IMG/VR virus record: IMGVR_UViG_3300048837_000263
Coordinates: 1-42,101 of that record
Direction: 5' to 3' (one strand)
DNA from: a virus
Length of the DNA: 42,101 nt
The translations under genes and the position numbers were made by a program. Below, one piece after another: positions 1 through 42,101 of the stretch. Under the pieces are notes generated by a model, which worked only from the letters and a program-made list of their open reading frames with translations, searched no databases and was not told the DNA's origin. The first letter of the stretch is position 1. The number at the start of each line of letters is the position of its first letter.

Positions 1-115
1 TCGGCGCCGATCATGGACGCGCCACTGAGGTCGGCGCCGATCAGGTCGGCGCCGCTGAGGTCGGCGCCGCTGAGGTAGGCGCTGCGCAGGTCGGCGCCGA
101 TCATGGACGCGCCAC
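1..115. repeat. Terminal direct repeat, left copy (equals 41987-42101)
   Basis: Bases 1-115 are identical to the last 115 bases of the window. The overlap falls in the pentapeptide gene, whose N-terminal half is at the left end and C-terminal half at the right end. Joining through the overlap keeps the reading frame, whereas a blunt join of base 42101 to base 1 breaks it. This supports a circular or circularly permuted molecule and an assembly overlap rather than a biological terminal repeat. Because the overlap is part of a 135-base tandem repeat, the assembler could have collapsed copies. Confidence 0.9.
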
Positions 116-270
116 TGAGGTCGGCGCCGCGCAGGTCGGCGCCGATCATGGACGCGCCACTGAGGTCGGCGCCGATCAGGTCGGCGCCGCTGAGGTCGGC
201 GCCGCTGAGGTAGGCGCTGCGCAGGTCGGCGCCGATCATGGACGCGCCACTGAGGTCGGCGCTGCGCAGG
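1..270. repeat. 135-bp tandem repeats in the pentapeptide gene (left part)
   Basis: Units at 1-135 and 136-270 differ at a single base in their last 15 bases. The unit at 41852-41986 is identical to 1-135. Each unit is 45 codons, or nine pentapeptides, so any change of copy number keeps the frame. Shorter 15- and 30-base repeats continue to about 370. Such near-identity at DNA level implies recent expansion or gene conversion, and makes the assembled copy number unreliable. Confidence 0.9.
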
Positions 271-455
271 TCGGCGCCGATCATGGACGCGCCACTGAGG
301 TCGGCGCTGCGCAGGTCGGCGCCGATCATGGACGCGCCGCGCAGGTCGGCGCCGCGCAGGTCGGCGCCGTCAAAAGCTCGCTGTCCATCCGCATACGCGG
401 CCAGGAGTGTCTCGCGTGTGTATCTCACACGCCCTAAGCCCGCCCGTTCACACAT
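1..455 (-). CDS. Pentapeptide-repeat protein, N-terminal part (continues at 42101)
   Basis: The minus strand encodes a short leader (TRETLLAAYADGQRAFDGAD) followed by A(D/S)LXX-type pentapeptides such as GADLR, SAYLS and GASMI. Pentapeptide repeats fold as a right-handed quadrilateral beta helix; some members mimic DNA and protect gyrase, others are structural. The frame is open to base 1. After removing the 115-base terminal overlap, base 116 joins base 42101 in frame with the part at 41482-42101, giving one protein of about 319 residues: leader (about 30), repeats (about 190), and a C-terminal domain (about 98). The start is uncertain: ATG at 455 has a stop directly upstream and no clear ribosome site, while GTG at 428 follows an AGGG. 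It is the first gene of the leftward operon. Function is unknown; DNA mimicry is only a hypothesis. Confidence 0.85.
   Translation of the reverse strand, partial: MCERAGLGRVRYTRETLLAAYADGQRAFDGADLRGADLRGASMIGADLRSADLSGASMIGADLRSADLSGASMIGADLRSAYLSGADLSGADLIGADLSGASMIGADLRGADLSGASMIGADLRSAYLSGADLSGADLIGADLSGASMIGA
414..432. promoter_or_regulatory. Inverted repeat near the start of the pentapeptide gene
   Basis: GCGTGTG (414-420) and CACACGC (426-432) form a perfect 7-bp inverted repeat around TATCT. It overlaps the candidate GTG start (428) of the leftward pentapeptide gene and lies between the two divergent units. It could be an operator for a dimeric repressor such as one of the small HTH proteins encoded here. 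No binding evidence exists. Confidence 0.4.
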
Positions 456-661
456 TTACTGTGCACGGTGCGGGCGGGGTGGTGACTCGCTCGGCGTTCA
501 TTTTGCTTTCGGCGGGCGGCATCTCGTCGCCCGGTGATGAGACTATGACTGCATATTCGCGCCGCGTCAATGCGCCGTGTGTTTATGCGGTGCGGATATG
601 CCGCGCGATGACGCTGAGAGCGCATCTTGTCGCCGCACAATCGCACCGCGATGCTGTCGAT
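439..661. promoter_or_regulatory. Divergent control region between leftward and rightward early genes
   Basis: This stretch separates the leftward pentapeptide gene from the rightward HTH gene. It starts with an 8-bp perfect inverted repeat, CCCGCCCG (439-446) with CGGGCGGG (471-478), separated by 24 bases that include GTGCAC. Both early operons must start near here, but I see no sequence close to a -35/-10 consensus on either strand, so phage- or activator-specific promoters are possible. An open frame crosses it (candidate ATGs at 545 and 608), but its residues upstream of 662 do not look like a conserved protein. Confidence 0.4.
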
Positions 662-898
662 ATGCATACAGATGATCTCGAAAAGCGGCTCATGGCCGCT
701 ACTAGCACTACATCGAGGGAGGCATGCGCGACTGCCCTCGCCGCCACCGCGGGCGTATCCGTCCACACGGCCAAGCGGGCGATGCGTGGCGCCCCCGTTC
801 AGGGCGAATCCGCGCGCAAACTGGCACGGGCGATGCACTCGCTCGGGATCGAGGTATCGGCCGGCGATCTCGCGCTCGGGAGCGAGGAGTGCGAGTGA
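662..898 (+). CDS. Small HTH DNA-binding protein (putative regulator)
   Basis: The product is 78 residues from the chosen ATG. Its core, LAATAGVSVHTAKRAMRG followed by ARKLARAMHSLGIEVSAGDL, has the spacing of a Xre/Cro-type helix-turn-helix: a sensor helix, a recognition helix beginning at SVHTAKRAM, then a helix and hydrophobic turn. It is the first rightward gene beside a divergent region with inverted repeats, as expected for an early switch regulator. The frame is open further upstream (ATG 545 and 608 are alternatives); 662 was chosen because clear protein-like sequence begins there, but no start has a good ribosome site. The stop overlaps the next small frame (GTGA). Confidence 0.6.
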   Translation: MHTDDLEKRLMAATSTTSREACATALAATAGVSVHTAKRAMRGAPVQGESARKLARAMHSLGIEVSAGDLALGSEECE

Positions 899-966
899 TC
901 GTGGCGATCATGCTCGCGGTCGTGGCCGCGGGATGGTGGGAGCTCGTCGGGAGGCGGCGGCGATGA
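895..966 (+). CDS. Tiny single-pass membrane peptide (23 aa)
   Basis: A GTG start overlaps the stop of the HTH gene, and the frame ends in the ATGA that starts the helicase. It encodes IVAIMLAVVAAGWWELVG followed by four arginine codons: one hydrophobic segment of about 16 residues with a strongly basic tail, the pattern of a small membrane-anchored peptide with its C-terminus in the cytoplasm. Tight overlaps on both sides argue for coupled translation. The alternative is that it is only the leader through which ribosomes reach the helicase start. Confidence 0.35.
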   Translation: MIVAIMLAVVAAGWWELVGRRRR

Positions 967-2417
967 TCACTCTGCGGCCCGACCAACTCGATTTCGTCGA
1001 GCGCATCCGTGCTGCGTATCGTGGCGGGGCGATGGCTGTTCTGGGCTGCGCGCCCACGGGCATGGGCAAAACCGTGGTGTCCGCCTACATCGCCCGAGCG
1101 GCCGTCGAGAAAAAATCGCGCGTCCTATTTACTGTGCACCGAACCGAGCTCATGTATCAGACCAGCGACACGTTCGCGGCGTTCGGGATATCTCACGGAT
1201 TTATTAAATCCGGCATGATCTACGACCCGAACCACCTCGTGCACATCGCCAGCATCGACACGCTGCGCAACCGGTTGGAGCAAATACCGGCGCCGAATCT
1301 ACTCGTGGTAGACGAGTGCCATCTCGCACGCGCCGCTGGCTGGCACAGAATCATCGCGTGCTGTCGCGAGAACGGAGCGCGCGTGCTCGGCAACTCAGGG
1401 TCACCGCATCGCCTCGACGGCAAGTCGCTTGGCGATCTCTTCGATGCGCTCGTAGTCGGGCCTTCGACTGCTGAGCTCATCGCTGCGGGACATCTATCGA
1501 GGTTTCGTTACTTTGCACCGAACACTCCGGACATGACCGGAGCACGCAAACAACTCGGAGACTACACGTCGGCCGACGCGTCCGCTGCGGTGGACATACC
1601 GTCGATCACCGGCAACATCGTAGGCCACTGGAAAAAATACGCGCAGGGCATGAGGACGATATGTTTTACGATTTCTCACAAACACTCCGAGCACATCATC
1701 GAGGCGTTTCGCGGTGCTGGAGTGACCGCGGAGCAGATATCATCCAAGACGCCGCCAGTCGAGCGCAAGAGGCTGATCAACGCGTTCGCGGATGGCGAGA
1801 TTTCGGTGCTATGCAACGTTGAGCTGATCACCACTGGATTCGATTTGGCGGCTCAGGTCGGGCGCGACGTCACGGTCGAGGCGGTGATCATGGCCCGCCC
1901 GACGATGTCGCTGGCGCTCTATCTGCAGATGGTAGGACGGGCGTTGCGACGGAAGCCTAATCCGGCAGTGATACTCGATCACGCCGGCAACTCGGCGCGA
2001 CACGGATTCCCGGACGAGATTAGGGAGTGGTCTCTCGACGGAGATAACAAAGAGAAGGCAAAGAAAAAAACGCAGCCGCCAGTCACGTGCGAGGTGTGTT
2101 TCATGCAGGTGTGTAGGCCACTACCGCCACAATGCACGCACTGCGGAACGCCGTGGCCAGAGGCCGAAATGCGGCCTATCGTCGTCGATGAGACAGCGGA
2201 GCTCGTGGAGGTGTCAGAAGCGGAGCGACGGCTCGCGGATGCCCGCAAAAAGCACGAGGTGTCAGAAGCGGAGCGACGGCTCGCGGATGCCCGCAAAAAG
2301 CACGAGGTGTCACGCTGCCAGAGCCTCGAAGAGCTCGTCGCACTCGGGGCGCAGCGCGGCTACAAGCCCGGGTGGGCGCAGCACATTTGGCAGGCACGAC
2401 AGGCACGGAGAGCGTAA
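963..2417 (+). CDS. RadD-like DEAD/DEAH-box (SF2) helicase
   Basis: The 484-residue protein has all SF2 landmarks: Walker A GCAPTGMGKT (about 28-37), motif II DECH (117-120), motif III GNSGSPHR, and motif VI QMVGRALRR (about 322-330). A four-cysteine zinc ribbon (CEVC...CTHC, about 376-400) follows. The C-terminus GYKPGWAQHIWQ resembles the RGWAxHxF-type tail of RadD/YejH proteins. It probably unwinds or remodels DNA during replication or recombination. The start follows GGAGG at a normal distance and overlaps the upstream peptide stop. A perfect 16-residue tandem duplication (VSEAERRLADARKKHE twice) sits between the zinc ribbon and the tail. Confidence 0.9.
   Translation: MITLRPDQLDFVERIRAAYRGGAMAVLGCAPTGMGKTVVSAYIARAAVEKKSRVLFTVHRTELMYQTSDTFAAFGISHGFIKSGMIYDPNHLVHIASIDTLRNRLEQIPAPNLLVVDECHLARAAGWHRIIACCRENGARVLGNSGSPHRLDGKSLGDLFDALVVGPSTAELIAAGHLSRFRYFAPNTPDMTGARKQLGDYTSADASAAVDIPSITGNIVGHWKKYAQGMRTICFTISHKHSEHIIEAFRGAGVTAEQISSKTPPVERKRLINAFADGEISVLCNVELITTGFDLAAQVGRDVTVEAVIMARPTMSLALYLQMVGRALRRKPNPAVILDHAGNSARHGFPDEIREWSLDGDNKEKAKKKTQPPVTCEVCFMQVCRPLPPQCTHCGTPWPEAEMRPIVVDETAELVEVSEAERRLADARKKHEVSEAERRLADARKKHEVSRCQSLEELVALGAQRGYKPGWAQHIWQARQARRA
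2208..2303. repeat. Perfect 48-bp tandem duplication inside the helicase gene
   Basis: Bases 2208-2255 and 2256-2303 are identical, followed by a 9-base partial third copy. The unit encodes 16 residues of charged helix and keeps the frame. Perfect identity points to a very recent slippage or recombination event. Confidence 0.9.
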
Positions 2418-2419
2418 TA

Positions 2420-3526
2420 ATGGCGAAAGTAAATTACACGAAAACACCATGGCCATGGTTCGGTGGCAAGGCGGACGCGGCGGAGACCGTATGGCAAGCG
2501 CTCGGCGACGTCGTTCACTACGTCGAGCCGTTTGCGGGGTCGCTGGCCGTGCTCATGAGACGGCCTCGCCTCGCCAACCGTCCGTATTACTCGGAGACAG
2601 TAAATGACATTGACGGGCTGATCGTCAACGCATGGCGATCGATGCAACTCAGGCCACGCGAGACGGCCGAGGCGGCATCGTGGCCGGTATCCGAGGTCGA
2701 CCTGATGGCGCGACACATGGCGATCGTGCGTTGGCGCGAGAATAATGATCTCGACAAACTACTCGCGGACCCGGCATGGTGCGACCCCGTGATGGCGGGC
2801 TGGTGGATTTGGGGTCAGTCGTGCTGGATCGGCAGCGGATGGTGCAGCGGAACGGGGCCGTGGCACGTGGATCATGAGGGCCGTGTCGTGAGGCAGGAGC
2901 GGTCGAGTGGCACGCGCGAGCCGGGTGTATCGCGTCGGCTCCCGCACCTGACCAACAATGGCCGGGGTGCCAATCATCAGTGCACGCGCGAGCCCGGTGT
3001 GCCTGACGATATCGACGGCGACAGAATTTTTCACCCGATGACGATGCCGGATCTCCTGCGATGGTTTGAGTTTTTGTCGTCTCGGCTCCGGCACGTGCGA
3101 ATCATCCAAGGCGACTGGCAACGGGCGCTCACGCCATCGGCCAGCAAGACGCTATCGGTACGCATGGGTAATGGTATTTGCGGAGTGTTCCTTGACCCGC
3201 CCTATTCCACCGAGGCCGAACGCACGATGTCGATCTACACCAACGACTGCGGCGAAGTAGCGCATGACGTGCGCGCATGGTGTCTCGCCAATGGCGACGA
3301 TCCACAATATCGGATCGTTCTCGCGGGGTACGACAGCGAGCACGTGGAGCTAGAGGCCGCTGGCTGGCGTGTCGTTGAATGGTTCAAGACGGGGTTTCTG
3401 AAGGGCGGAATGGGCAATACTGGCAAGGCTAAATTTGACGAGGATGGCAACAAGATAGCGGGCGGGCAGCAAAAACGCGAGCGGCTATGGCTCTCGCCGC
3501 ACTGCATTTGCGCAACGAAAATCTGA
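2420..3526 (+). CDS. DNA N6-adenine methyltransferase (D12/Dam class)
   Basis: The 368-residue protein carries FGGK (14-17), the SAM-binding EPFAGS motif (about 38-43) and the catalytic DPPY (about 258-261), the order of D12-class adenine methylases. It is likely to methylate phage DNA against host restriction or to mark it for regulation. The start lies 2 bases after the helicase stop, behind GGAG; a longer upstream frame is open but overlaps the helicase. The central variable part is rich in Trp and Gly (WWIWGQSCWIGSGWCSGTG) and has a repeated TREPGV element, encoded by two 19-base stretches with one mismatch. This may be the target-recognition region. The recognition sequence cannot be read from the protein. 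Confidence 0.92.
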   Translation: MAKVNYTKTPWPWFGGKADAAETVWQALGDVVHYVEPFAGSLAVLMRRPRLANRPYYSETVNDIDGLIVNAWRSMQLRPRETAEAASWPVSEVDLMARHMAIVRWRENNDLDKLLADPAWCDPVMAGWWIWGQSCWIGSGWCSGTGPWHVDHEGRVVRQERSSGTREPGVSRRLPHLTNNGRGANHQCTREPGVPDDIDGDRIFHPMTMPDLLRWFEFLSSRLRHVRIIQGDWQRALTPSASKTLSVRMGNGICGVFLDPPYSTEAERTMSIYTNDCGEVAHDVRAWCLANGDDPQYRIVLAGYDSEHVELEAAGWRVVEWFKTGFLKGGMGNTGKAKFDEDGNKIAGGQQKRERLWLSPHCICATKI

Positions 3527-3554
3527 CAAAACTTGATTATGTTTTGAGGTCAAG

Positions 3555-3953
3555 ATGAAAATCAGTGAACTACTAGGACGACAATCAAATCGAGAAAAAA
3601 CAGAAGCGGAACTACAGGACGACATCCGCAACGCACTCGCAAAAATACCGGAGTGCATGATCTTCCGCGCCAATGTCCTTGGTGAGGCATGGTGTGGCGA
3701 GGTCGTCAATCGAGGCCACGGCACTGTCGTCATCGATGGTGCACGTCGGGTGACGTCGGGGCTGCCTGCGGGGTTCTGCGACCTATTTGGCACCTACCAA
3801 GGGAGATTCGTCGCCATCGAGGTAAAGTCGAGGCGCGGTGTCGTGAGCGAGGCGCAGAAGCGATTCCTCGCCAGCGTGCAGTCGAACGGTGGCCTCGCCG
3901 GGGTAGCGCGGTCGGTTGATGATGCGATGGAAATAATAGGAGTGAAAAAATGA
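3555..3953 (+). CDS. VRR-NUC domain nuclease
   Basis: This 132-residue protein matches stand-alone VRR-NUC endonucleases of the PD-(D/E)XK fold. GLPAGFCDLFG holds the catalytic Asp, AIEVKSRRG gives the ExK pair, and SEAQKRFL gives the conserved Gln. The family includes phage enzymes acting on branched or single-stranded junctions. A GAGGT ribosome site precedes the ATG, and the stop overlaps the next gene (ATGA). Its place between a methylase and unknown genes, upstream of the primase, suggests a DNA-processing role. Confidence 0.88.
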   Translation: MKISELLGRQSNREKTEAELQDDIRNALAKIPECMIFRANVLGEAWCGEVVNRGHGTVVIDGARRVTSGLPAGFCDLFGTYQGRFVAIEVKSRRGVVSEAQKRFLASVQSNGGLAGVARSVDDAMEIIGVKK

Positions 3954-4588
3954 TTGAACTACGCGAAAACGGTGTGTTGATTTCGAATGTCTCTGGGTGC
4001 ATTATTGAGTTGTTGCGCTATTCTGAGATTTCGAGCGTGTCGGTGAGTTATGGGACGGCTACCTGTCCGCCATTCGATTTGACGCTGATCTGCACCGACG
4101 GATGGCGTCAATCGGTGCCAATGTCAGAGTTTGGTAACGCTCATGATGATTATGATGGTGTGATGGCCAAGGCTAATCAATTCATGGTCGACTTGATGGA
4201 TCGATGTGCGGGGGCGAAGATTGGAACAAACATGCAAAAACTGCAACAAGAGCTTGATGTGGCAAACAAAGTGATCTCTTCGTTGGCAAATTTGGCAACC
4301 AGAATGATTGGGATGAAGGATGATGGCATATTCGAGCCTGGCATGAGCACCGCAACGCCATTCATCGACCGCCTCAAGACCGAGCTCGGCGTCGCAAACT
4401 CGCGGCTTGAGGCTGCGCGTGAAGAGGGGGAGGAGCGGCGTGTGGAGGTTGCTGAGCTCAAGTCTGCACTCGCAGAATCGGAACGCGAGCGAAAGCGCCT
4501 GCAAGATTGCTACGACATCCAATCCAGGGAGCTGCTAAAGGTAAACACAGCGCTTCAACGGGTCATTAGGGACTTGCGAGGCTTATGA
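3950..4588 (+). CDS. Unknown protein with C-terminal coiled coil
   Basis: I do not recognise this 212-residue protein. Residues about 1-70 look like a small beta-rich domain (alternating hydrophobics, LTLICTDGW). From about residue 85 it is helical, and residues about 140-210 form a charged coiled coil (LEAAREEGEERRVEVAELKS). It overlaps its upstream neighbour by ATGA and its downstream neighbour likewise, so the three genes are probably co-translated. Oligomerisation or a scaffold role in the early complex is possible, but that is inference. Confidence 0.75.
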   Translation: MIELRENGVLISNVSGCIIELLRYSEISSVSVSYGTATCPPFDLTLICTDGWRQSVPMSEFGNAHDDYDGVMAKANQFMVDLMDRCAGAKIGTNMQKLQQELDVANKVISSLANLATRMIGMKDDGIFEPGMSTATPFIDRLKTELGVANSRLEAAREEGEERRVEVAELKSALAESERERKRLQDCYDIQSRELLKVNTALQRVIRDLRGL

Positions 4589-5079
4589 TGATCGACCTAA
4601 ACCGACTCCTAAACGCTTACATCGAATTGAAGCACGAGGCCGACTTGCTGGTCACGGTTGGCGAGGGCAGCCAAGCCGAGATCCTCGATCGCATCCGCGA
4701 CTTCTTTATCGCCATCGACGAAGAGTCGGAGATCGCCGCGATGATGGTGTGCCCGCACGGCGAGCCGATGCACTTCCATCACGACGGGTGCCCCTCGTGC
4801 ATCGAGGATGACACGCAGGAGCCAAGCCCCTTCCCTGGTGGCCGCGCAGCGTTTTTCAAGGCCTCACGCTCGGAGCCGAGCGCGGACGATGGTGACGGCA
4901 ACGATGACGCGTGCAAGGTCAACGGTTGCACGGGCCGAGCTTCGACGATCTGCCTCGCGCAGTCCGGCATGACGGTCTGTCGCACGCCGATCTGCGAGGC
5001 GCACACATGGCGCGAACGCGAGACTGGCGTCGTTCGGTGCCCTACCTGCAAGCCGGAGGCGCTACCCGTCGCATGGTAG
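4585..5079 (+). CDS. Unknown protein with zinc-binding cysteine/histidine clusters
   Basis: The 164-residue product has a helical N-terminus (residues 1-50) and two sets of likely metal ligands: CPHG...HFHHDGCPSC (about 53-72) and a C-terminal set running from CKVNGCTGRA through CxxHTW to CPTC (about 110-158). The latter resembles small zinc-ribbon domains in phage early proteins. An acidic linker (DDGDGNDDA) joins them. The function is unknown; protein or nucleic-acid binding is plausible. It starts in ATGATG over the previous stop and ends in TAG overlapping the next start. Confidence 0.75.
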   Translation: MMIDLNRLLNAYIELKHEADLLVTVGEGSQAEILDRIRDFFIAIDEESEIAAMMVCPHGEPMHFHHDGCPSCIEDDTQEPSPFPGGRAAFFKASRSEPSADDGDGNDDACKVNGCTGRASTICLAQSGMTVCRTPICEAHTWRERETGVVRCPTCKPEALPVAW

Positions 5080-5342
5080 CCAAGCCCAAATCTAAGCCCA
5101 CCTACCGCATCTTCAGCGGCACGACGCTTGGCCTCCTGCCCGGTGAGTTTACTGAGCGCACGGCGGCGATCGTCGCGGCTGCCGTTCACACTCGAACCAT
5201 CGGCACGTGCGGCATCATCCGCAGCGATGGTGACATTGAGTTCGTGGGCGCCGTCCCAAGATCGGTCGTAGTCGATGCGCGTGGGAAAATCGTCGGCCAG
5301 CGTGTGGAGATCCTCAGCGTTGCGCACACGCGGACCGCGTGA
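5073..5342 (+). CDS. Small unknown protein (89 aa)
   Basis: Chosen from the ATG that overlaps the preceding stop (ATGGTAG); the upstream part of the frame is a shadow of the zinc-cluster gene. The sequence has a basic start (VAKPKSKPTYR) and an alternating hydrophobic pattern (IGTCGIIRSDGDIEFVGAVP), suggesting a small beta-rich fold. I recognise no family. It is the last gene before the intrinsic terminator at 5367. Confidence 0.6.
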   Translation: MVAKPKSKPTYRIFSGTTLGLLPGEFTERTAAIVAAAVHTRTIGTCGIIRSDGDIEFVGAVPRSVVVDARGKIVGQRVEILSVAHTRTA

Positions 5343-5366
5343 TATCGTTGACGCGCGTGCGTCACG

Positions 5367-5395
5367 GCCTCCCAATCCTGGGGGGCTTTTTTTTT
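5367..5395 (+). terminator. Rho-independent terminator
   Basis: GCCTCCC (5367-5373) pairs with GGGGGGC (5380-5386) over seven positions (one G-T) around a six-base loop, directly followed by nine Ts. It lies 24 bases after the last gene of the first early operon, so that unit should end here. The HTH and primase genes downstream then need their own promoter or antitermination. Confidence 0.88.
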
Positions 5396-5435
5396 GCGCT
5401 GGCGCATGTAAACAAAATTATCTACATTCGAGGCG

Positions 5436-5630
5436 ATGCACGCCAACACGCACAGGCTACGCGAAATCATGCGAAGCCGTCAATGGAGTTCCGCCCTCGT
5501 TGCCCGGCTCCTCGGGCGCAAACCTTCGACCGTTCGCCAGTGGCGATGTAACCAGCGCATCATTCCCGACCGCCTGCTCGCCAGGCTTGAGGGCTGCGCG
5601 CGCCTCGATGCCGAGGTGCACGGCTCATGA
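5436..5630 (+). CDS. Small Cro/Xre-like HTH protein
   Basis: The 64-residue protein MHANTHRLREIMRSRQWSSA... contains a clear helix-turn-helix: SSALVARLLGRKPSTVRQWR, where VARLLGR is the first helix and STVRQWR the recognition helix, followed by IIPDRLLARLEG. Size and layout match phage Cro-like proteins and 'CopG/Cro' early regulators. It lies just after a terminator and overlaps the primase start (ATGA), so it may autoregulate the replication gene. An alternative longer frame from 5339 is out of phase with these motifs. Confidence 0.75.
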   Translation: MHANTHRLREIMRSRQWSSALVARLLGRKPSTVRQWRCNQRIIPDRLLARLEGCARLDAEVHGS

Positions 5631-7921
5631 GCGACGCCTCCACAGTCGCGACGGAGTCGATCTTCGCTCGCGTCAAGCAGCAATTCTCGGCCTCTCAGGT
5701 CGCCTGCTACCTCGTGCCCGATGGCTCGCAGCGCGGCGATGAGTGGGTCGCCCGCAACCCCACACGCAACGACCAGACTGCGGGGTCGTTCTCCATCAAT
5801 TTACGGACGGGGAGGTGGGCCGACTTCGCTTCTGGCGATCGCGGCGGCGACATTATCGACCTCTGGCAGTACGTGCGGGGGGTCGGCGAGCCGTACGAGG
5901 CGGCCAAACAAATCGCCGATGAGCTCGGCGGCGGCGCCAAGCCTCCAATCACTGTCGCGCTCCGTGAGCCACGGCAGACGGACCCCGTCGAGCTGCTCTC
6001 GCCGATACCACAGGATGCGCCACAGCCGAGCCTCGAACATCCTCGCCACGGCAGGGCGCCTCGACACTCCACCTACTACTACCGCGACCTCGCTGGCCGC
6101 GTGCTGGGCATCGTGTGCCGATGGGACACTCCCGAGGGCAAGGCGATCGCCCCACGGTTTCTGTTCCGCTGCGCCGACGGTGTCATGCGGTGGTGCTGGG
6201 CAGGCCCCAAACCACCCGCCCGCAAGCCTATTTACAGGCTCGAACATCTCGGCAACGCCGAAACCGTGTGGATCGTCGAGGGCGAAAAAACAGCAGAGGC
6301 CGCGGCCGCTCACTACCTAGGTAAATCAACAGCAGTCATCTCGTGGATGGGCGGAGCCAACTCAGTCGATCACGTCGAGTGGTCTCCACTCGCGAACCGA
6401 CGGATCGTCCTGTTCCCCGATCAAGATGCGAAGCGCGACCCAGATGGCGAGCTGCTGCCATACGAGTCGCAACCTGGTGTGCGGGCCATGCTGACGATTG
6501 GCCGAAAACTCATGGCGCTTGGATGCCGCGTGACAATCATAGATTACCAGATCGACCCCGATCGAGATGGGTGGGATTTGGCCGACGCCGTCAACGAAAA
6601 CTGGGACAAGCAAAAACTGTACGATTACTGTCGTGAACACAAGCGCGACCTCAATCAAAAAAAAACGTATCATCCAACCGTCGAAGATGAACGCGCGGCG
6701 TTCTTCGGTTCGGTGCAGCTCTACACGCCCGTTCGCGTGGACAAATTCATTGTCGGGCCCAACGGTAAGGGGCTCGTTGATTGCTGGCAAAACATGGCGG
6801 AGATGCTCAATCAGTACGGCATCACGTGTCGACGAAACGACATGACCCACGACGTGATCATCGAGCACGCGCCCACAGGCAAGGAACTCGACTCCAACGA
6901 GATCTACTCACTCTGCGAGATGAACAAAATCAAGTCAAAGATGCGAGACGGTCACATCTCGGTGATCGCCAAAAACAACGCATTTCACCCCGCTCTCGAA
7001 TGGGTCAAGTCCGAGAAATGGGACGGCCTCGATCGCATCGTCGCGCTGTTCAATACGATCGACATCCACGCCAGCACACCGCGGCGGCTCGCGTTCTCAC
7101 TGTTCTATCGCGCCATGCTGCAGGCCATCGCACTATTGGCGCAAGAGGTTGTCGGCTCAAACGGATCGACCCCCGAAGCCCACGGCGTGCTCACGATTGT
7201 TGGCGATCAAGCTGCAGGCAAAACGAGGTGGATCCGCCGGCTATGCCCCGCCGAGTTTTCCATGGTCGGCGTGCAGCTGGCCGTGGACAACAAAGACTCC
7301 CAGATCAAGGCCGTCTCCCGGTGGATCGTCGAGCTCGGCGAGGTCTCATCGACGAAGTCGAAATCAGGCGTTGCAGCCCTCAAGGCATTTTTGACGTGCT
7401 CAAGCGACAACATCCGCTACCCGTACGAGCGCCGTGCCATCGAAACTCCGCGGCGCACCGTATATTTCGCAACCGAGAACTCGACGCGATATCTCACCGA
7501 TGAGACCGGGAATCGACGCTGGTGGACGATTCAGGTCAACAAGCTTGACCACGAGCACACCATCAACATGCAACAGTTTTGGGCACAAATGTACCACCTC
7601 ATCCACAAGGGCGAGCAATGGTGGCTCACGCACGACGAGCTGCGTGAGCTCAATCGACACAACGAATCGCATGAGGAGGACGATCCCATCGCCCACATGC
7701 TATCCGGAGGCCTCCGCTGGAGCGCGCCCGCTGACACGTGGACCTGGCGGGAACTTGCCATCGTGCTTGCGCAGGTGGGAGTCATGCAAATCACCCCAAC
7801 AGCGTGCAGGCGGGCTGCTAGGTATTTGCGCGAGCGTGATGTCGCCATCAGAACACCGACATCACGGCTCGCTACTCAGGCACTCGTGCCCCCCGTGGGG
7901 ACAGATTTTCGCCACGATTGA
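5627..7921 (+). CDS. Primase-helicase with TOPRIM and VapE-type ATPase domains
   Basis: The protein has 764 residues. The N-terminal region (about 20-110, GSFSINLRTGRWADFASG and GGDIIDLWQ) resembles the CHC2/primase zinc-binding region without its usual cysteines. A TOPRIM domain follows, with WIVEGEKTAEA (E at about 217) and VLFPDQDAKRDPDG. The C-terminal half matches the virulence-associated E/DUF5906-type superfamily 3-like ATPase: Walker A GDQAAGKTRW (about 526-535), RWIVELGEV as Walker B-like, and ATENSTRYLTDETGNRRWW. It should prime and unwind DNA at the phage origin, relying on the host polymerase. It ends where the AT-rich gap begins, a likely origin. Confidence 0.9.
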   Translation: MSDASTVATESIFARVKQQFSASQVACYLVPDGSQRGDEWVARNPTRNDQTAGSFSINLRTGRWADFASGDRGGDIIDLWQYVRGVGEPYEAAKQIADELGGGAKPPITVALREPRQTDPVELLSPIPQDAPQPSLEHPRHGRAPRHSTYYYRDLAGRVLGIVCRWDTPEGKAIAPRFLFRCADGVMRWCWAGPKPPARKPIYRLEHLGNAETVWIVEGEKTAEAAAAHYLGKSTAVISWMGGANSVDHVEWSPLANRRIVLFPDQDAKRDPDGELLPYESQPGVRAMLTIGRKLMALGCRVTIIDYQIDPDRDGWDLADAVNENWDKQKLYDYCREHKRDLNQKKTYHPTVEDERAAFFGSVQLYTPVRVDKFIVGPNGKGLVDCWQNMAEMLNQYGITCRRNDMTHDVIIEHAPTGKELDSNEIYSLCEMNKIKSKMRDGHISVIAKNNAFHPALEWVKSEKWDGLDRIVALFNTIDIHASTPRRLAFSLFYRAMLQAIALLAQEVVGSNGSTPEAHGVLTIVGDQAAGKTRWIRRLCPAEFSMVGVQLAVDNKDSQIKAVSRWIVELGEVSSTKSKSGVAALKAFLTCSSDNIRYPYERRAIETPRRTVYFATENSTRYLTDETGNRRWWTIQVNKLDHEHTINMQQFWAQMYHLIHKGEQWWLTHDELRELNRHNESHEEDDPIAHMLSGGLRWSAPADTWTWRELAIVLAQVGVMQITPTACRRAARYLRERDVAIRTPTSRLATQALVPPVGTDFRHD

Positions 7922-8130
7922 TCAGGCATTTAGTGAGCTTTTTTGTGACGTATTCTGCGCGATTCCGGATATTTCGGCGCGGCATGCGTGCAAAATGCCA
8001 TCGACCCCAAATCTATCCCCCCCACATCGATGCGCGATTTTGAACATGCGTATATCGCTCACCACTTTTTGGGGTGCGGTAAACGCACGTACGTAAATTG
8101 TACTCCGGCTTACAAAAATGAAAAAAGTAT

Positions 8131-8162
8131 TGTTCCACGGGCACTTTTCTCGTGTTCCACGG
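8131..8162. repeat. Two TGTTCCACGG direct repeats, 22-bp period
   Basis: TGTTCCACGG occurs at 8131-8140 and 8153-8162, so the copies sit on the same DNA face, two helical turns apart. This spacing is typical of iterons or activator sites. The surroundings are AT-rich. Confidence 0.6.
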
Positions 8163-8221
8163 AGCTGTAACATACTTAGATAAATACAAACCAAAGACTT
8201 ATGTAAATTTTAAAGGGTAGA

Positions 8222-8253
8222 TTGTAAGGGGGCTTAAAAAGAGGGGGTATAAT
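8222..8253 (+). promoter_or_regulatory. Candidate promoter with perfect TATAAT -10
   Basis: TATAAT at 8248-8253 is a perfect sigma70 -10 box. The best -35, TTGTAA (8222-8227), is 20 bases upstream, longer than the preferred 17. A G-rich spacer separates them. It points towards the late genes at 8484. A weak -35 may mean the promoter needs an activator. Confidence 0.45.
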
Positions 8254-8412
8254 TGCAGTATGTGTTTAAGCCGTTTTTTCACCTATCCCCCCCCACCATG
8301 CGAATTCTTGCGTAGAACGATGGCTACATAGCCGTAGCTGAAAATCATGTTTCATGTATGAATTAATCACTACATCACCCCTAGTGTTATCGGCGCCAGC
8401 ATCTAGTCGCTG

Positions 8413-8424
8413 CGCATATATGCG
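8413..8424. promoter_or_regulatory. 12-bp palindrome, possible operator
   Basis: CGCATATATGCG is a perfect 12-bp palindrome between the promoter candidate and the first late gene. Such sites often bind dimeric regulators; the two small HTH proteins of this phage are candidates. No direct evidence. Confidence 0.35.
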
Positions 8425-8429
8425 GCAAC

Positions 8430-8453
8430 AATAATTGCCACTAATTATTTTTT
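8430..8453 (+). terminator. AT-rich hairpin with T-run, weak terminator candidate
   Basis: AATAATT (8430-8436) and AATTATT (8443-8449) form a perfect 7-bp stem around GCCACT, followed by Ts to 8453. The stem lacks GC pairs, so it would be a weak terminator. It could equally be an attenuator before the late genes or part of the origin. Confidence 0.35.
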
Positions 8454-8483
8454 GTCTCTCGCCGAAATCACGAATCGGGTAGC

Positions 8484-10430
8484 ATGTGCTCGATGGCAGA
8501 TCGCCGACCGCTCGTCACGCCTGGCAAGATCGCCGAGATCGCCGACGGGGACCGTGCCATCGTGTCGGGCATCGTCCGCACCGCTGCCGGCGACCTCACG
8601 TTTGAGGACCCGGTCACAGGCGCCAAAACCCTCGCTCAGCTCGCGGCTGGCAGTGGGATCGGTGGGAGCACCGGGGCCACCGACGAGGCGCTACTGCGAG
8701 CTGATGGCACTGGCGGCTCGACTGCTCAGGCATCGACGATCACCGTGTCCGATGCGGGTCTCATCTCCGGCGGACTCATTGGCGCTCGGCTAACGCCGCA
8801 AGTGAGTCATCCCGGAGCGTCTGACGACGACACACTCTGGTGGACCACTGGCGGCGATCTGTACATCGGCAACGCTCGCATCGCCCTCGCGTACGAAATC
8901 ACTGAACCGACCTACATCACGCCGACGGCACTCGCTGCGCGAGCGGATGATTATGGGCCATCGGGATGGAACACCGCAACGCATGTGCGGCAGAACGTGA
9001 CCGGAGATCAGGAGATCTCTGGATTTGCGACGGCTGTCGTCGTGGGCTCGGTGTTGCCGGTAAAAACGAAATATTTACTGAACATCTCGACGACGAACAC
9101 ACTGACGCTCCTGCACGACTCAGCGTTCTCGTCGGCTGACAATCGCATCCGTTGCCCTGGTGGCGTTGATTTCGTGATGCCGCCGAGCTCTGGAGTCGTC
9201 ATTGCGCAGGAGCCATCGCCTGGGCCGATCTGGCGCGTGGTGTCGATCGGTGACACTGGCGGAGGCGGGGGCATCGGTGGCAGCACTGGCGCCAACGACA
9301 ACCGTGTTTTGCGAGCCGATGGCGCGGGCGGGGCAACCGTGCAGGCCTCGCCCGTGACGATCGACGACGCGGGCGCGGTGACTGGCGTGACGTCGCTGAC
9401 GGCATCGGGAGCATTGAGCGGCTCGAATCTCAGCGGAACGAACACCGGCGACCAGACGATCACTCTGACTGGCGACGTCACTGGCTCCGGTACGGGTTCA
9501 TTTGCGGCGACGATCGCCAATGACGCCGTGACCTACGCCAAAATTCAAAACGTCGCGGCCGACCGGCTGCTAGGTCGCGGCAACGGTGGCGGAGCTGGTG
9601 ATGTTCAGGAGATCACGCTCGGCACAAATCTGTCGATGGCGGCAGGAGTGCTCAATGCCACGAGTGGAGCGCCTAGCTACACGATAATCTCTCCGGCCTC
9701 GATTGGAGCGAATCAAAACAACTACTCGCCAGCGAGCTGGTCGACCGCCGACATCGTTCGACTGACTGGTTCGGGTAACTACGATATCACCGGGTTTGAT
9801 GCGACTGCGACGACAGTCCGCAAATTACTGTGGAACGTTGACACCGCGGACACGTTCACGCTCAAACACGAGAGTGGATCGTCAACAGCTGCGAATCGTA
9901 TCGTCTGCCCGTACGACCTCGATATGAAGCTAAGCCCTGATGGGGCGATCGTCATCCACTACGATGCAACGACAGCAAGGTGGCGAGCTGTTAGCGACGA
10001 GCGTAGGCCACCGATACTGCTATCGCAGGCGAGGCGAACCGCTGGCGCGCTGGTGGCGAGTGTCTCGTATATTGGATTCGACTCCGAGGTTTACCCGACT
10101 CTTGCTGAGCACTTGTCGTTTGATAGTGCAGGCACATGGACGGTCAACAAGGCGTGCACATTGCTCCTTCGCGACACAATCACGTGGTACGCGGCAACGT
10201 CAGGAGTTGCCTCTATCGTGATGGATTTTCGCAAAAACGCAGTCACGGTCCTACAGGAGCAGCGCTCAAGCGCCGAGCAAGCGACAGACAACTACACGAC
10301 GCAAACGATCGAGGTTGCACATGATTTTGTCGCTGGTGACACGATCCGCTTGTACCTCACTAATTTCGGCGGTTCACCGACAACTGTCGCAAACATGAAT
10401 ATCATGTCGATTTTCCACGTGAAGGGGTGA
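8484..10430 (+). CDS. Fibre-like virion protein with repeated GGSTG...RADG elements
   Basis: The protein has 648 residues, first of the late genes. Two related segments occur: IGGSTGATDEALLRADGTGG (about 55-90) and IGGSTGANDNRVLRADGAGG (about 265-300). These are followed by GTNTGDQTITLTGDVTGSG and LLGRGNGGGAGDVQEI, sequence common in phage tail fibres and other surface proteins of beta-rich trimeric type. Two copies of a segment containing T-x-LLH/LKHDS...ADNRI/ANRIVCP lie near 205-220 and 465-480. It probably extends from the virion and contacts the host. Either ATG at 8484 or 8493 could be the start; neither has a strong ribosome site. A fibre at the head of the late operon is unusual. Confidence 0.7.
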   Translation: MCSMADRRPLVTPGKIAEIADGDRAIVSGIVRTAAGDLTFEDPVTGAKTLAQLAAGSGIGGSTGATDEALLRADGTGGSTAQASTITVSDAGLISGGLIGARLTPQVSHPGASDDDTLWWTTGGDLYIGNARIALAYEITEPTYITPTALAARADDYGPSGWNTATHVRQNVTGDQEISGFATAVVVGSVLPVKTKYLLNISTTNTLTLLHDSAFSSADNRIRCPGGVDFVMPPSSGVVIAQEPSPGPIWRVVSIGDTGGGGGIGGSTGANDNRVLRADGAGGATVQASPVTIDDAGAVTGVTSLTASGALSGSNLSGTNTGDQTITLTGDVTGSGTGSFAATIANDAVTYAKIQNVAADRLLGRGNGGGAGDVQEITLGTNLSMAAGVLNATSGAPSYTIISPASIGANQNNYSPASWSTADIVRLTGSGNYDITGFDATATTVRKLLWNVDTADTFTLKHESGSSTAANRIVCPYDLDMKLSPDGAIVIHYDATTARWRAVSDERRPPILLSQARRTAGALVASVSYIGFDSEVYPTLAEHLSFDSAGTWTVNKACTLLLRDTITWYAATSGVASIVMDFRKNAVTVLQEQRSSAEQATDNYTTQTIEVAHDFVAGDTIRLYLTNFGGSPTTVANMNIMSIFHVKG

Positions 10431-10431
10431 T

Positions 10432-11271
10432 ATGCCATTCACAGTAATCTACCCGCAAACGGCATTCGCTGCGCTCGGTGGGAACAGCATCAAGCCGAGG
10501 GCGCTCGAAGCCGAGGTGCGAGCTCAGCCATCTATCACGACAGTTCTCGATCGAATCCGAGTGGCAAACCCTGGAAGCGGCAGCACTCCAGAGGTCGACG
10601 ATCCAACGGGTCGCACATGGGCGTTTATTTTCGCTGGTGCTGGCCCATTGAGTGGACCAGAGACCGCCGCACTCGATGCTGTCGTGGCGGCACACAGCGG
10701 CACAGAGTTAGTTTCGAGCACATCGATCACATTCCCATCTGGCGCCACCGCGTCACTTGGGGTCGTAAATGTCGGCCAGGTTTTAGCCAGAACAGCGGCA
10801 GGCGTAATCTCTGGAGTAACGGCGGCGGTCAACACCGTGCAATATGCAGAGATCGCATCGGCATCGCAGACATCTAGCGGAACGAGTTATGCCAATATTA
10901 CTGGGTTGTCTGCGCTGACTGTAGAATCTGGCAAATCGTACAGGTTCGAGGGCGTGATTCACTTTTCGATGTCTGGCACATCGGGATCGCCTGGCGTGGC
11001 GATCAATGGACCGATCACAAACGTTGCAGCGATGTACACCATCCCAAAGACTGCAACTGCAACACTAGCTAGACACGTTAGCACTGTAGATGCAGAGACA
11101 GACTCGACAAATGTAACCATCACCGCGAACACTATTCTTCCGTTTCACATCCTAGGCCGATTCACTGCGAGTTCCAGCGGAGCCGTGGCGCTGCGAATCA
11201 AGCGATATGGGTCGGGGACTGTATCGATCCGCGATTATAGCTGGCTTAGGCTGGAGGAGCTGCCGTCATGA
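10432..11271 (+). CDS. Virion surface or fibre-associated protein (beta-rich)
   Basis: The 279-residue product starts one base after the preceding stop and overlaps the DUF2213 gene. The C-terminal 130 residues (SGTSYANITGLSALTVESGK...YRFEGVIHFS...RIKRYGSGTVSIRDYSWLRLEEL) have the pattern of a jelly-roll fold like those at the tips of phage fibres and C1q/TNF-like domains. The N-terminus may be an attachment segment for the 8484 product. I infer a fibre tip or head decoration role from position and fold only. Confidence 0.6.
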   Translation: MPFTVIYPQTAFAALGGNSIKPRALEAEVRAQPSITTVLDRIRVANPGSGSTPEVDDPTGRTWAFIFAGAGPLSGPETAALDAVVAAHSGTELVSSTSITFPSGATASLGVVNVGQVLARTAAGVISGVTAAVNTVQYAEIASASQTSSGTSYANITGLSALTVESGKSYRFEGVIHFSMSGTSGSPGVAINGPITNVAAMYTIPKTATATLARHVSTVDAETDSTNVTITANTILPFHILGRFTASSSGAVALRIKRYGSGTVSIRDYSWLRLEELPS

Positions 11272-12287
11272 TTCGCACCGACTCCATTCGTTTCGATTTT
11301 TCGAGCGCTCGCATCGATGAGTCTACGGGATGGTGGCGCGTCGACGGTACGGCTGCGCTTGAGGGCGTCCTTAAATATCCTGCGGGCAATGAGTTTGTTC
11401 CGGCCGAAACGCTTGCTGCGAGTGCACCGTCGATCATCGGGATGCCCGTCATCGTGCGGCACCCGAGCAACGGCAAGCTTCTCGATGTCAAAAATACCAG
11501 GGACTACCAAGGCGGCTCGGTGACGGCGGCCCGGATGGACGGCGGCAGGCTGCGTGTCGAGATACTCCTGACTGACGAGCGGGCGATCGCGGCGGTGCAG
11601 TCTGGGATCGATGAGCTCTCGCCGGGATACGACGTCGCCGTCGAAAAAAAGTCTGGCGAATTCAATGGCGAGCGCTATGATGCAGTGCAGATTTCACGAA
11701 AATACAACCACCTCGCTCTGGTCGACAGAGCCCGAGGGGGCCGAGAGGCGAGACTAGACGAGGACGAAAAGAAAATGGCAACAGTGAAAATTGGAGAGAT
11801 CGAATACGAGGTGCCGCAAGAGGTTGCGGACTACATTGCGGGGATGCAAAAGACCGACGAACTTCCGCCGAAAGATGATGAGTCCGTAAAAATGGACGCG
11901 GCCGAGATCGTCGAGAAGGTCACTAAATCAGTGATCGAAGGACTCAACAAGGAACGCATCCGCCTCGACGCTGAGGCGCGATCGCTCGGTGACACCGTCG
12001 CCAAGTGCCGGCCACACCTTCCGCAATCCTACCGCACCGACGGCAAGGACCGCGGGCAGATTCTGGCGGACGCCATCGTGGCGATCAAGCCCGATCTCGC
12101 GGCGGTCGTGAAACAAAACTCGGCCAGCGTCGAGCGCCTTGATGGGATGTTCGACGGCCTCGTGAGCGGCGTCGTTCCGGTCAAACTCGACGACAAACGC
12201 ACCGATGCTCAGGAGAGCGACCCGGTGACCGCCGCACGAAATCGTCAGGCAGAAAAACTTCGCGCAGTGAATGAAGGTAAGGCATGA
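11268..12287 (+). CDS. DUF2213 prohead protease, probably with C-terminal scaffold
   Basis: Residues about 1-160 match DUF2213 head proteins: FDFSSARIDESTGWWRVDGT, AASAPSIIGMPVIVRHPS, ELSPGYDVAVEK, and RKYNHLALVDRARGG (a conserved His-Leu-Ala-Leu-Val block like that of HK97-type proteases). After residue 165 the sequence is charged and helical, as in scaffolds. ATG codon 170 (11775) follows a GAGGACGAAAAG stretch, so an internally started scaffold like lambda Nu3 is possible. It precedes the cement and capsid genes, the normal place. It should process the prohead and guide capsid assembly. Confidence 0.85.
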   Translation: MIRTDSIRFDFSSARIDESTGWWRVDGTAALEGVLKYPAGNEFVPAETLAASAPSIIGMPVIVRHPSNGKLLDVKNTRDYQGGSVTAARMDGGRLRVEILLTDERAIAAVQSGIDELSPGYDVAVEKKSGEFNGERYDAVQISRKYNHLALVDRARGGREARLDEDEKKMATVKIGEIEYEVPQEVADYIAGMQKTDELPPKDDESVKMDAAEIVEKVTKSVIEGLNKERIRLDAEARSLGDTVAKCRPHLPQSYRTDGKDRGQILADAIVAIKPDLAAVVKQNSASVERLDGMFDGLVSGVVPVKLDDKRTDAQESDPVTAARNRQAEKLRAVNEGKA

Positions 12288-13102
12288 GCGGCCAACTCGA
12301 CTACAGCTACAATCACCGAGCGGCTCTCGACGGCGCACCGGAGCACGCGGTCAACTACGATCGCCTGAGCTTCATCAACCCGCTGTCGATGCAAGTGTCG
12401 ACTCTCACCGTCGGTGGCACGGCCACCGATGGTAACTACGTCTTCACGGCGACGAATCCTGATGGCATCGCAGCAAGCGTCACCGTTGTGCGAGCGACAA
12501 CGCCGGCAACGAATACTGACATTGCAACGGCGATCAAAAATGCGATCAACGCATCGTCGTCGTTCATTGGCATTGCATCAGCGACGTCGGCCGCAGCCGT
12601 CGTGACCGTGACGTTCAAGCGCCCGCTTGTCTACACATTGACCACGAGTGCTCCTGCTCCAGGCACACTCGTCGCTGCGAACACAACGACAGCGGGCGGG
12701 TCGTATCTCGCCGTTGGGCGCTTCGTGAAGAAGGGCACCGGCGATCGAGATCTGACTCCAGTCGTCACTGGGACTACCATCGGCACCATCGTCGGCGTCG
12801 CGCTTCGCACCGGGCAGATTATCAATGGTGGCGACTTCGGCTTGACCTACGACTCGTATCGTCCGGGCGACGACGTTGCCGTAGGTCGTAGCGAACGCGT
12901 GTGGATGAAGGCCTTCGAGGCTGTTACGCCTGCCTCGACTCCGTATTGTTGGATCGACCACACGGACACGAGCGTCCCTGTCGGCGGCCTGGTTGCTGCC
13001 GCTAGCGGTGGCAAAGCGATCGACGCGTCGACGATCTGTCGCATCCTCACAACGACCGCAGCCGGGAGCAACGCTCTCGTAGAGATCTTTAAGGGGGTCT
13101 AA
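12284..13102 (+). CDS. Capsid cement/decoration protein with inserted beta module
   Basis: The 272 residues start MSGQLDYSYNHRAALDG and end with KGTGDRDLTPVVTGTTIGTI...YDSYRPGDDVAVGRSERVWM, the shape of 'structural cement' (Gp24-like) proteins that stabilise capsids next to DUF2184 capsid proteins. Residues about 38-140 are an inserted module (TVGGTATDGNYVFTATNPDG...TNTDIATAIKNAINA) that also occurs in the tail terminator and twice in the sheath. The start overlaps the protease stop (ATGA) and its stop abuts the capsid gene. Confidence 0.78.
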   Translation: MSGQLDYSYNHRAALDGAPEHAVNYDRLSFINPLSMQVSTLTVGGTATDGNYVFTATNPDGIAASVTVVRATTPATNTDIATAIKNAINASSSFIGIASATSAAAVVTVTFKRPLVYTLTTSAPAPGTLVAANTTTAGGSYLAVGRFVKKGTGDRDLTPVVTGTTIGTIVGVALRTGQIINGGDFGLTYDSYRPGDDVAVGRSERVWMKAFEAVTPASTPYCWIDHTDTSVPVGGLVAAASGGKAIDASTICRILTTTAAGSNALVEIFKGV

Positions 13103-14100
13103 TGTTTAGGCAATCACTACAGCAATTCGCGCAACGCCACGCGATCGAGCTCGGAATTCGCACCGATGCTGATTCGATGTTCTTCACTCGCCAGCTTGAG
13201 CAGGTGCTGGCGAAGGAATACGACAAGGAGTTCCCTGAGCTGACGATTGCCAGCGGCTCACTGCTGCCGATGGACTCAGAGGTCCAGTCCGGCGCCGAGA
13301 GCTACGTCTATTACTACGTCGAGCCCACGGGCATGGCGAAAATCTTGAACACGTACGCGGACACCGACTTGCCTGAGATTGGACTTGCGGGCAAAGAGAC
13401 CGTCGGCAAAATCGTTGCCATCGGTGCCGTTTACGGTTGGTCGTTCCAAGATCTTCGCACCGCAGCGATGGCCAACCGCGACATCACGACTCGCAAGGGC
13501 AACGCGTCCAAGCAGTCGCACATGATGGTCGCCAACAAGCTCGGTTGGTTCGGAGACATGGCGCGTGGGTTGTATGGGCTGCTGACGCACCCGAACATCA
13601 CTTACACGCTCGCGCCGTTCAAGGCTGGCGGGTCCGTGGCGGCAGACCGCCTCTGGTCAGCGAAAACGTTCGAGGAGATCCTCGCGGATGTTGGCACGCT
13701 GATCAACACACCGTCCGACATCACGCGAAATGTTGAGAAGGTCGACACGGTTGTTTTCCCATCCAAGGTCGCGAATGCCTTGGCGGCACGAGTTGTGAGC
13801 CCGACCAACGGAAGCAACGTCAACATCTGGAACTTCTTGAAGGGGAACTTCCCTGGAGTGACGTTCGAGACGGCAACTGAGCTCGACATCACCGGCCATG
13901 AGGATACGGAGTTTGTCGGCGTGAACGTGGCCGTGGCATTCAAGAAGGATTCTGACAAGATCTCCTTCGTGATGCCGCAGCCTTACGAGCAATTCCCACC
14001 GCAAGAGAAACTCTTGCGCGTCATCATCCCGACGCACTCACGATGCGGCGCGGTCAAGTGCCCTGCACCACTCTCGGTGCACGTCATGACAGGATTCTAA
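13102..14100 (+). CDS. Major capsid protein (DUF2184 family)
   Basis: The 332-residue protein has features of DUF2184 capsid proteins: FFTRQLEQVLAKEYDKEFPE at the N-terminus, GAESYVYYYVEPTGMAKIL, IGAVYGWSFQDLRTAAM, and HMMVANKLGWFGDMARGLYG. The C-terminus (SVHVMTGF) and the block PQPYEQFPPQEKLLRVIIP fit the HK97-like fold's P and A domains. The size is usual. It sits directly after the cement gene. Confidence 0.92.
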   Translation: MFRQSLQQFAQRHAIELGIRTDADSMFFTRQLEQVLAKEYDKEFPELTIASGSLLPMDSEVQSGAESYVYYYVEPTGMAKILNTYADTDLPEIGLAGKETVGKIVAIGAVYGWSFQDLRTAAMANRDITTRKGNASKQSHMMVANKLGWFGDMARGLYGLLTHPNITYTLAPFKAGGSVAADRLWSAKTFEEILADVGTLINTPSDITRNVEKVDTVVFPSKVANALAARVVSPTNGSNVNIWNFLKGNFPGVTFETATELDITGHEDTEFVGVNVAVAFKKDSDKISFVMPQPYEQFPPQEKLLRVIIPTHSRCGAVKCPAPLSVHVMTGF

Positions 14101-14102
14101 CG

Positions 14103-14471
14103 ATGAGTGAGCAATCGACAAAAACAATCGTAGTGAACGACACTTCACGAATCCTTCAGTTCCCCATGCCTCGCAAAGTCGCTGATGGCATGGTGGAGCA
14201 CGACATCTTGCGGCTCATGCCAGGAGCCAACATCGTTGATTCCAAGGTCTACGAGTCGCAGAAGAAAAACTTCGGCAGCGAGATCTTCGCACTCGACAAG
14301 CCGCTTTCATCTCTGAGCGAGCGCGATGCGATCTCCATTATTTCGCGCACCATCAATCTTGAGCTGCTCAAGGCGTTCGAGACTGCCGATAAGCGCGATA
14401 AGGTCCGCAAGGCCATCGCAGCGCAGATCGCCGAGTGTTCGGGCAAGGCTAAATCGGTCGAGGTCGCATAA
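14103..14471 (+). CDS. Unknown head-cluster protein (122 aa)
   Basis: Chosen start ATG 14103 follows the capsid stop by two bases; the upstream open frame lies inside the capsid gene. The protein has a beta-like N-terminus (TIVVNDTSRILQFPMP) and a helical C-terminus (SERDAISIISRTINLELLKAFETADKRD). It lies between capsid and DUF4054 genes. I do not recognise a family; a head-assembly role follows from position only. Confidence 0.75.
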   Translation: MSEQSTKTIVVNDTSRILQFPMPRKVADGMVEHDILRLMPGANIVDSKVYESQKKNFGSEIFALDKPLSSLSERDAISIISRTINLELLKAFETADKRDKVRKAIAAQIAECSGKAKSVEVA

Positions 14472-14896
14472 TGAGCAGATTCGCCACATCCGTCGACGTT
14501 TTGCTCTGGTATCCGTCGCTCTCGACGACGAGCCCGGAGCTCATGCAGGCCGCGATCGATGCGGTCGAGTGCATGTTTGATGTCGACGTGTGGGGCTGCA
14601 ACCTGCTGGCGGGATCGACCCACGCAACCGCCCACGTGCTGCTCATGCAAGCCAAGGCCGCGAGCGCCTCGGGCAGCACTGGCAGCGCCGGGCCCGTCTC
14701 GCAAATGAGCATGGGCCCCGTCTCGATCTCCTACGCGTCAGGGGCATCGAGCACGACTGGCGACGATTGGTGGCGCCTCACGGGCGCGGGTCAAGCGTAT
14801 CTCGCCCTGCGGGAACTCTGCGGCCCAGTTCCGTTCGCAGCGATGGCAGGCCAGTGCGATTCATGGCCGAGCGGAGCGAGGTGGCCATGCCGGTGA
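14471..14896 (+). CDS. Head-tail connector (DUF4054-like)
   Basis: The 141-residue protein fits DUF4054 adaptor proteins: an N-terminal helix pair (PELMQAAIDAVECMFDVDVWG), a long helix (ATAHVLLMQAKAAS), then a glycine-rich turn, MSMGPVSISYAS, and a C-terminal DDWWRLTGAGQAYLALRE. Family members attach under the portal to form the neck ring. It overlaps its neighbours on both sides. Confidence 0.8.
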   Translation: MSRFATSVDVLLWYPSLSTTSPELMQAAIDAVECMFDVDVWGCNLLAGSTHATAHVLLMQAKAASASGSTGSAGPVSQMSMGPVSISYASGASSTTGDDWWRLTGAGQAYLALRELCGPVPFAAMAGQCDSWPSGARWPCR

Positions 14897-15438
14897 TTGA
14901 TCGCGATCGAGGAATGAAGGCGCTTCGGCGCGAGCTGGCGTACCTAGGGAGCCATCACGCGCGCATCGGCGTGCTGTCGGGTCCAGGTAGAGGCGGCAAC
15001 GTACAGGCGCAGGCGCCGAAAAAATCCCCGCCGAAATCACGTCGCAAAAAACGCGGATCGAAGGTCGCGCCAGCTTCTGGTACTGGTCGCGGACTCACGG
15101 TCGCCGAGGTTTTTGCGTGGCATGAGCTCGGGCTCGGGCGAAATCCCAAGCGCAGCTCGATCGGCTGGGTCGAGAAACATAAACAGCGGGAGATCGTCGC
15201 GTTCCAAACAAAGTTGCTCGACCTCGTACTCGCGCAAAAAATGGGCGGCAAAGAAGCGCTTTGGGTTCTCGGCGAGAAGGCTCAGTCGCTCGTCAAGGCG
15301 CGCATCGTGTCGGGCATTCCGCCCGCCCTGAGCCCCGAATACCTCAAGCGCAAAGAGGTTGCAGGCGGCAAGAAAACTCCACTAATCTGGACGGGCCAAC
15401 TCTTGAACTCGATCCGATATAAGGTCGTCGCAACATGA
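14887..15438 (+). CDS. Neck/tail completion protein (HK97 gp10-like)
   Basis: The 183-residue product starts at ATG 14887 behind GAGG (an ATG at 14863 is an alternative). The sequence ends LIWTGQLLNSIRYKVV, the conserved TGQLLxSI tail of HK97 gp10-like head-tail joining proteins. An internal lysine/arginine-rich insertion (KKSPPKSRRKKRGSK, about 45-60) is unusual and could touch DNA or be disordered. WHELGLGRNPKRSSIGW matches the family's HExG...PxRxF region. Confidence 0.78.
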   Translation: MPVIDRDRGMKALRRELAYLGSHHARIGVLSGPGRGGNVQAQAPKKSPPKSRRKKRGSKVAPASGTGRGLTVAEVFAWHELGLGRNPKRSSIGWVEKHKQREIVAFQTKLLDLVLAQKMGGKEALWVLGEKAQSLVKARIVSGIPPALSPEYLKRKEVAGGKKTPLIWTGQLLNSIRYKVVAT

Positions 15439-16502
15439 CCACGCCAACCGCATTCAACATCGGGTTTCAGACGACGGCGCAGCTCTTGGCAGTGCCAGAG
15501 ATGGCGCCGACTGGCTACGTCAACGGTGCCGGTATACCGGACACTGCTGCAGACTGCAACACGCGTGCGAATGCGGTGTATGCTGGATTCATCCGCCAAT
15601 GCCTCGCGCAGATAAACGAGATCATGTTGGGCAACGTCGTGCCGCCTGGCATCGGCACCTTGCAGGGCACGACGTGGCGACCTGGCGACGATGCCTCAAA
15701 CACGGTTGAGCCGGACGATGTAACAGTTTACGGCATTACCACGCCGTCATCGCTCTGGACGCTCAGCGGCACCGCTGCGAGTGAGTACGCGGGGCCAAAC
15801 ATGGCGGGCAGTCTGTCGACCTACTATCAGCTACAGAACGCACGTGGCGGGGTCAACGGTGAATCGAAGCTGATCTACGGAGGTCGAACGTTTGCTGGAA
15901 ATGTGCTGTTCAACGACGCGGCGATCACGATTGGCCAGACCGTTGCATGGTGTGGGTTCGTGCATATCGGGAACTGGAACCAGGCCAACAAAGGTGCGAT
16001 CATCGCCACGCACCGCGCCTACGATCGCGTCACGGAAACGGGCGCGTCGTACCGACTCGGGTTCGAGCTCGGGCTCGGAGATCTCGTTGGCATCGACGAC
16101 CCGGGGGCACTGGCGCTGTACTACCGCCACGTCAACGCGTCCGATGTCGAGGTGATTCGCGGGATCAATATATCGGGTTCGAATCGCATTGCACTAAGTG
16201 CAGGCCGCGAGTGGTTTGTCGGGATGCTGCGCACCGCGACGACGCTCGACATTTTCATCAATGGCCTGCTCGTATTCACGACGACATTCGGGGCGGGCGA
16301 CGAGCCGTCACCAGGCACCGCACCGGAGATGCGTCTCATGCATGGCGGGAGCTGGGTTGGCTCGGAGCTCACGGCGGACACCTCACGCTACATTGACGGG
16401 GCATTTCGCAACGTCGCGTTGTGGAACACATCGCAGCCCAATGCTGCGCAATTATTGAGCTTCTATCGCGTCGGTGCGGGATTCCTGGAGAAGGCACCAT
16501 GA
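15435..16502 (+). CDS. LamG/concanavalin-like virion protein
   Basis: The 355-residue product has a C-terminal lectin-like jelly roll (about 120-350): CGFVHIGNWNQANKGAIIAT, REWFVGMLRTATTLDIFING, RLMHGGSWVG, and YIDGAFRNVALWNTSQ. This is the strand order and 'F-IDG-xx-NVALWN' ending typical of LamG/ConA-like domains, which bind carbohydrate. The N-terminal 110 residues resemble a small helical attachment domain. It sits in the middle of the neck genes, overlapping both neighbours. It may decorate the neck or head and bind glycans; its place here is odd for a lectin. Confidence 0.75.
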   Translation: MTTPTAFNIGFQTTAQLLAVPEMAPTGYVNGAGIPDTAADCNTRANAVYAGFIRQCLAQINEIMLGNVVPPGIGTLQGTTWRPGDDASNTVEPDDVTVYGITTPSSLWTLSGTAASEYAGPNMAGSLSTYYQLQNARGGVNGESKLIYGGRTFAGNVLFNDAAITIGQTVAWCGFVHIGNWNQANKGAIIATHRAYDRVTETGASYRLGFELGLGDLVGIDDPGALALYYRHVNASDVEVIRGINISGSNRIALSAGREWFVGMLRTATTLDIFINGLLVFTTTFGAGDEPSPGTAPEMRLMHGGSWVGSELTADTSRYIDGAFRNVALWNTSQPNAAQLLSFYRVGAGFLEKAP

Positions 16503-16873
16503 TCGACATGACCGCACTGGCTGGCGTTGTCGAGGCTTTCGCCACGGGCGAGCTCACGGTCTCACGTGCGCAGCCGGTGGCAATCGTCAACGGTCGTCGA
16601 GTCGACGGCACGTTTGCGCCGCTCACTGGCGTCGTTGGTTCGGTGTGGCCCATTGCTGGCGACAGCGTTGACGTCGATGAGTTTGGGCGAAGGCAATCGA
16701 GCACGGCGGAAATCTATTGCTTGCAGGAGCTGCGGATCGCCGACGACGGGGCGACGAGCTTGCCGGGCGATCGGGTCACGCACAACGGTGTCGTGTACGA
16801 AGTGATCGCTCAACAAAACTGGACGCGAGGCGAGTTCTTCGTCTACGTCGGGCGGGACGTGGGCCACCCATGA
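16499..16873 (+). CDS. Neck/head-closure protein (putative)
   Basis: The 124-residue product starts with ATG overlapping the LamG stop. The C-terminal half, DDGATSLPGDRVTHNGVVYEVI followed by NWTRGEFFVYVGRDVG, has the 'GDxVxxxGxxYEVxxxxdW...Fxxxxxxr' pattern of small beta-barrel head-closure or stopper proteins. Order (after gp10-like, before terminator) fits. The exact family is not certain. Confidence 0.65.
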   Translation: MIDMTALAGVVEAFATGELTVSRAQPVAIVNGRRVDGTFAPLTGVVGSVWPIAGDSVDVDEFGRRQSSTAEIYCLQELRIADDGATSLPGDRVTHNGVVYEVIAQQNWTRGEFFVYVGRDVGHP

Positions 16874-17652
16874 GGACCGCCTACGCACGCCCCGAGCTTG
16901 AGGCGCATCTCATCGACGCGACTCGACGCATCCTCGGGTTGCCGGCCGACAAGGTTTTTATCGGCGATTTTGCGAGCGACACGGCTGCGCCGGAGCGACC
17001 GTTTGTTTCGATTATCGTTGCGCCAGAGTCATCTCCTTCGCGCACGGGGACGGTCCGTTACCAGCCGGGGATTGAGTACTGGCGCTGCGAGATTATCGAC
17101 GATGTCGATGGCAATTACTCGATCGAGGTCGATGGCACGACGTTCACACACGCGGCTGTCGGGCAAACGAAAGCGCAGATTCGCGATGCACTCGTGGCGT
17201 TACTTGGCGGGCCTAACTACACGGCGGCCGCTGCCGGTAGCGTGAGCATCGACATCGAGTCGGAGGTGCTGTTGCGCCGTTTGCTGGTGTCGTCGTCGGC
17301 GAATATCACGAGCGAGAAGCTGCGCGGGAACACGATCAAGATCACCACTCGAACGCAGTCGCTCGCGGTGCAAGCTCGGTGCGTCGGCTCGTACTCAGCG
17401 ACGCCAAGCGCAACGAACTCCGGCGTCGACATGGCCGAGCGGTTGCTTGTTGGGCTCTATGATGCCGACACAACGCGGGCCATGCGAGACGATGGGTTTG
17501 CGATTAACTCTGGGGTAGTGGCCGACCTCTCGACGATCACGGATGGATTCGCGGAGCTCATCGGATCGCTCGATGCGACGTGCGTTACAAATAGCATCTA
17601 CGTCGAAACCATTGACAACGCGACCAGTGCAAGTGTAAGATTCGAGGAGTAA
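16870..17652 (+). CDS. Tail terminator/neck protein (LIC_12616-like) with inserted module
   Basis: The 260 residues begin MRTAYARPELEAHLIDATRR and continue PFVSIIVAPESSPSRTGTVRY, then a C-terminal part MAERLLVGLYDADTTRAMRDDGFAINSGVV...DATCVTNSIYVETIDN. This split resembles LIC_12616-type neck/terminator proteins (small alpha-beta fold closing the tail tube). Residues about 70-162 are an inserted copy of the module shared with cement protein and sheath (DGNYSIEVDGTTFTHAAVGQ, then KAQIRDALVALLGG). It ends 2 bases before the sheath. Confidence 0.7.
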   Translation: MRTAYARPELEAHLIDATRRILGLPADKVFIGDFASDTAAPERPFVSIIVAPESSPSRTGTVRYQPGIEYWRCEIIDDVDGNYSIEVDGTTFTHAAVGQTKAQIRDALVALLGGPNYTAAAAGSVSIDIESEVLLRRLLVSSSANITSEKLRGNTIKITTRTQSLAVQARCVGSYSATPSATNSGVDMAERLLVGLYDADTTRAMRDDGFAINSGVVADLSTITDGFAELIGSLDATCVTNSIYVETIDNATSASVRFEE

Positions 17653-17654
17653 AC

Positions 17655-19343
17655 ATGCCGCAAAACGACTTTGTCGAAGTAACAGTAAATCTACAACCGG
17701 CAAGCGCGGCGACTGCTACGCTTGACACTGCGATGATCATTCACTCGCTGACCGATGCGCAAGATCAGGCTTTTGGCGGCCCGCGATTCAAGCTGCTCAC
17801 CGCGGACACGTGGCCGGATGACCTTGCTGGCCTCGGCATCACCGACGGCGAGGCCGCGTACGAGGACGTGCAGGCCCATTTCGGCCAGGCCAACGTGCCG
17901 GACAAGGCGTATCTTGGCCGCCGCGGCAAGGACATCGCGCAGGTCTGGACGGTCACCGCCCCCGGCGTGCCAGCCGATGGCAACTACACGATCGTTGTCT
18001 CGCAAAACGGAGTGCCAGCGGTTGGATCTCCTTACAATTTCGCGGCGTCATCGGATACGCAAAACGATGTGCGAGATGGTCTCGTCACTGCGTGCGGTGC
18101 AGGTTCGGCGATGTTCACCGTCGCTGCGGGTGGTGCTGGCGAGGTGGTGCTCACGTCCGTTTTGCCAGGCGTCGCCCTCACGGTGTCGGTCGTATCGCCA
18201 GCGTCGAGCATGACTGCAGCGGTGACCACTGGCACCAAGGTCGCCGCGGTCGCCCAGGTCTGGACGATGGACATTGGCAGCGCTGCGGCTGGCGTCTACG
18301 AGCTCATCGTGTCGACGTCGACGGGTCAGAAAACTTACACCCACGTTGCGATCTCCGGAGCGACTGCGACGACGATCCGCGACGCCATCAAAGCGCTCTA
18401 CGATGCGGACCCGAGCGACCTGTTCGGCGCCACCATGGCATCGGTGTCTACCGACAAGGGCACGCTCACGGCCTCGCTTGCGGGTCGCCCGGGCAGCGTG
18501 ACGATCACCTCGCCGGCGAGCGATGCGACGGCCACCGTGACCACGGCAAATTACGGCATCGCCGACGACGTCACTGCGCTCATCGCCGCGAATCCGAACT
18601 GGTACATGGCGATCCTTGGCTCGCACGTCAAGGCGGAGATCTTGCTCTTCGCCGAGCGCATCGAGGCCACTCAGGGCACGACGGCGCCCAAGGCCGGACT
18701 CGTACAGACGAGCGACGCTGACACGCTCACGGACGCGGCGGACAACGTGCTGGAGCTCCTGCAGGAGCGGTCGTATTTGCGAGTCGCGGGGTGTTACCAC
18801 TCGCTGAACGCTGAGGGATTCCACGCTGCCGCGGCGGGCTACGTGCTGCCGATCCCTGCGGGTAAGGTCTCGTGGGTCGCCAAACCGATCGTCGGGCTAA
18901 CACCGGAGGATTTTACCTCGTCGTCGTCGCCGGCCAACATCCGCTCGAATGAGGGATGGTGGCTCGAAAACTTCGCGGCGAGAAATCAGTCGGTCATCAA
19001 TGGCGGGTACTCGTTTCGCGGCGTTCCGTTCGATATCATCCGAGCGATCGACACGTTTTGGCTCAATGCTTCGAGTGCATTGATGGATCTGTTGGTAAAC
19101 AACTTGATCGTGCCATATACGAACGCCGGGCTCTCACAGGCGCGAGGCGTCGTAAAGACGGCGTACAACAATGCAGTGTCGGCTGGCTATGCGGTCGAAG
19201 GAACGCTCGTCTTGAGCGAGCCGAAAATTAGTGACGCAACTGGCAATGAGCGATCGCGGGGAATCTTCCCCGAATTCGTCGCATCCTTCATTATCCAAGC
19301 CGGAGCGCACAAGGTTCGCGCCACGTTCAACGTGTCGCAATAA
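17655..19343 (+). CDS. Contractile tail sheath protein (DUF3383), two inserted modules
   Basis: The 562-residue protein matches DUF3383 sheath proteins. The N-terminus is MPQNDFVEVTVNLQPASAAT. The core beyond residue 300 contains NPNWYMAILGSH, SYLRVAGCYHS, and NEGWWLENFAARNQSVINGG. The C-terminal domain ends GAHKVRATFNVSQ. Residues about 96-194 and 200-299 are two copies of a roughly 100-residue beta module (QVWT...GNYTIVVSQNG and QVWT...GVYELIVSTSTG), placed where sheath proteins often carry surface insertions. It shows that the tail contracts. Confidence 0.92.
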   Translation: MPQNDFVEVTVNLQPASAATATLDTAMIIHSLTDAQDQAFGGPRFKLLTADTWPDDLAGLGITDGEAAYEDVQAHFGQANVPDKAYLGRRGKDIAQVWTVTAPGVPADGNYTIVVSQNGVPAVGSPYNFAASSDTQNDVRDGLVTACGAGSAMFTVAAGGAGEVVLTSVLPGVALTVSVVSPASSMTAAVTTGTKVAAVAQVWTMDIGSAAAGVYELIVSTSTGQKTYTHVAISGATATTIRDAIKALYDADPSDLFGATMASVSTDKGTLTASLAGRPGSVTITSPASDATATVTTANYGIADDVTALIAANPNWYMAILGSHVKAEILLFAERIEATQGTTAPKAGLVQTSDADTLTDAADNVLELLQERSYLRVAGCYHSLNAEGFHAAAAGYVLPIPAGKVSWVAKPIVGLTPEDFTSSSSPANIRSNEGWWLENFAARNQSVINGGYSFRGVPFDIIRAIDTFWLNASSALMDLLVNNLIVPYTNAGLSQARGVVKTAYNNAVSAGYAVEGTLVLSEPKISDATGNERSRGIFPEFVASFIIQAGAHKVRATFNVSQ

Positions 19344-19352
19344 AGGAGAATT

Positions 19353-19859
19353 ATGGCGAACAATGCAACATGGGATTTCGCGAATCTGAACGTCGTGTTT
19401 GGCGGTCACCAGATCACTGGCTTCGCCGACGGCGACTCATACACAATGGATTTCGACGTTGATCGATTCACGAAGAGAGTCGGAAATTATGGACTTGGCG
19501 CGTGGGCAAAGTCCAATAACTTCGGCGCCGGCGGGTCGTTCACGTTGCTCTCAACGAGCGACGATAACACGATCTTGCAGGCGTTCCTGTCAGCCGATGA
19601 GATGACACCGGGCGGTGTGCTGGTGCCATTGGTGGCTCTTGAGACCGGCGGAATCCTGTCGCATACCGGACTGTTTCGCATCACTAAGGCGCCAAGCGTT
19701 TCACGTGGAACGGATGTCCCCACGACAACGTGGGTCATCGGAACGACTCGTCTGATTCAGGTTCTTGGCGGGTCTACGCCTTCAATCATCATCGACAGCG
19801 TTGCCGCAGCTCAGGCCATCGTGGCCGCGGGCGCAGCATCGCTTGCGCAGCCGAACTAA
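19353..19859 (+). CDS. Tail tube protein (DUF3277)
   Basis: The 168-residue protein starts behind AAAGGAG. Sequence MANNATWDFANLNVVFGGHQ, ITGFADGDSYTMDFDVDRF, and WAKSNNFGAGGSFTLLSTSDD matches DUF3277 tube proteins, which follow DUF3383 sheaths in this type of phage. It forms the inner tube through which DNA passes. Confidence 0.9.
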   Translation: MANNATWDFANLNVVFGGHQITGFADGDSYTMDFDVDRFTKRVGNYGLGAWAKSNNFGAGGSFTLLSTSDDNTILQAFLSADEMTPGGVLVPLVALETGGILSHTGLFRITKAPSVSRGTDVPTTTWVIGTTRLIQVLGGSTPSIIIDSVAAAQAIVAAGAASLAQPN

Positions 19860-19883
19860 CGACTAACGACGAGAGCAATCGAC

Positions 19884-20489
19884 ATGCAATCGCAACGAAA
19901 AACAATCCCTAAAGTAAGTTCCGTCGGAAATCAGGCGCGAGACATTGACGGCGTGAAATGGGCCGTTTGTCGATTGCCGGCACAGCGAGCGCTGCCAGTG
20001 CTCTCGCGTCTGATCTTCGATGTTGGACAGGTGCTGTCAGAGGTAATCTGCAGCGCAGATCGAGACATCGACCCGAGCGTTGAGGCAACGATTCGCGGGG
20101 CAGTCGCTTCGTTTGCGCCATCGACTGGAGCGCTCACGCTGGCCGCCGTCAAGGCGATCTTCATGACATCGGCGATCGGCAAGATCGGCAAGATCGACCT
20201 CGGGTGGTACGCTGCGGAAATGTTGCCTGGTCTACTGTCGGCGAACGGAGTGCCTATCGATTCGATGGACGAGCTCGACGAAACCGGCATCGGACCGGTG
20301 CATTTAGTTGAACTCGTGTGGCTGGCACTTGTTGAGAACTTCCGCCCTACTTCCACCGCCCGCGCTATGTTCGATGGCAGCGCCGGGGCGGAAAAAACGA
20401 CGGGAAGCCCGATCCAAGGGAAATCGAAATACAAAGGCGAAACGAGTTCGGCTGGCCGTCAGGCCCCAACACAGGAGATGACTGGCTGA
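19884..20489 (+). CDS. Tail assembly chaperone, zero-frame product
   Basis: The 201-residue protein lies between tube and tape measure, where phages encode the two tail chaperones G and GT. The sequence is mostly helical (RLPAQRALPVLSRLIFDVGQ...GIGPVHLVELVWLALVENF). After residue 165 it turns to a low-complexity Gly/Ser/Lys tail (SAGAEKTTGSPIQGKSKYKG), while the -1 frame over the same bases looks like real protein. This implies that a share of ribosomes shifts frame here. Confidence 0.8.
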   Translation: MQSQRKTIPKVSSVGNQARDIDGVKWAVCRLPAQRALPVLSRLIFDVGQVLSEVICSADRDIDPSVEATIRGAVASFAPSTGALTLAAVKAIFMTSAIGKIGKIDLGWYAAEMLPGLLSANGVPIDSMDELDETGIGPVHLVELVWLALVENFRPTSTARAMFDGSAGAEKTTGSPIQGKSKYKGETSSAGRQAPTQEMTG

Positions 20490-20671
20490 TTTGGAGACCC
20501 ATCATGGATGGCAAGGCAACTTGGCGCGACATGATGGAGAACGACATCTATTGGCTGCTAGACCTCAACGAAGCGATGGACGTTTGGCAAGACATGAACG
20601 ACCTTGATTTGCGCCCACCACTTTCACCCGACGCGAAGGGGACCGCAACAGTTAGGTTTCGTGGACTATGA
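20393..20671 (+). CDS. -1 frameshift extension of the tail chaperone (GT-like)
   Basis: The -1 frame stays open from before A6 (20392-20397) to TGA 20669-20671, which overlaps the tape measure start. It reads KNDGKPDPREIEIQRRNEFG, then WPSGPNTGDDWLIWRPIMDG, then WRDMMENDIYWLLDLNEAMD: protein-like, aromatic, with predicted helices. A separate start at ATG 20504 would give only 55 residues and cut this block. The A6 run in GCG GAA AAA ACG is the most slippery site, although the heptamer AAAAAAC is not in the classical phase (the zero-frame AAA can slip to AAA; ACG does not pair well at -1). The fusion would be about 262 residues. Confidence 0.7.
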   Translation, partial: KNDGKPDPREIEIQRRNEFGWPSGPNTGDDWLIWRPIMDGKATWRDMMENDIYWLLDLNEAMDVWQDMNDLDLRPPLSPDAKGTATVRFRGL

Positions 20672-22557
20672 GCACGCCACTACGAGAGATTTTCCTCGCG
20701 CTCGGAATCAAGACCGACGCGGCCGTTGACGGCCTTGACGAGGTCGATAAGGTGACTGAGGAGTCGAAGAAAAACCTCAAAGGCCTAGAGGATCAATCGA
20801 AGCAGACATCCGCAGCGCTCAAGGATTTCGGATCGAAGATCGCCGACGGTGCGAAGGTTGTCGCAACGGCGATCGCCGCAGCAACGACGGCGACGGCATT
20901 GTTTTTCGAATCGTGGTCGAAGGGCGCGGCCGAGGTTGACCGCACGGCCAAGGCATACGGCGTCGGAACGGATGCCTTGCAGGAGCTGCGCTTCGCGGCG
21001 GAAAAACTCGGCGGCGATGGCGAGTCGATCACCGAGGTATTCAAGGAGATGGCGATTCGCCTTACGGAGGTCGCCGAGACTGGCACTGGCCCCGCAACGG
21101 ATGCTCTGACATTGCTCAAGCTCAAGGCCGAGGACCTCAAGAAGTTGCGGCCCGAGCAACAGTTCGAAATTCTCGCGGATGCGATATCGAAGGTGTCCGA
21201 CGAGGGGACGCGATTCTTCCTCAAGGATTCGCTATTTGGCGAGGAGGGCGGAATCAAGATTGGCAACCTGATGGAACAGGGCGCCGAGGGAATTGCCAAG
21301 CTCCGCGAGGAGGCTCGCAGTCTAGGCGTCGTGCTCGACAAGGATGCCATCAAGAAGGCAAACGAGCTGCGCCAATCGTTTTTTACGCTCCACAAAACGG
21401 GCGAGGGGTTCGTCAATTTTCTTGCGTCTCGCATGTCGGGACGGATCAAGGAGATCGTCGACCGTCTCGTCGAGTGGGCGTCCGCCAACAAGGACGTGAT
21501 CGCCACTCGCATCGAACGAATCATGATGCAAATGGTCGAGCTGTTGGAGAAGGTTGGGCCGTTGCTTGGCGATACGGTCGACATGTTTTCGAAGCTCGTG
21601 GACCAGGTCGGTGGGCTCGACAAGGCGCTCTATGGTGCGGGTGCAGCGTGGGCGGCCTGGAAGGTCTCCGCCCTGGCGGCGATCGGTCCCGTGGGCAAGG
21701 CTTTGGCAGTGGTCGCCGGCGCGGCAGCGCTTGGTGCATTGGCAGAGCGAAAGTTCAACGAGCGCGCACGCGAGCGCCTGGAACTCAGCAAGAGCCGGAC
21801 GGCAGCGACTAGCGAGACTGCGCGACTTATTACAAGGGCGGCCGCCGAAGCTCAGATGGAAGAGACGTTTGACCCGGAGATAGACAGACTTAGAAGGGTC
21901 TTCCGGGAGACAGCAACAGCGGTCAGTCGTGAGACGTCTGGCGCATCGCTTGACGATCTAAACCGAATGAACGCGCAGATGCAGAGCATCGAGGATCAGC
22001 TCGATGCTGCATACGAGGCCGACGCCATGCATCGGCGGGAGACCGAGTCGGCATCGTTCGAGTTCGGAAAAATCGCCAAGCCTGGCGCGAAATCTGGCGC
22101 GGCCGCCGTCACCTCCGCCAGCGAAATCGCTGCCGCGGAGAATCGGGCCCGCGAGCTCGATCGAGATCGTCGGATTCGAACGGAGCTAGAAACCATGCGT
22201 GCAACGTCGGAGGGCCCGCGTCGCATGGCGATTGAGGCCGCGTTGCGGGGTGTGGAGCAACGAATCAACGGCGGTCAGGTCAAAGGCGTCAATGAGCTCA
22301 TCGCCGAGGCCGTGGGCCAAGGAACGGGTCTCGGAAGTGGCGCACTTCGGCCGGCCGGGCTCGGGACGACGATCAACAATATCGACGCCAGCGTGTTTTT
22401 CAACCTTGGTGGAATCGAGGTGACCGCCGAGGTTGCTGGCGCAGTGTCATCGCAGGCGCAGGCCGCTGGTAAGTCGATCGGCGAGGCAATGATCGAGGTC
22501 TTGCGACCGATGTTCAACGAGGCGTTCCAGACTCAGAGAGGGCAGATCCTTGGCTAA
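20668..22557 (+). CDS. Tape measure protein
   Basis: The 629-residue protein opens MSTPLREIFLALGIKTDAAV and is almost wholly helical. It has coiled coils at 25-60 (EVDKVTEESKKNLKGLEDQS), a hydrophobic helix at about 68-82 (KVVATAIAAATTATALFF), and another at about 333-363 (WAAWKVSALAAIGPVGKALA), as in tape measures. Its length suggests a short tail, of the order of 90 nm if 0.15 nm per residue applies. It overlaps both the chaperone extension and the next baseplate gene. Confidence 0.9.
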   Translation: MSTPLREIFLALGIKTDAAVDGLDEVDKVTEESKKNLKGLEDQSKQTSAALKDFGSKIADGAKVVATAIAAATTATALFFESWSKGAAEVDRTAKAYGVGTDALQELRFAAEKLGGDGESITEVFKEMAIRLTEVAETGTGPATDALTLLKLKAEDLKKLRPEQQFEILADAISKVSDEGTRFFLKDSLFGEEGGIKIGNLMEQGAEGIAKLREEARSLGVVLDKDAIKKANELRQSFFTLHKTGEGFVNFLASRMSGRIKEIVDRLVEWASANKDVIATRIERIMMQMVELLEKVGPLLGDTVDMFSKLVDQVGGLDKALYGAGAAWAAWKVSALAAIGPVGKALAVVAGAAALGALAERKFNERARERLELSKSRTAATSETARLITRAAAEAQMEETFDPEIDRLRRVFRETATAVSRETSGASLDDLNRMNAQMQSIEDQLDAAYEADAMHRRETESASFEFGKIAKPGAKSGAAAVTSASEIAAAENRARELDRDRRIRTELETMRATSEGPRRMAIEAALRGVEQRINGGQVKGVNELIAEAVGQGTGLGSGALRPAGLGTTINNIDASVFFNLGGIEVTAEVAGAVSSQAQAAGKSIGEAMIEVLRPMFNEAFQTQRGQILG

Positions 22558-23092
22558 CTACAATCAATTTGCACTGTTCGCAGCCAAGCGTCCGTCGATC
22601 GGTAACATCGTGTTGAACTGCACGATATCCGAGAGACACGGCCGACAGTATGCGATCTCCGATTCTCCAATAGAGAACGGCGCGACGATCACCGATCACG
22701 CGCTTAAGTTGCCTCGCGTGCTCGACATTGTGGGGATTCTCTCGCCGTATCCAGACAATATCCAACAAGATTTGGTCAATAAGGCGTCGGCGTTCGTTGG
22801 TCAAAACGGGTTTCCGGATGCACGCGGGACGTGGGCGCGCATCGTCGCGCTTGCTGACTCTCGTATCCCGTTTGACGTCTACACTAATCTTGAACTGTAT
22901 CGGAACATGATGTTTCAGTCGTTCGAGCACACAGAGGACGACCAGACGAGCGGGAGTATCATCACGCTCGTTGCAACGCTTCGGCAAGTCCAGTTCGCAG
23001 CGACGATCAACGAACTCAACATCGCCGACAGCGTTCTAAACAATCTAACCGCAGCCGATGACGTTGGTTTGCAAGGGACGTCGCTGCTATGA
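22550..23092 (+). CDS. Baseplate/tail protein, Dit-like N-terminal domain
   Basis: The 180-residue product follows the tape measure. SPIENGATITDHALKLPRVL matches the Dit-like tail protein domain ('ENGxxITDHxxxxPxxLxIxG'). The rest (TYxNLELYRNMMFQSFEHTE...SGSIITLVATLRQVQFA) completes the barrel. It probably joins the tube end to the baseplate hub. The predicted start overlaps the tape measure end by 8 bases. Confidence 0.82.
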   Translation: MANYNQFALFAAKRPSIGNIVLNCTISERHGRQYAISDSPIENGATITDHALKLPRVLDIVGILSPYPDNIQQDLVNKASAFVGQNGFPDARGTWARIVALADSRIPFDVYTNLELYRNMMFQSFEHTEDDQTSGSIITLVATLRQVQFAATINELNIADSVLNNLTAADDVGLQGTSLL

Positions 23093-23466
23093 GCACGGCG
23101 CAAGTAAACGGCCCACAAAAGAGCCAGTCGATCGACATTTCGTGGCGCAGCGTTCTCGATGGCGTCGTGTATCGTTTCCGGTTGAAATACCGCGAGCGAT
23201 ACGATTGCTGGGACCTGCAGATCGCCGAATCGGATGGATCAATCGTCATTGATGGCATCCGCGTCACCGAGGGAATCGATCTGCTGTACCCGTACTCAGA
23301 CCCGCGCTTGCCACCTGGCGAGCTGATTTGCGTGGATACGCAGGGCCTCGGCGCAGCGCCAACACGTCGAGATTGGCGCGAGCGCCACATTCTGAAATAT
23401 AATGAGTTCGTCGAGATCGTCGTCGACAACGAACTCGCATCAAGTGAGGCGTTTGTACCGTCATGA
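23089..23466 (+). CDS. Baseplate plug-like protein
   Basis: The 125-residue beta-rich protein contains SIDISWRSVLDGVVYRFRLK, then WDLQIAESDGSIVIDGIRV, then LPPGELICVDTQG and the ending HILKYNEFVEIVV. This pattern ('WxLxIxxxxG..Ixxgxxlxxg.dLL...PGxLxxxdt.g....') belongs to small baseplate plug/hub-adjacent proteins of Pam3-like contractile phages. Position between Dit-like and hub supports it. Confidence 0.75.
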   Translation: MSTAQVNGPQKSQSIDISWRSVLDGVVYRFRLKYRERYDCWDLQIAESDGSIVIDGIRVTEGIDLLYPYSDPRLPPGELICVDTQGLGAAPTRRDWRERHILKYNEFVEIVVDNELASSEAFVPS

Positions 23467-24419
23467 TACCAGCGCCGATGCGACTGATTTCGCTGAACGT
23501 GTTCTCGCAAACGGAGCGCATCGAGATAAACAATCCGTTCATGGATGCGCAACTAGAGATTGACATGTCGTGCACGATGTCGATTTCGCCCGATGCAAAC
23601 ACGGCCATGGTTCGCATCATGAATCTCTCGCGCAAAACGAGGGAGTCGCTCGCTGGAGTGACACGACGCTCGCTCGACGTCTCGGGGCTCATTGCTGGAC
23701 AGCCCGCTGTCCTGTCGTCGCTCGGAGGAGTCCCAGTCGTGCAGGCGACTGCGGTAGAGCGTGGCGATTGTGGTGTTGAGATTTACGGCGGATACACCGA
23801 CAAGCCGGCGCTGCTGTTCCTGGGAACCTCGCAGTGGGTTCGTCATCGGCACGAGGGGCCGACGTGGATCACCGAGATGCAGGTCGGCGACGGGCTGTCG
23901 ACTATGATGGAGGGCGTCGCCTCGCGATCATTCCCGCCGGGGGCGACGACGTTCGAGGTCGTGCAATATCTCGTGCGCGTGATGGCGCTCGGTCAGGGCA
24001 ACCTAAGCGAAGCGTCGCTCGCTGCCGCCATCGGCTCGCAATATTCAACGTTCCCGTTCGGTTGGACCTCGTTCGGCGATGCCAAGTGGGCGCTGACGCA
24101 GGTTCTCGGAAACACGGCCGAGTGGTTTGTTGACCGCGGCGAGTTTTATGTCGTGGCCAAAGGCGCTGCGCTGCCTGACGTGCCGGTAATCGTGTCAGTC
24201 GACACCGGGATGATCTACAGCCCAGAGCCCGCCGAGTTCGGCAAGATTCGCGTGCGCAGCATCATGCGGCCCGACATCCGCATCGGTCGCAAGGTGCGAG
24301 TCGTTGGGCCATATTACGAGGGGGTTTACCGGGCCGAGGTCGTGACGCATAACGCAAACAATCGCGGAGGCACGGCGACGACAGATGTGCTACTGTCCGC
24401 AGCACCGGGGGCATTTTGA
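23463..24419 (+). CDS. Baseplate hub protein (gp27/gp44-like)
   Basis: The 318-residue protein has features of contractile-phage hubs: an N-terminal FMDAQLEIDMSCTMSISPDA with NTAMVRIMNLSRKTRESL (the 'xxIxIyNLsxxtrxxl' motif), VEIYGGYTDKPALLFLGTSQ, a middle helical part, and a C-terminal barrel KVRVVGPYYEGVYRAEVVTH. It carries the spike encoded next. Overlaps neighbours by ATGA and TTGA. Confidence 0.82.
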   Translation: MIPAPMRLISLNVFSQTERIEINNPFMDAQLEIDMSCTMSISPDANTAMVRIMNLSRKTRESLAGVTRRSLDVSGLIAGQPAVLSSLGGVPVVQATAVERGDCGVEIYGGYTDKPALLFLGTSQWVRHRHEGPTWITEMQVGDGLSTMMEGVASRSFPPGATTFEVVQYLVRVMALGQGNLSEASLAAAIGSQYSTFPFGWTSFGDAKWALTQVLGNTAEWFVDRGEFYVVAKGAALPDVPVIVSVDTGMIYSPEPAEFGKIRVRSIMRPDIRIGRKVRVVGPYYEGVYRAEVVTHNANNRGGTATTDVLLSAAPGAF

Positions 24420-25114
24420 GCGACCAAGAACCAGATCTCAACGACGTTTTTCGTGTCGCGCTCGAACGCATCCAGTCGTCGATTCGAACGGCTGTCCCGG
24501 CGACTGTCGTGTCGTTCGATCGTGGCCCTCGGCTGTGCTCGGTGAGCGTGGACATGCTGGCGAGGCTTCGCAGCGGCGACGTCATAGCCCTGCCGCAGAT
24601 CGATCGCGTGCCGGTCCAGTGGCCTGCAGGCGGGGGGTGGGCGATGGACGCTGATTTGGCGGTCGGCGAAAATGTGCTGCTCATCGTGTTCGATCGCGAT
24701 ATCTCGGGATGGCTGCCTGCTGGCGCGGTCGAGGCCCCAGTGCGCCGCATGATGCACGACATATCGAGTTGCGTGGCCATACCTGGGCTACGCCCGATAT
24801 CCCGCCAAGGCAAGCAGTCAGTGGCTCCTGGCGAGCTGTTCATCGGCGCGGACTCGGGTAGTCCTCCGATGCTCATGATGCGCAAGACGCCGGCCAGCGC
24901 AACGCTAGAGGCCACGACGATTTCGCTCGGTGCGGGGGCCACTCCATTGCAGGGCGCGGCGCGTGTGGGTGATGAGGTGATCCCAGGCGAGACGATGACG
25001 ACGTGGATTGCTGGCGTGACAGCGTTCATCAACACGCTCGCGTCTGGCACTCTGACAGCTCCGGTTGATTTCGGGACGATACTCACAGGATCAACAAAAA
25101 CGAGGATCGAATGA
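24416..25114 (+). CDS. Baseplate spike protein (gp138-like N-terminal domain)
   Basis: The 232-residue product starts at a TTG overlapping the hub stop (TTGA). The N-terminal OB-like domain (AVPATVVSFDRGPRLCSVSV followed by DVIALPQIDRVPVQWPAGGG and VLLIVFDRDISGWLPAG) matches the gp138 N-terminal spike family. Later residues form a short repeat-like beta region and an attachment tail. It should form the trimeric needle tip that first pierces the outer membrane. Confidence 0.85.
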   Translation: MSDQEPDLNDVFRVALERIQSSIRTAVPATVVSFDRGPRLCSVSVDMLARLRSGDVIALPQIDRVPVQWPAGGGWAMDADLAVGENVLLIVFDRDISGWLPAGAVEAPVRRMMHDISSCVAIPGLRPISRQGKQSVAPGELFIGADSGSPPMLMMRKTPASATLEATTISLGAGATPLQGAARVGDEVIPGETMTTWIAGVTAFINTLASGTLTAPVDFGTILTGSTKTRIE

Positions 25115-25527
25115 GCTCACTAATCCTAGGATGGTACGTCGCGCATGATGGATTGAGCGAGATTCGCGGGCCGAGGTCGAACCCGCGAATACTTGAGTGG
25201 ATTCGTCGATTTTTTACGAGGGCAACCGACGACTCAGCGATCGCGTGGTGTGGCATTGCCAGGCACGAGGCCGCACTCGCCACGGGAACGCCAAGCGTGG
25301 CCAGGCCATTTCGCGCGAAGTCGTGGCTCAACTACGGCGAGCCGATTGCGATCGACGAAGTCGACCTTGGCGACACGGTTGTTTTCCGTAGGGGTGCAGC
25401 TGGTCATGTTGGCGTTTACGGGGGCGCGCATAGTGACGGGTTCATCTACGTGTGGGGCGGCAACCAGGATAACAAGATCTGCAAGTCGGTGTACCCTATC
25501 AAGGATATCTTGGGGGTTCGAAGATGA
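25111..25527 (+). CDS. Tail-associated peptidoglycan peptidase (TIGR02594-like)
   Basis: The 138-residue protein fits the TIGR02594 family of Cys/His hydrolases: NPRILEWIR near the start, catalytic AWC (C47), GDTVVF, GHVGVY (H99), and GGNQDNKI (N118). These NlpC/P60- or CHAP-like enzymes cut peptide bonds in peptidoglycan. Placement between spike and gp25 suggests a baseplate-borne enzyme used at entry, not (or not only) an endolysin. No other lysin candidate appears in the window, so it might do both jobs. There is no signal peptide. Confidence 0.82.
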   Translation: MSSLILGWYVAHDGLSEIRGPRSNPRILEWIRRFFTRATDDSAIAWCGIARHEAALATGTPSVARPFRAKSWLNYGEPIAIDEVDLGDTVVFRRGAAGHVGVYGGAHSDGFIYVWGGNQDNKICKSVYPIKDILGVRR

Positions 25528-25925
25528 GCGTGTTTCGGCTAACGACAGAGTCGACCGATCTCTACAGGCCGGCGACTGCGACATCTTTCGAGCGCGTCAC
25601 CGATGCTGTCCAAGGCGCGCAGCATCTACGCACGCGACTGCGATTGTTTGAGGGCGAGGTTTTCCGCGACACGCGAATCGGCGTTCAGTTTTTCTCGTTC
25701 GTGACGCAGATCGGCGTGCCGCCATCGGCGATCGCTAATCACTTCGCAGCGATAGCACTCGACACGCCTGGAATCACGGATTGCGAAATCACGTTCTCGC
25801 TTGAGCCGGTGCGTGGTATTGTGCAGATCGATGCGGATGCTGTATTCACGTTGGATGATCAACGAACTCGTGTGCCCATTCACGAGCGAATCATGGTAAA
25901 CACTGGGGGGAGCGTTCAAGCATGA
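25524..25925 (+). CDS. Baseplate wedge protein gp25-like
   Basis: The 133-residue protein fits the GPW/gp25 group: VTDAVQGAQHLRTRLRLFEG followed by RDTRIGVQFFSFVTQIGVPP (the 'xxLxxRLxxxxGExxxdxxxGi' pattern), then IALDTPGITDCEITFSLEP. It forms the inner wedge that links baseplate and sheath. It overlaps its neighbours by ATGA, with baseplate J next, the standard order. Confidence 0.85.
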   Translation: MSVFRLTTESTDLYRPATATSFERVTDAVQGAQHLRTRLRLFEGEVFRDTRIGVQFFSFVTQIGVPPSAIANHFAAIALDTPGITDCEITFSLEPVRGIVQIDADAVFTLDDQRTRVPIHERIMVNTGGSVQA

Positions 25926-27364
25926 GCACTGGTTTTATTCCGCCTACGTATGAGCAGATTAGGGCCGACATCGTCGCGCGTTGGAAGGCAACGTTTGGCG
26001 CCAACGCTGACACCGCAAGCGACACTGTCGATGGGCTCATCGTTGACCTCGTTTCGCTTGGCGGCCAGAAGGTCGCCGACGCGCTGACAGAGTGCTACAA
26101 TCAAGGAAAGTTCGGGACCGCAACGGGACTCAACATTGACGCGATTATCGGGTCGCTGTTCCTCAATTATCGCCGTCAAGCCACCGCAACTCAGGGCGAG
26201 CTTTGGCTCTATGGCGCGGACTCGACGGTCGTGCCAGCTCTGTCGGAGGTCGCAACGATTGACACGGGCGTCACGCTTCGCACGACGGACATCGTGACGA
26301 TCGCCGACGGTGTTTATTTCGTGATGGTCTTCGATGAGCTTGGAGCGCCGGACACGATCACGACGACGATCGGAGCGGCCGTAACGGTCTCGAATACGCC
26401 TGCGGGTGACGCCGAGTTTGTTCGAGCAGACGTTGCCTTTGATCTGCTTGGCAACTTAAACGTGGCGAACGTCTGGGCGCTCGGAGAGCAGGTCGACGGA
26501 CGCGCTATTTTGCTAGTGCAGAAAACGTCGACGTGGTCGGAGTCGGTGACTGGCGGCGGTGTGGACTACTACCCGGCGACGCTCGGATACATGGAGGCCA
26601 ACAATACGGGGCCGCAGTCCGCGAACGCTGGAACCGTGACGCGCATCGTCACTCCAGTTGCTGGGTGGGAGGGCTGCGTCAACATCATCGATGCGACCGT
26701 TGGGCGCCTCGCAGCGAGCGACGCGGAATACAAGTCGACTCACCTGGCAAACTTTCAAAGTCGAGGCGCAACGACCGGCCGCGCGCTTGCGGGGAAACTC
26801 TTGCAGCTCGATGGCGTAACTCAGGTTCGCGTCTACCAAAACACGACCGATTTTATCGATGCGGCATTTCGCCCGGCGCACTCTTACGAGGCTGTCGTTC
26901 TCGGTGGCGAACAAAACGAGATCGCCGAAACGATTTGGCTCAATCACGATCTCGGCATCGAAACCTATGGTGGCGTTGCAATCAACGTCATCGACGAGCA
27001 AGGATATCTCCCGCAAACTCGTGTCGTCCGATTCTCGCGGCCAACCTATCGCTACGCATGGGCACGCCTAACGATCGCTCCCGGAGAAGGATTCCCCGAT
27101 CTTGCATTGACGGACATCCAAGCGTTGATATCCGGCGCAATGGAGACGTGGGGCAACGGTCTTGGTATTGGCCGCGACGTACCGGTGGCGCAAGTCATCG
27201 GCGTTGTGGTCAATAATCTTGCAGGTGTCTCTGGCGTCGGCGTCGAGTTAGCAACGACCGTCTCGATAGTTGGGCCGCCATCCTATGGCCCAGCAAGCCT
27301 CACGATTGGCGAGGTCGAGATTAGTGTCTGGTCTGCAACGCGAGTGGAGGTCATCCTCACATGA
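25922..27364 (+). CDS. Baseplate J-like protein
   Basis: The 480-residue protein has the baseplate_J signature: FIPPTYEQIRADIVARWKAT at the N-terminus, YRRQATATQGELWLYGADST with VPALSEVATI, the conserved NTGPQSANAGTVTRI block, TKSTHLANFQSRGATTGRAL-like 'ExDxxyR.R' region and a C-terminal RLTIAPGEGFPDLALTDIQA domain. It forms the wedge arm contacting fibres. Confidence 0.92.
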   Translation: MSTGFIPPTYEQIRADIVARWKATFGANADTASDTVDGLIVDLVSLGGQKVADALTECYNQGKFGTATGLNIDAIIGSLFLNYRRQATATQGELWLYGADSTVVPALSEVATIDTGVTLRTTDIVTIADGVYFVMVFDELGAPDTITTTIGAAVTVSNTPAGDAEFVRADVAFDLLGNLNVANVWALGEQVDGRAILLVQKTSTWSESVTGGGVDYYPATLGYMEANNTGPQSANAGTVTRIVTPVAGWEGCVNIIDATVGRLAASDAEYKSTHLANFQSRGATTGRALAGKLLQLDGVTQVRVYQNTTDFIDAAFRPAHSYEAVVLGGEQNEIAETIWLNHDLGIETYGGVAINVIDEQGYLPQTRVVRFSRPTYRYAWARLTIAPGEGFPDLALTDIQALISGAMETWGNGLGIGRDVPVAQVIGVVVNNLAGVSGVGVELATTVSIVGPPSYGPASLTIGEVEISVWSATRVEVILT

Positions 27365-28005
27365 CAACGCTGACGACATGGGGATCGCAGTGGGGATCGC
27401 AGTGGGGAGGGAGCGAGGGGGCGTTTGATTTTCGGGCGCTGCTCAAATCGCACCGATGGAAGCAGCTTGAATTCGCCGAGAATTGGATCAAGCTCGAACA
27501 GTTCATGGCGGACGCGTTGGCGATGTTCGACGCGTGGGTCACCGACGAGGCACGCCGCGTTGGCATCGATTCGGCCGTGGGCGATGAGCTCGACGACTGG
27601 GGTGCCATGGTGGGTATGCCCAGAAATGGCATGGACGATGCACTCTACGTGCGAGCCATCAAGGCACGCGCCCGCGCGACGATGGGACACGGCGACCCAC
27701 AAACGTTTTACGATGTTGTTGCGATTTTCAGCGGCGGGAATGCCAAGGCAACGCTGATCGAGGCGTTCCCCGCGAAGATCACGATTTGGCTGCACGGCCT
27801 CACATACGCAGAGCAGAGGCAGGTAGGCGCGCTGTTTGACGGTGTACCTGGCCTCGGCATCGGCTGCTTCATCGTCATCGTCGATCCGAACGGGGTATTC
27901 CAATGGAGCGGACCAAGCACACCAACCGTTACGCGACACTGGTCGGGACCATCCTCGCCTGCCTCGGAACATGCTGGCTTTGCGGGTGGGGTCACGGTAC
28001 AATAG
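27361..28005 (+). CDS. Baseplate/tail protein I-like (DUF2612)
   Basis: The 214-residue product follows J, the usual place for gpI/DUF2612. KQLEFAENWIKLEQFMADAL...AVGDELDDWGAMVGMPRNGM and YVRAIKARARATMGHGDPQT match the 'GxxLDxiGxxvgxpRxgxxDxxYrxxlka' pattern. The N-terminus has a short repeat WGSQWGSQWGG from tandem 12-base DNA units (27380-27403). The C-terminus (FQWSGPSTPTVTRHWSGPS) is repetitive too and may connect to fibres. Confidence 0.82.
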   Translation: MTTLTTWGSQWGSQWGGSEGAFDFRALLKSHRWKQLEFAENWIKLEQFMADALAMFDAWVTDEARRVGIDSAVGDELDDWGAMVGMPRNGMDDALYVRAIKARARATMGHGDPQTFYDVVAIFSGGNAKATLIEAFPAKITIWLHGLTYAEQRQVGALFDGVPGLGIGCFIVIVDPNGVFQWSGPSTPTVTRHWSGPSSPASEHAGFAGGVTVQ

Positions 28006-28013
28006 GGGAAAAT

Positions 28014-29054
28014 ATGGCAACGAAACCAACAGGCGCAGATACAGTCCCGGACTGGCCAAGTAACGCAAACTACACGGTAGGCCCAAGCACGGGGCAACCG
28101 ACAACGATTGACCCGAGTGCGTTTGCTGGCAATGGGCACATCGAAGGCGTGTCAAATCCAACTGACGCACGCGTGCAAAACGGCTGGCAGAAACGCGCGG
28201 GCAAATGGTGCAGGTGGGTTGAGTCGGGATCGTTCGCCGGCGCAGCCGATGCGCACATCATCGAGTGTGACGCAAATGGGAAGTCGAGCCTCCGCAAGCT
28301 CGATGTCCTCGGAAACTCAGGAGTTGGCGGTGCATCGCTCAACGTCACGCGAGGCGCACCTGGCTCTGAGGCGGCAACGATTACGACGACAGGAGTTTCG
28401 ACGATCGTATTCGGCGGCGACACCTATGCCATGCAAGTAACGTCGAGCGGTGGAGGTGTGACCATTGGTGCGACGGGTGACACCATGCCACTCACGCTCT
28501 ACCCACAGACAACGCGGCCGACGACGTTCGCCGGTAACGATGGCGGCATCTATTTGGAGAAGGTCGCCATCTCTGGCGACGACGCGTTCGCGCTGCGGGT
28601 GATCGCCAACAATCAACGCATGAGCGTGCCGCTGTATCGCGACCAGCACGTGCACGCGTTCGAGTATGACGGGGGAGTTGATACGACATTCAACGGCGGT
28701 CCCGGTGCGGATGTCAGCATCATCCAAGCCCCAATGATTTTCTACCAGGGTGTGGCTCCGCTTGATGCGAATATCCCGATGATGTACGACATCACGTTCC
28801 AGGTTCAAGTTGTCGGGTTTGCGGCGACTGGGCTGTCGATAAATTTCAAAAATAACGGAACGTTGATTCGGGCGTTTCAGATCGAGGTCAATAACGGGTC
28901 GGCGTTCCAGGCCGTTGCCCTGCGAGGTATCTACCCGACCGGGGCCCTTGCCCTTGCCGGAAACTCGTTCGATGTCACCGCGAATAAGCTCGTTGGAGGC
29001 GGAGCAAACGTGGTCATCCGCAACGCAATCACCACCATTCGCGGGGCACGATGA
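28014..29054 (+). CDS. Tail fibre or appendage protein
   Basis: The 346-residue protein starts at ATG 28014 with AGGGGA before it; the longer upstream frame overlaps the gpI-like gene. The N-terminus carries a conserved attachment-like stretch (ADTVPDWPSNANYTVGPSTG, then GFDTP-like 'GNGHIEGVSNPTDARVQNGW'). The centre is beta-rich with Gly/Thr runs and the C-terminus (VIRNAITTIRGAR) is compact. It follows gpI, as fibres do. The receptor is unknown. Confidence 0.7.
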   Translation: MATKPTGADTVPDWPSNANYTVGPSTGQPTTIDPSAFAGNGHIEGVSNPTDARVQNGWQKRAGKWCRWVESGSFAGAADAHIIECDANGKSSLRKLDVLGNSGVGGASLNVTRGAPGSEAATITTTGVSTIVFGGDTYAMQVTSSGGGVTIGATGDTMPLTLYPQTTRPTTFAGNDGGIYLEKVAISGDDAFALRVIANNQRMSVPLYRDQHVHAFEYDGGVDTTFNGGPGADVSIIQAPMIFYQGVAPLDANIPMMYDITFQVQVVGFAATGLSINFKNNGTLIRAFQIEVNNGSAFQAVALRGIYPTGALALAGNSFDVTANKLVGGGANVVIRNAITTIRGAR

Positions 29055-29299
29055 AGCAAGCCGTCGCATATTCGCGGGAGTTCCGAGACCTCATGCGCAA
29101 GACTGACGTCGACATGGCGCACCTCGCGCCACGACACCCGGCGAGCGTGGCGACATCGATCGCGTCGGACACCGCCGACACGATGCGCGGGCTAGCTGAG
29201 GCGTACGGGGTGCCTGTCGGGTCGGTGCTGAGGGCCGCGCTAGTGATCGGCCTGGAGGAACTGCTAGGATCTGCGAGGGAGTTGGGGCACCGTGGCTAG
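29051..29299 (+). CDS. Small helical protein (82 aa), unknown
   Basis: The product contains a predicted helix pair SIASDTADTMRGLAEAYGVP and VGSVLRAALVIGLEELLGSA, resembling the second and third helices of ribbon-helix-helix proteins, but a clear RHH strand is not visible. It overlaps fibre and small terminase genes. A packaging or regulatory role is possible but unproven. Confidence 0.65.
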   Translation: MKQAVAYSREFRDLMRKTDVDMAHLAPRHPASVATSIASDTADTMRGLAEAYGVPVGSVLRAALVIGLEELLGSARELGHRG

Positions 29300-29924
29300 G
29301 GAGAGGCTGCCGCGCGAGTACGAGGCGGCGCCAGATCTGGAGTCGCTGGGCAACGAGGCCCGCCGCGGCGACATGCCGATCGGCCGCGCGCTGGCGATGC
29401 TGCACCGGTCGACTCAGCTCACGGCCGAGGTTATCGACGCGATCTGCATGGATGCCAGCAAGGGGTACGAGTGGGCCGCCATCGCAGCGCGAATCGGTGT
29501 CAGCAAGACGATGCTGGCGAATTGGATGCGACGCGGCGAGGACCGGCGCAACGCGATCGACGAGTGGGTCGACCGCCGCCGCGACCTACCTGTCGACATG
29601 GCCGACGACGATGTCATCGCGGAGATTGGCGAGCCACCTGTCGAGGATGATTTACTCGTACTCTACGACCGCGTCGCTCGTGCGTTCGCCGATGGCGAGT
29701 GTGCCATGATCGATGTGATTCGCGATGACGCGCTCGTGAAAGGCAACGTGAGCGCAGCGAAGTGGCTGCTCACTGCACGTTACCCGTCTTGGAGGGATTC
29801 CAGTAAAAACAACGTCAGAATCACGCAAACGGATAACAGCGACGTTGACGTCATCGCAGCGATCGAGAAAAAACTCATCGCTCACGACCAACGCATGAGG
29901 GCGCTAAATGGGGCTGACGCTTGA
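29292..29924 (+). CDS. Terminase small subunit
   Basis: The 210-residue product starts at GTG 29292 just inside the preceding gene. Residues about 50-80 hold an HTH (GYEWAAIAARIGVSKTMLAN WMRRG) of the kind small terminases use to bind pac/cos DNA; residues about 125-165 hold the oligomerisation-like FADGECAMIDVIRDDALVKG and 'AAKWLLTARYPSWRD' tail common in phage small terminases. It directly precedes the large subunit with a 17-base overlap. Confidence 0.8.
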   Translation: MARERLPREYEAAPDLESLGNEARRGDMPIGRALAMLHRSTQLTAEVIDAICMDASKGYEWAAIAARIGVSKTMLANWMRRGEDRRNAIDEWVDRRRDLPVDMADDDVIAEIGEPPVEDDLLVLYDRVARAFADGECAMIDVIRDDALVKGNVSAAKWLLTARYPSWRDSSKNNVRITQTDNSDVDVIAAIEKKLIAHDQRMRALNGADA

Positions 29925-31293
29925 TTCGTTGATGCGAGTCGAGCCCAAGGCTCGAATGCGAATCATTCGCGGGCTCAGTGCGGCCGAGCGATTGCAATTC
30001 CTTCACTCGTGGAAAATATGGGGGCGACCAAAACAGCAGTGGGAGCCCGACACTCGCTACACGTTCGTCACGTCTGGTCGAGGATGGGGAAAGACCCGCA
30101 TGGGTGCCGAGATTGCCCACCAAATGGCCTACGAGAACATCGAGGACTGCGGCGGCGTGTTGGGCATCGCAGGCCGCACGCACACCGACGTGATCAAGGA
30201 TTTGGTGGAGTCGAGCGGCGGGATTCTTGCTACGCAAAAACCGTGGAACCGCTGCCGTATCCACAAAGACGCGGTTTCGTGGGAAAACGGGGCCGTCGGC
30301 TACATCATGAGCGGCGACACGCCGTCGAAGTTCCGCGGAAAAAACACTGGTTGGCTTTGGTGCGATGAGTTTGCGCACTGGCAGTATCCGCAGAAATGCC
30401 AAGAGGCTTTCGACTTCGACGTGCGAAACGGCAAGCGGCCATCGATTTTCATAACGTCAACGCCGCTGCCGATCCCTATCGTATCGCAGATTTGGAACGA
30501 CCCGGCAACGAAGAGGATCAACGGGCACACGAACGAAAACGTGCTCAATCTGCCGCCCGACGTTGTTCGAGGATGGATCGCCAAATACGAGGGCAGCGAT
30601 CTTGGCGATCAGGAGCTTCGCGGTCTGATCCTCGACACGAATAAGCACGCGCCGTTTTCCATCGAAAATATTCGACGCATTGAGGTCGAGGAAATGCCTG
30701 TCGTGTCGCGCACGATCTTGGCGATCGACCCTGCAGGCGGCTCCAAAAAGAAGAACGACGAGACTGGCATGGTTGTCTGCGCGGCTGATGACTACGGCAA
30801 AACGTACGTTATCGCGGACTACAGCGAGAAAATGAGCGCCGACGAATGGGGTCGCCGAGCGATCCACTACGCGAGGTTTCATGGCTGCGACGCGATCGTC
30901 GGCGAGACGAACTTCGGCGGTGACATGGTCATGACGGTCATCCGCCAGCGACCAGAGTGGGAGGCGCTGCGCCAAGAGATGGCGATTGATCTGCGCGAGG
31001 TCACTGCCGGGAAATCGAAGGGCGATCGAGCCATCCCAATCAACGCGATGTACCAACAGGGTCGAGTGTATCACGTTGGCAGCCCGCGAAACTTCGATCG
31101 TCTCGAATATCAAATGACGCACTTCGACACGACGCTCGGACGCGACAAACAGGCGTCGCCCGACCGAATGGACGCGCTCGTGCACTGCATTGCAGCGCTG
31201 CACCCCGACCGCGAGGGTCTGTCGGCGCCAAGCGCCCAAAACGAAACCGCCGTCAAGGACTGGCAAAACATGTTAGGATCGCTGCTAAGATGA
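29908..31293 (+). CDS. Terminase large subunit
   Basis: The 461-residue protein has an N-terminal ATPase with Walker A SGRGWGKT (about 56-63), Walker B WLWCDEF (about 149-155) and a coupling region; the C-terminal RNase H-like nuclease has ILAIDPAGGSKKKNDETGM (Asp), VGETNFGGDMV (Glu) and SPDRMDALVHC (Asp). It packages and cuts concatemeric DNA. Length and motif order are normal for phage TerL. Confidence 0.95.
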   Translation: MGLTLDSLMRVEPKARMRIIRGLSAAERLQFLHSWKIWGRPKQQWEPDTRYTFVTSGRGWGKTRMGAEIAHQMAYENIEDCGGVLGIAGRTHTDVIKDLVESSGGILATQKPWNRCRIHKDAVSWENGAVGYIMSGDTPSKFRGKNTGWLWCDEFAHWQYPQKCQEAFDFDVRNGKRPSIFITSTPLPIPIVSQIWNDPATKRINGHTNENVLNLPPDVVRGWIAKYEGSDLGDQELRGLILDTNKHAPFSIENIRRIEVEEMPVVSRTILAIDPAGGSKKKNDETGMVVCAADDYGKTYVIADYSEKMSADEWGRRAIHYARFHGCDAIVGETNFGGDMVMTVIRQRPEWEALRQEMAIDLREVTAGKSKGDRAIPINAMYQQGRVYHVGSPRNFDRLEYQMTHFDTTLGRDKQASPDRMDALVHCIAALHPDREGLSAPSAQNETAVKDWQNMLGSLLR

Positions 31294-32672
31294 ACGCACT
31301 GCAGAAACTCTTTAGCTGGCTGGCGCCGCGGCGAGACAACTTGGGGCCACTGCTACCGCGGACCGCCCTCGCAGCTCCGCAGGAACGCACAGACGCATTT
31401 GAGAACTGCTTGACAGGTCTAGGCCGGCGAACGAATACGTTTGTGGGTAGACCTCAGCAATCGCGCTACGAGGCCGATGCGGTCTATGCTCACTCGGGAA
31501 TCATCGCCCGCGCGATCGATCTTCCGCCGCAAACGTGTCTCGCCAAGGGGTTTACGATCGGCGAAATATCGGGTGACGATGTCACGTCGCTGGAGTCCTA
31601 TTTGACGGGAATCGACGCATACAGATCGCTTGCACGGGCATCGCAGCGCGCGAGGCAATACGGCGGCGCCATCGTATTCATGCAAATCAATGACGGCCGA
31701 CCGGCAAATGAGCCGGTTAGCGTGTCGTCGATCAACTCAATGGGAAGGCTTCTCGTGTTCGACACGACAGAAGTCCAGGTTATTTCGTTTGGAGAAACAA
31801 TCGGAAGCGATTACTTTGGCGAACCAGAGTTCTATCGCATCACGGTGCAGTCTGGCGGGTCGTTTGACGCCCACGCGTCGCGATGTCTGCACTTCGATGG
31901 CGTGCCAGTTGGTCGATCGCAAAAATTTCGCACGACGACAAATCGAGGGTTTTCGCCATCGTTCGTCGATCGAATGTGGTCGTCGTTTGAGGCGTACGGC
32001 TCGACGAACCAGTATTTCAACAAAACGATCGAGAATCTCACGCAAGGAGTTCTCAAGCTCACCGACCTCAATACAGCGATGAAGGGCGGTAACGCCAAGG
32101 ATATCGGAAACCGCTTGCGGATGATCATCGACTCGATGTCGACGATTGGCGATGTCGTGATCGACAAGGATGAATCGTACGAAATCACCTCGCGCAACGT
32201 GACGGGGTTCCTCGATGCGGCCACGGTATTCGTCGATTGGCTTGTTGCGGACTCCGGCATCCCTCGATCGATCCTCATGGGCCAGACGTCGGGCGGGCTG
32301 TCCGACGGCAACAATGGCGGTGACTGGGATTCGTTCGCCACGTCGTGCGGAACGATGCAAATGGACGTGTTCGAGCCGCTCGTGAAAAAACTTCTGCGCT
32401 ACGTGCTGGCGTCGAAAAACTCGCCAATCAAGGATGCGCCGCAAGCATTCACGATTTCGTGGCCGTCGATCTTGCAGATGAGCGAGAAGGAGAAGGCTGA
32501 GATCTATTCGCTGCGGGCTCCTGGCCGTGCATCCGATATCATGGCGGGGGTCATCTCGCCCATCGAGGCCCGCAAGTCTGACGATGTGATTGATGCTTAC
32601 CACTTGGATTCGCAACCGGAAATCGAGCCGGAGGATGAAGACGAAGAGGAGACCATAGCCGTTGTCGCGTAG
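31290..32672 (+). CDS. Portal protein (DUF1073 family)
   Basis: The 460-residue protein fits DUF1073 portals: IIARAIDLPPQTCLAKGFTI, RQYGGAIVFMQINDGRPANE, FSPSFVDRMWSSFEAYGSTN, VDWLVADSGIPRSILMGQTS GGLSDG, and a long clip/wing helix (EKEKAEIYSLRAPGRASDIM). The C-terminus is acidic (EPEDEDEEET). It follows TerL by an ATGA overlap and precedes MuF. The stop is TAG, so TAG acts as stop here. Confidence 0.92.
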   Translation: MNALQKLFSWLAPRRDNLGPLLPRTALAAPQERTDAFENCLTGLGRRTNTFVGRPQQSRYEADAVYAHSGIIARAIDLPPQTCLAKGFTIGEISGDDVTSLESYLTGIDAYRSLARASQRARQYGGAIVFMQINDGRPANEPVSVSSINSMGRLLVFDTTEVQVISFGETIGSDYFGEPEFYRITVQSGGSFDAHASRCLHFDGVPVGRSQKFRTTTNRGFSPSFVDRMWSSFEAYGSTNQYFNKTIENLTQGVLKLTDLNTAMKGGNAKDIGNRLRMIIDSMSTIGDVVIDKDESYEITSRNVTGFLDAATVFVDWLVADSGIPRSILMGQTSGGLSDGNNGGDWDSFATSCGTMQMDVFEPLVKKLLRYVLASKNSPIKDAPQAFTISWPSILQMSEKEKAEIYSLRAPGRASDIMAGVISPIEARKSDDVIDAYHLDSQPEIEPEDEDEEETIAVVA

Positions 32673-33492
32673 CGTTCCCATAACCTCACCACCACGTGCG
32701 GAGCTGTCGTTGACACGGCTGAACATGACGGTCGTGCGCGAGCTAGCGTCCTACAAGCGCGACGTTCTGCGGGCCTACAACGACCTGATTCGCAAAACTC
32801 GAATGGACGACGCGACAACGCGGACGCTCATCACCGAGCTCAAACGAAAATATACGAAGTGGTTCGCCGGCCATGAGGACACCGCCAAGCGAGCGATCGA
32901 GGCGATTAACGTCGCGGCGCAGTTCGGTAATATGGTGCGCTTCAACGCAAACATCGAGAAAAAATTAAACTCGATGGGCAAGCCGGAGCTCGTAAAATCG
33001 TTTGCGATTGATCGCGAAGAGGGCATTCCGAAGCTGATATCGCGACAGTGGCAGGACATGCAGCTCGCACTGATCAAGAAGGACGGTTCGCCAGGCGCAT
33101 TCGATACGCCTTCAATCCCCAAGCTCCACTTTGAGAGATTGGAGAGGCTCGTGCAGGAAGCCGTGCATAGCGGACTTCGACGCGAAGAGCTGCAAGAACA
33201 ACTGGCTCGCCTTGACGGGGTATCAGCGCGACGTGCCGAGGTCATCGCCCGCGACCAGGTCAATAAATACAACGGCAAGATGACTCAGGCGCGAACGAAA
33301 CACCTCGGCATCACGCACTATTTTTGGCGGACGGTCGGCGATGAATCGGTGAGACCGGAGCACGTCGCACGCAACGGCAAGCGCTTCGCGTACGACGACC
33401 CGCCAAGCGATGGCCCACCGGGGCAGCCAGTGCAGTGCAGGTGCTACGCAGATCCCGATCTCGACGCTGCGATTGAAGCGAGGTCACGATGA
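32662..33492 (+). CDS. MuF-like head morphogenesis protein
   Basis: The 276-residue product starts at TTG 32662 overlapping the portal stop (ATG 32725 is a less likely alternative). The C-terminal half has the Mu F signature: ARRAEVIARDQVNKYNGKMT, YFWRTVGDESVRPEHVARNG KRF, and GQPVQCRCYADPD with the closing CRC motif. MuF proteins ride inside the head near the portal and help assembly or ejection. No toxin domain is fused. Confidence 0.88.
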   Translation: MSRSVPITSPPRAELSLTRLNMTVVRELASYKRDVLRAYNDLIRKTRMDDATTRTLITELKRKYTKWFAGHEDTAKRAIEAINVAAQFGNMVRFNANIEKKLNSMGKPELVKSFAIDREEGIPKLISRQWQDMQLALIKKDGSPGAFDTPSIPKLHFERLERLVQEAVHSGLRREELQEQLARLDGVSARRAEVIARDQVNKYNGKMTQARTKHLGITHYFWRTVGDESVRPEHVARNGKRFAYDDPPSDGPPGQPVQCRCYADPDLDAAIEARSR

Positions 33493-33935
33493 AACAAAAA
33501 GCAAAAATAATCGAAGGGCGCGACGCCGTGATGGATATCCCAGACCCACTACTCCGTAAAATACTCGGCGAAGCTTCGCGTTCTGGAAAAAATCAGACAC
33601 GGGCAATCATCGCGTTCATGATTGTACTGGCGGGAGGCGGTGGGTCTTGGATGGTATCGACCGAAACGCAAATCGAGAAAGCTAAGAAAATAGCGGCAGA
33701 TCGTGCAGCCATTGAGGCCCGGCGCGAGGAGAGAGTCCTAGCGCAGGAAATCAAAACCGAGCGCACCGCGGAACGACTCGAAGATATTGCGGTATATTTA
33801 GTGCAGCAGGGTCGTTACGTGGAGGATATGGTGCGGGCCGTATCGCCGAAAAATGCCAAACTCCCCCCGCGCCCGCCGGGTCTCGACGCGATCGAGCGCG
33901 ACATCCAGACGGGTTCGCGGCGCGGACAGCGCTGA
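33489..33935 (+). CDS. Membrane protein with coiled coil: holin or i-spanin candidate
   Basis: The 148 residues contain one transmembrane segment (about 38-57, TRAIIAFMIVLAGGGGSWMV) after a cytoplasmic basic N-terminus, then a charged helix (about 60-105, EKAKKIAADRAAIEARREER) and a proline-rich end (LPPRPPG). N-in/C-out topology with a periplasmic coiled coil resembles inner-membrane spanins; a class III-like holin is also possible. The following gene encodes a lipoprotein, the outer-membrane partner expected for a spanin. It overlaps MuF by ATGA. Confidence 0.6.
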   Translation: MKQKAKIIEGRDAVMDIPDPLLRKILGEASRSGKNQTRAIIAFMIVLAGGGGSWMVSTETQIEKAKKIAADRAAIEARREERVLAQEIKTERTAERLEDIAVYLVQQGRYVEDMVRAVSPKNAKLPPRPPGLDAIERDIQTGSRRGQR

Positions 33936-33958
33936 AATAATCGTGGTAGATTTCACGC

Positions 33959-34240
33959 ATGCGCCTCGCCCTCATCCTGTCCGCCATGCTCCTGTCATCG
34001 TCGTGCTCATGCGCCAGTCGGCCGCCACTCGGCTCCTGCGAGGGCCTGCAGACGATCGATCGCTACCGAGACCCCTGCGGATACGCGGACGAAATCGGAC
34101 GCTGCTACGGACTGCCGGAGGCCGAGCGCGCGCGTGTGCTGGCACGATGCCGCGCGGAAATAGAGCGAACTCGCCCACGGTTGGACAGTGAGCCCCAAAC
34201 TGGGCCGTGCACCGAGGCGCAACCTGGGCCGGCCCGGTGA
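33959..34240 (+). CDS. Small lipoprotein, o-spanin candidate
   Basis: The 93-residue product begins MRLALILSAMLLSSSCSCAS: a signal peptide followed by a lipobox-like LLSSSC (C16; C18 is an alternative). The mature part is Pro/Arg/Cys-rich with six further cysteines. Short lipoproteins following a membrane protein in the lysis region are typical outer-membrane spanins. This supports a Gram-negative host. A different lipoprotein role cannot be excluded. Confidence 0.6.
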   Translation: MRLALILSAMLLSSSCSCASRPPLGSCEGLQTIDRYRDPCGYADEIGRCYGLPEAERARVLARCRAEIERTRPRLDSEPQTGPCTEAQPGPAR

Positions 34241-34292
34241 TGGGGCGCTGTCGAGCGTGGATCGTGGCGACTCACGGGCGCACACCTAGACC

Positions 34293-34565
34293 ATGCAGGA
34301 TCTAGATCTACGCTCCCTCGCAACCATTCTAGCCGACGCCACCCTCGATGCGTTCTGCCGCCGCGGCATCACTGTCGAGATACAGTCGACGCTGCGCGGC
34401 ACTCGACTTGAGCTCGTCATGATCGGGCAAGGTGAATGCCACGAAACAGCAGTGTCCATCATCTCGGACAATATACCGACCGGGCGCGTTGCCGCGTACC
34501 TACGCGCACGGCTAGATTTGCTGGCCGTGCGCTTCGCCGATGCTCGCAGCTGCGCAGTCAACTGA
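34293..34565 (+). CDS. Small unknown protein (90 aa), last rightward gene
   Basis: The product has a compact pattern (ATILADATLDAFCRRGITVE, then GTRLELVMIGQGECHETAVS) that looks like an alpha-beta fold of a real protein. I recognise no family. It is the last gene before the convergent leftward operon, and its stop overlaps the end of the leftward gene by 8 bases. The gap before it (34241-34292) holds only short GC-rich repeats such as CTGGGCC. Confidence 0.55.
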   Translation: MQDLDLRSLATILADATLDAFCRRGITVEIQSTLRGTRLELVMIGQGECHETAVSIISDNIPTGRVAAYLRARLDLLAVRFADARSCAVN

Positions 34566-35052
34566 CCTTGAGTCGCGGCTTGTAGCGACATGCGACGTCG
34601 CGAAAAACATTCGGGTCGAACGTCGCGGAAAATCCGGCTGACGCCGTGGCCCGATCGGCGATTCGTTTTGGAACGCTTCGCCCGGACTGATCGCCGGTCG
34701 ACTCGATCGCAATGACGATCGCCAAGTGGTACCCATCGCAGTACCACCTTGCGACCATCGTCTCGCGAAAGTTCGGCGCCGCAAATGCGATGTGCCCACA
34801 CGGGTGATTGACGGCAGCAAGGAAGCGCCGAACATCTAACGCGCGCTTGAAAAACGCATATTCGCCCGCGGTGATGAATGCCTTGGAGTCCAGGCGCTCA
34901 AGGTAGAAGATCGCCTGCGGCCATTTCTTGCGCATCGCGTCGATGTGCAACAACCCCTCGCATCGCGTCGACAACTCGATCTCGTCGGTCGCGGCAATGT
35001 GGCAAACGTGCCCCGGAGAATGTGCGAGGCTCAACCGTGATGGGTCAATCAT
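34558..35052 (-). CDS. Unknown protein (164 aa), last leftward gene
   Basis: No family recognised. The sequence has a cysteine/histidine-bearing beta pattern (VCHIAATDEIELSTRCEGLL, FLAAVNHPCGHIAFAAPN) and ends in a basic tail (CRYKPRLKVS). It follows the HExxH gene in an ATGA overlap, so the two are likely co-expressed and might work together. It converges with the rightward late operon with overlapping 3' ends. Confidence 0.6.
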   Translation of the reverse strand: MIDPSRLSLAHSPGHVCHIAATDEIELSTRCEGLLHIDAMRKKWPQAIFYLERLDSKAFITAGEYAFFKRALDVRRFLAAVNHPCGHIAFAAPNFRETMVARWYCDGYHLAIVIAIESTGDQSGRSVPKRIADRATASAGFSATFDPNVFRDVACRYKPRLKVS

Positions 35053-35591
35053 ACTCCCTCCAGAAACTCGATGGTCGAATCAATGATCTCTCCCTTTGAA
35101 AACAGCATCCACGGCTTGTAATTTTTCCACATCGTTTCGGCGATGTTTTTCGGCATCGCCGATGTATCGCTCCCGATCGATCGCGCAGCAAGGATGCTCA
35201 CCGCATATGCTTGCATCTCGATGATCCACCGTCCGCGACATGACGCGTATTTGCGGGCATAGGCTGCGAGGCCCGTCCTCTCGTCGCGCTTCGCATCGAC
35301 GTAGGCCCGATGCTGCAGGATGTGCACATATTCGTGGGCCAGGGTTGTCGCCTTGCGGGCGTCTGGCCGATCTGCCCATCCGTGCGTGAGCCATACGGTG
35401 CGCGTCACGGGGTCGGTCGTCGTCATGCTGGCCTTGAACGCACGCGGGCCCTTGATGCGAAGCGTGTAGCCAGATGCTCTAATGAGCGTCTCCATGCGCT
35501 GAATCATCGCTTGCGGCGTCTCGCGTGGCAAAATGTGGCCACGGTATGCGGTTGATCCGGCCTCGATTTTGTTTTGTTTCGTGATTTTCAT
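35049..35591 (-). CDS. HExxH metallopeptidase-like protein
   Basis: The 180-residue product has TTLAHEYVHILQHR: a zinc-binding HEYVH (H86, E87, H90), with a downstream Glu in RWIIEMQAYA (E125) as possible third ligand, the layout of gluzincin-like peptidases (HExxH...E). No signal peptide is visible, so it would act in the cytoplasm. A ribosome site AGGA precedes the ATG. The substrate is unknown; phage proteins of this kind may act on host or virion proteins. Many such folds have lost activity, but the motif here is intact. Confidence 0.7.
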   Translation of the reverse strand: MKITKQNKIEAGSTAYRGHILPRETPQAMIQRMETLIRASGYTLRIKGPRAFKASMTTTDPVTRTVWLTHGWADRPDARKATTLAHEYVHILQHRAYVDAKRDERTGLAAYARKYASCRGRWIIEMQAYAVSILAARSIGSDTSAMPKNIAETMWKNYKPWMLFSKGEIIDSTIEFLEGV

Positions 35592-35607
35592 GTCGATTTT
35601 CCTGGAT

Positions 35608-35817
35608 TCAGATCGTGCAATCGTCTCTCAAAATGAACCGGCACGCATCGCGGTTCGTTTCGTCTCGTTCTCGCTTGCACCGCGATCGCTTGTGCTTGCG
35701 CACGCAATGATCGAACGCAATCGCGGGGTGGTCGTGCATCATGCCCCACACTATCGCGCGGGCGATGATTGCGGAGCGTGTTTGCAGGATGGTGGCGAGG
35801 ATTAGAGTGGTGATCAT
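35608..35817 (-). CDS. Small protein with hydrophobic N-terminus (69 aa)
   Basis: The frame starts behind AGAGGG, 4 bases after the in-frame end of the ancestral cytosine methylase (35822). The first 26 residues (ITTLILATILQTRSAIIARA IVW) are hydrophobic and could be a membrane anchor or signal; the rest is His/Arg/Cys-rich (HKRSRCKRERDETNRDACRF). A plus-strand frame over the same bases is less likely as it lacks operon context. No family recognised. Confidence 0.45.
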   Translation of the reverse strand: MITTLILATILQTRSAIIARAIVWGMMHDHPAIAFDHCVRKHKRSRCKRERDETNRDACRFILRDDCTI

Positions 35818-35835
35818 TTTTTTAAACCCTCTCGC

Positions 35836-36423
35836 TTAGCAATCGAAATGCTTCAGCTGCGCACTGCGGAACCTAGCCGTCGCCGAGCGCTTCAACTCGG
35901 TCCAGCCCATTGGCCACCCCATGAACCATTCGCACCACGTCGGGTTCAGTGGGCCAGGATGACCGCCGATGCTCTCCGACAGATTTGGCCCCTGCGACCG
36001 CGCTCGCGCCCTTCGTCCGCCTCCCCGCTTCGCATCCGAGCGCGTCAATGTTGGCATCATGCAGAGCGCAGTGTGCAGTCCGTCGCCGCTTTGCTTCGTC
36101 AGCCCCTTGCGGTTGTAGTTCCCGCATTTTGTGAGAGTCGGCAGCAAGAATCCACACCCGCTCTCGTCGATGCCATGCGCCAACTGAGAACGCTCCGAGC
36201 ACACCCCACGTCGCATCATACCCGAGCGAGGCAAAATCACCGAGCACTCGGGCAAGTCCTCGGGAAACAAGGTTTGGTGAGTTCTCCACGAACGCGATTC
36301 GAGGTCGAACCTCACCGATAATTCGGGCCATCTCCGACCAGAGTCCGGAGCGGGCGCCATCAATGCCTTTGCCGCTGCCAGCCGCGGAGATGTCCTGACA
36401 CGGAAACCCGCCCGAAACGACAT
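35836..36423 (-). CDS. Overprinted second-frame gene within the cytosine methylase
   Basis: The alternative minus frame is open to 36651; the ATG at 36423 gives 195 residues. It starts MSFRAGFRVRTSP, read out of phase from the methylase PCQ motif, then RRWPELSVRFDLESRSWRTH, QTLFPEDLPECSVILPRSGM, and ends LNPTWCEWFMGWPMGWTEL then RFRSAQLKHF. I recognise this as the pattern of a stand-alone phage protein family found next to or overlapping cytosine methylases ('LNPxWVEWLMGxPxGWTDL'). Both frames being open and protein-like over some 580 bases suggests dual coding. The alternative is that this pattern merely mirrors conservation in the methylase frame. No promoter or ribosome site is evident at 36423. 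Confidence 0.5.
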   Translation of the reverse strand: MSFRAGFRVRTSPRLAAAKALMAPAPDSGRRWPELSVRFDLESRSWRTHQTLFPEDLPECSVILPRSGMMRRGVCSERSQLAHGIDESGCGFLLPTLTKCGNYNRKGLTKQSGDGLHTALCMMPTLTRSDAKRGGGRRARARSQGPNLSESIGGHPGPLNPTWCEWFMGWPMGWTELKRSATARFRSAQLKHFDC

Positions 36424-36649
36424 CAACAATGCCTCGCCATGGCTTTCCGTCGAAAGCCCGAACGTCATCCCAGATGGGGAATGGCTCAAGACTCCCGTCG
36501 TTTTGTCGCGCGACCAAGACCGCTTGGCGGTACCGATCGAACTCCACTGCGCAGACAGTTCGCCAACCAAGATGGCGTCCGGTGAGGATGCTTCCGCCTG
36601 CGCCGGCGAATAGCGCGAGCTCTCGCAAAGTCGTTTGCTCATGATCCAC
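35873..36649 (-). CDS. dcm: C5-cytosine DNA methyltransferase, truncated by an amber codon
   Basis: From GTG 36649 the 258 residues carry motif I LALFAGAGG (11-19), motif IV GGFPCQDIS (PCQ 83-85), motif VI FVENS (120-124), motif VIII RRERVW (161-166) and motif IX/X WPTEPDVVRMVHGVANGL (from about 232). The enzyme should methylate cytosines, probably against restriction. The frame stops at TAG (35875-35873) right where the family has GNGQVP or GNAVVP; beyond the TAG it continues in frame VPQCAAEAFRLLSERV to TAA at 35824-35822, so CAG to TAG is likely. Sixteen residues of motif X tail are lost unless suppressed. The segment is also overprinted by another frame. Confidence 0.88.
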   Translation of the reverse strand: MDHEQTTLRELALFAGAGGSILTGRHLGWRTVCAVEFDRYRQAVLVARQNDGSLEPFPIWDDVRAFDGKPWRGIVDVVSGGFPCQDISAAGSGKGIDGARSGLWSEMARIIGEVRPRIAFVENSPNLVSRGLARVLGDFASLGYDATWGVLGAFSVGAWHRRERVWILAADSHKMRELQPQGADEAKRRRTAHCALHDANIDALGCEAGRRTKGASAVAGAKSVGEHRRSSWPTEPDVVRMVHGVANGLDRVEALGDG

Positions 36650-36992
36650 ATTTCATCGCCTCCCGCAACCGCGTCAGTGCCCTGCGCGCATCATCCATCC
36701 GTGCGAGCTGATCTTCGTATCCGGCATAGAGCTCGTCGTGCTCAGCAATCTTGGCGGAGAGCTCCTCGATGACTATTTGCAGATTGTCCTTGCGGACCGT
36801 GGCCCACTTCGCGTCGTAGGCCGCGAGGGCTTCGCGGCCGGCTGGCGTAAGCCCCTGAACTTCGACGTCGTCGATCGCCCACGAGAAATCATCACTACCG
36901 ATGCACGGGTGGCCGATATAGTGACCGGTCCAGACGTCGAGATCGATCGCGCGGAGGATCGTTGCTTGCTCGTGTGTTAGTTCGATGGTCAT
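36639..36992 (-). CDS. Unknown protein with coiled coil (117 aa)
   Basis: The N-terminus (TIELTHEQATILRAIDLDVW and VEVQGLTPAGREALAAYDAK) looks like a small winged-helix-like or 'TxxGxxAL' domain; LTPAGREAL is typical of the wing region of such proteins. Residues about 65-112 form a coiled coil (EELSAKIAEHDELYAGYEDQ). It overlaps both neighbours (ATGA with 36989; 11 bases with the methylase). The function is unknown. Confidence 0.6.
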   Translation of the reverse strand: MTIELTHEQATILRAIDLDVWTGHYIGHPCIGSDDFSWAIDDVEVQGLTPAGREALAAYDAKWATVRKDNLQIVIEELSAKIAEHDELYAGYEDQLARMDDARRALTRLREAMKCGS

Positions 36993-37294
36993 TTCAACTC
37001 CTCCGAAACATCAATCGCAAAAACCTCGCCAAGCCTCCTCGCCACGCTCCGCCAGAGCTGCTTTTTCGTCGGCGGACTGGGCATCCGATCTTCGACAACG
37101 GCGCGCTCTGGTTCGGTGAGCTTAGCGCCCCATCCGCTGAAGACAAATTTAGGCTCGTCGCCTGTAATGGCGTAGTAGGCCGTCTCCACTGCCTGCCGCA
37201 TCGGCCAATCTGCGCCTGGTGGGATGCTTTTGGCTTCTCCAATTTTGCACCACCAGATTTTGGTTTGAACTGCGGTTTTAGTTGAATCGGTCAT
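36989..37294 (-). CDS. Conserved-looking phage protein (101 aa)
   Basis: KIWWCKIGEAKSIPPGADWP MRQAVETAYYAITGDEPKFV, FSGWGAKLTEPERAVV: a compact single domain with conserved aromatic and glycine positions ('WxCxIGE...LPxGADxPMRxAVxxAYxxITG') that I have seen in other phage early regions without a known role. It lies between the low-complexity gene and the coiled-coil gene in the same operon. Confidence 0.6.
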   Translation of the reverse strand: MTDSTKTAVQTKIWWCKIGEAKSIPPGADWPMRQAVETAYYAITGDEPKFVFSGWGAKLTEPERAVVEDRMPSPPTKKQLWRSVARRLGEVFAIDVSEELK

Positions 37295-37297
37295 TTG

Positions 37298-37831
37298 TTA
37301 ATTATCCCTCCAAAACTCCAGTTGCGCGCGAAGAAAAACAATCGTGCACTCATCGACCTTGTGATTCATTGCGAGATCCTGACCAATGCTACCAAGCCAC
37401 TCAGCGATGGTGAGAGTCGTGCATCCGATCCTAACGCAATTGCCCTTGCGCTGCGGTATCCATTCGCCGGAGCCGTCGCCGGAGCCGTAGCCTGAGCCGT
37501 AGCCGTAGCCTGAGCCTGATCCGTCGCCTGAGCCGTCGCCGGAGCCGTAGCCTGAGCCTGATCCGTCGCCTGAGCCGTCGCCGGAGCCGTAGCCAAAGCC
37601 GGAGCCGGAGCCGGAGCCGGAGCTCTCGCCGGAGCCGGAGCCGTAGCCTGAGCCGTAGCCGTAGCCTGAGCCTGATCCGTCGCCTGAGCCGTCGCCGGAG
37701 CCGTCGCCGGAGCCGGAGCCGGAGCCGGAGCTCTCGCCGGAGCCGGAGCCGTAGCCTGAGCCGTAGCCGTAGCCGGAGCCTGATCCGTAGTCGTCGCCGT
37801 AGCCGTAGCCGGAGCCCCTGAGATCAGCCAC
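37298..37831 (-). CDS. Alternating-glycine (GX)n low-complexity protein
   Basis: The 177-residue product starts at GTG 37831 behind AGGAG and overlaps the DUF6948 gene by 8 bases. Residues about 6-125 are almost strictly Gly at every second position, with Ser, Tyr, Asp, Glu or Phe between. A 25-residue block (YGYG...GESSGSG) occurs twice and GDGSGDGSG several times. A 50-residue C-terminal domain (RIGCTTLTIAEWLGSIGQDL ...ECTIVFLRAQLEFW) is ordinary globular sequence. Such a Gly/Ser/Tyr chain should be disordered, could phase-separate, or bind calcium via the Asp-rich turns. The role is unknown. Confidence 0.75.
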   Translation of the reverse strand: MADLRGSGYGYGDDYGSGSGYGYGSGYGSGSGESSGSGSGSGDGSGDGSGDGSGSGYGYGSGYGSGSGESSGSGSGSGFGYGSGDGSGDGSGSGYGSGDGSGDGSGSGYGYGSGYGSGDGSGEWIPQRKGNCVRIGCTTLTIAEWLGSIGQDLAMNHKVDECTIVFLRAQLEFWRDN

Positions 37832-38132
37832 GCCAGGCTCCTACGTCGGCGAGGGCCCTGTCCGCCGCGGGAGACAGCTCAATAATCTCACGTGCATCGC
37901 TTATGACGACAAGCGAGACTACTGGTGACAGCCGTCCGGCAGTGATCCCGCTGGCAGCGATGGACAGCGTATCGAGGGCGCCGCTGTCCCACCTCCATAT
38001 TCGCTGAGCGTCGCTCAGCGTGACCGATCGGAGCCCCGCCACGTTTCGCTTGCCCATCTTGGCAAGAGTGCCAAAAAATACGCCAGATCCTGGCGCGCGA
38101 ACTACTACTCGTTTTCCTTTTAATGACATCAT
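37824..38132 (-). CDS. DUF6948-like protein
   Basis: Start ATG 38132 follows AGGAG at six bases; the longer frame upstream is not used. The 102-residue product has LKGKRVVVRAPGSGVFFGTL, RSVTLSDAQRIWRWDSG, LDTLSIAASGITAGRLSPVV, and LVVISDAREIIELSPAADRA, the conserved layout ('VxVRsxxaGVxxGxl...lxxxRrlWxWdGaxsLsxlAxxG...xxivltdvxEIixxt') of DUF6948 phage proteins. Biochemical role unknown. Confidence 0.8.
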   Translation of the reverse strand: MMSLKGKRVVVRAPGSGVFFGTLAKMGKRNVAGLRSVTLSDAQRIWRWDSGALDTLSIAASGITAGRLSPVVSLVVISDAREIIELSPAADRALADVGAWRG

Positions 38133-38152
38133 AAATCTCCTAAGGTGCGACG

Positions 38153-38368
38153 CTATTCTGCCGGGTACTGGCGGGCGATTGCTGCGTTGGCCCACATCAC
38201 CGCAGTTTCGATGTGGGTGTGAGCGATGGATCGCTCTCGCGTGTCAGGACACGACGCGTCGATGAGCAGCGCGAGCTCCTTCGCCTTCTCGCGGATCGCC
38301 TGAAATACAGGCACGATCTCGGCGGGCGGTCGATGGTAGGTGTAGTTGTTGTCGTGATTGAGTGCCAT
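38153..38368 (-). CDS. acb2: Acb2-like anti-CBASS/anti-Thoeris cyclic-nucleotide sponge
   Basis: The 71-residue product starts at ATG 38368 behind GGAG (an in-frame TTG at 38380 is not preferred). YTYHRPPAEIVPVFQAIREKAK, LALLIDASCPDTRERSIAHT, and IETAVMWANAAIARQ match the small helical hairpin family of Acb2 (T4 Vs.4-like), including YHxP and the ending 'SxAxTxxExAVMWANAxIA'. Known members form hexamers that sequester cyclic di- and trinucleotides made by CBASS, and so block effector activation. It should act early, and it stands in the early leftward operon. The fold may also bind other cyclic messengers. Confidence 0.85.
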   Translation of the reverse strand: MALNHDNNYTYHRPPAEIVPVFQAIREKAKELALLIDASCPDTRERSIAHTHIETAVMWANAAIARQYPAE

Positions 38369-38380
38369 TTTCGTCTCCAA

Positions 38381-38529
38381 AGTGCCCCGTAACGTGGGGC
38401 ATACGGAATGGCATAGTCGCGCGCCAGTCTACGCGAGGCAAGGACTCGTTGCCCCTCAAGCCGAGTCTCTCACCTCGGTTGCGCCGTTATCGATGGGCGC
38501 TCTCTATCCCCGTCGCCGGGGCCACGCGA
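38381..38529. promoter_or_regulatory. Hairpin-rich gap between recT and acb2
   Basis: This 149-base stretch has no gene but several inverted repeats: GCCCC/GGGGC (38384-38400) just ahead of the acb2 ribosome site, GACTCG/CGAGTC (38443-38448 with 38462-38467), CCGAG/CTCGG (38461-38478), GCGCC/GGCGC (38481-38500), and CCCC/GGGG (38508-38521) next to the recT stop. None has the T-run of a terminator on the minus strand. It may be a structured leader, a processing site, or an operator region separating recombination from counter-defence genes. Confidence 0.4.
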
Positions 38530-39354
38530 CTATTCGATAACCTCGCCTTCAGCCTCGGACGGCACGACGGTCTGCGGGATATCAACGTCGTCATCGACGA
38601 CGCGCGATCGTGGGCGAGTCAAGTCGGTGTCTTGGTCCATATGCTCGACCAGTCGGTCGATATCGGAGTTCGAGGGCAGCACTGACAGGAGCTGCCGCGA
38701 AACGGTCTTGAGCGCCATTTCGGGGTACCAGTCCCTCCAAGGCCCTCCGTACTGCGCCGATTTACTGACAGCCTTGCGACGGTCAACGTCGTCCAGGTGC
38801 ATGACCTGGAATGCCTCGGTGCCGTCCTTGAGCCGTGCGTGGGCATAGACGCAGAGCAGTCCTCCGCGCTTGCCAGCGTAAATAGGTTTATGGACTAGCT
38901 TCTGATTCGATCCGTGCTCAAATTCAAACTCCTCGCCCTCATAGACGCACTGGGCGGTGAACGAGGAAACCTCACCAGACTGCCGCATTTTTTTACGGAT
39001 GCCCGCAATCATGGGCATGTATTGCACGACCTCGATCCACTTGTCTTTGCCGCTCTCGTCCTTGACCTTCGTCTTGTAGACAACGAGGGCAGCCTCCTTC
39101 TTATTCGGCAAGAGTCCGTCGCTGGCGGCCTGCAGGCACGCGGTGAACAGCGTCCCCTGGTCTGCATTGAGGAGCTTCGGATCAAGAGCTAGCGCCGAGA
39201 TTACGACGCTGCGAAATCGCTCGAACGGAATCTGAGCGGGCAATGCCGCAGCAAATGTGCCTTGCTTCGCATCGATGAGCGAGCAAAACTTATCGATCGG
39301 TTTCTCGCGCTTGGCGGGCGCATGTGTTGGTTGGGTGGCAATATCGGTGGTCAT
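38530..39354 (-). CDS. recT: RecT-family single-strand annealing protein
   Basis: The 274-residue product starts at ATG 39354 (ATGA overlap with the exonuclease gene; GAGAGG upstream). It matches RecT: PAQIPFERFRSVVISALALD, ADQGTLFTACLQAASDGLLP, KEAALVVYKTKVKDESGKDK with IEVVQYMPMIAGIRKKMRQS, and AHARLKDGTEAFQVMHLDDV. It should anneal complementary strands during recombination-dependent replication and repair, fed by the neighbouring exonuclease. The C-terminal tail is acidic (VVDDDVDIPQ...EAEGEVIE), possibly for binding partner proteins such as SSB. Confidence 0.93.
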   Translation of the reverse strand: MTTDIATQPTHAPAKREKPIDKFCSLIDAKQGTFAAALPAQIPFERFRSVVISALALDPKLLNADQGTLFTACLQAASDGLLPNKKEAALVVYKTKVKDESGKDKWIEVVQYMPMIAGIRKKMRQSGEVSSFTAQCVYEGEEFEFEHGSNQKLVHKPIYAGKRGGLLCVYAHARLKDGTEAFQVMHLDDVDRRKAVSKSAQYGGPWRDWYPEMALKTVSRQLLSVLPSNSDIDRLVEHMDQDTDLTRPRSRVVDDDVDIPQTVVPSEAEGEVIE

Positions 39355-40175
39355 ATTTCGTAAACCTCTCTGAGCCAAATCGGCTCGCTGTCGCCATGTG
39401 CTAGGGCATTGAGTGCGGCCTCGTTCTCGGACCGGCCGTCAGCAACTCGTTGTTCGCTTGCCTGGTACACCGCAACGAGGTGCGGTGCGGATGATTGCAC
39501 GACGACGAAGCGATAGGCGATCTCGTACTCGTCGCCAATGATAGCACGCAAGGCGTCGATGTAGAACGCGGCGCGTCGAAAATATCCGAGCTTTTGCGCG
39601 TGCCAACGCCACTCGTGAGGATAGATTTCTGCCGATGTTTTGAGATCCTCGATGATCACGAGTCCATCGCCGTTTCGGACGCGAATACGATCTGGCTTGA
39701 ATCGCACAAAGTGTCCGCAGAGATACGAGACGTAGCCCTGCTCGGTCGACACAATGCTCGTCGTGCGCAAGTACTTGGCCATCGCTCCAGCCTCGTGCGA
39801 GCGCTGAACCGACGCTACCATCGATTTGGCTTTGTCTATCTTGTCTGGATGAAGCACTATGCATCCCGGGTTGTCGAGCACGAACGCCGCACACTCGGCA
39901 GTGTTGCTTGCAACGGCTCGGCCGTTCTTCATTGGTCGCGCAACGTACTTTGGTGCGCTATCCGGTTCATAATACATCGCGTGCGTGATGGTCCCCAGAT
40001 CCATAGCTTCCGTCACCTCCGTTGGCGTTAGCATCTCGTGCGGGTGCCAGCGAGACTCGTCCTCGGTATAGATGCCAGCCTTCAGGAGTGTGCTACACGC
40101 GAGCTCGTCGCGTGAGTGGTACGATGCGCTGTCGACCTCGGCCGGCGCGAGTAGTGATTGGAGTTGGGTGATCAT
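39351..40175 (-). CDS. PD-(D/E)XK exonuclease (RecE/ExoVIII-like)
   Basis: The 274 residues start at ATG 40175, overlapping the ATPase stop. LGTITHAMYYEP (H66) is followed by FKPDRIR (D162), IIEDLKTSA (E176, K179) and WHAQKLGYFRRAAFY (Q194, Y198): the H...PD...ExK...QxxxY order of the exonuclease VIII/PDDEXK_12 family. With RecT it forms the classical two-component recombinase, where 5'-3' resection makes single strands for annealing. Confidence 0.9.
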   Translation of the reverse strand: MITQLQSLLAPAEVDSASYHSRDELACSTLLKAGIYTEDESRWHPHEMLTPTEVTEAMDLGTITHAMYYEPDSAPKYVARPMKNGRAVASNTAECAAFVLDNPGCIVLHPDKIDKAKSMVASVQRSHEAGAMAKYLRTTSIVSTEQGYVSYLCGHFVRFKPDRIRVRNGDGLVIIEDLKTSAEIYPHEWRWHAQKLGYFRRAAFYIDALRAIIGDEYEIAYRFVVVQSSAPHLVAVYQASEQRVADGRSENEAALNALAHGDSEPIWLREVYEI

Positions 40176-41464
40176 TGCGCCACTCTCCCGTCGTGCATGA
40201 TGATCGAGCATTCGGGCCCGGTGCCTACCCGCTCCATGAGCACCTGCATGTCGCGGTCAATAGCCCACTGCGCGACGACGGCGAGCATGTCGTCGTCCAG
40301 AAACGCACCCTCGCGCATGAGCACGCAGCGAAGCCGTGGAAACATAGCCTCGACGATAGTCAGTGACACTCGCACCCTGACGGCCTGAGACGCCTGCTCG
40401 AATGGCAGGCCCTGGTACGTGATACCGGACTCGCTGAGTCCAAGCCCCTCGACGGGCCATGCTGCATCGCGTATGGCGGCCTCGCGGGCAGTGCGAGTCG
40501 CTGCGATGCGCTCGTTGAGCGCCGCCGCTTCGTCGCGCAGGGCATCGCGCTTGCGCACGAGCTCGGCACGTGCGGCTGCTCGATCGACGCGTGCATTATG
40601 CTCGCTGACGCCGGCGATCTTGGCCGTGATGGGGGCGGGCTGGCCGACGGGCATCGACTCCGCCGACTGTTCCGCGGCGAGTGCCGACTTGTCGGCCTCG
40701 TCCGCTTTGGCGGACGCCATCATCTCAGATTGCTTGGCGCGCTCAAGCTCGCGCTCCAGCTCCATTCGGCGGTCGGTGGCCTCGGTGGCCGCTGCCATGA
40801 CGCGATCGGCATGTCGGCGCAACTCGCCAGCACGGCGCAATGCAGCCTCTCGATCGCGCGTAATCTCGTGCTCACGGGCGAGATCGGCTATCAGGGCAGC
40901 GGTGTCGAGCCGCTCGGTCGGCGCGTCGGGGTCCGGTGCGAGGCCGTCGATACGCGCCGAGAGATCCTTGCCGGCAGCGACGACGTTTTTGCGCCGATCC
41001 ATAGCCTCGCGCTCATCCGCGTCGAGGGCCGATGTGTCGAGTTTAGTGATCTCCTGCAGGATGGCCCGCTGCTTCGCCGGGGTATCGCGCACAAACGCGA
41101 GCGGGTCGAGTGCCAGCGTGCCAGCCATGGCCGAGAGCATCGCTTGCGGCGACTTGATCTCCGATCGCACGCCGTCTGCTCCGGTGTGCGTGAGCGTCGT
41201 GACGACGCCGCTGGCCGTGTGCCGCTGACGGACGCGGTAGCCGTCGTCGAGCTGCACGACGATCTCCGCGGACTCCGAGCCCTCGCGGATCGGCTGCGCG
41301 GGCATGACTCGCTTGCCGCCGAATGCCATCTCGACGGCGTCCAACAAAGTGGACTTGCCCTGTTCGTTTTTCCCACCGACAATAAATAGGTGGGTGCCTG
41401 TGGTGACCTCCGCGTGGGAGATGCGTTTGATGTTGTCTATGGTGATGGACTGTATTTTTGACAT
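40172..41464 (-). CDS. SMC/RecF/SbcC-like coiled-coil ATPase
   Basis: The 430-residue product starts at ATG 41464 with GAGAGGT upstream. The N-terminus (KIQSITIDNIKRISHAEVTT followed by FIVGGKNEQGKSTLLDAVEM) has a Walker A (30-39, GGKNEQGKST) of SMC-type ATPases. Residues about 165-315 are a coiled coil rich in Ala, Arg and Glu. The C-terminus (FPRLRCVLMREGAFLDDDML AVVAQWAIDRDMQVLMERV) provides Walker B/D-loop-like residues. It lies in one operon with exonuclease and RecT and probably helps process DNA ends. The coiled coil is short compared with full SbcC. Confidence 0.85.
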   Translation of the reverse strand: MSKIQSITIDNIKRISHAEVTTGTHLFIVGGKNEQGKSTLLDAVEMAFGGKRVMPAQPIREGSESAEIVVQLDDGYRVRQRHTASGVVTTLTHTGADGVRSEIKSPQAMLSAMAGTLALDPLAFVRDTPAKQRAILQEITKLDTSALDADEREAMDRRKNVVAAGKDLSARIDGLAPDPDAPTERLDTAALIADLAREHEITRDREAALRRAGELRRHADRVMAAATEATDRRMELERELERAKQSEMMASAKADEADKSALAAEQSAESMPVGQPAPITAKIAGVSEHNARVDRAAARAELVRKRDALRDEAAALNERIAATRTAREAAIRDAAWPVEGLGLSESGITYQGLPFEQASQAVRVRVSLTIVEAMFPRLRCVLMREGAFLDDDMLAVVAQWAIDRDMQVLMERVGTGPECSIIMHDGRVAQ

Positions 41465-41481
41465 TTTTTTACCTCTCGAAA

Positions 41482-42101
41482 CTAGGCCCGTAGAGCCGCG
41501 ATGATATCCTCGCGAGTCGCATCGGGCGAAAAACTGGGCATCGGGTGCCCGTCTAGCCACAACAGACGAGTGGCGGCCGATGCCACACTCTGCCCACGAG
41601 TACCCCCACCTAGACGGCACGCCCATCCAGCTACACAGCACGGGGTCCCGCAGGATGCATCATCCGTGACGGAGCCCCACTTACTCTGATCATGCAGATC
41701 AGGGTGAGACTCGATATGATCTGCGACGAGTTTGCGCAGCACTAATGGATCTGGAGCGTCACTAAATCGGAATCCGAACGCGCCACTGAGGTCGGCGCCA
41801 CTGAGGTCGGCGCTGCGCAGGTCGGCGCCGATCATGGACGCGCCGCGCAGGTCGGCGCCGATCATGGACGCGCCACTGAGGTCGGCGCCGATCAGGTCGG
41901 CGCCGCTGAGGTCGGCGCCGCTGAGGTAGGCGCTGCGCAGGTCGGCGCCGATCATGGACGCGCCACTGAGGTCGGCGCCGCGCAGGTCGGCGCCGATCAT
42001 GGACGCGCCACTGAGGTCGGCGCCGATCAGGTCGGCGCCGCTGAGGTCGGCGCCGCTGAGGTAGGCGCTGCGCAGGTCGGCGCCGATCATGGACGCGCCA
42101 C
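41482..42101 (-). CDS. Pentapeptide-repeat protein, C-terminal part (continues at 116)
   Basis: This is the rest of the gene that starts at about 455. The first 103 or so residues here are pentapeptides (GADLS, GASMI, SAYLS). Then comes a separate domain of about 98 residues: VLRKLVADHIESHPDLHDQS with KWG, then CGTPCCVAGWACRLGGG, then AATRLLWLDGHPMPSF and the ending TREDIIAALRA. The 'HPxxHDQxxWG...CGTxxCxAGWA' pattern also occurs in other phage proteins without a known role. The Cys cluster could bind metal. The stop is TAG, 17 bases ahead of the ATPase start. Fusion of a beta-helix array to this domain is uncommon. Confidence 0.85.
   Translation of the reverse strand, partial: GASMIGADLRSAYLSGADLSGADLIGADLSGASMIGADLRGADLSGASMIGADLRSAYLSGADLSGADLIGADLSGASMIGADLRGASMIGADLRSADLSGADLSGAFGFRFSDAPDPLVLRKLVADHIESHPDLHDQSKWGSVTDDASCGTPCCVAGWACRLGGGTRGQSVASAATRLLWLDGHPMPSFSPDATREDIIAALRA
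41852..42101. repeat. 135-bp tandem repeats (right part)
   Basis: The unit 41852-41986 is identical to 1-135, and 41987-42101 starts the next copy. Joined through the terminal overlap, three nearly identical units in a row result (41852-41986, 41987-42101 with 116-135, 136-270). Confidence 0.9.
41987..42101. repeat. Terminal direct repeat, right copy (equals 1-115)
   Basis: Identical to bases 1-115 over the full 115 bases. See the left copy for the frame argument for circular joining. Confidence 0.9.

Follow-up and report, generated by a model that had tools for sequence, protein, structure and literature searches.

Four copies of one module, predicted to have the sheath extension fold, in virion proteins of the head, neck and tail encoded by a single phage genome

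The window, by which is meant the whole of a 42,101-base virus record at its full length, encodes four copies of one homologous module of about 85-100 residues: one in a protein of the head, one in a protein of the neck and two in a protein of the tail. The host genes, the copies and two further genes of interest are as follows.

12284..13102, plus strand: gene for the cement (capsid decoration) protein (272 aa), which carries one module copy
12389..12697, plus strand: module copy 1, cement residues about 36-138, near the N-terminus and ahead of the part matching PF22758 (which matches the profile from position 26)
13102..14100, plus strand: major capsid protein, given for context (PF09950, 4.9e-41; phrog_264, 7e-67)
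16870..17652, plus strand: gene for the tail terminator (Tc1; 260 aa), which carries one module copy
17074..17328, plus strand: module copy 2, terminator residues about 69-153, mid-protein, the second-best HMM match
17655..19343, plus strand: tail sheath gene, 562 aa (phrog_205 tail sheath, 3.8e-42), with two tandem modules
17934..18233, plus strand: module copy 3, sheath, first of the tandem, at a site that holds 0 or 1 copy in relatives
18249..18548, plus strand: module copy 4, sheath, second of the tandem
25922..27364, plus strand: probable baseplate wedge (J-like) protein, identified as a wedge by inspection of the sequence

The three hosts can be assigned to virion protein families. The cement protein matches Pfam Phage_cement PF22758 at 39.7 bits (cut-off 27), with residues 133-267 aligned to profile positions 26-144; because this match lies outside the insert and the gene stands directly before the major capsid gene, it is placed in that family, and the best PDB match of its AlphaFold2 model is the Pam3 cement protein (8hdt_G; Foldseek, E 1.2e-4). 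The terminator matches Phage_tail_terminator_9 PF23961 over residues 149-257 (profile 51-148) at 23.7 bits, slightly below the cut-off of 27, and the gene order Hc1-Tc1-sheath, which puts it between the head-closure and sheath genes, agrees with that of relatives. The sheath belongs to the tail sheath family and has solved homologues (9zdk, 9mt4 and 9c39).

A preliminary description of this DNA, made from the sequence, had reported four copies of the module, and its coordinates agree to within about 30 bases with the limits set here by an HMM. The four segments can be aligned over their length, and each pair was compared by Smith-Waterman alignment, with z calculated against 1000 composition-preserving shuffles. 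Four pairs stand well clear of the shuffles (z = 9.4 for the two sheath copies, 8.9 for the terminator with the first sheath copy, 5.9 for the cement with the first sheath copy, and 5.3 for the terminator with the second). The other two are weak, namely the cement with the second sheath copy (z = 1.7) and the cement with the terminator (z = 1.3), so that these are joined only through the first sheath copy, which is the hub of the set. An HMM was also built from modules that other phages have in their sheath and baseplate proteins, with all window sequences excluded. Among the 380 open reading frames of the window, its top four matches are exactly the four copies. The two highest of these scores are reached by shuffled reading frames at a rate of 0.05 per window and the two lower ones at 0.6 per window, which means that the second sheath copy and the cement copy are not significant alone by this HMM and need other evidence. 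Profile-profile comparison of the window modules with those of other phages gave P 1.8e-6 and a probability of 90%, with 1.6% for the reversed control.

It might be argued that segments rich in Ala, Thr and Val and built of β-strands would resemble each other by chance, the more so as two of the six pairs fail to beat their shuffles and the HMM lacking window sequences gives the cement copy no more than 4.6 bits. We regard this as very improbable, given the z values of the other pairs, a length excess in each host protein that matches the module, and the Foldseek and VIA matches of the cement segment to the outer domains of sheaths described below. For the terminator and both sheath copies, chance similarity is refuted. 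A fifth copy, in the probable wedge, looked plausible by eye, and the wedge of relatives has one at residues of about 140-220. It was rejected on its scores, all comparisons with the modules giving z of 1 or less except one (2.9), and the HMM giving E 0.88.

The description had also called the module inserted, and the lengths of orthologues bear out insertion into otherwise ordinary proteins. Orthologues were taken from relatives with the same gene order, and the sheath was aligned with 10 sheath proteins. Six cement orthologues have 159-177 aa, and those of two phages further removed have 124-130, against 272 in the window; the terminator has 163-226 aa in its orthologues, against 260. None of these orthologues contains the module, and in each host the excess corresponds to it. 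Sheaths come in three sizes: 333-374 aa without a module (Aeribacillus phage AP45, Faecalibacterium phage FP_Brigit and Vibrio phage 1.123.O), 430-452 aa with one (DIBBI, Meifeng, POR1, NoPa, Ab03, wV8 and ctsHD2, the copy in ctsHD2 being assigned from its position and length, since the module profile is below significance there), and 562 aa with two in the window. In the window and in the relatives the insertion follows the N-terminal part of the sheath and precedes its main domain, and the sheaths of AP45, Brigit and Vibrio 1.123.O show that the module is dispensable for the sheath fold. The comparison of orthologues thus identifies the sheath as the usual home of the module, and the cement and terminator copies as additions. 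Close relatives of the window cement, terminator, capsid and sheath proteins were sought in IMG/VR, where the only one was a contig with 100% identical sheath and terminator; GTDB contigs contained no close relative of the sheath, and tblastn of single modules against phages gave no useful match.

The fold was modelled for the cement copy. The AlphaFold2 model of the cement protein has a mean pLDDT of 63, with the module mostly at 60-82, and predicts a β3-α-β3/4 arrangement, with strands at residues 37-42, 52-57 and 63-68, a helix at 77-90, and further strands at 96-101, 106-111, 116-121 and 133-137. The earlier designation as a β module therefore holds for the strands but not as a purely β fold, since a conserved helix (T-x-x-x-I-x-x-A-I/L...) lies inside the module. 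The next Foldseek matches after the Pam3 cement protein are a flagellin, at E 0.020, and, at E 0.024 with a probability of 1.00, the phiTE sheath. Superposition had been suggested as a check, and for the cement copy VIA-align fits the model to the outer domain of solved sheaths with Z 9-12. Residues 37-136 superimpose on residues 86-178 of the phiTE sheath (Z 11.7, rmsd 1.9 Å, 88 aa), and the copy also fits residues 93-185 of the A-1(L) sheath (Z 10.6), residues 89-202 of the Milano sheath (Z 8.9-9.2, identity 30-31% over about 101 aa) and residues 133-228 of a Bas63 baseplate chain (Z 9.2). Further matches are to T7-type nozzles (8i4m, 7y1c, 7y22, 8es4; Z 8-10), flagellin (8erm, 4nx9; Z up to 10.2) and FliD (5h5v, 6iwy; Z 7.7). 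Middling Z values are usual for such models; the top matches exceed that level and span the whole module.

On this modelling, the window copies are predicted to belong to the known phage sheath extension (lateral) domain fold, a β-sandwich with one flanking helix, which is seen in the cement model and is extended to the other three copies by sequence. The likeness is to the extension or lateral domain of type-2 tail sheath proteins, as in Milano (where it is called SED), phiTE, A-1(L), Sf14 and Bas63, which has the same fold as the cement copy and occupies the same site in the sheath. At this site there is a single such domain in each solved sheath matched here, whereas the window has two in tandem and further copies in the cement protein and terminator. 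A profile of the four window modules alone found no match among PDB sequences. There was no match of the window modules to Flagellin_IN PF07196 in Pfam, and the best module from a relative reached 12.4 bits against a gathering score of 22.7; the structural likeness to FliD and flagellin stays.

Surface exposure of the modules had likewise been proposed. For the sheath copies it is supported by homology, because the range matched in Milano, 89-202, corresponds to residues 91-203, described by its authors as the external sheath extension domain (PMC10811340). In A-1(L) too the domain is external, with poor density outside the sheath (PMC10966104). By analogy with these two structures, both sheath copies would face outwards; for the cement and terminator copies, on head and neck, exposure on the particle surface is plausible.

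Related modules are not confined to the window. A search of other phages for insertions in non-homologous virion proteins had been suggested as a check, and such insertions occur in sheath, wedge, cement, head-closure and terminator proteins. With the HMM of sheath modules, copies were recognised in baseplate wedge proteins as well, both in DIBBI (E 1e-9) and in Meifeng-like records. In the Felix-type wedge (Bas63 Wedge protein 2, 9ndy) it is recognised both by structure, as above, and by profile (E 0.002), in contrast to the window's probable wedge with no significant copy. A second group of environmental phages carries what we call the type-B module, of which L092 is the representative, the window's own being type A. 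Records L088-L100 of this group were found by a sheath search and L101-L131 by searching with the module of the L092 cement protein, for which reason cement proteins are over-represented in the type-B set. Its hosts are the cement protein, the head-closure protein (L107, L115 and L118, with the insert sitting cleanly after an RWQEGSQ stretch), the terminator (L120; PF23961, 5e-13), the baseplate wedge, and the sheath, where besides the usual site a second, N-terminal one is used in L120. Several hosts may occur in one genome: G008 (L118) has the module in cement, head-closure and sheath proteins and in a 668-aa frame at the wedge position, and G001 (L092) has it in cement, sheath and wedge. 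In the sheath and wedge of L092, the type-B module is nested within a type-A module.

By sequence, types A and B are only weakly related (profile P 0.001, probability 20%). The link between them comes from the models, which both match the same regions in the solved structures of sheaths, nozzles and a wedge. The L092 cement model (pLDDT 84.5) has its insert at about 57-152, and this matches phiTE 86-178, A-1(L) 94-185, the T7 nozzle 149-248 and the Bas63 wedge 134-227. Where window and type-B phages share a host protein, their inserts appear to have arisen separately: the cement insert lies ahead of a VGRFVKKG stretch in the window and after the matching stretch in L092, and the terminator insert is mid-protein in the window and near the N-terminus in L120.

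As to the origin of the copies, the description had claimed spread within one genome. In support of this, the four window copies form one clade within the sheath-type modules, present in 95% of bootstrap trees and with support of 92/81, a value below the starred level and obtained with short rows on long branches. On this evidence the copies more likely, though not certainly, arose within the genome, with the sheath as their probable source. Alternatively, each host protein could have taken its own module from the phage pool, the likeness being due to constraints of fold and composition. This is rather unlikely in our view, considering the single clade and the four of six pairwise scores that beat composition-preserving shuffles. 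It does gain something from the different insertion sites just described, and from the cement copy being as similar to the Milano sheath domain (30-31%) as to the sheath copies of its own genome (at most 28%). It is also in keeping with the second group (L092, L107, L118), whose tree has copies clustering mainly by host protein and not by genome, which suggests that most insertions there are old and inherited, not freshly copied. The L120 terminator with the L120 sheath (97/84), and the L107 cement with the L107 sheath (within an 89/81 fork), may be exceptions. In closely related cement genes of this group, synonymous divergence (pS) of the module is about twice that of the rest of the protein (0.69 against 0.33 for L092 and L110), as expected if modules were swapped separately.

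The best explanation overall, and one that we consider likely, is that a self-folding domain of the sheath extension class was copied into the cement protein and terminator and has a peripheral role. The home of the domain in this lineage would be the outer side of the tail sheath, where it was putatively duplicated in tandem, and recombination would also have placed copies in loops of the cement protein and terminator. A domain can be plugged into loops in this way if it folds alone and its two ends are close together; the latter is implied by the nested and loop insertions. As all the hosts are structural proteins of the particle, head, neck and tail would bear the same domain, with two per sheath subunit.

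The role is most likely dispensable and peripheral, either structural or in contact: the modules may brace neighbouring subunits, hold or space appendages, or possibly make weak contact with the host surface. That they lock neighbouring subunits together and hold fibres is a real possibility, if somewhat short of a probable one. In Milano a Cys47-Cys182 disulfide joins the SED to the main part of a neighbouring sheath subunit (PMC10811340), the additional domain of the phage 812 sheath touches a neighbour (PMC9230969), and in A-1(L) a wedge insertion of about 100 residues, whose fold was not compared here, holds the long fibre and the hub cleft (PMC10966104). Against this stand the sheaths that manage without the module and the phiTE domain, which reportedly plays no direct part in contraction (PMC12846349).

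The description had suggested a surface coat that binds host glycans or shields the particle, and for neither function did the analysis turn up evidence in favour or against. Ig-like domains in phage virion proteins were reportedly described by Fraser et al. (cited in PMC9230969). Such domains are small, exposed and promiscuous β domains on structural proteins, and weak adhesion has already been proposed for them. They are compared with the window module by analogy only; the module contains a helix, and Pfam gave it no match to an Ig-like family at E<=10, a search whose fast filters may lose weak matches. A comparable coat, in which putative weak and multivalent binding of glycans on the host surface raises the chance of attachment, would fit copies on many exposed structural proteins. 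The fold of the cement copy also matches a domain of GbpA (colonization factor, according to the PDB title) and one of the LPMO CbpD (Z 8.7-8.8). Adhesion was suggested for extra sheath domains by Evseev et al., and adhesion and stability are both published hypotheses for them (PMC9230969). We nevertheless think such a coat doubtful, as the solved relatives have structural roles in nozzle, wedge and sheath, and the low pN/pS of closely related type-B cement modules (about 0.05-0.2) indicates purifying selection and gives no hint of an arms race. As a more speculative extension, which we offer tentatively, some small contractile phages might spread a plug-in domain genome-wide, the matching domains on head, neck, tail and baseplate then forming one common coat that serves adhesion or stability; such a display strategy has not, to our knowledge, been described.

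The fold itself is already known, and the authors of the phage Adele study had noted the fold of the lateral sheath domain in nozzles, auxiliary capsid proteins, FliD and flagellin as well (PMC12846349). The nozzle, FliD and flagellin matches were found independently here. Their list concerns one domain across proteins of different organisms, whereas the window has it in several virion proteins of one genome. In the open-access literature we found no description of one genome with copies in its head, neck and tail proteins alike, of terminator and head-closure hosts, of different insertion sites within one and the same host protein, of nesting, or of a second phage group (L092, L118, L120) reusing a relative.

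It is worth adding what these observations mean for the virion. One autonomous domain can be inserted repeatedly, into cement, head-closure and terminator proteins, two sites in the sheath, the wedge and even itself, with the hosts not destroyed, and the host proteins are thus natural examples of insertion sites that the virion tolerates. The finding also connects phage tails with flagellar surface domains. Finally, because several components of a single particle carry the domain and relatives lack it, the function of extra sheath domains becomes directly testable.

The wider phenomenon, a module inserted in several virion proteins of one phage, is at its clearest in the environmental phage L118 (record G008, 20472 bases). 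About six type-B modules, relatives of the window's own type-A module to which they are only weakly linked by sequence, are spread there over four virion proteins:

2750-3556, cement protein
5884-6561, head-closure protein
7099-9276, tail sheath
G008:C1:16643-17629, 668-aa frame at the position of the baseplate wedge

In four other matches from these environmental phages (L088, L090, L092 and L100), a type-A module encloses a type-B module, and does so in the sheath and the baseplate wedge alike, which looks as though one of these proteins had received a composite cassette from the other. The position of insertion also varies: in the following sheath the usual module site is empty and a second one is occupied.

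3099-4559, tail sheath of L120, module at the second, N-terminal site

The type-B module is also found, at 32-39% identity, in the tail sheath of the ~193 kb Rhizobium phages RHph_I42, N46, N28_1, N42 and RHEph12.

Within the window, comparison of 29908-33492 with 11268-19859 shows that the terminase and portal genes (29908-33492) follow the tail genes, ~18 kb from the protease-cement-capsid block, in contrast to the usual gene order of the relatives. Two further genes are worth describing.

8484-10430, upstream of the head protease gene, 648-aa protein that matches a DUF5907 repeat and has an apparent internal repeat (segment of ~110 residues)
15435-16502, 355-aa protein in the neck gene block, immediately ahead of the head-closure-like gene

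By eye, a LamG/ConA-type lectin fold was suspected in the 355-aa product, for which a Pfam search gave no match at E<=1; it is possibly a carbohydrate-binding decoration.

In the cement genes of L092, L106, L110, L111 and L114, the synonymous divergence of the module is up to ~2 times that of the flanking cement sequence, which suggests that the module is swapped as a unit through recombination.

Follow-up and report, generated by a model that had tools for sequence, protein, structure and literature searches.

Not all m5C DNA methyltransferases consist of a single chain. M.EaeI is a two-polypeptide enzyme, and in M.EcoHK31I the ORF of the beta polypeptide is nested in that of alpha in another reading frame. 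In M.EcoHK31I, motif IX lies on the smaller second polypeptide while motifs I-VIII and X lie on the large chain, which is also where the predicted TRD has been reported (PMC3404938). M.AquI (CYCGRG) is divided differently, with motifs I-VIII on the catalytic chain and part of the variable region plus motifs IX-X on the second chain (PMC3404938). An out-of-frame ORF of another kind has been described within a phage methylase gene, namely the hidden HNH endonuclease or ShiLan domain (PMC11855218). Here we describe a phage methylase gene that is overprinted over nearly its whole length by a second conserved frame, and we compare it with these systems.

Two overlapping frames in a phage methylase gene

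The window, by which we mean the entire stretch of 42,101 nucleotides that was analyzed, is a virus record of 42 kb whose genes include ones for a contractile tail, the capsid, and packaging. The sequence-only reading had reported two overlapping same-strand frames in a cytosine methylase, and all of the motifs that it quoted are present, on the minus strand (table). Frame A encodes the methylase chain and matches PF00145 (2.5e-30, residues 11-180), PHROG_363 (1.8e-59), and, through its catalytic domain, M.HhaI (1.7e-15). We find motifs I-VIII in this frame, including PCQ and ENV/ENS, as GGFPCQDIS, ENSPN, RRERVWILA, and TEPDVVRMVHGV. A TTG downstream of the GTG may be the start instead. Neither motif IX nor an intact motif X (GNxxxP) was found within the window's frame A, which ends early as GDG-TAG-VPQCAAEAFRLLSERV at a point where relatives read GNGQVP; the conserved reading continues past the TAG, and motif X is present in frame A of most relatives. 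Elsewhere in the window, a 384-aa protein (2372-3526) has an N-terminal match to the DNA methyltransferase family PHROG_56 (7.2e-18), and an ORF at 37298-37831 (minus strand) is composed mostly of short tandem Gly-Ser/Asp/Tyr repeats (GSGYGYGSGDGSGD).

Frame B lies on the same strand as A, one base out of step (+1), and overlaps it almost completely; its minus-strand translation reads MSFRAGFRVRTSP...LNPTWCEWFMGWPMGWTEL. It matches PHROG_1008 (1.3e-16) over profile positions 42-299 of 329, that is, over most of the family's length, and PHROG_26627 (1.1e-12). No Pfam or NCBIfam family was found for frame B, and a PDB sequence search with it gave no match. The ATG given in the table is the likely start of B, to judge from its overlap, as ATGA, with the TGA stop of the upstream gene. 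B had earlier been thought to begin at the DNA of the PCQ motif and to make about 580 bases dual coding. An ATG (36423) does lie there but is internal: B is open far upstream of it, its N-terminal part is conserved beyond the null expectation, and dual coding extends over about 770 bp, so that B spans nearly the whole methylase gene.

Table. Features of the overlapping methylase frames in the window
Feature	Position	Strand	Evidence and remarks
Frame A, m5C DNA methyltransferase chain	35873..36649	(-)	PF00145, PHROG_363; 258 aa, GTG start, motifs I-VIII
In-frame TAG (35873-35875) and A-frame continuation VPQCAAEAFRLLSERV	35825..35875	(-)	Matches GNGQVPxVAxxAF of relatives
Frame B, overprinted protein, proposed second subunit	35836..36642	(-)	PHROG_1008; 268 aa from ATG 36642; ORF open from 36651
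Dual start region	36639..36651	(-)	GTG of A 36649, ATG of B 36642, TGA stop of upstream gene 36641-36639; sequence and ORF coordinates
B core (MSFRAG... SWRTHQ...PEDL...SGMMRRG...), overprints A motifs IV-VIII	36150..36423, approximate	(-)	129.5 bits, null 78.0; exceeds every null in 80/80 loci
Variable region, with LPTxTxxD repeats in B and a low-complexity spacer in A	35955..36150, approximate	(-)	32.2 bits versus null 2.2
Motif-IX-like block of B PLNPTWCEWFMGWPMGWTEL, overlaps A's TEPDVVRMVHGVANGLDRVEAL	35893..35955, approximate	(-)	Sub-significant hhalign match; position in natural one-chain fusions

Conservation of the second frame

A tblastn search of phages with B returned matches in Salmonella, Acinetobacter, Pseudomonas, Mycobacterium, Synechococcus, and Bacteroides phages, and in each phage locus examined the match sits inside the methylase gene in a different frame. 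In the set of loci collected through B (the B-first set), B is on the same strand and +1 relative to A in 92 of 92. As a null we permuted the synonymous codons of A within each gene, which keeps both the A protein and its codon usage. For the window, only 1.5% of these permutations keep the +1 frame open for as long as is observed, and the B profile scores 323 bits compared to at most 146 in the null. Across the 92 loci there are 1.7 stops per A gene in the +1 frame where 5.5 are expected from the shuffles, and no depletion in the +2 frame (15.6 observed versus 12.8 expected). The mean B-profile score is 273 bits versus 110 in the shuffles, and the score exceeds every shuffle at all 92 loci.

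Given that these loci had been found through B, we redid the search from A alone, which is thus unbiased toward B. In this A-first search B is matched in 80/80 viral and 70/80 bacterial loci. B scores above every synonymous null in 80/80 viral loci, in 40/45 further viral loci that are relatives of the Bacteroides phage enzyme, and in 67/80 bacterial loci, a count that includes one non-hit of 2 bits (L289) and is better read as about 66/80. Those that fail are mostly canonical one-chain methylases with scores near the null, together with a truncated contig and borderline cases. Although 22 of the 80 viral loci also belong to the B-first set used for training, the other 58 are independent of it, and all 58 score above every shuffle. 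By segment, B exceeds the null at 78/80 loci in the N-terminal extension, 80/80 in the core, 77/80 in the repeat region, and 73/80 at the motif-IX end. Canonical one-chain m5C methylases, our negative control, show no excess in the B frame (observed about equal to null), and in a tree of the catalytic domain the B-bearing methylases are for the most part separated from the canonical ones, each group on its own side. Bacterial loci with B span about 10 phyla, among them Pseudomonadota, Bacteroidota, Bacillota, Actinomycetota, Verrucomicrobiota, Planctomycetota, Cyanobacteriota, Myxococcota, and Lentisphaerota.

We also compared substitution in A to that in non-overlapping flanking genes, a choice of control that matters in that loosely chosen flanking ORFs are contaminated by spurious ones. 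For pairs with 90-98% protein identity, differences at fourfold sites are 2.5-fold less frequent in A (0.079) than in flanking genes (0.198), and the ratio of third- to first-position differences is 1.55 in A versus 4.15 in flanking genes. The fourfold contrast shrinks to 0.318 versus 0.420 at 80-90% identity and is absent at 70-80%, a loss that is expected from saturation. Taken together, the conservation of the +1 frame above the nulls and the suppression at fourfold sites show that B is a conserved coding sequence under its own constraint, paired with A in phages and prophages of many phyla, and that the dual coding is long-lived. This agrees with the earlier suggestion of a genuine and widespread overprinted gene, whose frame is open in homologs and whose substitution pattern goes beyond what the methylase frame demands.

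The same suggestion held that the gene had been overlooked, which is only partly the case: annotation usually keeps one frame, but some records annotate B or both frames, and PHROGs holds B as a family. For instance, the halves are annotated as two overlapping 'DNA methylase' genes in Yecey3 and Arturo, and both nested frames are called methyltransferases in Leyra. In the Streptomyces phage phiBT1, only A is annotated, as gene 9.1, with the remark that it 'may be inactive'. An unannotated +1 ORF overlaps gene 9.1 in phiBT1 (locus L299, 1610-2542) and contains the B core, an LPTP repeat, a motif-IX-like block, and motif X. Hundreds of 'DNA cytosine methyltransferases' of phages and prophages are probably annotated as half an enzyme, some of them as inactive, and anyone who recoded frame A to clone it by itself would unknowingly destroy the second subunit.

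Identity of the second protein

The C-terminal LNPxWVEWLMGWPxGWT of B fits motif IX of M.HhaI-type enzymes by pattern. Among 273 B-bearing loci, a motif-IX pattern occurs in A's frame in 1, and a strict form of it in B's frame in 193. When B is aligned to canonical m5C methylases with hhalign, motif IX is the only match, over exactly the 20 columns of this block and at a sub-significant score. Natural fusions and frame switching are a stronger argument for the identity of B than either of these observations. In the Mycobacterium phages Ramsey (gp69) and ShiLan (gp70), one chain, all of it in A's frame, combines the catalytic part with LPTP repeats, EWMMGWPAGWV, and motif X, and about 20 further viral contigs carry LPTP repeats, EWMMGWPAGW, and motif X in A's frame. 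Close relatives (L320, L322, L325, and L330) have the same C-terminal block in the +1 frame. Motif X itself lies inside B in several loci; in most it is read in A's frame, past B's motif IX. Among relatives, both motif X and the motif-IX block move between frames. An AF2 model of a one-chain fusion has a confident catalytic part and motif IX-X end with a disordered LPTP region, and it matches M.HhaI. Based on these data, B is most likely not an unrelated overprint but the C-terminal part that the methylase itself is missing (motif IX and the variable region), as in M.EcoHK31I.

The region between motifs VIII and X varies in other ways. Four loci (L225, L235, L249, and L169) differ in repeat number there, and the unit read as WPTPxAxD in B is ADADGxGR in A; tandem repeats of this kind, coding in both frames, could drive the frame switching. 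In Streptococcus phage Javan565 (L301, 1592-2275), a +1 ORF within a cytosine methylase has a B-like core (SLKTSQD...WGMMRNG) and a different tail, LSDILEEQVDERYFLSEE, possibly a third type of C-terminal module in Bacillota phages.

We propose that two almost fully overlapping same-strand frames encode a two-chain m5C DNA methyltransferase of which B is the second subunit, and we regard this as the probable explanation of the sequence evidence. Chain A, which has motifs I-VIII and, in the majority of relatives, also X, would bind AdoMet and catalyze the reaction. From the frame one base further on, chain B would supply motif IX and a variable part that replaces the target-recognition region. 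In 119 of 145 loci of the window's clade, a start codon of A (ATG 59, GTG 45, TTG 15) precedes B's ATG by exactly 4 nt, and this dual start has a strongly conserved context, RTGAATGAGYTGGC. With starts only 4 nt apart in these relatives, one ribosome-binding region could serve both chains, feeding first the start of A and then the ATG of B, and the two polypeptides would combine into a single enzyme for marking phage DNA. This scheme predicts that B is made as a protein and binds A, and that methylation depends on it. The variable LPTP repeats may recognize DNA; their role as recognition modules is a guess, and recognition by B is only putative given that the predicted TRD of M.EcoHK31I is reportedly on the large chain. 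A further and more tentative proposal, which we think has the odds against it, is that a major m5C methylase clade of phages and prophages has complete dual coding of its catalytic and recognition halves as its standard layout, kept across phyla; the LPTPxAxD units of B would act as exchangeable modules of specificity, and repeat recombination would switch the C-terminal half between chains, giving one-chain or two-chain enzymes in close phages.

Several observations count against the two-chain enzyme. The AF2 model of the window's B alone is poor (pLDDT 59, pTM 0.31) and a Foldseek search with it found no fold match; this might be expected of a subunit without its partner, but it is not evidence for one. 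The motif-IX profile match is not significant, B has no sequence match in the PDB, the fourfold contrast fades at lower identity, and the window's A has a TAG in motif X. The absence of a fold match would also suit a real overprinted protein whose job is a separate one (as an inhibitor, a regulator, or a counter-defense factor, say) and which merely shares the methylase DNA, as would the long N-terminal extension and core (SWRTxQ...SGM) of B, which have no recognizable methylase motifs, and the finding that natural one-chain fusions still retain the core ORF in the +1 frame. However, B ends in the motif-IX-like block that A is missing, relatives have this block joined in frame to A, with motif X after it, and several B proteins contain motif X themselves, so that we consider a separate job improbable. 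Those fusions, along with the invariable +1 position of B, could instead point to a single chain, with a programmed +1 frameshift leading from A into B. Against this, B has its own conserved ATG just past the start of A, its coding is conserved upstream of any useful shift point, and in most loci the product of a shift would lack motif X, which is in A's frame downstream of B's motif IX; we judge frameshifting very unlikely. It is harder still to credit that B is an artifact of chance and composition, in which GC-rich DNA yields long spurious frames and the conservation of A drags B along. Shuffles of A do retain residual similarity to B (the mean of 110 bits above), and ORF length alone is often not significant at loci in GC-rich genomes, but B outscores every shuffle in nearly all loci, including the AT-richer L247 and L277, and there is no excess in the third frame or in canonical methylases. 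Synonymous permutation thus rules out a chance ORF in GC-rich DNA.

A different question concerns the window's own copy of A, which may be defective through the TAG in motif X, or the record may contain an error. In this phage A could be dead and only B maintained, an explanation that is compatible with a two-chain enzyme for the family as a whole. The TAG falls inside motif X with conserved reading beyond it, and it leaves frame B unaffected: its T occupies the third position of a GCT (Ala) codon in B, at which the change, judged from the sequence, would be silent. The remainder of A is intact, though, and one sequencing or strain-level change suffices to give the TAG, which makes a pseudogene possible but doubtful to us. 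Recoding of TAG in this phage is unsupported, since TAG terminates 6 of the 45 ORFs tallied. The window's copy of the proposed two-chain enzyme may still work despite the stop.

Comparison with described systems

Of the canonical enzymes, M.HhaI and M.HaeIII share the catalytic domain of A, but they have motif IX and the TRD in the same chain, and the canonical one-chain enzymes that we tested lack a conserved second frame. PHROG_1008, a family labeled 'DNA methyltransferase' of which B is a member, is documented in its library without mention of an overlap with PHROG_363 in another frame. The ShiLan domain is a mobile homing insertion, whereas B overprints the methylase's own conserved motifs in nearly all relatives. 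A hidden homing endonuclease of that type was rejected for our locus, as B has no HNH match and is not an insertion. Our literature search, which covered mainly open-access papers, found no paper describing the overlap of A and B across phages.

The division of M.AquI is resembled by Yecey3 (gp86/gp85) and Arturo (gp76/gp75), which are split similarly, but the window's clade keeps motif X on A, and its two frames overlap along almost their full length. The precedent for the layout is M.EcoHK31I (YGGCCR), in which motifs I-VIII and X are on the large chain and IX on the small one, as in most relatives here; in this comparison B's motif IX is recognized by pattern and position, with a profile score that is not significant, and the window's A is without an intact motif X. 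By analogy, the locus would work like an M.EcoHK31I-type enzyme. For the sequence of M.EcoHK31I itself we searched E. coli DNA, plasmid proteins, and 295 genomes of the family of the Kluyvera genome, and recovered relatives of B but none identified as EcoHK31I. Within that family, loci L341-L358 carry a divergent B subfamily (STLYKLTWK...LRASVRRTSGS...WPTPTA), and one of them (L342) adjoins an apparent P2-type replication gene.

The locus also differs from M.EcoHK31I. That enzyme has been described as an isolated restriction-modification enzyme, whereas the loci here are phage and prophage loci spread over about 10 phyla, and, compared by description rather than by sequence, B is longer, with an N-terminal part of its own and a start 4 nt from that of A. 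The locus offers a case of same-strand overprinting that is nearly complete, widely conserved, and unusually clean, in which both frames have recognizable parts of one enzyme and the same module occurs in either frame among related phages. What is new relative to the M.EcoHK31I precedent is the breadth of the system, the 4-nt spacing of its dual start, and the fact that relatives switch frame.

Follow-up and report, generated by a model that had tools for sequence, protein, structure and literature searches.

We have analyzed a viral gene in which nearly every second codon specifies glycine, a (GX)n gene, together with the gene that precedes it, a member of the Pfam family DUF6948 (PF22253). 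The two form an overlooked two-gene unit that is found in very different phages, a conclusion well supported by scans begun from either half. The pair was recognized in a virus record of 42,101 bp, referred to here as the window, which also carries genes for a major head protein, tail sheath, baseplate, terminase, portal and helicase/primase. Features are collected in Table 1.

Table 1. Features of the window and of one published phage genome discussed in the text.
Feature	Position	Strand	Remarks
(GX)n gene	37298..37831	-	177 aa; GTG start at 37831, inside end of DUF6948 gene; stop 37298-37300
Ribosome-binding-like site TAGGAG of (GX)n gene	37838-37843	-	6 nt before GTG
Gly-X array, residues 6-123	37463..37816	-	hexamers mainly GGCTCC, GGCTAC, GGCTCA, GGCGAC
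Duplicated 27-aa block, copy 1, residues 16-42	37706..37786	-	
Duplicated 27-aa block, copy 2, residues 52-78	37598..37678	-	80/81 nt identical to copy 1
C-terminal domain of (GX)n protein, residues 124-177	37301..37462	-	GC..T..W signature
Overlap GTGGCTGA, DUF6948 stop and (GX)n start	37824..37831	-	8 nt
DUF6948 partner gene	37824..38132	-	102 aa from ATG 38132; Pfam PF22253
TAGGAG site of DUF6948 gene	38137-38142	-	4 nt upstream of ATG; favours that start
Small protein with Acb2/Tad1 hairpin domain	38153-38380	-	PF24729, 3.4e-20; upstream neighbour of DUF6948
Pentapeptide-repeat protein (PF00805) with separate C-terminal domain	41482-42090	-	same gene cluster
Unannotated (GX)n gene of phiPLPE (EU876853)	L136:1190-1461		between phiPLPE_84 and phiPLPE_83

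The order of transcription on the minus strand of the window starts with a pentapeptide-repeat protein, an AAA/SbcC-like ATPase, a PD-(D/E)XK exonuclease-like protein and RecT, and continues with an Acb2/Tad1-type protein, DUF6948, (GX)n, two unknown small proteins and a C5 methyltransferase. The (GX)n gene sits in this early-type recombination region, in agreement with the suggestion of an earlier note on this DNA that it encodes an early phage protein. Near 37 pairs, the commonest PHROGs, given as raw counts over 150 same-strand ORFs of the 163 found, were a RecE-like exonuclease (7), an exonuclease (6) and Erf annealing proteins (6 and 5), and the genes around the pairs thus lean toward recombination. 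A viral contig nearly identical to the window, L001, aligns over 9720 nt with 0 mismatches; it represents the same virus rather than independent evidence, and independent relatives were therefore needed.

The coding array of the window, with glycine at every second residue, is real, conserved and hypervariable. Within residues 6-123 the Gly-X alternation is perfect over stretches of 4, 9, 17 and 26 units; DDY interrupts it once and ESSG twice, and the alternation over about 120 residues, first described as strict, is therefore nearly so. Sixty dinucleotide-shuffled versions of the window have longest runs that average 3.7 units and reach 5 at most. Residues 1-128 include 56 glycines, and the X positions are occupied mainly by Ser (34), Tyr (14), Asp (11), Glu (3) or Phe (1), the same set as had been read from the sequence at the outset. 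The duplicated block noticed earlier is present, with a length of 27 residues rather than 25. AlphaFold assigned a pLDDT below 50 to residues 1-122 and of about 63-83 to the remainder, a separate C-terminal domain of some 54 residues whose sequence is ordinary. No family in PHROGs or NCBIfam matched the protein; in Pfam the sole match was TrAA12, below threshold, and the pentapeptide repeat PF00805 was unmatched. There was likewise no match by tblastn against phages with the low-complexity filter on, and the five Foldseek matches to the model (best E 3.8) were not usable.

The first scan for relatives used a pattern of 18 GGNNMN units, which found at least 120 stretches in the viral collection (L006-L125); 94 array records were left, among the matches listed, when X was confined to Ser, Tyr, Asp, Asn and similar residues. 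With an iterated HMM, a DUF6948-type ORF was identified upstream in 57 of the 76 listed records that have at least 350 nt of upstream sequence, and such a gene lies directly upstream at 56 of 68 viral loci among the matches listed. The HMM had been seeded with array neighbours and the upstream ORFs were therefore scanned with Pfam as well: again among the matches listed, PF22253 was found in 46 of 73 ORFs (the 76 minus three repeats) and the next family in 3 of 73. There were 12 loci without a DUF6948 call, and L026, L044, L061 and L098 have sub-threshold matches to the family. Another miss, L055, has one gene between a DUF6948-like gene and the array. Five (GX)n genes are arranged in tandem at this locus (L055:687-2971), behind the DUF6948-like gene and a 225-aa gene; they share the same ends (MGLKAFLKF...EPNLTSAGATVVEE) and their arrays differ. 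The single PcfJ match among the upstream ORFs probably belongs to the 225-aa gene.

The second scan started from DUF6948. Seven DUF6948 proteins were searched against viral contigs, the best 80 of 480 relatives being used, and a genome scan gave 30 loci under many phylum names, nearly all of them metagenome-assembled. Where at least 150 nt of downstream sequence was present, an array of at least 5 uninterrupted Gly-X units was present within 150 nt downstream of the DUF6948 gene in 85 of 91 cases (71 of 77 non-identical gene ends; viral best 80 of 480), a proportion that may overstate the family-wide rate because the query was built from array-linked members. The same test applied to the other ORFs of these loci was positive for 3 of 651. 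Several of the six misses (L175, L194, L195, L200, L247 and L249) have irregular Gly-rich frames. Among named phages, a tblastn search with one DUF6948 protein gave 15 records, and all 14 examined carry arrays with 5 units or more, the fifteenth being the RefSeq twin of phiPLPE, which was left out. These phages include Pectobacterium phages of the Ymer genus, Dickeya phage Setonix, Vibrio phage IKEMa6-1, Iodobacter phage phiPLPE and Chlorobiaceae phage CV-1-33. DUF6948 and the array are fused in one frame in a single contig (L034; 1 of 189 DUF6948 segments), possibly by accident, as a second, normal array follows.

The window DUF6948 protein matches PF22253 with an E-value of 1.6e-13 and 51 bits, above the curated cut-off of 27 bits, and the same family is matched by 68 of its 72 aligned relatives. 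It is basic (pI 11.2, net charge +5.2); over the family the mean pI is 8.1, with 52 of 72 members above 7, versus a mean of 4.2 for the arrays. AlphaFold2 modelled this one member with a pLDDT of 91.9 and a pTM of 0.84 from a 72-sequence alignment, and the predicted fold resembles that of Sm/LSm proteins. All 50 Foldseek matches listed for the model are Sm/LSm-type PDB chains (best E 0.0066), as are all 50 listed by VIA, with 58-78 residues aligned and Z scores of 7.2-8.3, although a VIA Z near 8 can reflect a common structural arrangement. Among viral models the top four matches are DUF6948 proteins, and the lower-ranked matches include a cyanophage protein that is Sm-like and one phage protein named RNA binding. 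Sequence comparison gives less: weak Pfam matches to SM-ATX (2), Hfq (1) and LSM (1) occur among the 72 members; hhalign of DUF6948 against LSM and Hfq profiles from genomes gave E-values of 0.044-0.35, which are not significant (LSM against Hfq gives 4.6e-05), with the Sm1 stretch alone in register; and a profile search of PDB sequences found no Sm chain, only ribosomal eL33 (E 0.22). Since the sequence profiles have no significant match, we call DUF6948 Sm-like in predicted fold and not a member of the Sm family; it differs from Sm, LSm and Hfq proteins in the weakness of its match to the Sm1/Sm2 motif profile. Pfam gives no function for DUF6948. A search by that name found neither a paper on the family nor any report of the pairing or of the Sm-like predicted fold, within a literature that excluded most subscription papers and preprints. 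Within the part of the literature covered, again with most subscription papers and preprints outside it, nothing relevant was found on alternating-glycine repeats of phages, and a search for GYGSG glycine-rich phage proteins gave a match on ticks alone, subscription papers being mostly outside its scope. The word glycine is absent from the main text of the paper on the Ymer genus (PMC11445585).

The earlier note suggested that the repeat protein could act through its C-terminal domain. This is not general, as no more than 12 residues follow the array in 63 of 84 arrays among the repeat-first matches listed. The GC..T..W domain of the window does recur in frame behind the arrays of L027 (the same as L128) and L119, with 21 and 25% identity, and also behind that of L129. 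A contig scan for homologues by means of this domain, as had been proposed, returned only L127-L129, of which L127 and L128 were already in the sample. Weak Vibrio matches to the domain were rejected; they are annotated as other proteins and have no GX runs. Two further types of C-terminal domain, LTGSC and ACNGG..LHAT, are found on (GX)n proteins (L018, L060, L089, L108, L115, L130, L131 and L246; L059, L093 and L155). One example of each was searched against Pfam and PHROGs with no match, and the sole match in a scan with the LTGSC domain was its own contig. Phage pentapeptide-repeat proteins resemble the (GX)n protein in joining a repeat to a small C-terminal domain, although the repeat itself differs; the C-terminal domain of L119 weakly matches PHROGs shared with the pentapeptide protein of the window (0.022 and 0.029).

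The X residues of the arrays are Tyr (38%), Ser (26%), Asp (24%) and Asn (9%) among the repeat-first matches listed; in the same matches 57 arrays use Ser, 27 Asn and 4 both, counting at least 3 residues of each. Over 97 arrays Tyr represents 15.6% and Asp/Glu 12.4% of the residues, and Lys and Arg are nearly absent (22 in 6677 residues). The resemblance to Tyr/Gly/Ser-rich low-complexity proteins that had been pointed out at the start is thus borne out. Low-complexity domains of the FUS/hnRNP type have spaced Gly, Tyr and Ser, almost no Lys or Arg and many aromatics, and condensation of FUS-type proteins is driven by Tyr. The arrays share this spacing, the near absence of Lys and Arg and the aromatic content, and they match phase-separating Tyr-rich proteins in being Tyr-rich with no predicted fold. 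They differ from the FUS/hnRNP type in strict dipeptide alternation, high Asp content and phage origin, and in that the polymer is separate from the putative nucleic-acid-binding protein. The idea that the (GX)n protein forms condensates or serves as a sticky scaffold becomes more plausible with a partner gene whose product has a Sm-like predicted fold.

A second comparison is with Hfq. In the sections of PMC5606850 drawn on here, the disordered tail of Hfq has an acidic tip that acts as a mimic of nucleic acid and binds to the basic Sm core; in those of PMC11617691, the GGFGGQ tail of Acinetobacter baumannii Hfq is long and its tip is acidic. The pair resembles the A. baumannii and Escherichia coli proteins in combining a Sm-type fold, predicted here, with a flexible low-complexity part that is Gly-rich or acidic. 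The phage halves differ from Hfq in being separate, overlapping genes, as in the window, whereas the Hfq-type Sm domain and tail are a single polypeptide; in their strict GX alternation, Tyr-rich and hypervariable; and in having no significant LSM/Hfq sequence match. The mechanism that we tentatively favour, by analogy, is a Sm-like scaffold that works with a disordered acidic, Tyr-rich (GX)n polymer supplied in trans and that would handle nucleic acid. The DUF6948 gene would provide a small basic protein of Sm-like predicted fold and the (GX)n gene the disordered polymer of alternating glycine, and the two products would be made together and bind each other. The polymer would then take in trans the role that the disordered acidic or Gly-rich tail has in cis in some Hfq proteins, and may compete with, or cluster, nucleic acid bound by the Sm-type ring. 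Through many weak Tyr and Asp contacts, phage RNA or ssDNA could become surrounded by a multivalent assembly that would act in the early recombination and replication phase, and the optional C-terminal domains (GC..T..W, LTGSC and ACNGG) may add an extra anchor or cargo.

Two other protein-level explanations were considered. The array may be a structural polymer, with glycine on one face of a silk-like or amyloid-like beta-strand, that forms a filament, coat or gel capped or nucleated by the Sm-like protein. The alternation is kept across arrays with different codons, and amyloid-like beta structure has been reported for Hfq tails (PMC10590398, in the part drawn on here). However, the AlphaFold2 model of the array has almost no beta structure (a low-confidence model from a shallow alignment of 4 sequences), and the alternation could follow simply from copying of a 6-nt unit. 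Silk repeat residues are Ala and Ser, unlike the charged Asp or bulky Tyr found at X, and we consider a structural polymer unlikely. The same must be said of a role in counter-defence or host takeover, in which the acidic, aromatic chain would mimic nucleic acid and inhibit a host enzyme, with DUF6948 as carrier. The net charge of the window (GX)n protein (-13.6), its location among recombination genes and its neighbours, the C5 methyltransferase and the Acb2/Tad1-type protein (a counter-defence family by name), are consistent with this role, but the one anti-CBASS-type neighbour seen is that of this window and the free order of the arrays fits a specific mimic poorly.

The hexamer array itself might instead be what matters, as a recombination hotspot, an attachment site or the RNA ligand of the Sm-like protein, with the peptide incidental. 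One array has indeed been proposed as an attachment site: the phiPLPE repeat (KMGCCG)35 at 46,046-46,255, as described in 2012 in the part of PMC3391216 drawn on here. This repeat is a (GX)n array that lies right behind the DUF6948 gene phiPLPE_84 (EU876853) and reads GDGSGYGDG... The same source gives, as a consensus only, a repeat of Vibriophage CP-T1 (12,969-13,158; GCARACCTAYRCGRC) that in one frame reads as an A(N/D)Lxx pentapeptide repeat. Codon usage was examined in the DUF6948-first sample, because the repeat-first pattern misses AGY Ser and TTY Phe codons. The arrays of this sample, together with that of the window, comprise 82 non-identical arrays with 2690 units. Over these, in which GG is fixed by definition, the mean heterozygosity at hexamer positions 3-6 is 0.04, 0.40, 0.47 and 0.07, so that the Gly wobble base is almost frozen within an array. 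The window is less uniform than most arrays, with a third-base diversity of 0.14 for Gly and 0.47 for X. The wobble is also independent of genome composition: the correlation of GGC use with genome GC is -0.02 in the arrays and 0.63 in other genes, and at loci below 45% GC the use of GGC is 0.69 in arrays and 0.23 elsewhere. These observations would suit an element that acts as nucleic acid. Against it, the arrays are written in GGC, GGG and GGT dialects (65, 10 and 7 of 82; in full, GGC-NNC 47, GGC-NNT 17, GGC-NNG 1, GGG-NNC 10 and GGT-NNC 7) and yet specify the same amino acids.

The geometry of the genes argues likewise for translation. Of the 70 complete pairs in the DUF6948-first sample, 65 have ATG as the start codon assigned to the GX frame. 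This codon lies inside the end of DUF6948 in 67 pairs, and in 58 it precedes the end of the stop codon by exactly 13 nt. A stop no more than 3 codons past the array is found in the GX frame in 54 of 70 pairs, versus 9 and 6 of 70 in the other two frames, and homologous C-terminal domains follow arrays in frame. The GX frame is thus kept among relatives, where the earlier note had named its loss as grounds for rejection. An incidental peptide is, on this balance, quite unlikely. A gene of phage CV-1-33 (gene_25, L135:2798-3043) is annotated as MAMAMALA...; its deposited frame is probably wrong, since the same DNA gives (GX)n when read in a different frame. The L159 array has an out-of-frame VRVR stretch between in-frame GX parts, as if by two compensating frame slips or an assembly error.

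A functionless microsatellite, in which replication slippage lengthens a harmless tail of hexamers behind DUF6948, might be suspected from the block duplication in the window and from the fast turnover of arrays between identical flanks. The Pectobacterium phages Ymer and Amona have identical flanks (upstream 1730 nt, downstream 1151 nt) around arrays that have 32 and 29 units, respectively, and differ by an edit distance of 12 (mean 18.5 and minimum 12 with shuffled order). The array differences among Pectobacterium phages may be assembly error; an assembly can reproduce an array, since Ymer and Abuela carry identical arrays, as do six viral contigs of one virus with 52 units each. The ungapped downstream identity of Taid (0.288) reflects a register shift and was set aside, the downstream values of Setonix and Sabo were left out, and so was the edit distance of L158 and L159, which have identical flanks, because of the frame slips in L159. 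Pure slippage should homogenise X in the same way as the wobble, but X is mixed in 82 of 82 arrays, its bases being more variable than the synonymous Gly wobble base in every one. The same X alphabet recurs at loci from 32% to 74% GC, and the pair is kept in the DUF6948-first proportion given above; a microsatellite devoid of function is accordingly improbable. The alphabet and the alternation are kept in the arrays while order and length change fast, and a median of 96% of an array is covered by three hexamers. This is most simply read as the copying and loss of blocks of hexamers, combined with selection for a mixed polymer of Tyr, Ser (or Asn) and Asp whose order is free. RTX repeats follow the nonapeptide consensus GGxGxDxUx, which cannot occur in the window protein because its 177 residues contain no GG dipeptide, and the calcium-binding turns suggested at the outset, for which Asp at regular positions had spoken, are hardly credible as turns of this kind.

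The favoured reading, a Sm-like scaffold with its polymer in trans, can be carried further. The pair may be a new phage ribonucleoprotein scaffold in which a Sm-like ring and (Gly-X)n chains organise RNA or ssDNA early in infection, with the composition of the chains selected and their order not; we hold this to be possible, if doubtful. The array would be kept by copying of three hexanucleotide 'letters', with codon dialects that differ between phages.

Annotators have skipped, misframed or entered as a DNA repeat what proves to be half of a conserved gene pair, and the DUF6948 family alone has 480 relatives in one viral-contig scan. The frozen wobble base beside variable coding bases offers a clean system for the study of repeat copying and selection in low-complexity proteins. 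If the Sm-like reading is true, these phages would present a natural split of an RNA-binding ring and its low-complexity tail into two genes, and the role of the tail would be testable through one small phage gene.
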